Shown: positions 1-64,000 of the stretch, one piece after another
Numbering within the stretch: position 1 is the stretch's first letter
How the letters are laid out: each line of letters starts with the position of its first letter
Program-made: the position numbers and the translations under genes
DNA from: Diprion similis
Lineage: Eukaryota; Arthropoda; Insecta; Hymenoptera; Diprionidae
DNA length: 64,000 bases
Reading direction: 5' to 3'
Assembly (NCBI RefSeq): GCF_021155765.1
Contig: NC_060118.1
Coordinates: 4,402,001-4,466,000, forward strand
Notes under the pieces: generated by a model
The model's database searches: none
Told to the model about the DNA's origin: nothing
The model's input: only the letters and a program-made list of their open reading frames with translations

Positions 1-16
1 TTTTCAATAAAACTGA

Positions 17-3000
17 TTAGTCAACCTTTGCCTCGGGCTGTGGGCTCGGACTATGCGTTACAGAACGTGATAAATTGCCCATCTGAGCGACAATTCGTTC
101 CATCGCTGCCTCTGTTTCGACCAGCCGTTGCCTGAGCTGATCTATCTCTATGTCTCCTGCTGCTTCTAGTGTCCCAGCATGCGAAACAGTAGTAAATTCA
201 TTCTTACAGACATTTTTATACTCAGCTTAAATGAATTCACGTGATAATATACACACGTGTGTATTCCACGAATCCGTAATAAATTATGTTCACAAACAAC
301 AATCGATGTTCTTAACAACGAATGATCGAATAGTTTATGATTGAAATTACCTTCGTAGTCATTTGGATTTTGCGTAACTTCACTTATTCGAGGAGAATGA
401 ATTTTGTCCTCGGTTCACAAACAGCAATTATTGTACATGGGATTTGATTAGATTATCGTAGGACGACAAAATAAAGTTTTTTTAAAACATTAAACAGATT
501 GTGAGCCTGAACGATTCTTAGAAACGTTTACGAAAAACTTCAATTCTAGTTTGGGTTCGAATGGGTAGGGGCAAGAGATTCGAAAATGTAGAAAATAGAA
601 GGATCAAAGTCGAAAATTTGAAAAATTTATAAGACTCGGAATTCGGCAAAAAATATACCTTCAATGTTTATACAGACGCCTCTACGTACCTTGCCGCGGT
701 TAGGACCGTAGGGGAATAATTTTTGTAGAAACGATGTTCCCCGCTATCGAGCCCAACCAATACTCAATGCGATTCAACTTTATTCTTCATGTATTTAGCA
801 ACGCGGATCAGCAGGTGGTAGGTGTGGAGCTCGAGCGTAAACGAGGGAAAGTGGCAAGGTAAGTAGAGGCAACTGTATAGCTAGAACTAACAAATGTGAA
901 AAATTAACAGATAATATTCCTGAACATAGATTTTTCAAAATAGGAAATTATCGAACGGCAAGGTATTTTAAGATTTCGAAAACATCAAATACCCCAAAGA
1001 CAAATTATTCAAATAATATACAGATCGAGATGAAAAAAATTAAAGTGCATTTAATCGAAACGGTAGGAATGTAAAAGTTAACAACATATTATAGAATCGT
1101 AATATATCAGATAGGTCAGAACCTTATTCCGATCATTCTGCATTTTACCATTAATAATATAAACCAATTTATACTTTAAATAGCTTGTACATCTCGCTAT
1201 TTCAAAATGTTTACTTTCGACGTGTATAATTCTGATTCGTTAGACTCCCAAAGAGGAGTAGGTTTCTACAAAGGCTCATACAGGTTAAGATAGGTACTCA
1301 CTCCTTATCAATCTGTAGTTTCTAAGTTTTATTTGTCCTTTGTAAAAATTTAAGGGCGTATTACGAAATTTTGAATTGACGACGAGTTAAAATATTGCTG
1401 CTTAAGAAAGTATATTTATTTTAAAGATTAAAGTGATGAATTTTTAGCTAAATTTTAAAATCAAACATATGATCTGTGATGGAGCAAATTAGGTGAATAA
1501 ATCATTTTTTCATTTTGGAGATGAAGAATTTTAGCCAAAAACTTTCTCGGAGGTTTTAAGGACCCCAGTAACCACAAAGTCTTAATCCCCATGAACCTTA
1601 GCGTTTGAATGCTATAGACCCTGTCAGTTTTAGTACAAAATGTTTATACTAGAAAGCTGTTGGATGGATGAGCGTTCGAAATTATGATTTTTAGGTGAAT
1701 GGATTCTTATTTCTATGAGTCTTGTGCTGAAATAATTTTCCGGCACCTTTATTTTCTACTTTTCCTAATTTCTTACCCCCCTCAATAGGAAACCATGAAT
1801 CAACACGATGTTAGCGGTTTTCAATAGAATGTAGTTAGATAAAAGGTTGAACTGATAATCTTAACCAAAGCTCAAAATTTCGCTTAAAAATACTCTATTA
1901 AAATGGTACCACACACTTTACTTTTTATATTTTGATATCAAAAGAAATCCTACCTATATCGGTTACTGAATACCTAACCCTGGAGTAAAAAAGAGCAGTT
2001 TATGTCGGCTTCAGCTGGAATATACTGCGTTAGTCACACTCACCTTTAGAAACCAATCAAAGACTCTGTTTAAAGAAACATATTTCAGATCACTGCGAGC
2101 AACATTTTGAAGTTTCGACTAAAATGTAAATAATATATTACATAACTTGATTTAAGGTGAAAGAATGTGTGAGTTTCGTTCGGTAACATGAGCGTAACGA
2201 AAAGATAGAAAAAAAAATCACTATTTAACGATTTGCAACGTCATCTGAACGGAAACATTATGTGTTATTCCATTTCATTCACACATGCCTAATGACATCA
2301 CTATGATACTATTATTATTACTATTACTATCCGAATATACTATTGTTAAAATCAATAACGTTTTACATTGTCACCGGCATGTGTTATGAATCGACAGGCG
2401 ACATTAGTGAAGTTCAAACAGTGTCCAAAACTATCAATATCCTTACTGCTACATTTATTTTGAGCTTTGGTCAAATTCGCTAGCGTATTTAATTCCCAGG
2501 CTTTACCTTCTTAAAGCCTACTTAAATTTTGTTTTTTCATCATTTATAAATCAATTGACAAAATCTGTACTACATGGCGACATTCAAGGTAGATGCAAAG
2601 TCTGCCTCCAAAATAATATAATGAGCATCTGATTACAGAATTTTTCAACTCCTTTTCCAAGATAAATTACCGGAGAATTTCATATGTTTCAGAGAAATAC
2701 GCTTTTTCACATTTGTTTTCGTGAGCACAGTAAGATTGTAAGAACATGATCGTAACTACAAGAATGAAACCGAAAATATAATTCGCAATATTATAACTAA
2801 AAACTCTAAGCGTTACTGTTGCGCTGAGAGAAAATAGTTTGTGAAAATATTTTTGAAAAACATTGTCCATATTCCAGTTAAAATGTGAAAAATTTTGTAA
2901 TGTAAAGTAAAAAATCTGGAAAAGCATCGATACTTACGAGCCTTCAATTCTTCTAAAGTTGGTGCGGGTCTAGGCACTGAAGGAGATCTCTCTTTTTTTT

Positions 3001-6000
3001 GTCTATACAGGGTTCCTGTGACAGCACTTGTTAAAGTTTCTGGACTAAATACCATTTTTCTGAATTCGGTTTCAGCTGCAGCCACCGGGTAATCGTTCGG
3101 TACGTCGCTGTCAGTGTTTTTTCGTAGCACCTGTAAGAATTTAGTATTTTATACCACACTACTTAAGCTTTTCAGTTTCGCTCAAAAATAAGTAACGTAA
3201 GGGCTTTCTGCGTTGTACTTATATCGATATATAAAATGCTAGAGATTTCGATAAAAGGGATGATGGGGCAAGACTAGCCACCCAAAAAAAAATCGGCCAA
3301 CTGGCAATTCTACGTCCAGGCGAGCAATACAAAACGGTCTGCAACGTAACTCCGTCGACAGCGATAAGAACACTACATGAATTATTTGAAGTTTACTTAT
3401 CCTGAAAAAAATTTGCGTTGTTTAGGCTTATTCGGGTGACCAGCCTGGGGGAGAAAATGACATAGCTCACGCATGCGCAACCAGTAGCTCAGCCTGCTAA
3501 CTTTCACTCGGTACATAAAACCTGTATAATTTTGATCTTTATACGCCCAGGTCAAACCTCTGAACCTAGAACTATGAAATTTAGGGAGTCCCGCCGAAAA
3601 TGGATTTTTCTAAATTCAACTCCGAAGGGTATGAAAAGGGGTGAAACGTGATTACTGATTGATGATATCTTTTGAGTCCGATGAAATATGGATTTAGTTT
3701 TTGGTTTAACTGTTGCTCAATCAAAAACCATTTCGAGTTGAGATTCGTAATCAGTGATCCTAAAAACTATGTAACATAAAGTTTTATCAAAATTAAATGA
3801 CTTTTTGAATTTACACCGGCCATATTGAATTCGCTATTTTGAATTTTCGAATTATGAGTTCAGATTCATAATGAGCAAGCCCAAAATCCCGTGAAAACAA
3901 AATTTCAAGTGATCGCATGTAAGGAAAAACGTATGCATTAACGGGTCAAGTCCGATGCGATACCGACTTGGATTTGCTTCTAAAATTTTTAATACCTACT
4001 TATGGCAAACCCATATTCCTCATTGACAATTTATGAAGCGCGAAACGCTAGCCGCCATGATACGAGAAGCTCGCAGGGGCGGGCCCCTAGTGTATTAAGT
4101 ACTAGTAAGTATCACAAAATTACAAGCGCTTATCAAATGTGACACTCCTAGACGGGGCTCTAAAAAGTTATCAAATGGACGGCTTTTCAACGTCACACCT
4201 CAGTCCGATACTTTGGTAATTTCGTCAACGCGGCAGGATGTTAAAGAGAAGAGCGATCGGCGTCGAAATAACAAGTATGACGAAATGCAATGTCGAGCAT
4301 TGTGTTCACGAAGGAGTTTCCCGCTGGTCAGAGACTTTCCGAGCTACGTCTCTGTAGTCTTCGCCTCACTTGCAGCCAGTAATGTAAGATTCGTTGCGCC
4401 AAGATGCGGGAATGTACAAGAAGCGTAGAGTCTAAGCATCGTGATCGCTAATAGCTAGCATTGATGAATGATAATCGAAACGATATCGCACATAACTTTC
4501 GTGAAAGACTGCATACTTAAATATAATTCTAGGTCGTATGGACTGGTACAAAAATTCTCCTGGGCTGAAGAGGGAACATAATTATACTCTATTGAAACCG
4601 TTTTGTAAATGTCGAACTGATCCATTACATGAAGATTAAAAAATAAAAAATTCTAAATATACCGTCGCAAGGAATTGTCTACATGTGTGAATATTCGGTT
4701 AAAAATATAATCAAAACTTATGGCTTTTTTGGAGAGGAGGAGTTACCCAAGTAAAACTGAGCACCTACGCCACCTCAACCTAAAATCATGAGTGAAATGC
4801 TAGACCACGCGCATCGTAATGAGCATAGGTATAAAAAATACTATAAACTAATAATTAGGGGGCCAATTTGAGTCAATTGTAACTAAAATTGACAGGCCAG
4901 CTACAGTAGCACATCAATTATCCAAACCTCCGTTATCGGATCACTTCATTCGAGCTGTTCATAAATTGCTTAAGTACTTTTTGCAGAAAATTACTCCCCT
5001 CCCCCTAACCCTTTCAGGTGAGCTTCTATTCCCTAGGGAGTAAAAAGTGTGACGTCAGCTCACGTTTACTCCCGCTCACGTGACCCAGGTCGAAAAGCGA
5101 TTCTCCCCCCTCCGCCACAGGCATGAAAAGCAGCCATATTCCTACGTTTGTTATACAAAATATCGTGCGTGTCATGAGGATGGGACTTTTTACACCTCGT
5201 GTGATATTTTCAGTACTCGCCTACAACTCGTACTGAAAATATAAGCACTCGGTCTAAAGAAGTCCCACTTCTCCCCGTTGACGCATAATATACTATTGTT
5301 TCTTTATTTCGTGCAGCTTTATATACTGTTTCTAAAGTATATTTTTATTTTCATTTTATTTCGATACAATTTTCCTATGTCCGTACTACATATCATATGC
5401 TGCCTGAGGGGACTCGTCCCAAAGCGCTCCCCATTTGCTTTCTTCAATAATTTTGTTTCCCATCTTTTTCTACCTCTACCTCATGCTTTTCCCTGTGTCT
5501 TCTTTCTGTTGATTACGTTTGCAATATTATCCAATATTGCTATGAATAAATAAATATACTTCTCTCCCTCACCCCCCTCCCCAACGTGCCTGCACAAATT
5601 GTAAATAGCCCTCATTCGAAACACGGCTATTTCAGTCATCCAGAAGAAACGCCGAAAATTGAGAATACATACGTTGTAAAAAACGCGGTACGCTGTAAAA
5701 AAAAACAAATGTCGAAGAACAAGAACGTAAAATTGAAAATATTTTAATTTACTCTACACGTAAGTGAAGTTAGATTGATATGAATGTGAATTAAAGTGGT
5801 ACATTATATGGCAAAATAAAAAATTTATTCACTATTGTGTTTACACTACGTTTCTGATAATATTCTCGGTCTTACAACATCCAACATTACTATTGTATTA
5901 TTCGAACTTCCGCTAATCCGACCTAGCATAAACTACAGTACTGTAACAGCCCGATGGTTGCGTGTATAAGCAAGTCAACGAAAATGATCAGCGATCATCA

Positions 6001-9000
6001 GAGTGCTTCAAATTATTCTCCGACTTGCCAATTATGCGATAAATCGAGGAAAGAAAAAAACTAGATGAAAGAGTCAGCAGGTATTCGCGTGTATCCATCG
6101 GAGCCACATTAATGTAAAACTATCATGGCTAGGCTCCTCTCGAATCAGAGCCTACCCATATATGGCACATCTAACGAAGCTGGTTGCAATTTATGGCTGT
6201 AAGCCTCCCGCGGTAAATTCTGACTGGTTAAAGATCATCCATGTCGTTTGTGTGCAGGTTTAATAGATGGTAACAAACGTCACTCGTGGCCTCAAATCGT
6301 TTAAAATTCAGTATGGGACGTGTACATATCAATTAAAATTACATATCAGAAGTTCAAACTTGATAATATACCTTGACGATTGTGTAGAGAAAGAACAAAA
6401 CGATGCCAAGAGTGTAAAGTGGCATAATAATTCCCATCGTGCCATTTCCTTTTGGTGGTGGTACAACGTGTCCAGCACCACCCATTGGTGGTCTCATTTT
6501 TGGCACAGCAACGTGATCAGGTCTATCAGTTATCTTCGGAACAATATGTGAAGAAGGAATAGCTCTTCCACGTTCTCGCATTGCCGGGTGAAGCCCACCG
6601 GCATGCGGGGGTGTTCGCCGTTCTTGTTTTATAATGCCTGAAGAAGATATTTCGATTAATAATGTGGAAAAAGAACTCTGGCTTACAGTACCCGTGGACA
6701 TTAATATGGTTTTTCATGGTTTATTTGACAAGTATAAAGTTAATAATACACAAGACACACGGCAGCCAGCCAACAACGTTAGTTTATTGTTCGTTATTAT
6801 CCATGACATGCGGATAGCGGTTTTCTTTTTTGTTCTTGCAAGAAACAATGTCAAATCAATTTTTTCTTGTACACCATTGTTTTTCTCGTAGGAAATTTTC
6901 TAATAGTGTAAATAATTTAATAATATTACACGAAAAATGGACTTCGTTTCAAATAAATTGTGTTCGAATTTTTATTTTATCACTCTGTGTTTTTCTTACA
7001 AGAAATGAGTGCACTGGAAATCCCTGAGAATATTGTGTATAATATCATTCTGAAGGAAAAAATCCGAAGTATACCTTATAGATTTTATTGATTCTATGAT
7101 GTGCTGTAGTAATGCATAACGTAATACTGTACTACAATCGCTGACAGATGTTACGCTCACCAACGTGTAATCTAGAGACGCAGAAAAAAAATTTGCGCGC
7201 TGGACTTGACATGGCACACAAAATTATGGAACACTGCGCAATGGGACAGAGAGCAGAGACGTACGAAAAAGATGGCTACATAATAAAAATTCAGACTCGT
7301 GGCTTAAGTTGCTATAAAGACCCGTTGTACATCTCGAAAACGCGGGGATGCAAAACTCCTATACCGCTCAAGCGATCAGAGTGAAACTTGGGCAGTTAAT
7401 GCCTTATTTTAGCAAAAAGTGGAGCGTCTTTTTACTTTTTCAAAATTTCGAAAAAAAATTTACAGATTGGTTACTACCCACAGAAATTACCCAAATTTTT
7501 ACAGTTGCACTGAATGGATCGAACTATCCGGTATGATGCCACTCGGCGGTGATAAAACACACATTTTGAGCCTAGTTCCATGAGATGTGATGGTGAAATG
7601 ACGAAATGGCAGCTGATCTGGTTTTCGATTACGAAGTACATCGAAATCTCATTTTGGTGATATTTGTTACCGACATTACGCGCATGCCGGTAATGTATGC
7701 GTGTAATGTCGGTAAAAAATTACCAGCATGTGTGAAAGGTCGGTAACAAATGTCGCCAAAATGAGATTTCGGTGTTCTTCGTAATCGAAAACCAGACCAG
7801 CTGCCATTTCGTTATTTCACCATCAAATCTCATGGAACTGGGCTCAAAATGTATGTTTCATCACTGCCGAGTGGCATCATACCGAATAGTTCGATCGAAT
7901 CAGTGCAACTGTGAAAATTTTGCCAGTTTCTGTGGATGGTAACCAATCTGTAAATTTTTTTTCGAAATTTTGAAAAAGTAAAAAGACGCTCCACTTTTTG
8001 CCAAAATAAGGCATCAACTACCCAAGTTTCACTCTGATCGCTGCAGCGGTATAGGAGTTTTGCATCCCCGCGTTTTTGAGGTGTATAACGCGTTTTTATA
8101 AGTACCTTAATGGACTATAAGATTTTTTACATAGAGTAATTCGACACTAGAGAATTTCAACACGTGGCATTATGGCGCGCAGGTATTATGGCACACGAGC
8201 AATGCACACAGCCTTTTAGCGTATAGAAATTATAACACAGCAGCGTACTCATAATCACAATCTCTTTGTTGAATGAAGAAAAATTCGAAATGAGATAGCT
8301 TCGTTCATTTAATTCATTGTAGAACTACACAAAGTGTTTGAATAAGCATTACACGCATTCATATATAATGCCTTCATCATTTTTGATTTCTTCTCAATTA
8401 TATGACAAATCCCTTGAGATAAATTGGTTTGCCATAAATCCACGTCTTATATTTCTTGTATACCAAATGCTATGTGCCACAATGCATGTGTGCCATAGAG
8501 CCGTGAGCTAAAAATATTGTGTTCCATCATGCCACAAGTCTAAATTTATATTTTGTGTGTTATATTACTCGTCCGTTGTGTGCCTTAATTAATAGCGTAC
8601 GTAGTTCCAGGCTTCAAATGGACAAAATTTAATATGAAATTGATTGAATAATCAGAATTTGAGTAAATTATCATTAAACGGATTGTTCGGAGTCCTGTTA
8701 CTAATTTCTTTACAATAAAATTCATGTCATCAAACAGCATGTTTCACTCGCATGCTGTTCTGATTTACTTGATTTGAAATGAATTATTCCAAAATAACAA
8801 TTTCCATTCAGTGGAATAATCGTTTCTAATCAAATTGTTCTCACCACATTTCATAATCGAATCGGTAATCATGTATAACGAGGTGTTCGTGCTCTCAACA
8901 ATTCTCTCTGCGTCGGGGCGTTGCGTCGGACGCCGGACGGCGTCCCCAAAATTAATTCTAACCTCTCTGTGGGTCACTGACGCCATCGGTTACCATGACG

Positions 9001-12000
9001 CTCGCGGGCTTCAAGATCCTCGAGCAGGTCGCCATTTTTGGTAAGTTAGCATTATTTTGCCCCCTCACGTGGCTCACAGAAAATTAGTACGGAAAGAGCT
9101 CTTTCATTAGATATTCACGGTGTATATTCAGCACACTACATTATATGGGTTAGTTGTAATTCCCTCAATGTGAGAACGCAGTCTTTCTGTTTCTTCTATG
9201 TTCATAGATACTCGTGAAGAGCTTAATTAAACTCACCCTACTTTCAGAGTGACAAGTACCGAGCACTTACTGATCTATACTCCGCTCCTTTTTCTAAACT
9301 CGACTCTGATCAAACTCACCAGGATCCAGTGGAAGGGGGCGCAACCGTTTCCACGGCGTATTCTGCGACGACCGTACCGCCCGGACCAGTGTCACTGTTA
9401 GATCAGTAATAGCCGAAAAGGGACATTTCGGGGTAAAAAAATTCTGGCTTTTGAATAGATAAAATGTTGAGTATTCAAAATAATTCGGTTATATTTTTTC
9501 ATTTTCGTCTAAAATCATAATTACAAAAGTTATATGCAATTGAATTTTGCAGTTCTCGATGTAGAATATATCAAAAGGATTCCCACAAGGAAACGATACA
9601 AACGAAGATGCGCCGATAGATTGGCAACCGAAGTTACATCTCATTCTTTGTAGGATGATAAATAAGGGACCGTGTGCAGCTGATACAGCTGACACGAACT
9701 CCCTTCAAAGAGGTTAGCTTGTGCTGTCAAAAGTTGAGTTTCCTCAAATGTGTACTCAAATTGCGTGGATTTTTGAAGATTGCTCAAAACTCCGATAGCA
9801 ATGCAGCACAAAATCTAATAAATTTAAACATGATTATTTCACGGTAAGCTGGATCGCAAACGGCTTCATTAAAATGGTAAATTGGTCGGAAAATTCGATA
9901 CTTTGAGATTCGTTCGCCTTCGCGGAATTCTCCTGGTATAGATATACTTTAGCATGGGTGAAGCGACATAGTATCTTTTTTCGACCTGTTATATTGTCTT
10001 CAATTTTAATTGAAATGAAAGAAGAAGGAACATGCCAAAAACACTAAAATATGAAATATGAAAATTTCATGAAACTTCTCCATTTTTCAAGCGAACAGAT
10101 TTTTTTTAACCCTAGAAGGATAACGGGTGCTGAAAAAACACCTCACGGAAATTGGAATTTTCCATCGCGAGAGAACACCTTGCGTTTTCGTCTCAACCCA
10201 AACTGATTTCCAACCACTTTTTTGGAACTTATGCAAAAAGTTTTTTGGCCTACGTGATTCTTTGTTAAAAAATGAAGAAAATTAAAACCTCTAGGACCCT
10301 TAACGGTATGATGTATCCAAGAGGTGGAATTTACAAGATTGCGTTTTTTCACTCCCCCGTCACCGGGATAGGTAAGAAAAATAACTTACCGTTCTAGAGT
10401 TAATGACATGTACGTATTCTTCGAACTATACTGACGAATGCATACATTTGAAACATTATAAACGCAAACAAATGACGAAACACGTAATTTCATCGAGTTA
10501 GTATCACAATACTAGTCAAGCGGGGACTCTAAAAAACAATTTAGTATGAAGGCTAGGGTGTCAAAGAGAAAATTGATTTTTTTTTTGCTCTACGCCGCAA
10601 AACTCAGTTTGCAATTTTGATTTAAACGTATTTTTTCGACACCAGCGTGTTCTACATAACAATTCAGATTGATTCTATTGATAAGATTAAGTTTGCAATT
10701 TGAAAATAATTGTTGATAATTTTTTCATCAACAATTGGAGTTTTGAAATAGGAAAACTTGTGTATTCAATGATAATTTTGTTTTCAACTTAAAATACAAT
10801 CCCCGTGGTCTAAAAAATTTTTCTTTCTAAAAACTTCACCATAGACCATAGACATAGACCATTCACCATTGGCTGATATAATGAGGAATGTTCAATGATT
10901 GGCAGCTTTACATTAGGCTGCAGAGCTCGACCGGTGCGAGGATCCTTTTTTCTACCAAAGCTCTGTGCAAAGTTTTTAGGGGTTGGAGCAAAAAAAAATC
11001 GATTCCTTTTTTAAACACCCTAATGAGGGCGTTAGCTTTTTGTCATTCGTTAGGTTAGGTTTGCTTTAAGAATATTGCTTGTCTTACTATGGGGCATCAG
11101 TATGTGATATCTTATGAGATGCGGCGTTCCCAGCTGCGATAAAGGTACTCCGAAATTCAGTTTCAAGCAGACAGAACTGTTGAAAGACCTAATCTCTTCC
11201 AATACTTGCTTATAAGATTTGCCCAGCCTTTCTTTTTCTGCTAAGAAAGAAGACAAGTCTATACCACATCTTGCAAGCACCTCTTCGTGGCATAAACTGA
11301 TGCTCTGAGGCGTTAGTTTGGTTGTCCTCAAGGCATCTCGGACCCGGGGGTCGACCTGATGATGTGTAACGATGTTTTGGCACATTTCTTGCATGATGTC
11401 CACCACGTTAACATCGCTCTCAAAAATTACATCACAGCAAGCTGTTAATTAAAATCTCTAATCAATGATAATTGATATTTTTGTTCCAGTTTGATCATTT
11501 CTTGTTTTTAATTTTTTGTGTAAGAAATCGTCTTATTACATTAATTACTTATTCACAAGGCTGGTAGCGGATTTTATTTTTTTCTTTTGAAACACGTGTT
11601 ACAGGTAAGGTAATATTTTTATTTTCTACAGAATTTCTGAAAGGTGATGCGCAAGACATAAGACAAGTATACTCAATTCAACAAGATGGGTTTATATGGC
11701 TACCGAAGATTTTTCGTAAGATATTTATCCACCTACGGTGAGTATTTTTAGAAATCAACCAGTCCAAAGCCAGGCACGAGCGGCCCATGTAGCTCTTTTG
11801 TCGAGCATACTCGAACTCACTGACGAGAGAGCATCGTATAAAAGTTAGTAATGTTATAGTACCGATTCATGCTGAGGAAAACCCGTTATTTCGCGATTTC
11901 AAAATTGTTTGAAATTCAGTACTCCGTAATAAAACAAAACAAACTCATATTTCAAAATGTTAGTTCCTTCAAAATCATTACAAAATTAAGAATGTTCCGT

Positions 12001-15000
12001 TACGACAACGTTACTGACTTCAGTCTCGCAAGAGAGCGCGCGCTACATGGGCCTATTGTGCCTGGCTTCGGACTGTGTCATTTCCGCAAATACTCCCGTT
12101 ATCTCCACAAGTAAAAGTGAGAAGAAGGTGCTGAAGCGAATGGCCTGCTACTGGTTGTTCTCACGTTGCAATCATCCACTTCTTTCTCTTACTTGAGGAG
12201 ATGAACGCACTGTTACGGTTTCAGCCCCAGTCTCTTCCATAAATTTTCTTTTAAAACCGTGATATTGCAACGGTTGATTGACCAAGTCCCTATGCGGTGG
12301 AGCGGCTTTATAGTATCGCTATTGAGTTTGTTACAGGACCGGGGGGATGATACTGGTGAATAAATCCGACTTGCAAAATGTCCCCGCCGCACTGTGGCGC
12401 TGGTAGTCGGCCCCATTTTTCAAGATTAATTATCTCGCAACGGATGAGATGAGCTCAAAAACTGAAGTTTACGGGGTTCAGAGCCCATAAATAGTTCTTT
12501 AATTGATAACACCGGCACACAAAAAACAAAAGTGATCTGTACATTTGACTAGACCCACCTAGGGTTATGTATTTCGATGCGTTGAATCCGAATTTGTGGT
12601 CTATTTGGTCCATACCACCCCAAAATTTTGAGTAAATTGCAAAAAATCCCTTAAAATTGGCTAAAAATCGCGAAAAAATGCTTAAATGCAAACGAAAATT
12701 TTTTTTTCAAACTAGCCAAGTATGTTTCTTATGTATTTCGATGCGCTGAATCCAAATCCGTAGTTGATTTAGCTCGTCAACCCTCCAAATTTAGAGTAAA
12801 CAGCAAAAAACCGCTATCAATTAATAAAAATCTCGAAAAAATGCACTTATGTAAACAAGAAATTTTTTTTCGAACTAGATCAAGTATCTTTCTTATGTAT
12901 TTCGATGCCCTGAATCCAAATCACAAGTTAATTCAGCTCGTAGACCCTCCAAAGTTAGAGTCAATTGCGAATGACCGCTGAAAATCGCTAAAAGTTCGTG
13001 AAAAATTGCAATTATAGACAAAAAAAAAATTTCCTGAACTAGATCAAGTATTTTTCTTATGTATTTTAATGCGCAGAATCTAAATCTAAAGTCGGTTTGG
13101 CTTGTACGACCTCCAACTTTGAATAAATTGTGGAAAAATGTTAAAAATTAAGTAGTAGATAATATCAAAAAACATTTCACTTATGTCTTGAAGAAATCGT
13201 TCTCCTTGTTCTTCACTGTAGTCTCCAAGATTATCAGGAAAATAGCTATAAGTCAAATGGAGAGTAGGTATCAAGGAAATTGTAACGTCAACATGATGAC
13301 AGATTTTTGCTGGAAGCATGTTTCGTTTATTACTGTGAGTAAGAACAATACTATTTTTTGATATTATCTATTACTTAATGACTATTTTTTATGATTTTTT
13401 GCTATTCTGAGCGTTTTGCCACAATTTATTCACACAGTTGGAGGGTGTACAAGCCAAACCGACGTTGGATTTGGATTCTGCACATTAAAATACATAAGAA
13501 AAATATTTGATCCAGTTTAGCAAATTTTTTTTCATCTGTATAATTGCAATATTTCACGATTTTTTTGCGATATTCAGCGGTTATTCGCAATTTACTCTAA
13601 CTTTGGAGGATCTACGAGCTAAATTAGCTTGTTATTTGGATTCAGGGCATCAAAATACGTAAGAAACACACCTGATTTTGTTCGAAAACAAATTTTAACT
13701 GTATTTTTTCTCGATTTTTTGTAATTTATTAAAAATTTTGGGGATGTATGAACCAAATGGATCACAAATTCGGATTCAGCGCATCGAAATACATAACCCT
13801 AGGTGGGTCCAGTCGAATGAACAGACCATTTTTTTTGTGTGCCGATGTAATTATTCTAAACTTTTTTGAACAAGGAGAGAGCTAGCTTTACGGACGTTAA
13901 AATTTTACCGCTTGTAAGTACTCGACAATAGATGAATCGTATCACTGGATTGCTTCCACCCCTGTAACTTTACTCATACGTGGGATCTACTGACAATGAG
14001 TACTTTACTGAATACCATCTGAATACGTGACTAACTTTAAGCTTCACGTAACGAACTACAACAGGTACGGTCTTATCTGCTGACATAATATTTTTAATCC
14101 TAAAAACCTTTCATTTCTGTTACGAAAGTAATGAAAAAGTTAGAAAATGTAATTCAAGTGTACACATAACATGGAAATCAAATTTCCTGTAATATCGCGG
14201 TTTGTAGAGAAAGTATTTGGCATATCGCTACTCACAATAAATGTATGATCAACATTACAGTTCTGAAGATGACTGCTAATTGGGGTGAGGCAAAAAAAAA
14301 ATCAGCTAAAAATACGATCAGCATAACAAAGAACCCGCAATAATCTTATGGGAATTGAGTTTCAGTGAAATCGTTTGGATTTTTTACATGTTGTAGATCT
14401 TGGCATTCTGAAAAAAATGGGCACGATCCTCCGCTATGAATAGTTTAGGCACTAGAAAAATGTTCATCCAATATCCAGTATTCCTTTGTGCAAGAAAAAC
14501 CGAAAAAAAAATTATTATTTCTATTAAATAAAACTTAAGCACGAGACCAGACATGGCCACTTCAAGATTATGGACTCATCCCATTCTCTAACCTCAATGA
14601 TCTTATCTGTAGATAACGTTACCTGGTTGGACCTGGTGAAAATAAGTGTTTTTGGTTCTCCGATGGGAAAATGGAGATTAAAGAGTGCCGATAACCGAAA
14701 ATGCATATCTAGAGCTTACATAAGCATACCCTAGAGGGGTAACGTGACACTCATTACATGTAGACGACGTCACCTAGTGGTGGACATTACAGAATACAGT
14801 GAACCCTCTATAAACCCGGGCGTAGCGGAAACGGGAAGCGTTTATTTGTGAATTAGGTTTCTCTACTATGCGCCGCCCGCTCGCTGGCGAGATTTGTGCG
14901 CTAACTTCTCCGAAGTACCAGCCTTCCTTGCATCGCACGCGACAATTGTCGATTAAGATTTCTATTCTAGGGTCGATGTGTTGTGAGCTGCATTAAGCTA

Positions 15001-18000
15001 GTCTAGCTTTACTTATTCTAGTTTATTCATTGCAAATGAATTGTTGTAAGAAAATTAGATGAATGACTGGTGTAAGCCGTATTCATTATAAATAGCATGA
15101 ATTATTTAACTGAAAGCTTCAATATTTTGTATCAAGAACTTTAAATAAGTTTTTTAAATAAGTTCATAGTTGTTTTGTTAATTATTCTGAAAATTATGGC
15201 AAATAATTTATTTACGTAAAAAATGATCAATAAAAAAAAAATGTAAACAGAATATGGTGAATTTCGCCGTATGTTATTTTTGATTTTAATTTTTGTCCTA
15301 CGTTATTATGGCTAAGAATCCAAGTTATTTTAAGGCATTTTTCATGTGAAAAACTTTGAATTTAAAAAAAAAATATATTTTCAACAGTCTACAACTTGGG
15401 GCAAAAGCTGAAAAATCAATTTTTGGATTTCAAATTTGATTTTCGGCGTGATAAACATGATATTAGGTATTGGTATATTTTTTATTGAAAAATTCAGAGT
15501 TTTACGAGACAAAAACGTCTTACGAGTTATTTTCTATCTATTAAGGAAAAAAAGATATATTGAGTTGAATATTCAGTGATTTTGAAAACTTGAAAATTTG
15601 CCACCGCTATTACTCAAAAAATGATGGCCGAAAGAAAAAAGTCGTGGCTATCTTTTTTAGTACTGTCCTTCGAAAGGCAAATTCAACTATTCAAAATTTT
15701 GGCCACTCGGTACAACTTGTACCCATAATTGGCGAAATGACGGTTTTATTTTTTTAATTAGTGTTAAAAAAAAAAAATTTGTTTCTTGGAATTTATTTTT
15801 AATGATGGTTTCTTGTATTAAGAAATGAAATAAAAAGAAACTTCGTCCTGGTGAAATTTGATTTTCTATTAAATTCGAGAGTAAAACGATGAAAACCATT
15901 TTTTTCGAATTAAGCATCGTTTTCTTCGTTTTACTCTTGAATTTGAAAGTAAATTGAATTTTACTAGGACGAAGTTTCTTTTTATTTTATTTCTTATTAC
16001 AAGAAACCGTCTTTAAAAATAAATTCCATAAAATATTTTTTTTTCTTTTTTAAACGCTAATTAAAAAATCAAAGTATTTAACATTTTCATCCCCTTTTCT
16101 ACAGTTATGACGAAAAGATGTGTTTTCGAGTCCCTGATATTACAAAAAAGTTTCACCGATATGAAAAATGTGCATCTTCGTGTAAAGGATATTTCGGATC
16201 GCCACAGTTTTCCAAAACAGCAGAAAAATTTCGAAAAATTAAAGGTATCATTTTTGAACGAAAAAAAAACAGAAAATCCGTTGTACATAAAAATCCCAGA
16301 GGGTCAGGTCCAGGACCCGTTGGTTCGACGTAGAATGCCCCATATATTGGAAGCATAAGTTAAAATACGTTGCAAATAATAGAACAGACGTTGATTAGTC
16401 AATATTTTTAATCGAATCATTAATAAACCAATACTGACGCTCTGAATATACTGAAAATACTTCTTCCCCGAGCGGGTATATTCCACCGCCGCCGACGTGT
16501 GAAATTCGAGCGCGCAGCTTACCTGCGCTGGAGTACCATCTTCGATAGGTTAGAAATAATAACTGTTGTAACAACCTACCCCTGTCATTTCTTGCCCCGG
16601 TCTCCTTTACTTGGGGGAAGCGGGGATTAATTGATAGGATTCACTGTATGAAAAACGGCACCGCGTTTCAAATAAAACCTCCTTCAATTTATTTGATACG
16701 CAGTGACATTTTTTATCCTCTAATGTCCATTTTTTCATCGGAGAACCAAAAACACTTATTTGCACCAGGTCCCACCAGGTGGCGTCTTCTACAGGTAAGA
16801 TCATTGTGGTTGGAGGAGGGAATGAGTCCATAGACTTGAAGCGGCCATGTCCGGTTACGCATCCAAGTTTTATTTATTACAAATAATAATTTTTTTCTTA
16901 GCTTTTCTTGCACAAAGGAATACTGGATATAGGATGAACATTTGGAGACTTTTTTTCAGAATCCCAAGATCTACAAGATACAAAAAATTCAAACGATTTC
17001 ACTGAACTCAATTTCCATAAGATTATTGCTGCGGTCTTTCGTTTTCGAAATCAGTACTTTCCTATACGCTGAGAAATTTTCATCTGAAATCCTCGAAACC
17101 GACCCATAACAATATTGTCATGGGACCATGTCTTTAGGTTCCTAGATGACCATTAAATTCGAACACTCTTCGGTGATTTTAGGTCGTACACTAAATGAAA
17201 TTCTAAAGTCATCTACGACGTAGATTCTCCGTTTATTACAAATCATACCCGATATTATACATAATAATTACGCTGGCTACTGAAAATCGTCGAAGAAATT
17301 TCCCGTCTTTCCCTGACCAAGTTATAACTTTTCCCGGACTAAAATCCGAACTAATAGTACCAATTAGACTATCTTAGAAGTGAAGCTCGAAATCAATCGG
17401 TGTTTCAAAATACGTTTATGATCTATTGAATGATCATGCAGAACCGAGAACATCGGTAAAAATCTCGGTAAAAATTGTTCTAAGAATTCTGCTTTTTTGA
17501 GAGAAGCTTCTTTCTCTTTTTCCATTGGGCCACAAAATTCCCCGACTTTTCCCTAATGTTCCCAACTATTTTTTGAAATCCAGACCTTTTTGCTAACGTC
17601 CCATTTCTCCCAAACAAATGGCCACCATGTTAATATTATAACATGTTACATTATATATAGCATATCTGATTTTAATAAATCCAGTCAAATATCTTGAAAG
17701 CAAAAGTGTGAATAAAAAATGTTTCAGACAAAAGTTGTATCAGGTTCAGAAGGGAAAAGGAGATGAGAGTGCCATATTTGGCGTAAGAGGACCCGCCAAT
17801 GTCAGATGAAAAAAATGTACTGTTTCATTTCAAAAAACCAAGTTGACCTCCGTGGGTCCACTTATGGCAAGTCTGGCACTCTCAACTTGTTTCCCCTTCC
17901 GAACTTTACAACTTGTGTCTGAAATATATTTTACTCACACTTTTGGTTCTCGAGTTATTTGACTGGATTGATTAAAATGAGACACTCTGTATATTGTATA

Positions 18001-20124
18001 GTTTAATAAACGTACATGACTATAGAGAACAATATTTTCCTAACGTCCTATAATCATACAATGACTGAACTATTTTTATATATTATATGATAAACATATT
18101 CGATCACAGAGTTGTATTTAGTACATGACCCTAAATCCATCAGGATTAAAAATTTAATGGTTTTCTAAGAACCTAAAATGGTGATTACTTAAATGAAAAA
18201 TTTCTGGTGACTTTTCAGAATTCCAGAATGAAATTTCTCAGTGTATAGGGAACACTAACTGCAAAGTTCAACATTTTTTGCTACGGTCTACTACTTTTGC
18301 TCCAACTCAAATGCCAATAAAATGATATGATATCCGGTGAACTTTAGGCTTCTTATTCTACCTCTTCTCTACTGTAACATGAACAAGATTCTATGTAAAA
18401 AATGTGTATTTGAAAAGGATCCAAAATGTGATCAAGAATATAAAGAACAATAAACTCATTACCAACTCTGTGAGCAATATTTGCTAATAAAGTTAATTTT
18501 TCTATTCCAATTGAATCAGAAGCAAGTGTTTGTCTATTCGCCTTTATGTCTCAAAGAGTTCCACACATGCAACCTAATTTTAAACACATGACCAACGTTC
18601 TTATACAATTTTTATTGTTTTACAAATGATAAAGCCTGGTCAGGTGTTCTGAACTTTGTATACTAAATTAAATAAAACAGTCTGCATCATTTAACGCATT
18701 TCAGATTATTCGAGACACGGAAGTATGGTAACACTCACACGATAATCAAAATTCAGTTGTCCGTGTTGACAAGCTACATGTACAGTTGTCCGTGAAAACC
18801 TCTGTTTCTATTTTTACAGCGATGATTTCATATAAAAATAGAAGCCTCAACTTTTACAGAGTAACCATAAAATCAGACATGTGAAATTTTCTGACTTCTC
18901 CAGATTTTCTATTAAAAAATTAATTTTGATGTATCGATTATGAAACTGGACTGGAGTATGAGTTGTGGAATGTAATAATGGAATTGATGTTCAAGATTCT
19001 AAAGATTTCAATTTTTATTTGGATATTACCATTCAATATTATGAACGAAAAATTCCAATCAATCAAGCTTCATCAAGAGCTCAAGTTATCCCTACTACTG
19101 AAAAGTAAATGCAACCTGGTTATATAGTTGCAAGTACAAAATCATAAAATTATAAATAACTTGAACACTATGCCAATACTATCAGAACCGTATTAGCTTA
19201 TGTTTGATTAATCAAAACCTTGTATATATTTAATATTATTTTTGACATAATTTGAGAATCTTCAAAAATGAAAAATATTCTATGTTACTGAAACATTATG
19301 TTTCATGTGGCTGAGCCATGAGTCAAGTCGCTGGCATCATTTTTACATATCCTTCTGCCAAATTTTTCTGGCTTTTTCATACTGACAATTCTCCGATATT
19401 AACTAAATGCTCGGTGAATCTAAAATTCATCACCACCTTAATGTCACACTGACTCTCACTGTTACGGCTTCTAAGCTCCTATGAGCTTGCAGTTTGAAAA
19501 TTATAATCTAACGAGCCAGTTTCAGGCAAAGTCGTTATTTCACCGCATTAGAATTGTTTGATCGATAAATTTTAAAGACATGAAATATTCAATTGTTCTT
19601 TCAATGTTTCGTAATGTTAACATCATCAACTTCAACCTTGGAAATACCAATGATATCAAAAAAGATGTTCCACAATTCAGTGTTTTTATTAAAATCGAGA
19701 GATACGTTTACAACGTATATGTTAATTTTTTATTCAATACATAATATCATTTAAATAAAATTAAAAAATATATATAACAATATTTATAAATCATTTAGAA
19801 ACCAAGTTGTTAAAGCGCTGTATCGACGAAAAACGGATCATGGTCAGATAACCGAAGAAACAAGGGCTTTTTTTCTATTGCGAGCTACTGTTTGAAATAA
19901 ATATTAGCTTCGAGCGACAAGGAAAAAGAAAAAAAAAAAAAAAACCTAGTACATATATCTTGAAAATGGAACTCACCAGATCCGTCAGAAGGTGCTGGAT
20001 GTGAGATGACAGAAGAAGTGATCATAGGATAAAAAATCCTTGGCCAAAGAACTGCAAAACATCCAGCAACGATTGCGAGAATGAAAATCGTCCTTCTCGG
20101 CCCGAATTCCGAGGTTTCTGCCAT
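17..20124 (-). CDS. RIC3: RIC3, nicotinic acetylcholine receptor chaperone (4 coding exons)
   Basis: Coding exons on the minus strand: 20124-19977, 6637-6372, 3130-2938 and 165-17. All junctions are GT/AG, the frame is continuous, and the product is 251 aa. RIC3 is an ER membrane protein that assists folding and surface expression of nicotinic acetylcholine receptors. Visible order: a short N-terminus and first membrane segment (about residues 12-33, ending LWPRIFYPM); a Pro/Gly/His-rich linker; the diagnostic segment GTMGIIMPLYTLGIVLFFLY (about 116-135), matching the second hydrophobic stretch of the RIC3 domain; a polar segment containing AETEFRKMVFS; and a terminal coiled coil (about 208-231, EIDQLRQRLVETEAAMERIV). 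The start is the only ATG in front of the first membrane segment. Exon 4 has tandem in-frame acceptors. RIC3 genes are known to splice variably, so cassette exons may have been missed. The window ends 16 bases after the stop, so the 3'UTR is cut off. Confidence 0.9.
166..2937 (-). other. RIC3 intron 3 (2.8 kb)
   Basis: AT-rich intron between RIC3 exons 3 and 4, with donor gtaagt at 2937. A GC-richer patch around 690-860 is open for about 23 codons and ends at a gtacgt donor on the minus strand. Its exit phase (2) does not fit exon 4 (phase 1), so I did not call it an exon. I see nothing else coding. Confidence 0.6.
3131..6371 (-). other. RIC3 intron 2 (3.2 kb) with repeat remnants
   Basis: Intron between RIC3 exons 2 and 3. 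It holds a palindromic repeat module around 3560-3960 and a hairpin around 5170-5265, where atattttcagtac pairs with gtactgaaaatat and gggact pairs with agtccc. At about 5030 there is a cctagggag motif like the one in the dispersed repeats at 20.9, 23.9 and 49.1 kb. The short ORFs at 4213-4428, 5278-5553 and 5481-5708 look like chance. Confidence 0.5.
3640..3960. repeat. Degenerate foldback module, copy a
   Basis: Contains a small palindrome (cgtgattactgat near 3648 pairs with attcgtaatcagtg near 3745), followed by modules in which phrases like 'ccatattgaattcgc' and 'agattcataatgagc' recur. The same phrases, diverged, appear in the foldback elements at 35.1-36.3 kb and 57.2-58.1 kb. This suggests an old member of one transposon superfamily. 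Confidence 0.4.
7304..8110. mobile_element. TA-flanked foldback element, family R, copy 1 (about 0.8 kb)
   Basis: Two long arms face each other. The left arm (about 7304-7690) starts TTAAGTTGCTATAAAG and holds acgcggggatgcaaaactcc. The right arm (about 7700-8110) is its diverged reverse complement and ends AAGTACCTTAA. The tip lies near 7690-7740, with repeated accgacatta/ggtcggtaa phrases. Both ends touch a TA dinucleotide, as expected of Tc1/mariner-type target sites. A shorter relative lies at 59773-60129. There is no transposase; the small ORFs at 7148-7384 and 7348-7536 lie partly in the arm and are not gene candidates. The element lies in RIC3 intron 1. Confidence 0.75.
9001..9409 (+). 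pseudogene. Two exon-like segments inside RIC3 intron 1, unrecognised
   Basis: A CpG-richer patch (about 8900-9045) contains ATG at 8995 opening MTLAGFKILEQVAIF, followed by a strong donor (G|GTAAGT at 9042). At 9247 a good acceptor (ctactttcag) precedes an open segment that begins SDKYRALTDLYSAPF and ends PPGPVSLLDQ before a stop at about 9408. The two segments do not share a phase: joining them hits a stop immediately. They are therefore either fragments of different transcripts, a decayed nested gene, or one real terminal exon whose partner I did not find. I recognise no family. The orientation is opposite to RIC3. Confidence 0.25.
10110..10399. mobile_element. piggyBac-like nonautonomous element with TTAA target sites
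   Basis: A 290 bp element bounded by TTAA at 10106-10109 and at 10400-10403. The left end reads CCCTAGAAGGATAAC. The reverse complement of the right end reads CTCTAGAACGGTAA, matching the left at about 11 of 14 positions. The TTAA duplication and CCYTAGA termini are typical of the piggyBac superfamily. No transposase fits in this length, so it is a MITE. It lies in RIC3 intron 1. Confidence 0.75.
10556..11020. mobile_element. TA-flanked MITE with GGGTGT termini (465 bp)
   Basis: The left end GGGTGTCAAAGAG runs into gattttttttttgctc. The right end is its diverged inverse (gagcaaaaaaaaatcgat through ACACCC). TA dinucleotides flank both ends (10554-10555 and 11021-11022). A second, internal hairpin lies near 10690-10750 (aattgttgat pairs with atcaacaatt). 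It has no coding capacity. Confidence 0.7.
11046..11449 (-). CDS. Unrecognised protein-like exon within RIC3 intron 1
   Basis: An open frame of about 130 codons on the minus strand, entered just after a possible acceptor (ttaattaacag, 11450 side). It begins near CCDVIFESDVNVVDIMQEMC and ends SNILKANLTNE at a TAA. Composition is protein-like rather than random: charged helical stretches such as LAEKERLGKSYKQVLEEIRS, and evenly mixed residues. I cannot name a family. It could be the last exon of a gene nested in the RIC3 intron or a retrocopy fragment. No upstream exon was found with confidence; an intronless product would start at the internal ATG at 11406 (118 aa). Confidence 0.4.
11640..11737 (+). 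other. Exon-like segment encoding a presequence-like peptide
   Basis: An acceptor-like tract (ttttattttctacag) at about 11630 is followed by a short leader, then ATG at 11685 opening MGLYGYRRFFVRYLSTY and a GGTGAGT donor at about 11737. The Arg/aromatic-rich peptide resembles a mitochondrial presequence. No downstream exon was located, and the next feature (11761) is a MITE. This may be a dead nested gene. Confidence 0.2.
11761..12074. mobile_element. MITE with 33-bp terminal inverted repeats (314 bp)
   Basis: Left end agtccaaagccaggcac, then cggcccatgtagc; the right end is the inverse (gctacatgggcc, then gtgcctggcttcggact). Nested inside are gttagtaatgtta and aacgttactgac inverted phrases, which also occur in the elements at 38.9 and 43.3 kb. 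The target duplication is unclear. Confidence 0.65.
12456..13907. mobile_element. Foldback element with tandem-repeat arms and a captured ORF at the centre (1.45 kb)
   Basis: The left arm carries about four tandem units of 160-168 bp, each with the phrase tatgtatttcgatgc...tgaatcc (near 12566, 12729, 12897 and 13056). The right arm carries the same units inverted (near 13476, 13640 and 13772). The outer ends share accggcacacaaaaaa with ttttttgtgtgccgatg. The spacer at the tip (about 13130-13380) is single-copy and includes a coding remnant (separate entry). The architecture matches foldback transposons, whose arms are built of subterminal direct repeats. Confidence 0.8.
13105..13319 (-). pseudogene. 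Transposon-borne ORF remnant at the foldback tip
   Basis: The minus-strand frame reads LTYSYFPDNLGDYSEEQGER followed by FLQDI. This resembles a motif I recall as common in repeat-derived arthropod ORFs (HLDFFPENLG...DEQGERFHQDI). It is preceded by LPAKICHHVDVTISL. Only about 45 residues resemble that motif; the frame then runs into repeat sequence. It is probably a decayed piece of a mobile-element gene carried at the element's centre. The family memory is approximate and needs a database search. Confidence 0.5.
14320..17050. mobile_element. Long inverted-repeat element (about 2.7 kb) with a nested palindrome
   Basis: The left arm (about 14320-14845) and right arm (about 16620-17050) are diverged reverse complements. 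Shared phrases include cgcaataatcttatgg with ccataagattattgc, and tgtttttggttctccgat with atcggagaaccaaaaaca. A second palindrome lies inside (about 15760-16030) around aaacttcgtcctggtg and its inverse taggacgaagtttc. The middle has no long ORF. This looks like a nonautonomous element with another inserted in it. Confidence 0.65.
17655..17992. mobile_element. Palindromic MITE in RIC3 intron 1 (about 340 bp)
   Basis: The arms pair around a short loop near 17820. On the left are ccagtcaaatatcttg, aaaagtgtgaat and gtttcagacaaaagttgt; on the right are acaacttgtgtctgaaat, actcacactttt and atttgactgg. It has no ORF. Confidence 0.65.
18010..19960 (-). other. Proximal part of RIC3 intron 1, no recognised content
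   Basis: AT-rich sequence between the last MITE and RIC3 exon 1. I see no ORF, RNA gene or clear repeat here. There is a purine-rich run (about 19921-19944 on the plus strand, pyrimidine-rich on the RIC3 sense strand) next to the exon 1 donor. Confidence 0.4.
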
Positions 20125-22254
20125 TTCTTTTTTTTTTCGTTTTTTTATCTTCCTTAATCTTAATTACCGAAATTGTCGTATTTTTTATCTTCAATTATTC
20201 GTTCGCAGTAGGTTCAAATTTCTTTTTTTCAATTTTCGTTTCAACTAGTTACGGCTATTCTGTCTATGTGTGGCACACATTCGTCGAAAAAACGCAGCAA
20301 GTCCCAAACGCCAAGCTCTGGCAGACAACACCGGGTCAAGCACAACCGAGGAGCACACTGTCATCTGCTATTTTTGGCGGAGCCCCAGGGCTGTACCTGC
20401 TGAAACTGTGTAAACACTGATCAGGCCTTGAAATTAGCATGCGGCAGAAAAAGCTTAAGTCTATTCATCAATTTCAAGTGCAAGTTTGCCTTATTCAACT
20501 CTATTTTTGTTCAATTTATTGTAGAGAAAAATGGTTCTATTCGTTGCATTTAAAGGCTTGATTTAAGAATTTCGCGATTCGATAAAGCACGGTTCGGTAA
20601 AAGAATCACAAAATTTTTTACAAAATACAGCGAATAATCCCATTCATATTACGTTTCAAATCGATTCGGTACCAAAAAGTGGGCGGGGCTAAAACAAATC
20701 TACGTCAACGATGAGCTTATCAGCTGATTGTTCGACGCAAATTATACCATAGAAACGGTGTAGGAATAAGGGTGGCCCGACTCGCGCTGCATGCTGTGAT
20801 CTATTTTACTAAGGTTCACTAGTCGAGTCCAGGTGTCGCATGCGCCGAAAAGCCATCGATCGTGAAAATTTAAAGCATCTAAGAAAGCGTTCCAAAATTA
20901 GCTCCCAGTGCTATCAACAATCTCTTATCTTTTTTGCACTGCCGAATTCGTGACTAGCTCTCTCTCTGTCCTAGGGAGTTTTAAGCACCCCCAGCCAGTT
21001 TCGAAACGCACCCTGAAAGGACGGTTTGTATCACGAAAAAGTGACTGGCAACGTAATACAACCCGTCAAGATTACTTTCTAAATAAATTATGGTCTTTGA
21101 CAGTACCCAACGACGACACTGGTGTTTCCTTAGAGGATATTATGCTCCTGAAGATAGTAGTCTCTTACGCATGCAGGCAGCTTGTAAAAACTGCAGCCGT
21201 TGAATTTGGATGACATCTTAAGCTGCGCACGCGCAATGAATATTTTATCGTACCCATGGTTGCATCGTTTTCCCTAATCGTTTTTCTCCCAACCAGACTA
21301 CATACCTGAATCGACAATTTCCTCCAAGACCAGATTCTCGACCCGCTACATGTTCAACCAATCGAATTCCCGATTCATCATTTTTCCAAACCCAAGTCCT
21401 GACCCTTCAAATTCATCTGACCCCGCAATTTATGTGAAACTTCTTTGCTTAAATTTGTGTACTTAACTGTGTTTTTATTTTTAACATCTTAAATCTAAAT
21501 TTTCTCAATTCTTCTACGGGTAAATATGTACCAATGCCATAGGAAATTACCCTTTTTTCATCTCAGATTGTTATGTTATCATTTATTGGGTTGGAAGTGA
21601 TTATGGGTAGTCAATTTATTCGACTGAGAATTTGCTGTCAATATTCGTTGCACTTTCCTATCTCTTTAACCAATTGCTTTATCTATCTGTCAAATCACAC
21701 CAGTCAAAGCTTTATACGCCACATTCAGCAAATTGGATCTATAATTCCAAGTTTCGCAATCACTTTCTGTCTCACAGAGTTGGTGAATCTTCACAATTAC
21801 TTACTTTTTTCTCCGACTTTATTGACATCTCCAGTTGGTTGAGCAGCTAACTTTATTCTGTAATCGGTTTAAGTAACATTTCAAAGAATTTCACAACCAG
21901 ACCTTTGTCTCTTGGCGTTTTTCTGTTTCTCACCTGATTCATTGCTATGCCGACCTCTTGTTATCCCATGGCACATTATATAGTTACGAAAAAAAATTCA
22001 TAGAATGAATGTACTTGAAGCACTAATGAATTCAAAACTAACAGCTAGTTACGCGGATATGCGCTAAAGTCATCTTGAATAATGTAATGCAACGATGTTT
22101 CAAACCAATAATTTTACGGATGTTTCATCAGATTTTACTTAACTATAATTAACATTGACACGTTCAACAGCTATCTTAGATGGTCAGCTACAGCTTTACA
22201 AAATGCAAGCAAAGTGATATTTTGATAATTACAAACCATTAAATTTATGAGAGT
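20125..22254. other. Intergenic: RIC3 5' flank and KGD4 3' flank
   Basis: Upstream of RIC3 the sequence is GC- and CpG-richer (about 20240-20900), plausible for its promoter and 5'UTR. A copy of the 'cctagggag' dispersed repeat lies at about 20880-21015. The rest, to 22254, is AT-rich with no recognised gene; the ORFs at 20908-21213 and 21573-21850 look like chance. Confidence 0.45.
20880..21015 (+). repeat. Dispersed 'cctagggag' repeat, copy 1
   Basis: Shares with the copies at 23860-24035 and (inverted) 49095-49212 the order cccagtgct, caacaatctcttatct, ttcgtga, tgtcctagggagttt, cagccagtttcgaaacgcacc. There are no terminal inverted repeats and no ORF, and copy length is about 130 bp. It could be SINE-like or a mobile promoter fragment. 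Confidence 0.55.
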
Positions 22255-22260
22255 TTTATT
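22255..22260 (-). terminator. KGD4 polyadenylation signal
   Basis: AATAAA on the minus strand about 150 nt after the KGD4 stop codon. It is the first canonical hexamer downstream of that stop. Confidence 0.6.
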
Positions 22261-22412
22261 TCTACTTTAATGTCAAGCAATTGCAATCTTACATATATGT
22301 ACAAGAGTTTGATAATTTACAACGTTAAATACGGAAACTTGGGAAATTCCGATTAAATACTATGAGATGACTTGTTGTGAATTCGAAAGCTTTTTGTGCG
22401 CTTGGAATATCG

Positions 22413-23584
22413 TTATTCGGGTCCGCCACGCTGAAAAAAACGATTATTTGCTTAATAATATTATGAAAGATATGATGAGTATAAGTCAAGGGCAGCTGAA
22501 CTGATTTATGTCACAAATCCGTAGCCAACAGTCACATGTGGAAATTATATCAACACGTCACATTTAAGCAGAGTAACAAATTTGGACAGGACAAATTATG
22601 TATCATAGTTTGAAAAAATGCCAGTTTCCTAATTTCCTTGCAACAAATAAAGATAATTCATAAGTTGGAAGAAAATTTTTGAAGATCATATTGACGAAAA
22701 ACAAATCAGTTGCTTCAGCGTCTCGGTAATGAGATCTCTTACCTTCATCAAATATCGCAAATTATATTCTACAATTCTTTTTTTTTTCTCAATTGATAAA
22801 ACCTTCTCAAAGTTTGGTAAATGATAGAGCCTATGATTGGGATTGGGGGTGGTGGGTTTGGGGGGGGGGGGGGGGGGGCTTGGGCATTTGAGGTTATGTT
22901 ACATTACCACAACTGAAACAGATATTTTCTGCATTTTATCATTCAAATTTATCTTAGCACACGCACAATACTCAGGCCTAATATTTCTGAAATTATGAAA
23001 GAATTCATTACTCAGGAAAAGTATCAATTGTAAAATATAATTTACCGTATCTGACGGAGGCCCGACATCCCCCTAACAAATAAAACTTGGTATGGAAAAA
23101 AATCAGAATTTCATTCACTCACATTAATACATTCGATTTCTTGGATATCCAGTGGACGCCTCTGATATCTCGGTGGTAGTTGGAAATCTTCAATAACTGG
23201 TCTGGTCACAACGCCGGGGCCCGACGCCCTGCTTGTCGTTTTCAGTGGCGACGATGCTGGACCAGCTGACTGATTAGTCGCGATTACATCTCTTACAGCT
23301 AACCAAGAATATAATTGTAAAATTTTACTGTTACCCAAAATAAAAAGATATATAGTGCTATATGCGTCAAGTATATGATTCACCTCTTTCAATGTCACCC
23401 TTACGGAATTTAATCATAGGTATGTGAGCCTGCACGACCTGCAATTGAATTTGATGCTATATCGATTGAAATTATATATAAAATAATTTTACTCGGTTAC
23501 TCTACAACTTAATTAAGAGTTATTTCATCATCCAACGAAATAATCAACCAGTACACATACTCTCCACCCTTTATTGGCCATCAT
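22413..23584 (-). CDS. KGD4: KGD4/MRPS36, 2-oxoglutarate dehydrogenase complex subunit (4 exons)
   Basis: Minus-strand exons 23584-23561, 23438-23384, 23298-23123 and 22430-22413; GT/AG throughout, frame continuous, 90 aa. KGD4 is a mitochondrial matrix protein that tethers the E3 (dihydrolipoyl dehydrogenase) subunit to the E1-E2 core of the 2-oxoglutarate dehydrogenase complex; it was first named as ribosomal protein S36. Supporting motifs: the N-terminal VVQAHIPMIKFR (residues 9-20), equivalent to VVKPHxPLIRF in the family, and the C-terminal LPPRYQRRPLDIQEIECIN followed by RGGPE, equivalent to the family's conserved ending. The middle (about 27-65) is low-complexity and poorly conserved, as usual. 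It is slightly shorter than vertebrate homologs (about 100 aa). The start is chosen as the first ATG of exon 1 (MMANKGWR). It is divergent from DBR1, with 593 bp between the two ATGs. A possible 27-nt in-frame microexon lies in the last intron. Confidence 0.88.
22860..22878 (+). repeat. Poly(G) run of 19
   Basis: Nineteen consecutive G residues, preceded by ggggt-ggtggg clusters, in the last KGD4 intron. On the transcribed (minus) sense it is a poly(C) tract. It is strong G-quadruplex potential in an AT-rich setting. Confidence 0.9.
23046..23072 (-). other. Candidate 27-nt cassette microexon of KGD4
   Basis: Flanked by a usable acceptor (tttatttgttag) and donor (GTAAAT). It is exactly nine codons (GDVGPPSDT) and phase 0 at both ends, so inclusion keeps the RGGPE ending in frame. 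Including it would split the conserved CIN-RGGPE junction, so I exclude it from the main model. Confidence 0.3.
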
Positions 23585-24177
23585 AGTCTTTTATCAAAGT
23601 TACTAATTTCAGCTGCAATCTACGGAAAATTTCACTTTCGTTTAGGATTAAGTCCACCATCGAACACACGAGCCAAGATATGTGTGATAAAGACAGCCAA
23701 CCGTACGGACTTTTGTCGGTGAATAAAGTTCGTTTTACTGTATAGAGTTCAGTGGTTTTACTATGGACTTAGGCCGACGTCCCTTATTCCGGAACTCGTT
23801 CAGTACTGAAATCTAGTTGCTTTTCAGCACAGAGCGCCTTCCATCGACGCCTTCAAACCTTCCGATTCCCAGTGCTGTCAACGATCTTCTATCTTCTTTG
23901 TGCTGGCGAGTTCGTGGGTAGTTCTGCTTCTGTCCTAGGGAGTTTTTAGCACGAACAGCTAATTTCAGAACGCGCCCTAACTCTGCCTCCGTTCTAGGGA
24001 GCTTTTCACTGCTAGTTATTTTCGGAACGCACCATAGCGGACATAGCTAGCACTAGCAGTCTGTATTGTCTGTAGCTATCGTTACTCAACCCCAATCTTT
24101 GGAGTTCCTGTTTACAGTTTACTCCTTGGCCAATTTTCAAGTACGGAAACATTAATTTTTTATCATCAATCATAATA
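23585..24177. promoter_or_regulatory. Bidirectional intergenic region between KGD4 and DBR1
   Basis: Only 593 bp separate the two start codons of these divergent genes, so both promoters must lie here. I see no convincing TATA box. The centre is occupied by a dispersed repeat (23860-24035). The assignment rests on position alone. Confidence 0.55.
23860..24035 (+). repeat. Dispersed 'cctagggag' repeat, copy 2, in the KGD4-DBR1 intergenic region
   Basis: Full repeat (cccagtgctgtcaacgatct through aatttcagaacgcgcc), then a second partial unit (gttctagggagctttt through tttcggaacgcacc) about 70 bp downstream. It occupies most of the interval between the two divergent genes and so overlaps their likely promoter area. 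Confidence 0.6.
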
Positions 24178-27100
24178 ATGAGGATTGCTGTAGAAGGTTG
24201 TGCTCATGGAGAACTGGAAATCATATACGACACAATTCTACAATTGGAAAAAATTGATGGTAAAAAGATAGATTTATTGATTTGTTGTGGAGATTTTCAA
24301 TCAACGAGAAATTTAAACGATCTGCATTGCATGGCCGTACCAGACAAGTACAAAGACATGTGTACATTTTACAAGTATGTATACAATAACAATATATCTA
24401 TACAAACTTACTTATTTTTTTCCATCGCAAATGCAAGACAATCGATTCGATAGACGGTATGACAATAATTTCATACAATCATTCGATTCAATGCCTACAA
24501 TCCCAAAAATCTTTTATTTAATCTTTCCCTTCTTTTTGTCTTAAGTTATAATTGGATAGTAAAACGAATTTTGGTATATATTCTAAGAGGAATCCAAGAT
24601 CGGTATCATGCCCAAGTTGTATCAAAGGAGATTAGTTTTAATTTTGTTAAAATTAATTGATTGTTTGAAAACCCAATTGTTCCAAACCATTCTGCAATTG
24701 GAAAATAGTGATCCTTTTTCAATGTTTTGTCACATTAACGGTGTCAACTTTGGTTTGTGATATCTGATATAAAGATACAATTAAAATTTTAAGCAGAATT
24801 TGGTCCGTCTCAAGTTTGTATTATTTTTAAAATGGTAAAAAGCTGGAAGAAACATATACCAATAATAATAATCTTCCAAATAACTTTTTCAGCTGTAGCA
24901 AACAAATTCTCTTCGATTGAAATATTGAAAAAACTATAAGGTTTCAGCCTTCACAGTGGCTTCATGTTACTAATCAATCAGAACATCCAGAGTTACATTT
25001 TTGCTTTCAATAATAAACCCTATAATTACCGATTGTTATTATTTTGTATATAAATATTCTGTTGCAGATATTATTCTGGGGAAAAAATTGCTCCAATACT
25101 GACGATATTTATAGGTGGTAATCATGAGGCTTCAAATTACCTTCAAGAATTACCTTATGGGGGTTGGGTCGCTACTAACATTTATTACCTGGGATACGCA
25201 GGCGTAATAAATGTAGCAGGAATAAGGATAGCTGGAATTTCAGGAATATACAAAAGCCATAATTGGATGCAGGGTCATTATGAAAAGCCTCCGTACACAG
25301 ACAAAACTCTAAGAAGTGTTTATCATACCCGGAATTTAGAAATATTTAGAATAAAACAGGTGATCTTAACGTAGTTGAACTACAATTTTCCAGGAAGTAC
25401 TAAGTTTATTCAGTGTGACAAAGGATTAAACTGACAATTTTTTCCCTTAGATTAGCAGCCATATCGATATATTTTTATCCCATGATTGGCCCAGTGGAAT
25501 AACAAAATATGGCAATGAAGCGGTATTGCTAAGAAAGAAGCCGTATTTTAGGTAAGGAAAATGGTACAGGTGTTCGTATTAGGTAATTAAAGGCTCCATG
25601 CTTACTAAAAATATTCAATTCGGAACGTGAATAATTAAAAAGATACTGCCATTCTTGGAAAATTTATTTTATTTTGAAAAAAGACACTCCCATCCATCAT
25701 TTGGAAATTTTGCCATAATTTGTTTTATAAAAAGTTGAAATTAAGTGTGGAGCCCCTTTCGTGAGACTTATGTTTTATTAACAGCATCACATGTTTTAGT
25801 TGTCCATGCACCTCATTTCTTGAAACTCTAATTGATCACTGGTGATTGCATCAGAATAATTCCTAGACCGTTTTTGTACAATCCTGGGACCTTATTTAGA
25901 ATTCTTTGAACTATGTTGATTTAATAATCGTATCCTGAATGAATAACTCACGTATAACGTTTTTGACACGTTTTCCTCTTAAACTCTAAAATCATTGATT
26001 TCCGATGAATTAATCCCCATAATCATGGAATAGTTGTACTGTTGTAATGAAAAACGCGATTTCTTGCAGAGAAGATATTGCAAATGACGCACTAGGAAGT
26101 CAACCGTTCATGGACTTGCTGCAGCACCATTATCCGTCTTATTGGTTTGCTGCTCATCTACATTGTAAATTTGCTGCCATAGTTCCTGAAGAAAATGGCA
26201 AAAGAGTTACAAAATTTTTGGCACTCGACAAGTGTTTACCAAAACGAAAGTTTCTTCAGGTTTTAGAAATTAAACACGATGATAGTTTACCGTTGAAAAT
26301 TTCATACGATTTGGAATGGTTGACAATATTATTTCTTACCAATCACTTATTGAGCGTTAGACATGGACTACATTACATGCCAGGTCCTGCTGGAAATGGG
26401 AGATGGATTTATACACCATCCACCGCAGAAAAAGAAAATGTTTTGAAGAAATTTAATCACGATTTAGAAGTTCCTGATAATTTTAAATGCACTGTACCAT
26501 CTTATAGACCAGAATCCCCTGATTCGCGGACTAAAAAGTCAGTTAAACTTCAAATAAACCCCCAAACAACAGAGTTCTGTAACCTGTTGGGGATTGATGA
26601 TCCAGTAGTTTTATTACAAATGGTGGATGCAGGCCGTACAGAATCAAAATCTGATGATGAGTCAAGTACTGATATATCAAATATGAGGCACGAATCTAGA
26701 GACGTGTCTCAAACATCTATAGAAGAAGACTCCGAAAAATTTTCCCTTAGTGAAGACAATGATGCGGAAGGAATGATTGAATTTGAGGCATCATTTACAG
26801 TTCCATCGCCATCAAAAAATTTAGACTTGCCTAGTGAACAAGAAGAGAGTGCTGCAGTAAACGTCACCACAGAAGATGAATTACAGATTCCTAATATGGG
26901 TTCGTTATCATAGACATTTTTAATCAAGTTACTTTATTGATTACTGTAAAATATCCTCTGTACTAATCCATCCATTATTTGGATAGCTTCAAGATCCTAC
27001 AATTTAAATCACACCAAAACTCCACAATGCATGGGGTTTTAAAAAATTCTAAACCAAAGACCGTAATCCCCTCTAATCCTCGAATAATTTATTTACATGA

Positions 27101-29525
27101 TAGTCAAGTCATCGTTGAACACGAATTTTTTCATGGATGGCTTTGGAATAGCAATATTTATTAACATCACCTACCGCGGCGAACTTTTTTTTCTAAATTC
27201 TGATGTTAAATTGTTAAAGTGACTAATAAAAAACTACATTATTTAGTATTTTCAGGTATGGAAGTACCAATTTTCTCGTAATAAGACTCAAATTTGAAAG
27301 TAGTGGAAAACAACTATTTTTAATTTTTTTTAGAAAACTACACAAAATTCAGTATTAAAATATTCTAATTTTTTAATCATCTCCAGAGTTCAGGCCTACA
27401 AAGGTTCATAACTCGCGCTTGACATAAATTACCCGTAAATTGGCAAGCAATTTTGAATAATTTTTTAACAACAGGGCTTTATAAATTTTCATCTTAATTG
27501 TATTCCCCAATTGTTCGATTTTAGTAATATATGTTTACGATTATACGTTTTATTTCATACTTGGAATTGGCCAGTCTCGTAGGTTTTCGCCCTCAATTTG
27601 TAAAAATTCAAAAACTTGCTGGATTTTAGTACTATTTCTCAGGGTAGTGACGGAACGGGAAAACCGGATATATTTAGAGAATTTCGTCAATCGGGAGAAG
27701 TCAAGGAATTACGTTCTCCCACCAGGAAATATGTTATTTTTTACCAGTTTTTGTCTCAATTATTCAGAAGCTTTACCTGTACTTCATAAATTCAACGGAA
27801 CTTGCTTTTGTAACTACCTAATATTATTCAATTTAAATTCCTCCCCCCTGTCATTGGTAGTAAAAACCGCTAAACATTGCGTAAGTTCGGAGGCAACAAT
27901 TCAGGAAATACTCAAATTTCTGCCGGAAAAGTCCAGGGAATCTTATTCCAGCAAAATTGTCACTACCCTGTTGCAGCTTATTCTGACCCCAAACTTTTAT
28001 TTCTATGTTCATACAAATGCAAAAATGCAATAAGGGGTAGAGGAAAGCTAACAGCTTGTACAGGATACATCCAGTTGATATTAAAAAATGTGGAATGCAA
28101 TCAAAAGTTCAGTAGTACAAAATAACATTCTACATAAACAACCCTTGCTACCTTAACACGCTGCTCTCACTGTAGGAAAAAATAATTTCAAATCGACGAG
28201 AACCACATTACTGCTGCACAGGAATTAAATGCTGTATATGAGGCATTATCCACCAACTCGACCATTTTTTTTTCATTCTCCCGAATCTGTTCCGCAATTG
28301 GTTATATAGTAGTACTACTTAAAGGTACTCTGTGTGAATTTTATCAGATTTTTGAATTTACTAATTTTGATAATGGTTTTTTTTTTAAACCCATATATAA
28401 TGGAAAATTGAAGTCGGGCAAAAAAAATTTTAACAAAAAACATTATTCAATGCAATATATGATATATTCTTGATGGCTTCGAAAAGGCTATTTTTAGAAA
28501 AGAAAAATAGAAATTTTTTTTCTCTATCAATGCAAAACCTTTGGTTTTGTTATAAATTTTATAGGGTATTTGGCAGTGCATTAGGAAGATATAAAAAATA
28601 TTTTACCTAGAAAAGTTGATTAAAGTACATCTGAGTTCCTCTTTTCCATGTACTATTGAATGCGATATATGTTATATTTTTGATGGCATCAATATATTAC
28701 ATAATGCACCAATAACCTTAACGCACCTTTCTTGTTAAAATATTTTTACTACTTGGCAAGAATGTCGAGTTCCACGATGCCAATTTTTGTATACGTTCCC
28801 AATACATTGCCTAATACCCTCTACAATTTACAACCAAATCAAAGGTGTCGCATTGAGAGAAAAAAAAAATTTCCATTTTTTTTTCATTGAAGCAGAAGAA
28901 TAGCCTTTTTGAATCCATAAAACAAATAACACATATTCCATTAAATAGTAAATGGAAAAACATAACTTTTTTATGTTAAAATTTTTTGCCCAACTTCAAT
29001 TTTCCATGATATACCGGTTAAAAAAAAAAACCTTCCAAAACAAGTGAATTCAAAAATTTGAAAAACTTTACAGAGAGTACCTTTAAGTAGTACTACTATA
29101 TAACCAATTATGGAACAGATCCAAGAGGTTAAGAAAAAAGTAAATGAGTTGGTGGAGAACAATTCATATATGCTTTCCAATTCTAGGTTTTCATTTCCAA
29201 TTCGCGCCATTTTCAGCAAGAAATGGAATAAAAATAATGAAATAATTTGCAAACAGTCAATTGTCTTTGGTGCATGCATATACCTGAATATTTCTTTTCG
29301 AATTTTCAATTTTAACACAAATTTCAAGTCTTTTTTATTTCAACCCTCTCGTCCCAAAAGAAATAATTTCGATAATTTTGCTAATTCCTCAGGCTTGAAG
29401 CTTGTCGAAAACTGAACCTTATTTATAATTTTTTGTTTACAGATGGTAATGACTCTGTGCAAATGGAACCTAATTGTAAAAAATTCAAAAGACGAAATTA
29501 CTCTATATATTCTTCAACTTTGTAA
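24178..29525 (+). CDS. DBR1: DBR1, RNA lariat debranching enzyme (5 exons)
   Basis: Plus-strand exons 24178-24374, 25068-25359, 25451-25551, 26070-26899 and 29443-29525; frame continuous, 500 aa. DBR1 is a nuclear metallophosphoesterase that hydrolyses the 2'-5' branch of excised intron lariats. The N-terminal catalytic domain (about 1-235) is complete: C8 and H10, CCGDFQ with D39, GGNHE with N84, LSHDWP with H174, and AHLH with H226 and H228. These are the metal-ligand positions of the family. The region after it ([18 protein letters not shown], then [10 protein letters not shown]) matches the DBR1 C-terminal domain, followed by an acidic Ser-rich tail. The last exon gives [15 protein letters not shown], like the basic tail of other DBR1 proteins. 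The exon 4 donor is weak (GGTTCG); reading through it stops after 477 aa at 26913. An AATAAA lies 37 nt after the exon 5 stop. The last intron contains an 0.88 kb foldback element. Confidence 0.93.
26070..26913 (+). CDS. DBR1: DBR1 exon 4, read-through form
   Basis: If the weak donor at 26900 is not used, translation continues five codons past it and stops at TAG 26911-26913. The result is a 477 aa DBR1 ending IPNMGSLS, without the basic KKFKRRN tail. The catalytic residues are unaffected. A possible hexamer (aataaa within gactaataaaaaac) occurs near 27222. Confidence 0.45.
26914..28255 (+). other. DBR1 intron 4, 5' part, or alternative 3'UTR
   Basis: AT-rich sequence before the foldback element. 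The ORFs at 26979-27164, 27647-28033 and 27877-28125 have no recognisable domain and lie inside the inferred intron. Confidence 0.4.
28258..29142. mobile_element. Foldback element in DBR1 intron 4 (0.88 kb)
   Basis: Near-symmetrical palindrome centred at about 28700. Left phrases ggttatatagtagtactact, tttaaaggtactctgt and tggaaaattgaagtcgggca are matched on the right by agtagtactactatataacc, acagagagtacctttaa and tgcccaacttcaattttcca. The inner arms also match (caaaacctttggttttgtta with ttacaaccaaatcaaaggtg). It has no transposase. In the DBR1 pre-mRNA it would fold into a long hairpin. Confidence 0.75.
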
Positions 29526-29561
29526 GTACTACACACGTACAATTTGTAATTTGAATATTTG

Positions 29562-29567
29562 AATAAA
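29562..29567 (+). terminator. DBR1 polyadenylation signal
   Basis: AATAAA 37 nt downstream of the exon 5 stop codon, supporting exon 5 as the true terminal exon. Confidence 0.65.
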
Positions 29568-29599
29568 TTCGTTTTTACCTATGTAACGGCTTAAGGGTC

Positions 29600-30010
29600 G
29601 TTTATTCCTGAGCGATAAGGAATAAAGTACAACTAGGTTCAACTTTACTTTTGCGCTTAGAAGCAACCAGAAAGTCAAGCAGTAGGGTTGAATAAATACG
29701 TGGTAATATTAGAATATAAGTTTGATATTTATTAATTGGTTTGAAAGGTGGAGAAAAAGCAAAGAAATGCAAAGGTAAATGAGAAATGTAGGTCCAGAGG
29801 TAAAGATGAAGTGACTTGGGATGAGGAGAACGAAGCTTGAGTGCAGAAACCATAATCAGGGTTTTGGGAATGAGAGGAAATAGTTAGGTGTGTACTCTAC
29901 ATACTAGAGATTTTTTAATCTAATAAAATGAAAAGGCTTCTAGATAAGACGGACGAGGAATAAATTGCGAGTGCAAAGTGGAACTGAGCACGTTACACCA
30001 ACTTGTATTC
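29600..30010 (-). repeat. Dispersed repeat, family Q, copy 1
   Basis: The minus strand reads cactttgcactcgcaattta, then attcccaaaaccctgatta, ctgcactcaagcttcgttct and catcccaagtcactt. The plus strand at 42250-42560 gives the same order with about one difference every few bases. It has no TIRs and no long ORF, and is a nonautonomous repeat of unknown type. Confidence 0.6.
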
Positions 30011-30279
30011 CAAGGAGCAGCGAAGTAAAAGCGCGAGCCTCAGGTTTGATACAAAAAAAACGTCCGTTGATCACGTTTGTTATCACCATTTAATTTTCTA
30101 ATAGTCAGATATCAATTGTGTCTACTCTAATCGTAAGTCTGAGAAAGAACGACTCTTAGGTGACACATTATGCAACATGTATATCTTACCAGATGTAATC
30201 GGCATTTGTGTTGTGAAACAGACATTTAAAGTTAGCTATCTCAGAGTTCAGTTTTACAGATTCGACCAGAAACTTAATT

Positions 30280-30804
30280 TCAATTCCAGTCAGACCCGTT
30301 TGTCACCAATTTGTGAAAAGTGTTGTTGAATTTGTTTTCACTGAGAAAATCCATGATGTTGGCACATGCACTGAACTGAAGTCTCAAACAGGTGTTGGAA
30401 ATAGTATGTCGTGTTACAGGTGCGGAAAGTAGGCGATTTCCTACTAGTGTAAAGTTGGCAGTGTTCGCCGCAAAGGTGAGTGAGGTGAGTTGGCGGTATG
30501 AGCCGAAGGAGAGAGCTCCAATTGCACGAGTACTAGTGTGAACGCAGCACGAATACCAGATGTTGCAATTTTGTTCGTGAGATGGCAAATTGCAACTCCA
30601 ATTGCCTGTCTGTAAGTGCCAAGGTGGCTTGTTTCCACATTTAGACCAGGTATATGATACAATACCAGTTAACCGGTCAACTCTACACGGTACATTCTTG
30701 TGAAACATAATAGGTACATTGAGTTTGCGATGCAAGAAAAACGTATTTTGAAGAATTTTATGGACCGAATAGAATTTTTCATTTTCAAAAAAATTACGGT
30801 GCAC
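30280..30804 (-). CDS. Unrecognised 174-codon ORF
   Basis: Continuous frame from ATG 30804 to 30280, in a block with more GC than its surroundings. It is rich in Asn, Thr, Cys and Ser, with no motif I know, no signal peptide and no convincing helix pattern. It lies between the DBR1 and IWS1 3' ends. The plus strand of the block has repeat-like phrases (gtgagtgaggtgagt), so this may be a repeat rather than a gene. Confidence 0.2.
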   Translation of the reverse strand: MHRNFFENEKFYSVHKILQNTFFLHRKLNVPIMFHKNVPCRVDRLTGIVSYTWSKCGNKPPWHLQTGNWSCNLPSHEQNCNIWYSCCVHTSTRAIGALSFGSYRQLTSLTFAANTANFTLVGNRLLSAPVTRHTISNTCLRLQFSACANIMDFLSENKFNNTFHKLVTNGSDWN

Positions 30805-31726
30805 AGAGTTCAGTTCAAAGGCGGCTGCATTACTCGATTTAACTACAAGTTGAAATAGCAGATTATCAACTCGTAAAATTAAAGAGAAGGTAAATTATGC
30901 AACTCACTTCGAGGGCTCTGTTGGTGAAAATTTTAAATGATGGACTTTCAATACTTGATGATTTCTTCAATCTTCTGACGATGTCATTCTCCTCAAGGAT
31001 CAATTTTTCGAAATACTTTAGAGACTAAGACGATAAATCGAAAACACTTGACGTTTTTTTCCGGCAGAGAAAATAGGATTTGAATGGAGGTAGATGGTGT
31101 GAAAGAATGAAAATTAGCATTATTTTTTGGTTTTCTGACCAATGTAATGTAATTACATGGCGTTTATACATCATAAAACGAAATTTCGTTCAGTCCTGAA
31201 TCCACAGTTGCCAAGAATCTGAGAGCATATGGATCTGTAATACGATCTGTGAATACTGTCGAGTTTTCTACACTGTCTCGAAAGTATTTTTTCTTATTAT
31301 ATCTCGAAAATAATTATTCCGGATATGGTGACCAAACTACTTTTTCTTATTGTTCGCAATATGAAATTTCAGAAGCTGCTCCTCTTGAATGCTTGACTTT
31401 GGAAACATCATGAATTCGGAATATTTTCTTTTCAGAATCAACAAAATCAATTTTTCGTTCAATTGATTGCTTGGCTAAAGATCACTAGAAGATGAAATGT
31501 TTTCAAAACGATATTTAATCAATAATCCACCTTTAAATTACAATTTACCTATTACTACAAGACACTGGACATGCAGCAGAAAGTGATCACCACATCAGAA
31601 ATACATGCGGATTCGCGAAGATCAATGGCTAAAATGGTGCTCAATAAAAAAAATGACAAGACCAATGTTTGCAATTAGTTGTTAAGCATTCAAAATTATC
31701 TAGAATCTTAAGAACCTCAACTCAAT

Positions 31727-31732
31727 TTTAAT
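31727..31732 (-). terminator. Possible IWS1 polyadenylation signal (variant ATTAAA)
   Basis: ATTAAA on the minus strand about 155 nt after the IWS1 stop. I saw no canonical AATAAA closer on this strand. Confidence 0.3.
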
Positions 31733-31887
31733 GTTCACCCTGCAGCTTACACCCAAACAGAATAGACAAATTATATATCCTTATCATTATCCCGGTACTC
31801 CTCTTGAAATTGCTGATTATCTATCCTATGTTACATTCACAGTGTACTTTCCTTTTTTTCCATCAAAACAATTGCACATCTATGTTT

Positions 31888-34800
31888 TCATAGAGACATT
31901 TTCCGCCCCTCAATGGATATGTCGACAGCTCGGCGTGCTTTTTTAAGCCTTTTCCCATCTACGTAATTCTTCATATGTCGTTCGAAACGATTCATTTGTT
32001 TTTTGGAAGTCTGAAAGTAGGTAAGCAAAAAAATTAGAATGAATAACCGAAAAACTAAACATTACAGTACAAAACTTAGTTGAATAAGCAACACTACCAA
32101 TATAATAATTAAACAATTTTAACTTACTCGGGTAATATCAACGTCAGATTTCCAGTCTGGACGTACAACGTAGTCTTTGTTTGATGGTACAGGAACTCGT
32201 GCTCTGCCAACCCAACCAGGATCTCCAGGCCTCAAAGGTCTGTGCGGTAAAAATAGTGTTTGACAAAAATTGTGTCGTTCAGATAGAAAAAAAAATCGGT
32301 TAATCCCCAAAATTATGGATCTTGAATTGTAAATGCATGATATCACGCATGCTTTCACTAAATTTCGTGTGTCTATAACTATGAAACTCATCTATTAGAA
32401 ACGTTCATTAGAGTAAAACATTATTTTGATTCCAAACCCTAATTTCCAGTTTCATGTGTATGTTATCGTTTCATTGACACATATTAAAATTTTTACAGCT
32501 ACATTTTTACATTTTTTTTTAAATCACAGCAACAGTAGTGTATGATTTTTGATTGAAGAATGAATATAAAAGAAAATAGTCTCACTTAGCATCTCCTTTG
32601 AGGGCTTTATTGATGTCTTGAGATTTCTGTGAGGATTCGCCGTCATCGTTTTTACGCCTTTTTTGTGGCGTTTGCTCCATATCTCGTTGCAGTCTTTCCT
32701 CTCTGGACATTGCTTTGAAATCGGCAGAAAGATTGAAAATTGGACGCGCCCATTCGTTAATTAATTTCCCCGCACGCTCTTTGTTTTCCTTAGTTTCTCT
32801 CGGGTGTTTGTATAGGTACATCACAGCCTTTCCTATGCCAGAATGCTTCAATGAAGATTGATCTATCCTTGGAAACTGGAAATTCAATTATTCATCAGAT
32901 AATTCTATCGATACATGTCACACAACTTTAGTTTTTTCTTCCTAACAACGAATTCTGAATGTATTTAATAACAAGTTACTTTATGTCACAGGAGTCGATT
33001 ATTGGACATTAATACCTTCATTTTCGCCGTTACTTTCGAGAAAATTATCTTTGATTGAATACCAAATCAAGGTGTGCCCAGTAATTACAAAAATTGATAA
33101 TTTTAGAATTTTGCTCATTTTGAACGATTATTTTACGATATTTAGACATGCATAAATGATGCAGATTCGTGCTCATAATCGTTCTAAATGGCAGGTTTTT
33201 AAGCATCTCAATCACTCAACACATTACTCATCTGTCCAACACATACGAACTACTTAGATGAATAATGTTCAAAGTGAAACAAAATTTTGATCCATCTTAA
33301 ATTGTTCACCGATTTTTAGGATATTTTACGTCATACTAGTTACAAATAAAGTCTGAAATATGTGTCAAGAGCATGTTTTTTCTAATCAAGTATGAAAATA
33401 TTTTTACGAAGTCTGGTTGAGCATCATTTACTTTCATGCCTCACTTAATGTTTTGTTACCATGTAGAATTGTTATTGCAGACGTCCGTTGTTTCCATGAC
33501 AATTCTGATTAACTTTTACTGCTGCAGTTTGTCATTGTTAGGAACTTCTGTTTCTTGTTGTTCATTTTTTCGCTGTAGTTTTGTTATTGAAAGAGATACA
33601 ATTTTGATGCAGAAAAAATTTGATTGGGCAGTTTGAATTTTTAGGTATGATTGCGAAAGGGAGTGCCTAGTAGATACGTCAAAGTGAATGTCAGTTGGCA
33701 AAAATATTATCTTATACATTTAGGGAAGGAAGCAGGCGGTTCTTGTCGAGCGCCGTTGTTTGCAGAATGAGTTGTGAGTTGAAGGTGCCAAAGGCCTCCA
33801 AACATTTTCCAACATTTATTTGTGTATGCGAGAGACTTTTATCTTGGATTCTAGAAGAACAACTTGACCAATTTCAATGGACTTTTGAATAAGAAGATGC
33901 AGAATCAAGTCATCAGTGCAGGTGATCCTGGGAACTTTTGCAGCTTATACTACGTTTGCTGATGAGATCAGAATTTTTTTGTATAATTGGGGAATTAAAT
34001 TCTCCAACTTGAGATTGGTTACTTGTAAAACAAGCCTTATACATGACCTTGCAAAACAACGCTTAAACCTGATAGAAGAGGTCAAATGCGGTCAACATGT
34101 TTTATTATTTTCAAAAATTCTACTCTTCAAGAAGCACATAAGTCTCGAAAAACAAAAAACTAGTATTAAACAAATAGAAATGAAGGCTTCTCGATATGAT
34201 TAATTGTTCTAAAGAACGATCTTTCTGAAGAATAATTCACATTTAATCAACACAGTGAAATTTATGTTATTTGCCATGAGATTTAACTTAGATCGTTACT
34301 ACGGATTTTTTAACATCTCTTGAAATGAGGAGGTGGAAGACATAGGCCACTGAGTATTGATACTGCAAAAGATAATCCGTGCATTCGATGGGTACCTAAT
34401 GTACTAATTTTCAATTTTTCGATTAACCTTTTTTTTTGCTGTCGAAATGATTTTTCATGACACGGACTCATTTGAGACTCACTGTCTTTATACAACTTTT
34501 GTTCATATGGGACAGGAGGATTTTTCAAACCATCAAATGCTTTTTCACCATGTTCAACCTTTGATATCAAGCTCAAAATCAGTTTTGCCGGGTCATGTAT
34601 TGGGATTATCTTCACACTCTGTGCACCGTTTATTCAGATAACATTAAAACATCAAAGCTTTAAAAATTTATTTTCTTATTCCGATAAAAAAAAAACATGA
34701 CAGTGTCTCGCGACGATGACACATCAAATTTCCTTTTCCATACAAAAATATTCATGATTTCCTGGGCACGTTTTAAATACTCTTGTTGAACAAACTCGCT

Positions 34801-37800
34801 TTCCTTATACAAATTACTTGAATTATTTGTACACATAATGTCTTCAATGTGAGTTGAACTATTCAACCTTCCTCCAATTTCAATTACTTAATATTTCAAT
34901 GAACATTTGTCATTCTTATTTGAAGAAATCACATCCTGATATATGTACTTACATAAAATATAATCACACGTAGCTGTTAGTTCAATTCAGGAACGTGTAT
35001 TGAACAGTGTGAATTAGCTATAGTACTGTTACTTGCAAAATTTTACACTCTCCTGTATTTTTAAAGAAGTAAAGTTTAATTCATATATACATTTGACTGT
35101 GCCAGAAAAATCAAGTTGTCAAATTTGAAGCTGTTCATTCAATACATTACAAAAGACACAAAGTAAAACTGATTCCCAAAGTTTCATTGAAATCCGTTGA
35201 TATGTAGGGATTACCAAACTCAAAATTTGTGTTTTTTGGATGATTTATGCCATTTTCGACATAAAATTTGTTGCGGAGCTTTACCACATTATTATAATAA
35301 TTTTTTGTTGAACTTTAGTGAAATACATAATATACCGTAGCTTAAAGCTGTTAAAGTGATATTCATTTAGTGTTATGATGGTTAAATGCAATTTCGAAAG
35401 GGTCAATTATCATTTCTTTAGAAACATGTTACTTTTTTTTAGTTATTTAACCGTATCCTATGGCGAGTTTTAGTTTAAGAATAACGTACTGTACATGGAA
35501 GAAAAGTAATTGATAACAAATTTATAAATTCAAACTATTGTTAACCAGGTTCACTGGTGGACCGAAAATCAAAGTTTTTTTCCAGAACTGGTAAGAGCGA
35601 ATAACTTTGTATTCAACATGAAACTTTATCACTGATGGTTTTTTTTTTTTTTTGGGTCGCCAATTACGAATCTAAGATGAAAATTCGAAATTTAAAATGG
35701 TCGATCCAATATGAAGTACCGAAATCCCGGAAGCCACTCAATTTGGAGGAAACTCGGTGTTCGGGGGGGTTACATAATTTTTAACCGTGGATTCTACGTG
35801 GAACATTACTAGTTTTGGCACAAAACGTTGATTTTGCGCCCACCAGTGAGCCTGGTTAACAACAGTTTAAATCTGGAAATTTTTCATCAATTATTATTTC
35901 TATTATTGTCAAACTGAAACTTGCCATAGGATATGGTTAAATATTGAAAAAATGTAACGTGTTTTTGAAGATACGAAAATCGACCCTTTTGAAATTACAT
36001 TTAACCATCACAATACTGAACGAATATCACTTCACAACCTTCAAAGTATTGAATATTATGTATTTTACTTAATTTTAACAAAACATTGTAATAATAATGT
36101 GGTGAAGCAGAGCAACAAATTTTCATGCTAAAAATGGCAATTATCATTCAAAAAACACATATTTTGAGTATCGCGACCCACAAATATCAACGCGATTTCA
36201 ATGAAACTTTGGGAATCGTTTTATTTTGTGTCTTCTATAACAAATCGAATGAGCAGCTTGAAATTCGACGAGTCGATTTTTTTGGCACAGTTTAAAATAC
36301 ATACTTCTTGTACGCACTTACTTTCTCCAGATGTTTTACATATTGATTAGAGTATTAGCCTTATAATGGTAGTAAAGAAAGAAATCTGAAATTTCTCGGG
36401 TCTGTGCCCGAATTCTCTAACATTTACCTGATTTTTCAGACTGAGTCAAATTTTTTTAATGTAGACAGCCTAAACAATCACATCCTAGTTCTATTGTTCG
36501 TTTAACTTCTGATTCGTGGGACATATAACATCATAAAAAATCAGTAAAAGTATCTGTGATTCTGAATAATATCGCTTTGAATGATTCAAATGCAATGTAA
36601 TCTTCGCTTTTCCGAGCAACTCATTGTAGTGGGCTGTATCATCCGAAATTTTTAGTTATGAAAGATTAATTATTTTCACTTACCTCCCACAACAATTTCA
36701 GTATGCTTTCACGGATCCTCAAAGATGGGAGTGAGCGGTCGGGCATTGGAGCAAGCCAATCGGTGAGAATGTTGAGTACATTGTGTTCGAGAAATGCCAA
36801 TTGTAAATCGTGTTTTTTCAGTTGAGACAGCACCTTCGGAAGCATTGCTATTTTATTTGTCGCAGGTTTGCCCTGCTGATTGAATTTCCTGTCCTCTTCC
36901 GAGGCGTTTCTCATGTCTGATAATAACTGGGCAATAATGTCATCATTGTCGTTGATGATCGTAATGTCTTTCCGTTTGCGGCGACGAGTCTGTTCCTCCT
37001 TTTTCCGTGCCAGCATGCGGTCGAAATCTGACATATGGTCGTCGCTGCAAATCAGAAATTTTACAAAATGAAATATAATTTGTTATTTGATTCTAACATC
37101 TATATCATATCTATTAGAATATTTTTGCTGTAGTAAATATTTGTAGGAGATAACAAGTTATAGAAACTTTTTCTAGGTTTGTCGTAAAGATAATTTTTTA
37201 TTTCTGGGGTAGTAAGTGATTACAGACTTTTAACTCTTGAAGGATCTGTAGAGGAAATAACAAATATTTGAAAGTGTTTTTAAACATTAGAAATTATTTT
37301 TCTTGCTCAGCTTTGTATTCTCTACTGGAAATTTTGAGGACTTTAGGGAGAATTATTTTTCTGTGCTACTTCCGTCAACAACTCAACTACTTTGTAAATT
37401 TTTATAAGCACTAGTGCTTAAAAGTCGACTTTTAAGCACTAGTGCCTATAACAACTACACAATATTTTCGTTTTTGAAAGGAGGTAGCACAGAAAATCCG
37501 AATCATGTGCGCATATAGGGACTTCTTGACTCGTGTGAGTTTTACACTCGTCAAGAAATTCCTATTTTGTGCGTATTTGTCACGAAACTAACTATCTGCC
37601 CATTTCAAGTTAGTTATATCGAGTACGTAAGAGAAATATACTTGGATTCGACTAAAACTGAGACGAAAATTCCCTGAGATTTCCAGGTATTTTAGATCCT
37701 CCAGGTCTATGGTCACCCCATTGAAACCACTTCAAGTTGCATTTGTAATAAACTACATAACTTACTTTTAACTAAACTTTTATAAATTAGAAGATGAGAA

Positions 37801-40800
37801 CTTATATTTTAAGGCAGATAATAAAACGAATTTCAAAGATCACGAATAATCTCTTCATATTTTTGAACATTGTGCACTTTCGGAATGCTATTTTTCTATT
37901 CATTTATAAGTACATCTAATGATAGAGATAAATTTTAAACACCTATTTTGACCAAGATAGTAAACACCGAAGAATTCATAAGCCGTATTTGTTTTGACTT
38001 TGTGCACGTGTTGGCGGTAAATTTATCAGTCATCAAAAATCTAACCAGTTTTTACATTATTAGGAAATTAATATACTTACGAATAACCACCAAATCTATG
38101 CAGCAATAGAATAAAAATAGAAACATCATTTCATTGTAGCGTACAAGTCGACGAAAGTCAGACTTGATCGTAGGGCTTCAGAGATTTGGTCAATTCTAAT
38201 ATGCGGTAATAATAATCGTAATTTCAGCATATCCATTTTACTTAATATGAGAACATTTGAAATTACTGAAGATAAAGCAAATAAAGTACAGATTTGAAGA
38301 GAAAAAAAGACTGCTGTAAAAAGATGTCTCTTGTGGCACTTCGTCATTCGCATAAATCTCCAACTGCACATTACGGAGACCATAAACCTTGGTTTTTTTT
38401 TAAATTGCTGAGTTTTTACTTTATTTAACAACATTCTCAATTAACTACGGATATTTTTTAATTCTAGTATTCTGATATTTAAGTGATCGCAAATCCTGAA
38501 CCAATTGAGTTGCCATTACTGCCAAGGTGTGTGAATGTTCATTGAATTTTTTTCAAAATAATTGATGATGGCTTATGGCTAAAAAAATAGTTTATGTTGA
38601 TTATTCAAATCAAAAATATGTTTTGAGTGACGTCAAAGTTGAAAGAAAGTATGGTACGACACTCAAACCCTAAGATGTTTTGTATTATACATTTTTTCTA
38701 TTCAAGTACGTAACGAATTATGAGGTATCGACCACAAATTATTATATCGAAATAAAAAACAATGGAGCTTTTTCAATTGTTCATATCAATGCAGTGCAAT
38801 AAAATAAATATCCAAAAAACACAATCAAATTTTTTTAATCATACTACACATTGAAAGACATCAGCAATTTTCAAAATGTCAAGATCTGATAACGTTACAG
38901 TTAGTAACATTAATGTAATTAGAAATTATAAAAAAAAATCACTATTCCATAATTATAGAATGACTTTGAAGTTAGTTTTTGAAATATGAGTGCGTTTTGT
39001 TCCGTTACAGTTTACGGCATTTGAAACAATCTTAAAATTGAAAAGTAACAATTTTGCCTAAACATGCATCGTTGCAATGACATTATTAACTTCCTATACC
39101 TCATAAAATCTGTGGGCGTGGTACTGAATGTTGAACTGAAATACTCAATGCATAAATGTGAATCCAAATCGCTGCAGATATGTTATTCGGTACGACCGAG
39201 CGTAAAACTATTTGCTGACAGGCTTATGCTGTGCTTTAATGCCATCAAGAATTGCCAATAAAATTTTCTATTAAAGCAATATTTTGAGCAAAATCCATTT
39301 CAAATCATGCAAACCGTTCTATTCAAAGTCACCGAATCGATTTTTGAATCATTCATTATATGTTCTTTTTCCAAGGAAGTAAGGAGAATTTTTACTGTCC
39401 GTCTTTTGTCATGTTCCTCATTTTTTTTTTTTTTTTTTTTTTTTTTTTGACACCAATTGACAGTGATTTAGGATAGATTCAGTCTTTGGTGTTTTTTTTT
39501 TCTATTTCACATGATGACAAAAATCCAAGCACAGGGAAATTTATGCCGGAATATTTATTTCTATAGCCAAATATATTCATATTGATTTAAAATCACATAC
39601 GCATACAATGGAATTTTACCTAGTATGCCATCATATCAGAGTGTTCATAAGTATGCTCTGTTGAATTTTAATTACACTACAGAAGTATATACTGAAGTTG
39701 CCTCCGTTCAACATTGGCATTATACTGCACCATTGCAAATCTCTAATCGTCAACTCATTTACTAGGCAAAAGATAATAAAATGAAATTGAAAATCAATTA
39801 AATTTACCTACTCAGTTTAGGCGTAGGATAGAAAGTGACATAATATCATAAATTACTTTAACTGAAAACACTAATCACTAGAATTTTGGCCCAACAGCCC
39901 CAAAATCATTGTAATTTTAATTCGATTTTATATTGTCACCCTGCAGACGGCACCTAAACCAAATAGGCAAACAATACGTAAGCACGTGTGGCTTTGAAAT
40001 ATTGATTACTCACTCTCCGCCACCAGGACGTATGCCATCATCAGAGTCCTCATTCTCAGCATCTTGGGACACCTGTTTGTCTTCTTCGTTTGGTTTTGCT
40101 TCCGTTTCTTCTTCCTGATCTTCGCCATGACCTTGCTCTCCTTCTTTATCTGATCCTTTTGCTTTTTTTGCAGTTGGGCCATCTTCCTCCTCATTTTCCG
40201 AATCAGACAGCTGATGCTTTGTTCTTTTCGTAGTCCTGATCCCATCACCCTCTTCTTCAGAGTCAGACAGTAGTTTGTTACGATTTTTGAGAACTTCTTT
40301 GGAATCCCTGCTTCGACTCCGAGACTTTCTAGACCCCGACACTGATCTCGATCTCGATCTTGATCCTGATTTTGACCTGGACCTTGATTTCGAACGCGAT
40401 CTGGATCCTACTCTTGAACCTGATCTTGCTCTTGATCTGGATCGCGATTTCGAACGCGACCGAGAACGTGACTGTGACGATCGTGCCCTTGATCCAGACC
40501 TGGACCTGGACCTGGACCTGGACCTGGACCTGGATCTGGACTTTGACCTGGACCTAGACCTTGACCTTGACCGTGACCTCGACCTTGCTTTGGATTGTAC
40601 AGACCGTGATCGCGATCGCGATCTTGATTTTCTAGAACCGGACCGTGATCTTGATCTGGATTTTTTAGATCTTGACTGTGATCTTGACCTTGATTTATTT
40701 GATGCTGATCGAGATCGAGATCGAGATCTAGATTTAGAGGCAGCTTTAGATCCTGAGCGAGATCTTGTTCGCCCATTTCTTGTCCTTGATCGAGAATCTC

Positions 40801-43800
40801 TCTGGGAACGGGACAGCGATGTCGTAGACTTCGGACTGTTCGACCTAGACCTTGACCTGGATCGTGATGTCCTCGATCCAGACCTCGACCGCGATCTGGA
40901 ACGGGACCCTTTTCTGGATCCAGATGGTGAACAAGAAGCTCTTCTGGAGCCAGACGCAGATCTGGATCTAGAGTCTCGTTTAGCCTTCACATTTTCTGAT
41001 GGAGATCTTGATCTCGACAGCCTTTGTTCTGCAGGGCTGGCTGGAGATCCTTCCCTGGATCTAACAGGGGAGAGTGAAGTTTTTTTAGATCCAGACATAG
41101 ACCTGGATCTTGATCGAGAAGTAGATTTTTTATCCTTAGAAGGTGACGTAGACTTTGACCGTGAACGTTTTCTTGAACCTGATGTGGGAGAAGCAGATTG
41201 CCGCGATCTGGACCTTGATCTAGACCGTGATCGTGATCTTGAGACTCCTTTCTCATCTCTTGATTTCGATCTAGACCTCGATCTACTTCTACCATCTTTG
41301 CTAGAACGAGACTTGGAACGAGACCTAGACGTTGTTCTGGGAGACAAAATCTTCGGGGAACCAGATTTTGATTTGGACCGTGATCTTCTTGTCACCACTG
41401 GTGATTTTGAACTTTTCCTTGAGCTAGAAGACGATCTGGAGCTTTTCCCTGAAGCAGTTGGTGATTGTAAATTTTTCTTTGACTTAGATTGTGAATCTTT
41501 CGTATCAGCTACTGATGTTTCTAATGACATGCTCCTGGACCTTGAACGAGATGCACTCTTTTTGGATGTAGACGGTGATCTGGATCGAATTTCATCCTGA
41601 ACATCTGCTTTTCGAGAACCTGGCGATAATGAACCATCTCGAAATGATGGTGTACGTGATTTAGAGCGGGTACGATGCTCTCTTGAATTACCAACTGGAA
41701 TAGGCGATGCTGATCGCGAATGTGTTGGCGAACCTTGATTTGACCTAAAACAGTTCACGTGTGTATTAGCATGAAGTATATTATGAACTGAAATATTTCA
41801 ATGAGGATGGATCATGAAATTGCATGATTTTTTAGAACTCTAAACAGTGATAATTACGAAAATGAATTGCACGAGAATCTAAGTTTAAGATTACAATTCC
41901 AATATTCATCTCATAGGATGGTTAAATTATCACTAAATTTTTCGATCTCTATTCCTGCATCCTGTTTTCAATTCTTTGATAGATCGTTACAATGTATTGG
42001 CCTAACATTGCTTTTATTCTCCAGATAAAACTTTATTGAATAAATTTTCAGACTTAGGTAAATATCTTATGACAATTCTATTAGTTGTATATTACACAAG
42101 CTAATGGACATAAATGAACTCAACAGATATAAACAGGATAAAATTTTGTATTATGACAAATCAACCATGACTTGCAATCTCAAAATTGACAAAAAAAACG
42201 TGATTCGAAACTTTCAAAGACTGAGAATTTGTAACAAGTAGAAACACACTCGTGCTCGTCACTATTTCGCACTCACAACTTATTCTTCCTCTCTTTTACC
42301 TGGATTCTTCTTCATTTCCCCAGACTAGACAATCCCTCGCTCATCCTTTGCATACTTGACTATTGCCTTTTGTTTACAAAACCCTGATCATATAATCTGC
42401 TTTCTGCACTCATTTAAGCTTCCTTCTGGTCACCCCAAGTCACTACCCATCTACCTTCTAAATTGTACACCTTGTCTATACCTCTCAATCTATGCACTTC
42501 TCTTTGCGCACTGTCTAATTACTCGTCACCACGCATACTTACATTTTAAAAACATTAGATCTTGACAATACTTTCAAGTTTTACAACTGGTACATATGAA
42601 CAACTGAAAATATTAGCAATATTTATTAAACTTCGTTGACTACAAAGTAAATGTAAAAAGAAAAAAAAGAAGTAAGCTTTATCTGTTACCATAGTCTTTC
42701 CCCTACTATGTAAAAATCAAGAAATCAGTGTATTTGTGAGCATCACGATGGACAAATCAAAAGGCACTGGCAGGTGTTGTCTGTGTGGTTCTCAATTTAA
42801 AGGAATGTAATATTTTTATATAACGTAAGCATGCCTGAATTATTTTTTCATGCTTGTGTTCTGTACTAATAACCAGTTCTGCGATAATACAAAGGAGAGC
42901 ACTGAAACGATCCGGTAATTAGAGTTCCTCAAATTAGAAAAAGAAGAAGAACACAATACAAATTATCACATAAAGTATCATGTGTATCGTGGAGGTAAGG
43001 TACTTTTACGTGTCGAATATTTGCAATGTTTGCCTTCGTCTCGTGCACGCGCGTTTTGCTTATGACTTATATTGCAAACTCACACTCGAGATAAAAATAC
43101 CAACTTTGCCACCTTGATGTATAATTGACTATTCTTTTACTGCGCAGGGTCTAAACACTAGTTTTTACCCCACAATTAATTCTACCGAAGTATCAAATTC
43201 TTAGCTCAAGTCTAAGAGGCAAATTACAGCATATGACTGTTAAAAGACTCAAGCTAAAAATGAGACTGAAGTTAGTAATGTTAACGTAACGATACATCAG
43301 AAGAAATAGTATATTGCGCAAGTAGGGTGGAAAGAAGGCCATTTCAAACATACGGTTTGGCTTCTTTTCTTCCCGTGGAATTATATGACATCTGTATGGA
43401 AATTCGAAAGTACTTATAATTATATTATAATGAATAAAAATGTGTAACAGTCATAAAGTTTCAGAAAGCATAAACAATAGTAATGAGTAATTTTTGGGTA
43501 ATTTTAGGATGACTTTTGAGGAATTGGCTTTTTAGAATTAGTGTATATTTTGTTTATAATGGTTTACTAAATTTCAGAAAGTCATAAAAGATGCGATTTT
43601 TCCTAAACATGCATCGTATGGTAACGTTACTAACTTCATCCTTATAGCTAAAAATGCTTTACTTTGGAAGAATTTTTAGTTCAGCTGAAAACCAACGTTC
43701 AGACCTGGTCTTAGCAAAAAAATAGAGAAAATTTCCGTAATCTAAAACAGTTTAATACGTATATTGTGATTGCTGAACCTTGGTTGCCTGGGAATAGCAT

Positions 43801-46800
43801 TGGATTAATATCCCAGTAAGTACCATGTTTAACGTACAGTAAAACCTAGTTTATTCGAAGTACTGTGAGAGCATATATTTTTACATACAGGGTCGTAAAT
43901 ATTGAATCCAAGAGTGAGACGGATGCAGCGGATTTTATGTGAAGCCCGCATAAATGGATCATTCACGTCTAAGGGTGGGGCGCCAGCCAATATTTCTAAT
44001 AAATGTCCCTGTATATTTGGAAGCGTAATATCTCATTAACAGATCGTTTTACGACAGTTCTTGCTTATTATCAGCGCATACACCACCGTAAATAGAGAGT
44101 GATTGTAAAATAAATTCCAATATAAACAATTCAAACATGCATACCGCAACCACACACTCTAGTAACATGCTCAGCATACTTTAAGTTAGGTTGTTTCTGT
44201 ATTTTGGATTTCCTCATCTTTTTGCACATCATACATCATTCACGACGGATAAAAACTTTTCAAATTTCTTAAGAGGGCCATTATCATGGTCTGCAGTATC
44301 AATTATTAACGACTACTATTTCAATGGCATCTTCTATTATAATCTACCAACCACATGCTCTTGCCTCATTCATATCATCCTTGACTTCCTTTAACATCAA
44401 TTAATGAACTTCATCGATCTTGACTAATAATTAGAAAATGGATAGAGAACTTAGTTTAGTGGGAAAGCTGGCATACCTTTCTGGTGAACTTTTTCGACTA
44501 CCAGAGTTTGAGCGAGATCTATTTCTTATAACTGGGTCAACAGATCCATGAGACACTTCAGACTGTGGCGAACCGGATCTGGATTTAGCGGCTGAAGGGG
44601 AGCGAGACCGTGACGGAGATCTGGATGTTTGTGAACGAGATCGAGATCCATTCATGTCGTCATTGGAACTACTTTTACTCTCTGCAAATAAAAAACTTAA
44701 TGAATATCTCCATATTTTTTCAAGTTAGTTGGTTTCATCAATATGCATTTTAATGGCCTTCCGGCTTTAGGATAAAATAATCACATCGCTAATTCCATAG
44801 TCAGGATTAAGAAAAAAGCTACAATTTTTGTAGTAATCTGTTATAAGAAAATCTATTTTTAAAACTATCAGAGCCTGCACTGAAAGAAATGATGCAAAAT
44901 TTGTTTGATCACTTATCACGTGGGATTTAAGAGCTAATTGAAAACTCATTTTGTAGGTTTCATGAACTATAGAATTCTTTGAATATTGCCGATATAGGCC
45001 ATGTAGGCAATATTTTGTTTTCGAAAACAGGTATCACGAGAACGAGGCATTTCATTTTCTTTTACTTCACTTTAGAAACTTTAGAACTCTACGAGGTGTC
45101 GCAGGAAATGGTTGTCGACTTGCCATTTAGTGAAAACGATGTGCTAGAAAACGATGTACACACGTACTTTGGCACCTGATAAAGTTAATTGAATCGATCA
45201 GACAATTACGAAATTCCAAAAAAATTCCAAGCAGGTATATCTGAGTAAACGGAAAGTGATTATTTTTCGCAATGTTCTTAATAAAAGGGCATAACCGACA
45301 GTACTTATGACCTTTGATCGTGAATTGATCTGTTTTTCAATTTCACCATTTGTTAATGTATCTTCATGTTTTTTATGTAAATACAAGGGGATAATCAAAG
45401 AATGTAAGGCTGCCCAAAAAAGTATTGTGATAGTTGGCCCCATCAGAAAGCCTATTAGAATCTATTTTTGCTAAATTTCGCATCATGCATTTGACTGGTG
45501 GCAGAAAAATATACTACACTTGACGGATGGCATTGAATCAAAAAAGTCTTTTTTCAACAGATATTTCACTTGGTATTAACTCAATGTACATAAACAAGAG
45601 TCGAATCACTTGCAAAAAATTGTCTGTCTTTATGTGTTCATATATTTTCGCTAAATCGATCACCTGTTAACTAAGATACAACGCCATATAGCTTCGTCAC
45701 ACCTATACTTTGGATCCCATTACTTCTACACCGAAGTAATCATGGTAAATAAATTCCAGTAGACAATGTAATACATTGCTAAATATTAGTTAACATTCGT
45801 TATAAGAGCGAAGAAAACTGTGGAAAACTTCAATATTACGCCTGAACATGCCCCATTTTAGCTTTGAAAATGTTTATAATAATAATATGGGTACTGGCTA
45901 GGCTAAAGCGCGTATGGGTGGGTTCTAGTACAGGTGTCACATAAAAACGATCACGCTGTGTTGGATCGAGCGCCTGCCGCACTAGTCAGCCAATGATTCG
46001 GATCGATGCACCGATGTATGCTGGTTTGTAAATGCTAAATCGACTGTATATGAGATACATGCGAGTGTCAGTTTATTCTGCTGTTTAAGTCCCTGCTGAA
46101 TTCAATAAAGTAAGGTTGGATTTTGCAACATCTATGAATTCTCGTAACAATCGAAAACATGAAGTCTATTCAATCCGCGAATCCATCCGTTTCATCGTCG
46201 GAGCTAAATTAGTGGCATATCTGCATGGGATAAATGGACATTTAATTTTTTTGAATAGTTGGTTTCACTGTGTTTGATCAGCATACATATACACGTATCT
46301 TCCTTGTTTATTAATAAAAGATACAAAAATTTCATGATTTGTTTATCTTGAAGGTTTGATTTGTGTTTAAGTTCTTAAGATTCTGTTACCAGTATAATAT
46401 ATGTCTGCATTCTGGTTACTAATAAATGCTATGAAATCTAATGTAATGTTTATTCTATACTCTTGAAACTATATTTCAAATGCCTCCAATGGTTACACCC
46501 TATGTAATGTCTGTAGATTTTATACTCAACAGACTGCTCAGAAAAACTGCAACGCCTGACTGAGAATTTGAGGTCTAGCCCACTTCATTTCATAGTCTCG
46601 CATGCTGCCACGGCGCTACTATGGTTAGATACTAGCAGCTTAACACAATGCATTTGAACATGCATAATATTATTAAATATAGGATTAAAATTGATGAATT
46701 TTGAGGAAAAAAAAATGATTATATCAAAACACATGAACTGTTTTTCAGTGTGTCTATATAGAAAATCCTAACTATAGAATGAATATCCAGTAATTGTTAG

Positions 46801-47025
46801 AAATTTTTATTTACTTTTAACATTTTCAAAGTAACTTGCAAATTCCTGTATAATTCCCAGCTTTCGTGAATTTTCCAAACACTTGAGACCCTGGTAACCG
46901 TTACTTTGCATTTGCTGGACTACGTCACTGAGGGCAACCACTGCTTGAGTTTGATTCAAATACCTGATTTCTAAACCTGTTTTTATCATTTTTGAATCTG
47001 AATTTACTTCCTGATCACGAGACAT
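31888..47025 (-). CDS. IWS1: IWS1, Spt6-interacting transcription elongation factor with a large RS domain (7 exons)
   Basis: Minus-strand exons 47025-46815, 44681-44477, 41744-40014, 37044-36684, 32875-32586, 32239-32128 and 32010-31888; GT/AG, frame continuous, about 1010 aa. IWS1 binds Spt6 and travels with RNA polymerase II, linking elongation to mRNA export and histone methylation. The conserved core is unmistakable: SDDGIRPGG joined to [16 protein letters not shown]; the helical TFIIS-N-like domain ([13 protein letters not shown], then [20 protein letters not shown], then [20 protein letters not shown]); [40 protein letters not shown]; and the C-terminal [15 protein letters not shown] with [10 protein letters not shown]-terminal to the core are typical SDSE-type acidic patches ([19 protein letters not shown]). 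Before those, unusually, come about 480 residues of Arg-Ser repeats. The first exon is less certain (separate entry). Introns are large and rich in foldback elements. Confidence 0.9.
32240..32585 (-). other. IWS1 intron 5 (short)
   Basis: A 346-base intron between exons 5 and 6. Donor gtgaga, acceptor tttttaccgcacag. Nothing else was seen in it. Confidence 0.6.
34310..34866 (-). CDS. Possible nested gene or retro-fragment in IWS1 intron 4
   Basis: Two protein-like minus-strand segments. The first (about 34866-34695) gives [20 protein letters not shown], then [20 protein letters not shown], then FDVSSSRDT, followed by a weak GTCATG donor. The second (about 34636-34310), after acceptor aacggtgcacag, gives [20 protein letters not shown], then [20 protein letters not shown], and ends [11 protein letters not shown]. 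The phases agree (0/0). I recognise no family and there is no evident promoter. It could be extra IWS1 sequence, a nested gene, or a decayed insertion. Confidence 0.3.
35098..36298. mobile_element. Foldback element in IWS1 intron 4 (1.2 kb)
   Basis: Palindrome centred at about 35698 with arms of about 570 bp. On the left are tgccagaaaaatcaagttg, cccaaagtttcattgaaatc, cattttcgacataaaatttg and taaccaggttcactggtg. Their inverse partners on the right are caccagtgagcctggttaac, caaattttcatgctaaaaatg, gatttcaatgaaactttggg and tcgatttttttggcaca. The tip (35640-35760) carries the 'gatccaatatgaag' module seen in the 57 kb element. It is transcribed with IWS1 and would form a very long hairpin. Confidence 0.8.
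37350..37492. mobile_element. Small palindromic MITE with a perfect 38-bp core palindrome
   Basis: Outer arms ttctgtgctacttcc and ggaggtagcacagaa; core 37408-37445 is a perfect palindrome made of two inverted gcactagtgc decamers around ttaaaagtcgacttttaa. Next to it a second hairpin lies at 37500-37570 (cttgactcgtgtgag and acactcgtcaag). Confidence 0.6.
38899..39093. mobile_element. MITE, family T, copy 1
   Basis: Left gttagtaacattaatgtaa; right ttgcaatgacattattaac with the preceding cctaaacatgcatcgt. The same terminal phrases occur at 43251-43645 and, nested, at 11842-12020. Confidence 0.5.
39421..39448 (+). repeat. Poly(T) run of 28
   Basis: Twenty-eight consecutive T in IWS1 intron 3, which is poly(A) on the IWS1 sense strand. 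It may be the tail of a retroposed sequence, but I see no recognisable body next to it. Confidence 0.9.
40014..41744 (-). CDS. IWS1: IWS1 exon 3: 577-codon RS-repeat exon
   Basis: A single exon that enters in phase 2 (completing Arg 139) and leaves in phase 2. About 480 of its codons are Ser-Arg, Ser-Lys or short SxSRS units, with pure (SR)n runs near 40480-40590 and 40600-40770. It ends with acidic SDSE patches and [10 protein letters not shown]. At DNA level, CCTGGA-type hexamers are tandemly repeated (about 40495-40560 on the plus strand). The composition is that of SR-family splicing factors. The IWS1 proteins I remember have Ser/Asp/Glu repeats here instead. The antisense frame is open for 441 codons purely because of this codon pattern. 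Confidence 0.88.
42250..42560 (+). repeat. Dispersed repeat, family Q, copy 2
   Basis: Matches the minus strand of 29600-30010: caaaaccctgatcata, ctgcactcatttaagcttcc, caccccaagtcactacc. The plus ORF 42356-42565 lies in it and is not a gene candidate. Confidence 0.6.
42748..42810 (+). pseudogene. Short Cys-rich fragment, possibly zinc-finger related
   Basis: ATG at 42748 opens [20 protein letters not shown] and then stops, or splices at a weak gtaata. The CCLCG spacing recalls the start of ZAD-type zinc-finger proteins. A possible second piece at about 42883 reads [12 protein letters not shown]. It is antisense to IWS1, inside its intron. This is too little to call a gene. Confidence 0.15.
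43251..43645. mobile_element. MITE, family T, copy 2 (about 395 bp)
   Basis: Left agctaaaaatgagactgaag, then gttagtaatgttaacgtaac; right gtaacgttactaacttcatc, then cttatagct. Good inverted termini of about 45 bp, no ORF. Confidence 0.65.
44682..46814 (-). other. IWS1 intron 1 (2.1 kb), with an LTR-like segment
   Basis: Present only if exon 1 is correctly joined. It holds a GC-richer stretch (about 45900-46150) that ends in an AATAAAG motif and ctcgtaaca, resembling the 3' half of a solo LTR (see findings). The ORFs at 44767-44949, 44979-45179 and 45198-45443 look like chance. Confidence 0.4.
46815..47025 (-). CDS. Candidate first exon of IWS1, or a separate 72-aa gene
   Basis: ATG at 47025 opens a 70-codon helical segment ([20 protein letters not shown], then [20 protein letters not shown], then [10 protein letters not shown]). 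A GTAAAT donor at 46814 leaves phase 1, which fits the acceptor phase of the exon at 44681 (completing Lys, then SKSSSND). If unspliced, the frame ends two codons later at TAA. I do not know this domain from IWS1 homologs. It reads as a compact three-helix fold and is clearly protein-like. A chance phase match is one in three, so the link to IWS1 is an inference. Confidence 0.55.
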
Positions 47026-48800
47026 GACTTTCTCTGTGCGCTCAGATTTATATTTACAGTAACAAGGTAGTAAATAACAAGGCCATTCGATGGTGATATT
47101 ATTGCTAAATAAATGTGAAAATTAGAATACAATACGGAACTAAAAGCAGTGTGACTAAATTCGGTGCTGTGAATGGTGTGTGGAATCATAGGTTAGGTCT
47201 ACATAAAGTTCGCTATATAAACTTACCCTCGAGTTCCATTTTTAACTATGCTTCCCTGTAGGTCAGGTAAGAAAAATAGATATGCGATGAGTGGAAAATC
47301 TTCAATTATCAATCATATCTCATCACTATTTTGCATACCTGCAAAGATTAGAAAATGCCAAATACACACACAAATGTCGGTTAACTGAATCTAATTGGGA
47401 CGGCGATGACATCGACGCTTCGACCATCGATGTTTTGTTTGCAGGAACATCGATTTTCTTTAAAGTCGATACATTAGTCGAATAACGTAAGATCGATAGA
47501 AGATATTGAACTATCGACATTGTCGAGTCGGGAGTAAATTAAATTTCTGTACCAACATCTGTCGGCAATTAGCTATCTATATCATTTTCGCATGTATGAT
47601 GTATACGTGAATAAGTTTAATAATAAATATGCATTTTCTACTCAATTTCTCGCTGTTGATTATACATATATTCAATTAATTTAATCTATATTAAACTATT
47701 ATATTTTATACTTCTGTTTAACAATTACGATATTTTAACACTTGAAATTTTCACGCTCATTTTTCTTTTTAGAATTGTAGCTGCTTTAAAAATGTTAGCG
47801 ATTGTTTTTACCATCAGTGATGTTAACAATCGCTGCGATGTTTCGAAGCTTCTACAGGAAAATAGATAGTTCGATGGTATAAAAGAATTGAAACAGTCGA
47901 TGGTACGATGTTTTTTACTAACATCCACGGACGTAAGAAATATATTTATAACCCTTAGAGCATGTAGTACGGACCTAATTAAAATTTTGTATTACATTTT
48001 GAAGAGTGTATGTTTCCTTCTTTATAGTAAATATTATATATGGCAATTACGTATATAATTATTATTGTATGTCGTATACAATATTAAAAAGCATGTATTT
48101 CGTGTCTCGTTGCAAGTAATCTGTATAATATCAAATATACATGAGAACCTGATTCCAAAGGGTATGTCGGTAAAAATTGACGCTCGAACCATTTGATTTG
48201 TCACTTTCTATTTACCTACTTTCTATTTTAAACCGACCAATCACATTTTATGAGAGAGAGAGAGAAAGGTACTCATTCTACGAAATCTATCCTTTGTATG
48301 TAAACAGCATAGTCAACGTACACAGTGTCTAACTAGTGCTTTTCAACACGACAAAAACAATTTTAGCGACACAGCTTTCGAAGTGTCTATGTTGACGTAG
48401 GATTGTCAATTTCTGTGGTGATTTCTAGGGTTCTCTTTATTTATTATTCTTATTACGATTTATTCATTTTCCTTTATTTTTCCTACCATTAGTGTCTTTT
48501 TAATTTTTAGTAAATTGTCGTTTTATAGGGATTCTAAGTGTTAAATTTACCCCACAGTGCACTCTGGCGGCTATGTTTGGAAGTATGCTGCATTCCAACG
48601 ATTCCAACAACACCCGGGCACTGTGCGTAATGTGTTTGGCTGTGTTGCTCTGTGTCAGCTTGAAGGAAAGCCCTCATTGTCACAAGATTCGTATAGAACG
48701 AACCTCGAATTTTTTTTTCAAATCGAAAAAAAGTTAGCTGGGAGCTTTAAGTCATAAATGAATATTACTCGACATATACAAGAACCTAATTGTAGATGAG
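47026..48800. other. IWS1 5' flank and AT-rich intergenic sequence
   Basis: The first 250 bases should hold the IWS1 promoter; no TATA box stands out. A short gagagagagaga run lies at about 48253. The small ORFs (47291-47485, 47725-47928, 48557-48757) have no recognisable content. Confidence 0.35.
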
Positions 48801-48805
48801 CCTAA

Positions 48806-48955
48806 GGCTAGTTTTACATAGGCGCGGTGGCTTGGGGCGCAGTTGAGCGGTAACTAATCAAAATGCGTAAAATATACTGTTCACTAGATTTCATGTATGT
48901 TTATTGGTTACCGCTCAACCGTGCTCCAAGCTGTCGCACCTATGTAAATTCAGCC
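48806..48955. mobile_element. Harbinger-like MITE with TAA target duplication (150 bp)
   Basis: The left end GGCTAGTTTTACATAGGCGC and the inverse of the right end, GGCTGAATTTACATAGGTGC, match at 16 of 20 positions. The pairing continues with gttgagcggtaac and gttaccgctcaac. TAA flanks both sides (48803-48805, 48956-48958), the 3-bp duplication expected of the PIF/Harbinger superfamily. Confidence 0.75.
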
Positions 48956-49094
48956 TAAATAGTCTGCCCCACTACCGAAAATTGAGTGCAGTCACGGGAC
49001 CTGTATGCAAGGTCGCTACTTCAACTAAAAATTATAACGCTTTGTATGAGCAAGCATAGGCTTCTTTTCCACCTCTTTTTCTGACATCGTGTAT

Positions 49095-49212
49095 GCAGAG
49101 TGCGTTCCGAAATTAGCTGGTAGCCCTAAAAACTCCCTAGAGCAATGGCAAAGCTATTTAGAAACTCGAAAGCGTAAAAAAAATAAAAGATTATTGAAGG
49201 CACTGCGAGCTA
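49095..49212 (-). repeat. Dispersed 'cctagggag' repeat, copy 3 (inverted)
   Basis: The minus strand reads cgcagtgccttcaataatct, then tgctctagggagtttttagg, then agctaatttcggaacgcact. It is the same order as at 20880 and 23860. Confidence 0.55.
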
Positions 49213-49259
49213 ATATCAAAAAGCACTCCTAATAATGAGCATAGGGAGATTGTAGGGAT

Positions 49260-49850
49260 ATCTTAATGCACAACTAGGGACATTTTAGAGTAACACATGG
49301 CAACACTGCTGCTGAGTGAAGGGGTCGAGAATCGCGTGCCCGGCCGCCCATTGTTATCCTTGTTGAACGTAATGGCCGCCAGTGAGTTTGTTGACGCTCT
49401 TTCGTGGTTCCGTTTGGTACGCCTTAACGAATCCGCGCGATAGATCAATAGAGCCTCCAATTTTCGAACGGATAATAAGGGTTAGGGTTTGTAGTTGGCG
49501 GTCTGAGTGTGAGATAGTTTAATTCCAAATTACATGAAGGCGTAATGCTGTGAAACGCAAGGCCAATGCTCGCTTGGTATCAGAGACGTCTGCCGGACTC
49601 AAACATTCTCTGACAAGTGCTTGGCTCCAGCGCCTTAGCTGAGGGGTTACAAACGATCACCGGTACCGTATTTTTCACATGAAACCTTCCAAACTGTCGG
49701 CTGGAAGCTAATCCCCTGGCAAAGATAAGTGTTTGAGGAGATTTCTTGGTCGACTTCATGGTCAACCTATGCCTGGGAATTTGGGATGCTGGCCACCTTG
49801 ATGCTCGTTGGCCGTTGGCCTGTAGCCTTTTGTTAACGGCCCAGCAGGTG
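49260..49850. other. GC-richer unexplained block
   Basis: About 590 bases with visibly more G+C and CpG than the flanks. It holds two minus-strand ORFs (49460-49263 and 49765-49580), neither matching a family I know. It contains gggttagggttt at about 49480. I compared it by eye with remembered 18S and 28S rRNA landmarks and found none. It could be a decayed mobile element or a promoter/5'UTR island. Confidence 0.3.
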
Positions 49851-50107
49851 CATATTTGCTAATTTTTCATTTTTAATGTGATAACGAGTCTACTGGAATG
49901 CAGATTATGGATACAGACTCAAAAAATCATCGAGAATAACGGAGTTGAAGTATAAACTATAACAAGTGAGTATTAGAAATGTTGCATTTCTACATTATCT
50001 GTTTGGGTTTAAAAATTCTTTTACTATTCAATTCCTTCGGCATTTGAGTGAGGTTTCTCATCAAATATCTCTCAAGAATTTTCTTATTTCACTATAATGA
50101 TTACACA

Positions 50108-50173
50108 TATATACATATGTGTGTGTGTGTGCATGTGTGCATGTGTGCACGCGCGCGCGCGTGTGTGTGTGTA
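50108..50173 (+). repeat. TG/CG dinucleotide microsatellite
   Basis: Alternating purine-pyrimidine tract: (tg)n, catgtgtgcatgtgtgc, then cgcgcgcgcgcg and (tg)n again. Such tracts favour left-handed Z-DNA. Confidence 0.9.
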
Positions 50174-50354
50174 TTTTAGATCTAGCGTGTCCGTTATTCT
50201 GGTAATTTTGGAATTTTTCTATTACCCTTAAATATATGTCTTAATTACAGAAAAAAATCCCCTGCAAGTATAGAAATTTTCGGATAGTATTAACACGTGA
50301 GCGATTGAAATTTTAGATGTAAAATATATTAAAATTTGCCATTTTTTTCAACTG

Positions 50355-50375
50355 TTTTTTTTTTTTTTTTTTTTT
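50355..50375 (+). repeat. Poly(T) run of 21 followed by C-rich tract
   Basis: Twenty-one T, then ctccccccccac: a pyrimidine-only stretch of about 32 bases. Confidence 0.85.
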
Positions 50376-50619
50376 CTCCCCCCCACATCATCAACTAAAA
50401 TAGACTGATAAATTCAATATGATGCTTCAGAACGATGTTCATACTTCCAACGTAACAAAGAAGCAGAAAAAAAATAATACATTTAATCTCAAAACTCACG
50501 TATACTTCACAAAACCATAATTTTTATAGTTTAATTCAGTGTCGTTATCTATAAAATATGTGCGCATCCTAAAGTTTTTTTCTTCCTGCGTCTAGTTGAA
50601 AGTAAAAACATTTTTATCA

Positions 50620-50690
50620 ATACATACATCGTGGCGATCTGTCATCTGAACTTGTGACGGTTGGTCAACCTGACACAATAACTCCTTTTG
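50620..50690. repeat. Fragment related to the 60.5 kb MITE
   Basis: The phrase catacatcgtggcgatctg, then tgacggttggtcaacctg, resembles catacatcgcggtgaactg and tgacggttggtcaccctg in the element at 60543-60842. Confidence 0.4.
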
Positions 50691-50924
50691 CTTTAGAATT
50701 TTAGAATTTTGTACATTGAAACATTCCACTGTTAGCTACATTGTACATCCCGTTTATTTTCGAGGATGCGCACCATCAGTTTTACTCTGAGCAACTCCGT
50801 TGTCCATTTGTTAGGAGTCCTCTGACACACACATGAGCGAGTCAGAACTTCTCGCAACGTTTTGCGCTGAAAGTCCTGATCGAAAAATAGTATCCCAAAT
50901 TTTATCAGATTCTTTCCCCTCTTA

Positions 50925-52355
50925 TTTCTCATGTTATTTTATGGGGTATTCCATACAGTTTTCCCATTCTTTTTTTATTCATTTATTTTGCGTTTTTTGC
51001 CACTGTAAAATTATTTCGAAAAATAACTTTTTTTTATGTAAAAAAGGTTCGTCTAAAAAGAATAATCTTTTTCGCTTATGTTTGTGAAAAACACTCAAAT
51101 TGAGTTTAAGGTCTGAAAAGTTGTATTTTTGCCGTTGCCCAAATTTCGAAAATTTTTTCAGTATTTACGTCATTTTCGAAATGAGTTCTCCATAAACACA
51201 CGAGAAATGAATTAATGTATAGAAATTGTAGAAAATTTTTAATTCGTTTTATGCCTTCAATAATAATTCTGTTCTTTTCTTTTTACTTTCTCACTCTTTT
51301 TTTGCCACCCTTGAAATGAATACAAGAACACAAATTGAAGAAAATTTCAAATTTATTTCATATATTTTATGTTAATATGTAAAAAGTATGAGAATTAGAT
51401 TGAAAAACTTTAGATATTGATGATGATGGGGAAGTGGACATTGTTTTAATTGCGGTTAATCCTGCATTATTGGGAATAGGAAAAAGGGAAAATATTCCTT
51501 CGACCATTCTTGATTGAGAAGCTCGAGCATCGTAGTTCAGTTAAAAGATTAGCTATAAAAGCCTTATTATAAATGGAAACCGGACTTCAATTCTCTTACC
51601 AAATGATTTATTTCAATGGGTGAAGAAATTGTTGCAGAATATTTATTTCAAATTCGTTGGAAACACTGAGTATTTGAAATTGCAAACAAAACTAGATGCT
51701 CGAGCTTCTCAATTAAGAACGGTCAAAGGGACTCGATCACTGCACTTTTTTTTTACCTAGTCCCGATAATGAAGGTTTAACCACAATCAGGACAGTGTCC
51801 ACATCCCCGTGATCTTTGATAACTAAAGTTTTTTAATCTGATTCTAATACTTCTTATATGTTAACATAAAATATATGAAATAAACTGAAAATTTTCTTCA
51901 ATTTATGTTCTTTTGTTAATTTCTAGAGTGGCAAACAGAGTGAGAAAGCAAAAAGAGGGGAAATAAATAATTATTGATTGCATAAAATGAATTGAAATAT
52001 TTTTCAATTTTCGTACATTAATTCATTCCTCGTGTGTTTACGGATGAACCCATCTCGAGAATGAAGTATACGATCTGTAATTTTCTCAGCCTTTAGAAGA
52101 AAATATTGAAAAAAAATTTCAACATTTGGGTAACCGCAAAAAAACAGCCTTTTAGACTTTAGGTTTAATTTTGAGAGTGTTTTACCAACATAAGCGAAGA
52201 CGGAACATTATTTTAGGAAAGCTGAGATTTTTTACGCCAAAAACTTATTTTTCGAAAATTTTTTATAGTAGCAAAAAAAAGCAAACAAAAAATGAATAAA
52301 ACAAGAATTAAAAAACTGTATGGAATACCCTATAAAATAACTTAAATAGATATTT
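50925..52355. mobile_element. Long foldback palindrome (1.4 kb)
   Basis: Symmetry centre at about 51640. Pairs, outside to inside: ggggtattccatacag with ctgtatggaatacccta; atgaattaatgta with acattaattcat; gatgatgatggggaagtgga with the inverse near 51800; agaagctcgagcatc with gatgctcgagcttct. Arms are about 620 bp with roughly one mismatch in ten. No transposase ORF; 50833-51087 and the other small ORFs run through arm sequence. Confidence 0.8.
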
Positions 52356-52671
52356 TCAAAAGTTTTTCACAGATATTATAAATTGGATAGTTTGAAAACG
52401 ATATCAAGTTTTGCAAGCAAACAAAAATTCAGGTCATGCCAAGTAGTTTTGAGAATTTTTTTTTTTTAATTTTAGGAGTTGCATTTATTTCTGGTGGTAA
52501 AAATAATTTTCATATATTTATAATAAAATTTTTGTTGATTATCGTATATATATATGAACTAATACTGTCCGGAAGAACACTTTAGATTAGGACCACGAAA
52601 AAAGTGAATTGAATAAAACAAATCCATTATAGACTATTTTATGGCGTTGATATATATCAATAGTAATACAC

Positions 52672-52884
52672 TTAGTCATGTTTCCTTGTAATATATAATT
52701 TAGTAGAGATTGCTACACCACACAAAGCTGTTCCCTTTAGATCCTGTGTCGGAGACTTGTGAGCCATATGAAGATCATCTCGAGTCAAGAAAATTCTATT
52801 GCCTGCATTAGAGTCCCCACGCCAGGGTAACACAACGACAAAAAGAAGACAATTGATGGACTTACATTTGCGATCCAAGATCAT
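52672..52884 (-). CDS. Unrecognised short ORF, possibly an exon
   Basis: A minus-strand frame of 70 codons. After a possible acceptor (ggactctaatgcag) it reads GNRIFLTRDDLHMAHKSPTQ, then DLKGTALCGVAISTKLYITR. It has fairly protein-like composition but no family that I recognise and no neighbours. Confidence 0.2.
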   Translation of the reverse strand: MILDRKCKSINCLLFVVVLPWRGDSNAGNRIFLTRDDLHMAHKSPTQDLKGTALCGVAISTKLYITRKHD

Positions 52885-53566
52885 ATTATAGAGAAGTGAG
52901 TATACGCTTATTGATGGTAAATTTTTGTATTTGATAATTTGAATAATGAATTTATTATTAGATTGAAGATTTTTGCCAATGGTTAAACAAAACTTGAGCA
53001 GGTTTCTTAATGTTTAAAGAATACTCAAGCAAGTTTGCTGTAAAGTTTCGAAAATCGAGAAAAGTTTGAAAACTTTGTTATTCAAGATAAATTTGAGGAA
53101 TCGCCTTTGCAGCTAAGATTTTTTCTTCATAAATAATGGACTTGGCGCACATTGTTTGAAATTATATTACACCTTATTAAAATGTTTTATCGAACTTATC
53201 TAATTAATGAGTGTAGGTTCTCGGTGTCATAGATCCAATGGAAACACTCAAAGATACTTGAAATTGCGGCCCTCCTTAAACGGATGAAACATCAAATATT
53301 TTTTACCGTCTTCATCGGACTTATGACACTGAGAATCTACACGCATTATATTGCATCACTGAAGTAATAACATGTATTCTTCATTATCTAATACTTCATA
53401 TTATCAAAACGTGTTTATTCACAAACTTGTGGTCAGTTGTTGATAAAACAAAGGAAACTACCAGATTTCTGAAGTAGAACTTTTTTAGCGGAATCGCTAA
53501 TTACAAAATGTATGTATGAAAATTGAAGGAGAAGTCTTTCGATGGCAAAATCTAACGGACGATTGC

Positions 53567-53735
53567 GGAAATTGCATCTGGGACCAGCGGAAGCTGTATA
53601 CACAATACCATTTGACAATTACAGAGTCGAACTGAGTAGACGAGTAAGATTAACGTGACGATGGCAGGGACGCTTCATGATCCAGTTGATATAAGTCCAC
53701 GGTTAGGCTTCCGCTGGTCCCAGATTTGATTCAAT
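53567..53735. repeat. Inverted repeat with perfect 18-bp arms
   Basis: tctgggaccagcggaagc near 53577 and its exact inverse gcttccgctggtcccaga near 53708 are separated by about 115 bases. The arms extend imperfectly outward (aaattgca, tttgattcaatttt). It may be a small MITE. Confidence 0.5.
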
Positions 53736-53739
53736 TTTC

Positions 53740-56700
53740 ACAAATATATTCTGATTGGTATAAAAATTAACATCTTGAAAATAACGCACTTTGGTCGTTG
53801 TTTGAAAAAACTCGTGTAATAGGGCAGAGTATGCAACGTTCAAACGATGCTTCATATTGGCCACCCCTACCTTCCAAACAACATATATGTATAAAAATTT
53901 GCCTAACGAGTACGAGTCCGAGTATGTCAATTAATCATGTATACTCACCTACACAATATTGTGATATGCAATGTTTTGAAACTCTCTGTTATGATCAGTA
54001 ATGTTACGAAACCCCCAAACGATCCCTATCATTGGTGTTTCTTTTATGCGGATTTTTTTGAGTCTACGATTTGTTATCCAATAGAACAGAGTTTTTGAGA
54101 ATGTAGAGCCGTTGTCAAATACAGTAAATCGTATTTGACAATCCTCACTTTTTCTGAATAATTAAATCTCTTTGAAATTTAGAAAATGATACGACTTAAG
54201 ATTGTGTTTATGCGATAAGGTATAAAAATTGAAACCTCGCTGCAAACAGCGGAATGCTTCTGTAATATTTCTGAACTTTTCTTAATTTACCTACTGGCAC
54301 AATCATAAGCTCTTTCGTTCACTAAGATGTGAAAAGATTTCATTACTTACAAAATGGAAAAAAAATTTTAAATACGATTCATCGTACTTTACAGAGGTAA
54401 ATTGTGAATCGATTGCCCTTATTATATATATCGTGAGTTTGTCTAACAGTGGGACGATCCATGCACTTGAGGCAGATAACTGGAGATTTAGCTCATATTC
54501 AGGTTGAGCACCGTATCCCACCATGGCCATCCCAAACATCAAACATTAGTCGTTAAAATAACCTGAATATTAAATAATGAGGCAATTAAGAGTACGACCG
54601 TCATTAAATTCAGTTATTCATTGCGATAATGAAGTGGCGGGATTCGGTGCTTAACATGAACATGAGGTGTAGCGCCAGTTGCCTGCTTCAGACGCATGGA
54701 TTGTTAGAAATACTCACGGCATGTATTCCGCCAAAGTAGCTATTCACGAGGAATGAGTCTTTGATCATTTTAATAATTATCTTATTTAATTCTGTCTATC
54801 GTGCATTATTATTTCAATCCAAGCAGTTACAACAATTTCTAAATTCTGAAAATTGAGTCACATTTTCTTCATCTATCAAATATTTTGTGTCCATCAATTT
54901 CATATGTAATGTCTTTTATTCATCACTCATGACTGTTATTAAGCTTATTTTACCACTCAAATCATTTGCACGTACCTGCTGTTTGTATTTATTAGAATTT
55001 CCGCTGAACTTACTTGAAGCAAATCACGAGTTTGCTTAGTTGAATTTCTATTTCAATTGAAATAGGTTATCAGTATTTATTTATGATTACTATTACCTTG
55101 CAATATTTTCTGCCCATCACTGTGATCCTATATTGCTGTAGTGGCAAATTTTCTACACTCATCTTCACTTCAGCCCGCTCATAAATAAGCAAATACTTGA
55201 GGATAGTTATATTCAGGCAATCCAAATGGATTTGCGGGTATTCATGGAAACTCAAGCATAGATTACTAGATTTATGTGTTTATATCAAGGTTAATTTACT
55301 CATTTCAATAATATAATTTTTCCATTGAATAAAAAAAACTAATCAGCAATTTATCTAGATTAAAAACAAATGACAATAGTTACTCTTGCGCAAATGTTTG
55401 CGATGCTCTAGTTAGCCTGCTGAACGTAAGAGGATCTCGTGGAGTGGACCCATTATACTCAAGTGGAGGAGCCAACTGAAAATGGTTACTTCACCAGATG
55501 TTTTCGGTATTAAGTTATACAACTGTGAATTTTAATTACGAAACATTTCAGACGTAATTAGAATTGTATTTTATAATTGGAAAATATATTCATATGAACC
55601 CAATTGCCATTTGTAATTGGAAACGATTTCAATTCTAATTAAAATTGTATTTCGTTAATAGAAAGAAAACCGGTACTAAGCACATGTCTATTTACACATA
55701 TGTGCATACAATTACATGGTGATAAAAGATGTAAATACCAATTATGATTATAATTGGTAATTAAAAAATTCTAATACCAATTGAAATTGGAATAAGTTTA
55801 TTAGTTAGCTAGAAATGCGTTCAATGTTGTTAATAATCGCAAACATTTGCGAATTTAATGGTTCACGCCATGGTTGTGTTCATGGGGGTTGCACTAGTCG
55901 TCCCAACCCAATGGTCATGGACTGGTATTATATAAACGACGCTGTTGAAAAAGTAGGAAAATGTATAGTGTCGTTTTGCATTTCAAATTTAAGAAAAAAA
56001 TGTATTAAATTGTTCCTAATTGAGTACCTCCAAAACGGTGTACTGCAAATGTGCCTTAAGTTCGAAATGTTCGTTTAAAACAAACAGGCTTACACTACGA
56101 TAGTTGATTTTCACAACTTCTTCACTCCCGATGACAGTATTCTCAAAAATTAGTACTAATATAATAATATAAACTAACTAATAAATTTGCAAATTAATTT
56201 GTGCAAGTGTTTGTAGATAAAACCTTCATAGCTGAATTTGTTTAAACGTTCATTCAAATGAACACTTGGAACTTTAAGTACGTGTCTGCAAATAAAACGC
56301 AGAGCCCCAATTAGCTCATGAAATTTTACATTATAGCCAACGAGCATGCCATGTGAAAAAACTTTTTCTGATGTTGCAATTAAAGAGGTTCTTGTTATGT
56401 TAACGTTCCAGATGTAACTATTAATATAGGTATTTCTTAAAAAATTCTCAAAATGTGTGCAGCTCATAAAATAATCAAATTAGGAACAAATACCTATCTC
56501 TATTTATTTATGTTTTCTACTATCGTAACTTCAGATCCAGGTTTCGAATGTTTGATATTTGAGTATGGTTCCATGCCATTATTATATCGCAGGACTGAAA
56601 ACATAGGCAGAGATTAGCGTCCTAGTAGAAAAAAGTTCTGACAGTACTCCCAATCAATGAATAAATGTAGCTGAGGTAGTTGTGTCGAAGACAGTTCAAG

Positions 56701-57190
56701 AGATCACTTGTCAATTTTTCATTAGTTTTTCGATAATTGCACCACACATTGTCTCATTCTAACACGGTACGTGTATCTACAAAACAAAATTATATTTGAC
56801 TGATTGTTTTAATTACAGTGCAAGAAAGCTTAAGGACACCAGCAGCTCAGCTGAGGAACCAATAACAGCCTACTTTTAGCAGTCGAGTGTCCAAATCGAC
56901 ATACACAACACCGGTATGTATGTATAGATGTATGTATAATTATTGACTGATACTGAGATCAAAATTATTGCTGACTCAATATTGTTTGAGTATGTTACTA
57001 TTCTTCCACAACAAAGAAAATTCGTGGTGTTTGCTAGAAACGTGAGGCATATTTATGTATTTTATACTGAGAGTTCTTGAAAGGACCTACTTGTAACACG
57101 CGCGATTCAACTTGCTTAAGCGAGTGCCCTGATCGATTTCGATATTAATGTATCTCCAAATCTCAAAGTCCACTATTAAAAGAAATTTAT
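53740..57190. other. AT-rich sequence, no gene recognised
   Basis: Contains AT-rich short repeats around 55500-55800 (recurring aattgg/ccaatt phrases) and ORFs at 54303-54542, 55815-56078 and 56174-56467 without identifiable domains. The 54542 ORF (MMFGMAMVGYGAQPEYELNL) is the most protein-like of these, but I cannot support it further. Confidence 0.35.
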
Positions 57191-57191
57191 T

Positions 57192-58107
57192 GTATATATA
57201 GGACGATCCATGTCAACCGGATCAATGCAATATCCAAAATTTGGAATGGTCAAAAAAGTCACCCGAGGGCTAATTTTAAAGCTTAGGACATCTACTTTCA
57301 GATTCTGTGTGCGCCTTTGCAAAATCCAATATGAAAATCAACCGATTTGTATTAAACTTGGTACACGGGGGTTTTTAGGGTCCTTGATTACGAATCTGCG
57401 GTCAGATTTGCGAAATTCAAGATAGTGGATCCAATATGGCTGACGGTTCGTTTGAGAATCAATATATTTGCACCAAATTTGGTATGCGGGTGTTCTTGGG
57501 CTCGCTGGTTCGGAACAAGATTATTAAAAATCACACCACAGTGTATTATGGCCAAAAATTATGTAAATCTCTGACCTCGGATTCATCATTAGCGAGCCAG
57601 AAGATCTCTATGAAAATTTAGGGCAAATCTGTTGATTTTCAAAAAAACATCCGCCATGTTGGATCCACTATCTTGAATTGCGGAAATCTGACCTCAGATT
57701 CGGAATCAGCGACCCCAATAACCCCCGCATATCAAATTTGGTGTAAATCGGTTGATTTTTAAAAATTTGTACAAATTATTGAACTTTTTGTCGCCATATT
57801 GAATGCGCCATGCTGGATTGTGCCAACCTACCACACCAGCTTGTAAGAGACGTCCATCAGCTACAATTTAAGCCAAAAATCAACTAGATCGATTGCGAAT
57901 TCTTATTCTTACAAGCTTTTTAATGTGGAAACTCGATTTTTCTTAGGTTTCCGGCCGCGATGCTGGATCGCCATATTAGATTTTGCAAAGGCACACATGG
58001 CATCTGAAAGTAGATGTCCTAAGCTGTAAAATGACCTATCGGATGATTTTTGTGATTACTCCGAATTTTGCACACAGCACTGATCCAGTATAAATATACC
58101 TATATAT
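57192..58107. mobile_element. Foldback element made of repeated modules (0.9 kb)
   Basis: Outer arms: ggacatctactttcagattc, then gcctttgcaaaatccaatat on the left; tagattttgcaaaggcac, then catctgaaagtagatgtcc on the right. Inner arms: aagatagtggatccaatatg and the inverse catgttggatccactatctt. Phrases such as 'ccaatatgg' and 'tcagatttg' recur many times, as in the tips of the 3.6 and 35.7 kb elements. Confidence 0.75.
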
Positions 58108-58670
58108 ACTGGACGTCGTTTTTTTTTCAGTTACTTTTCGCCAAAAAAAATCTTTTTTCATCCTCTTCCGCTTTAACACCTTTCAAAGTAGAATTTTTTT
58201 TTGCCCAGAGTGTATCCTCTAATTTTTTTCAAGTAAATTCACTAAAAGCTGCATTAAAAACTACATTAAAAATGAATTAATAAATAATAACATAAACAAC
58301 GTTAACTGTGTACTTCCTTCATTGGTAAATTTAATTAATTAGTAAATAGACAACGTTAACTGTGTACTTACTCCTTTTTTACGAATGAAAACACATTTTT
58401 CACAGTTTCATACCAATAGAAAAAATCGAAAATTGATTTTCGCATGAAGAAATAGCATTCAAAAGTTATGATTTTTAACTTAGTTTTTAGTGAATTTATT
58501 TGAAAAAATCATCGGAGGGTTTTTTTTATCGGGGGATACACTCTAGGCAAAAAAAATCTACTTTGATAGGTGTTAAAACGGAAGATGTAGAATAAGTTTT
58601 TTAGAAATACGCATGTCTTTTTTTTGTCGAAAAGTAACTGCAAAAAACATAGGCATCACGAAAAAAAATG
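58108..58670. mobile_element. Foldback element adjoining the previous one (0.56 kb)
   Basis: Left gttacttttcgccaaaaaaa, tttaacacctttcaaagtag, then cagagtgtatcc; right ggatacactctaggcaaaaa, ctactttgataggtgttaaa, then tcgaaaagtaac. The loop (58280-58380) has a direct repeat of caacgttaactgtgtactt. It starts where the preceding element ends. Confidence 0.75.
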
Positions 58671-58959
58671 TCGAGGTAATAATTATATATATATATGAGC
58701 ACGTCTACCAATTCTAGACGTTGTATCCGACCTCACTTGCCTAGATCTTCTCGCAATTTTTTGCGTTTTGGCGAAAAACAATTTTCTACCTCTGTTTTGC
58801 TAATTTGAAATTTTCATGAAAATTATAATTTTCCGAAATTGAAAAATGTATGTACTCTTCAAATTACCGCCATTTCGTCCTCAATCATCCAATTGTAACG
58901 ATTTTTTTCTGAAAACGTGCGTAAATTGATAACCCTTATGAATTTCTAGTAAAAAGCCC

Positions 58960-59771
58960 ATTTCTAGTAAACTGTGGTTCAGTGGAAATTCTCTGAGATA
59001 GAAAAGTAAAACTAAAAATTGGGCAATTTCAGTAGAAATGGATTTTCTCAAAAACACCATCTTCGACCTCCGGATAAATTTAATGCTTTTCAGCACCCAA
59101 AAAGCCATTTTTCTGCCATGTGGCAAGATGCCATCTTTCTTAGTACGTGAGTTACAGCCTCGCGATGAAAAATGCAATTTTTTCACGTCTTAGATTCATA
59201 TGCGTAACGTGAAAATTCGAATCTTGATGTTACGGATGTTTTTGACTCGTATAAATCATAATTTAACATAGAATTCAACTAAATAATATTGTCTTTTTCA
59301 CTTAAACAATCTGACATTTAAAATAATCCAACGTATAAAATCAGTATGATAAGACGAAAACATTCAGGCACTTATACAAGTAATTTCATCAACATTCAAC
59401 TATACATGTTTATTTGTTTTCCTTATTGACTTTATTATACTAAAACCATTAAATATACTAAACATAGAAAAGTCAATTGTTAGGTGTATTAAATGTATTA
59501 AATATAACATCAGGATTCCAGTTTGCACGGTTATGCATGTACAGATGAAACCTGAAAAATTTGCATTTTTCATCGCAAGGCTGTAACTCACGTAATAAGT
59601 GAGATGACACGTTGCCACATGGCAGAAAAATGCCTTTTTAGGTGTTCATTTTTGCGGTGATCGACGATGGTGTTTTTGAGAAAATCCATTTCTTTTGAAA
59701 TTGACTATTTTTTAGTCTTCCTCTTCTATCTCAGAGAATGTTTCCTGAATCACAGTTTACTAGAAATGAGC
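58960..59771. mobile_element. Foldback element (0.8 kb)
   Basis: Arms 58960-59180 and 59555-59771: catttctagtaaactgtggt with cacagtttactagaaatg; tctcaaaaacaccatcttcg with cgatggtgtttttgaga; catgtggcaagatg with the inverse near 59615. The ORFs on opposite strands at 58881-59186 and 59667-59933 are the same arm read twice, not genes. Confidence 0.75.
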
Positions 59772-59772
59772 T

Positions 59773-60129
59773 TAAGGTGCTTGCTAAAGTCGCGTTGTAC
59801 ACTGCGAAAACGCGGCGAGCCAAAGCTGATAAAACTTGGGCAATTGATGTCATATTTTGGCAAAAAGTGGAGCGACGTATTACTTTTAAAAAATTTTATA
59901 CCGGATAGTTCGAGCCTTTTGATGCAACTGTGAAAATTTTCCCAATTTCGGTGAGTCATAACTGTTGTGTAAAATTTTTTTATTTTATTTTCAAGAAGCG
60001 ACACATTGCCCCACTTTTTACCAAAATATGGCATCGATTGCCCAAGTTTCATCCTAATCTCCTGAGCGGTATAGAAATTTTGGCTTGCCGCGTTTTCGAG
60101 GTGTACAACGTGACTTTATAATCACCTTA
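59773..60129. mobile_element. TA-flanked MITE, family R, copy 2 (357 bp)
   Basis: Termini taaggtgcttgctaaagt and the inverse of actttataatcacctta. The interior has aacttgggcaattgatg, gcaaaaagtggagcgacgta and inverse partners, clearly the same family as 7304-8110 but with shorter arms. It begins two bases after the end of the preceding element. Confidence 0.75.
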
Positions 60130-60542
60130 GGGCTTATAATTTACCGCATGTTTGCAAAAAAATCGTTGCAATTGAATGATTGGTGCGGACCTAATGGAGG
60201 CAATTTGAAGAAAACATTGATATTTAATTTTCTAAAAAACATAACTTTCATAAAAATTTGAAACTAGCGAAACAGGGGTGAAAATTCGTTTTTCGCTAAA
60301 ATGCAAAAATACGTGTCTCATGAAATCGCATGATGCTTGATATGGCAAAGATATAAATTGATCGAAAGTGGTCGCCATAGAATGATCGGTGAATCCATAT
60401 GGACTGGGCCATGTATCTCTTTGATAACATACAATAACCAAATAACTGTAATTTTTGTTAACCTTGCTGAAGTTTTAATACTGAGATTTTTCCTTTAGAT
60501 TCTTAAATCATTCATTTATTTATACAGAGTGAATTTATAACG

Positions 60543-60842
60543 ACTGCACGTTCTATCGTCTGCCCAAATTTAATGAGCACGCGCTACAACTCGCGTGTAG
60601 CTGTTTGACAGGGCGGCGAACCGTCATAAATTTAGACCACAGTTCGCCGTGATGTATGTAATTGCAAAAATTTTGACAATTGTCTGTGGCAATTGCGCTC
60701 AACTTATATCTGTACAAAATTTTTGAGGCCACATACATCGCGGTGAACTGTCGTTTATGACGGTTGGTCACCCTGGCAAACCAGCCGCTCTTGGATTGTA
60801 GTACGTGCGCATTAAATTTAAGCAGACTACAGAACGTGCAGT
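60543..60842. mobile_element. MITE with perfect 12-bp termini (300 bp)
   Basis: Starts ACTGCACGTTCT and ends AGAACGTGCAGT. The arms carry aaatttaatgagcacgcg with gcgcattaaatttaag, and gggcggcgaaccgtcataaa with its inverse near 60750. No ORF of its own and no clear target duplication. Confidence 0.75.
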
Positions 60843-63800
60843 AGTTAGAAATTCATTCTATGTATCTATTCAAGAATTTAATGGGCAGTTACCTATTACA
60901 ACAGAAAACATAGGAACTGGCTGCAACTTCATGTTACTACAAGGGCTTAGCTTTGGTGAGGGTAGTAATCATAAATCAGTACTGACGTTCCGTTATTGAA
61001 AGATGAGATTGGACGGATAATATTACTAATTCCAATAAGGCAAACAAGGTTTAAGTGAAGAATTAATGCTGAATCATTAATTAAAAAATAAATAGTTCGA
61101 CAACATTAGAATGACTGATAGAGTTCATTCTCTAACTGTGAATATATTTAGCTTTCTTATGGCTTGTTAAATCTCAGACAATCCTAAAATTGCGAATCAA
61201 TGGTTTTTCTTGAAATTGCATTGTTACATTAGAGCTACAAACTTCTATTTCATGAAGATAAATAATGTTATTTTCGTGGCAAACAAATGAAGTGATCTGT
61301 GAGGCCTCTGAAGTCGCGTGGTACACAGCTCATACTTTCACAATTTCTGTTACGAAAATAGAAAAATTCGCTTTTCCGGTTTTATGCTGAGCTTCTCCAG
61401 CTTTCAAAGAGATGTAACATATTGCAATAGTATATTTTGCGACAAGGGACGAAAGTTGAAGATTGAGACCAGTATGAAGGTCGCACCTGCGCGAAGTAAG
61501 GGCCGCAATTGCACGAGTTGCAGATTCCCAATTTTCGGCCCGAGTACACGATAATTTTTATAACAAGTGAATGGAAAGTGGCGGGGCTTTGTGTATAAGT
61601 TTTGCGAGAAGCGAGTGGTCAATTTCTTCTCCGTAGGAATGAAAGTGTAGGAATTGTGGACTGCGCATGCGCAAATCTGTCTTTACAACACTGGCTACGT
61701 TTGTCCCGCTAAACTGTTATGCAAGGCCTTACTTTGTATGCACGTGTGATAAAACATATCTCTTAATTCGTTACAAAAAATAATTTTTTTTTTCCAACTA
61801 AGCAAATGTATTTCTGGAGAATGTTGATGGAAAAAAGTTTTTTCGAAAACAGATCTGTTCTGCCAAAAATCAGAGTCGTGTGGATATTACTAACAACAGC
61901 AAAGACATGAATTGAGTATTGAAAGGTGCGGAAAAATTTTATTGCGAATGATTTCAATAAAATTGGAAATTTCGTTGTACTATTTGAATGATAAAGAAAT
62001 CCTCGAAAATATAATACGGGATCATGAAAAAATCCTTTACTCGACTATTCGTCTTGCCTCACTCCCACTTCGATTTTCCAATGCCGTGGCTATTTTGTTA
62101 ATACTCATTCACTGGATTATAGCAAGAATGCAATAATAGAATGTACTAAGGATTTACATACGAGATGTGAATTTTTTTGTATTTGCAGTCACTTATCAAG
62201 ATTCGCGGCAGCGAATCGCCGATAAGTACCTTTGAGGCGAACGATAGCCAAGAATCTTTACCCGGTCTAAGACTTTCGTATCTTTTCGTGTATAAGCATC
62301 CCATTATACCTCAGGAACGCGTGAATATTTTTAAATGAGACTTACACGGCTGGTACTCCCGGCCGATGTAACCTTAGTGTGGAAGACTGATTGAAATCTG
62401 TGAAGTGGTTTCGGCAGTATTAGCTGTCGAAGATGATGAACAAAATTTTTCTCCTCCACGCCAGAGCATCTTGTGGATACCATTGTGATCGAACGAGTAT
62501 ACTGATTGACTTCAAGTCTAAAACACTGATATTTTGCATCTAAATCTCGCACTATATTGATTTTGATACGAATCTAAATCCATATTCGGCTGGTATATTA
62601 TCATAAAGTTACGAAGTGAGTCAATAAAAAAATGGCCGCTGGGTAGAGCAGTTAACAATATAATCGTGCGATGGCGCTGTAGATCGTTTAACTCTAATGG
62701 CCGCCTCCTGGCGCTGTCACGCTGTCGATCGTAAGAATACTTATAATAAATTATGATTATTTATTTATATATCATCCAATCTTGAAATCAATTCGTAAGT
62801 TTTGTGAAAATTAGTCATGCAGATTATTTTATGAAATAAGTGAGTGAGTGGAATAGTGATCAAGTGTCGTAAGAGTGAAAAATTGCGAGGACCGTGGTTT
62901 CATGCCGATTGATGTTAATTATCACTGACATGTGCATTAGGGGCTCTTGTCATCAGAAGATTAATAGATCAGCCTCAACCCTTTCATTTCCACAAAATAC
63001 TTGACTCATTTGTTTATCCATTTGTATGTTTTCTACCATCGCCTAGAACATGTCCTGATTACCAACCCAATAGACTAGACGAATATAAAATTTGAAATTG
63101 ATAATAAACCATACAATCAAAAACGAAGTCTACCTACTGTTTTGAAACTCTCAGTCAACATTGACACACTATGATATTCCATATCGGTTACGTTACCTTG
63201 ATTCACATGAAACACGCTTGAAAAATGAAAAGCAACAAAATGGAAACTTTTCTTTTGTTGCTTATTATTTTGTACGTTTCACAGTCACTTGGACCAAACA
63301 CTCTACGTATGTCATCAGCACGAACTAACTTTCACGACACTATCAACCACTAACTTGATTTACCGATACTTTGGAATCACTAAGTGCTTACCAAGAAGAC
63401 TGATATAAATGGCAATGACTATACTCAAATGGTACGCTATAAATTTCCACATTCATGAAAAATCACTTTACCTCATATGATACGTACATACAAACGCAGT
63501 TATAAGCCGTCATCGCTTGTTTGTTTCATACAACTACATACGTAATGACATCATGATTGTCTTTTATTTCATATGTTTTACAGTCATCTGGACCATCCCT
63601 ATTCGATTATCAATCCTTCGAAACAGACACACATGACACTTTAACATGACAATGTGCGACACAAAAGACGGTCCACAGCTGCTCTGGAGTTGGCACTCTA
63701 CGTATCTCTCATTGTCCTGAACCAGCTTCCACTGGCCTGCCAATCGCTAACTTTATCTGTCTATCCATTAGCAACACTGATCTTCCAGCGGCATATCTAA

Positions 63801-64000
63801 TGTAGTCCTAATATCTCGCTTTCAACGGTATGCACTGAGTACAATATTATTACTAGATCACTCATAATTATATGAAGCTGACCACAATCTTCATAAGGAT
63901 TCAATTATAGTATAACTGCATGACTAGTTGCATGTTTCTCGTTTTGAATGTGATCGTTGTTTTATATGCTTTTCACAGAAACCTGAATTGTTCTTATTAT
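60843..64000. other. Distal region, no gene recognised
   Basis: AT-rich with a GC-richer patch at 61440-61680 and another at 62630-62760, which could be the 5' end of a gene beyond the window (gatggcgctgtagatcg, then gctgtcgatcgtaag). Near-repeats of ttttacagtcatctggacca and tttcacagtcacttggacca occur at 63580 and 63280. The ORFs at 61318-61554, 61912-62136 and 62331-62552 are uninformative. Confidence 0.35.

Follow-up and report, generated by a model that had tools for sequence, protein, structure and literature searches.

In the window (the 64,000-nucleotide stretch of the Diprion similis contig NC_060118.1 analysed here), a predicted gene encodes what is almost certainly an IWS1 protein with a genuine RS domain. 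The RS-rich tract extends over residues 17–552 (536 residues) and is followed, in the same reading frame, by the conserved IWS1 core. The explanation that we slightly favour is of an IWS1/Spn1 protein whose disordered N-terminal arm became a long RS domain serving SR-protein recruitment at Pol II.

The predicted IWS1 gene

The gene was predicted on the reverse strand (47239..31888) as seven exons encoding 944 residues without an internal stop (Table 1). All six introns are GT-AG, and the joined exons comprise 945 codons, of which the last is the sole stop. Exon 3 is open from end to end and is flanked by an AG acceptor (ctgttttag/GTC) and a GT donor (AGA/gtgagt). The initial annotation had placed the RS tract in frame with the IWS1 core, and this was borne out by the single open frame and by the matching phases (2 and 2) at the junctions 44477/41744 and 40014/37044. 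Since exon 3 is in phase 2 at both ends and its length is a multiple of three (1731 nt = 3 × 577), it could be skipped in frame. The least certain piece of the gene model is exon 1, a short exon that probably supplies the start codon. By eye, an in-frame TAG lies two codons upstream of its ATG, and ctacag/GGAAG at about 47255 resembles a 5′UTR acceptor.

Table 1. Coordinates and content of the predicted IWS1 exons and of the two parts of exon 3
Feature	Position	Strand	Residues and content
Exon 1, coding part	47227..47239	-	MELE and first base of codon 5; donor AGG/gtaagt
Exon 2	44477..44681	-	aa 5-73; RS-rich sequence begins at aa 17 (44646)
Exon 3	40014..41744	-	aa 73-650; RS domain and acidic IWS1 stretch
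RS-rich part of exon 3	40307..41744	-	aa 73-552
Acidic SDSE region of exon 3	40014..40306	-	aa 553-650; aligns to IWS1 from residue 432
Exon 4	36684..37044	-	aa 650-770; counterpart of the Pol II RPB5 helix, and initial portion of the HEAT/TND core
Exon 5	32586..32875	-	aa 771-867; remaining TND core (Pfam PF08711), and counterpart of the DSIF-NGN helix
Exon between exons 5 and 7	32128..32239	-	
Exon 7	31888..32010	-	aa 905-944 with the stop codon; counterpart of the RPB1 jaw/cleft tail

Conservation of the IWS1 core and tail

The non-RS remainder of the protein was compared with the 819-residue IWS1 chain of 9mlc, which is taken to be human as its length and numbering fit the available text of PMC13175633, the database listing naming no organism. 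The match was strong (E 1.5e-97), with 153 of 297 aligned positions identical, in agreement with the earlier identification of the protein as IWS1; all ten of the PDB matches listed were named IWS1 or Spt6-interacting protein. Using the human IWS1 regions of PMC13175633 as boundaries, the identities were 80/149 for HEAT/TND, 16/29 for the NGN helix, 8/11 for both the RPB2 lobe loop and the ELOF1 belt, 7/15 for the RPB5 helix and 13/33 for the jaw/cleft tail. When the whole protein was searched against Pfam at E values up to 0.1, Med26/TND (PF08711) was the only domain obtained (E 1.1e-12), and no RNA-binding domain was found. The protein has the features of the IWS1/Spn1 family, that is, a TFIIS-N/Med26-type helical core with a HEAT repeat and, as judged from the sequence, the C-terminal Pol II/ELOF1/DSIF motifs. 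Its conservation suggests that it may also bind Spt6.

Five TND matches were obtained in the 269-Mb assembly. One is the IWS1 gene, and the other four frames we take to be TFIIS, Elongin A, Med26 and PNUTS. In this assembly, three of the five contig starts examined are filled with TTAGG repeats, as expected for an arthropod. Pattern searches for relatives of the IWS1 core gave 6 matches in viral contigs and 16 in prokaryote contigs, none of which was confirmed; these collections have no bearing on insects.

Extent, composition and age of the RS domain

The RS-rich tract is 38% Ser and 24% Arg (204 Ser, 128 Arg and 43 Lys), and 141 serines of the arm adjoin an arginine. It contains 203 RS/SR dipeptides, compared with a mean of 97.5 (sd 7.4, maximum 123) in 2000 shuffles of the same residues. 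About 480 RS residues in one exon had been described by the initial annotation. That length is correct for the RS-rich tract of exon 3, but exon 2 (aa 17–72) is RS-rich too, and the strict RS core is shorter. Under the composition rule for SR-related proteins (S+R ≥70% and S and R ≥20% apiece within 20 residues), taken from the available text of PMC9479744 and applied with our own script rather than the authors' program, five segments totalling 354 residues were found in the whole protein, the longest being aa 331–556. The protein is not a classical SR protein, for which an RRM and an RS domain are required, as no RRM was detected in Pfam at E values up to 0.1. Residues 1–552 gave no match to solved structures, a search made uninformative by low complexity.

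Codon positions 1, 2 and 3 of the RS array agreed at 0.461, 0.570 and 0.342 two codons apart, against a background at 60–200 codons of 0.287, 0.352 and 0.303, the comparison being made within one sequence whose base composition also influences the values. Neighbouring serines used the same codon at a frequency of 0.315 (null 0.243; reached in 3.3% of 2000 shuffles) and neighbouring arginines at 0.369 (null 0.249; reached in 1.7% of 2000 shuffles). Since the protein repeat is kept although synonymous codon choice in adjacent repeats is almost random, the array appears old and maintained at the protein level. Some DNA slippage is visible in it, with TRF units of 6 and 33 bases.

The human-type FxGF/TIM, which binds LEDGF and other TND proteins, was not found in the N-terminal arm, although diverged TIMs could remain. 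Residues 1–656 hold one Phe, and no Phe is present among the residues that align with the FTGF stretch of human IWS1. A search for F.GF in a missed exon, covering the three coding-strand frames of 50500..31888 with introns included, was negative. Human IWS1 (PDB 9mlc, 9egx) and the D. similis protein have in common the HEAT/TND core, the C-terminal Pol II-binding motifs, a long N-terminal arm and SDSE acidic patches adjoining the core. The human arm, however, is made of SDSENEE repeats with FxGF/TIM, whereas the D. similis arm consists of RS-rich sequence.

Proposed role of the RS arm

In human, the conserved core and the C-terminal tail tether IWS1 to Spt6, DSIF, ELOF1 and elongating Pol II, and the conservation described above suggests that they may do so here. 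The RS arm, which is strongly basic before phosphorylation, would be a substrate of SR-protein kinases and would keep SR proteins, U1-70K or U2AF close to the nascent RNA, such that splicing factors would ride with the polymerase. The arm that it occupies is the one lacking a detected FxGF/TIM, the motif that in human recruits LEDGF, TFIIS and Elongin A, and their recruitment may be affected.

Very long RS tracts are also present in SRRM1/SRRM2 and SON, which are speckle proteins and, unlike D. similis IWS1, have no elongation-factor core. CDK12/CDK13 are, like D. similis IWS1, transcription-elongation proteins bearing RS domains, but are kinases of an unrelated fold. CDK12, a CTD kinase, offers a precedent: nine SRSF proteins and SRRM1/2 co-precipitate with it, and recruitment of SR proteins to the elongation complex through RS contacts was suggested by the authors of that work (PMC4340420). 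For IWS1 itself, links to splicing or export have been described in other organisms (PMC3335468, PMC7263676, PMC12368070). Other observations speak against a handle. Rapid loss of human IWS1 led to more efficient splicing, as fits a slower Pol II (PMC12368070); the splicing pattern of the reporter was altered only slightly in the Arabidopsis iws1 mutants of a splicing screen (PMC7263676); and deletion of the human N-terminus cut the stimulation of elongation only slightly (PMC13175633), so the N-terminal arm may matter little. We give the RS arm about an even chance of working as an SR-protein handle at Pol II.

Alternative explanations

We weighed whether the RS tract and the core belong together at all. 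The initial annotation had regarded the acidic SDSE patches within the RS exon as IWS1 sequence and the exon as no chimeric misassembly, and both views are supported by the alignment: the acidic end of exon 3 matches the 819-residue IWS1 chain, starting at chain residue 432 and continuing up to and across 40014/37044, which argues against a misassembled chimera. With the acidic tail, 6emr was also matched (E 3.1e-6), an entry listed as PC4/SFRS1-interacting protein (LEDGF) and IWS1. An assembly error as the source of the fusion was rated low. A run-together of an SR-type gene (exons 1–3) and an IWS1 gene (exon 4 onward) is hardly credible given this alignment, the single open frame with agreeing splice phases, and the lack of an RRM or other Pfam domain upstream of the core (E up to 0.1), even though an intron of 2969 bases (40013..37045) parts the RS tract from the core of this predicted gene. 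The RS tract might instead be a by-product of hexanucleotide slippage and have no specific role in what would be a disordered linker, as its 6-base periodicity and the slight excess of identical codons between neighbouring units would allow. We regard this as improbable, since third codon positions are near background while second positions retain the period, every synonymous codon is used (all six for Ser and all six for Arg over aa 21–560), and stops are absent from the RS frame across aa 17–552 but number 6 and 33 in the other two frames of that strand.

Nuclear import, speckle targeting or solubility may also depend on RS tracts. The arm could act mainly in RNA/DNA contact, speckle localisation or transportin-3 import and not in SR-protein recruitment, which we consider rather unlikely. 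Nuclear import through RS repeats needs far fewer repeats than are present here, and such roles are compatible with an SR-protein handle. A net charge of about +151 across aa 17–552 before phosphorylation would favour them, and RS repeats are known nuclear-import signals (PMC12075686). A more radical proposal is that IWS1 was rewired in this lineage, with a giant RS domain replacing the lost TIMs to LEDGF, TFIIS and Elongin A and turning an elongation scaffold into a polymerase-borne SR-protein platform switched by inclusion of the skippable exon 3; this is a long shot. When the TIMs of human IWS1 are mutated, a subset of genes shows impaired pause release (PMC12368070).

Novelty and implications

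No description of an RS domain in IWS1 was found in the available text of the literature searched on IWS1 with RS wording or on insect IWS1. D. similis IWS1 fits the composition definition of SR-related proteins of Cascarina and Ross 2022 (PMC9479744), but has no RRM; the main text of that paper does not name IWS1. A survey of elongation factors in 227 eukaryote proteomes (PMC13289920) bears neither way on the distribution, as its main text contains none of the words 'arginine', 'serine', 'insect' or 'arthropod'. It is fairly probable that insect or arthropod IWS1 ordinarily has an RS-rich N-terminus, a trait unremarked in the literature searched, and that this gene is unremarkable. The nearly saturated synonymous sites give the repeat an old look, the low-complexity arms of orthologues are seldom described, and the trait may already stand in the supplementary tables of PMC9479744. 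RS-bearing IWS1 is possibly common among insects, and we would expect RS-like N-termini in other insect IWS1 proteins. This would bear on novelty and is compatible with the SR-handle mechanism.

IWS1 sits on elongating Pol II and is linked to splicing and export. An IWS1 that carries its own RS domain would provide a natural experiment on whether elongation factors recruit SR proteins, a question that could then be addressed by the removal of a single exon. Loss of the TIMs, if real, would mark this part of the network as replaceable.

Structure of the IWS1 gene

The IWS1 gene is predicted on the minus strand, from 47239 to 31888, with seven coding exons. All six introns of the model are bounded by GT...AG, and the joined frame runs for 945 codons, of which only the last is a stop. 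The Arg-Ser (RS) repeat lies largely in exon 3, for which consistent frame and splice phases on both sides had been claimed; the phase 2 at both of its ends and the intact joined frame bear this out. Exon 1 is the weakest part of the prediction. As the length of exon 3 is divisible by three and the phase is the same at either side, removing the exon in silico keeps the frame, giving 368 codons including the stop, or 367 residues. Skipping of this exon could leave the core joined to exon 2 and its short RS stretch, with the RS domain lost and no frameshift.

Two further open frames overlap the gene. One of 72 aa (46807-47025, minus strand) lies just inside intron 1 on the same strand as IWS1; comparison with Pfam, NCBIfam and PDB gave sub-threshold matches or none, and it may represent a small nested gene or an alternative first exon. 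The other, Asp-Leu-rich, is open for 461 codons on the strand opposite the RS exon (40215-41600, plus strand), and is most likely the mirror of the RS repeat, not a gene.

Coordinates of the IWS1 exons discussed and of neighbouring loci
Feature	Position	Strand	Remarks
IWS1 exon 1		-	short; probably supplies start codon; in-frame stop two codons before start
IWS1 exon 2	44681..44477	-	also Arg-Ser-rich
IWS1 exon 3	41744..40014	-	1731 bases; phase 2 at entry and exit
Open frame, 204 codons, downstream of IWS1	30283-30894	-	LisH-like match, E 0.00059, below Pfam cut-off
DBR1-like gene (lariat debranching enzyme)	24076-26910	+	PF05011, lariat-debranching C-terminal domain, E 2.3e-39 in 26023-26910
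Frame with MAETSEFGPRRTIFILAIVAGCFAVLWPRIFYPM	19888-20163	-	resembles the N-terminus of RIC3

The DBR1-like gene adjoins IWS1 downstream and is convergent with it. Its upstream frames gave sub-threshold matches or none, its full extent being inferred, and its open frame had no PDB match at 0.001. The position of this other RNA-processing gene beside IWS1 is probably coincidence. The RIC3-like frame had no match in Pfam or NCBIfam, and Rfam none at gathering scores in the whole window.

Identity of the protein and continuity with the RS exon

The sequence from the exon-3/exon-4 junction to the C-terminal end matched 9mlc, an IWS1 chain of 819 residues, with E 1.5e-97 and 153 identities in 297 positions. 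The PDB listing names no organism for 9mlc; we take it as human on the ground that it agrees in length and residue numbering with the protein of PMC13175633. In the motifs described there as gripping the elongation complex, identities were 7/15 (RPB5 helix), 16/29 (NGN helix), 8/11 (RPB2 lobe loop), 8/11 (ELOF1 belt) and 13/33 (RPB1 jaw and cleft). When the query began at aa 553, within the RS exon, the alignment started at its 8th residue (aa 560), equivalent to IWS1 position 432, and continued over the splice junction; the same query matched 6emr, a chain listed as LEDGF (PC4 and SFRS1-interacting protein) and IWS1, with E 3.1e-6. Judged by sequence, the gene product is IWS1, and the end of the RS exon is IWS1 sequence too. 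Since that end itself aligns to IWS1 across the junction, a chimera of two genes is very unlikely, as the initial annotation had held.

A search for the TND family (the TFIIS-N/Med26-type helical core) in the 269-Mb assembly gave at least five matches, a lower bound as for any large family in such a search. IWS1 was present as one copy among the matches found; the other four found look, from their sequences, like TFIIS, Elongin A, Med26 and PNUTS. The presumed PNUTS-like protein (L005, G000:C4) has a long Ser/Lys/His-rich arm in a single open frame of 725 codons.

Extent and age of the RS repeat

Residues 17-552 (536 residues) contain 204 Ser and 128 Arg, with 203 RS or SR dipeptides, compared with a mean of 97.5 and a maximum of 123 in 2000 shuffles of the same residues. 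With our own script for the composition rule published in PMC9479744, five segments qualified, the longest of 226 residues (aa 331-556). The 'about 480 residues' of RS initially ascribed to exon 3 thus hold for the RS-rich tract of that exon, while the strict count over the whole protein is 354.

In exon 3, agreement two codons apart was 57% at second codon positions (35% at 60-200 codons) and 34% at third positions (30% at 60-200 codons). Neighbouring serines shared a codon in 31.5% of cases, against 24.3% expected with codons dealt randomly among serines, and neighbouring arginines in 36.9% against 24.9%; 3.3% (Ser) and 1.7% (Arg) of 2000 shuffles reached the observed agreement. This test is made within a single sequence and depends on base composition. 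Slight slippage is visible in the array, yet synonymous sites are nearly randomised while the second-position period is kept, which argues against a fresh microsatellite. The array looks old, and its codon pattern is most simply read as the result of selection on the protein.

Possible function of the RS arm

The core and tail would seat IWS1 on Spt6, DSIF, ELOF1 and Pol II, as others have shown for human IWS1 and as conservation suggests here. The RS arm, with a net charge of about +151 when unphosphorylated and 141 serines adjoining arginine, may be phosphorylated by SR-protein kinases, and may bind SR proteins or U1-70K/U2AF, holding them beside nascent RNA. A direct precedent is CDK12, whose purification co-recovered SRRM1/2 and nine SRSF proteins, recruitment via RS contacts being suggested by the authors (PMC4340420). 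Against this mechanism, acute loss of human IWS1 is reported to make splicing more efficient (PMC12368070), a reporter showed only a slight change of splicing pattern in Arabidopsis iws1 mutants (PMC7263676), and elongation in vitro was stimulated almost as well without the human N-terminus (PMC13175633).

The human N-terminal arm carries motifs binding TFIIS, Elongin A and LEDGF (PMC13175633); three such TIMs are described (PMC12368070), the LEDGF-binding type being FxGF (PMC6877644). Here, Trp and Tyr are both missing from aa 1-656, which contain a single Phe (107), and F.GF is absent from every coding-strand frame from 50500 to 31888. The residues opposite the human FTGF stretch include no Phe, in an acidic low-complexity alignment that is loose. 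A diverged TIM in the N-terminal arm is possible.

The literature excerpts searched on IWS1 with RS wording and on insect IWS1 described no RS domain in this protein. IWS1 is not named in the main text of an all-proteome RS survey (PMC9479744), nor are insects mentioned in the main text of an elongation-factor survey (PMC13289920). The RS-bearing IWS1 is a genuine variant of an already known protein, one not remarked on in the literature searched, and is expected to be shared by other insects.
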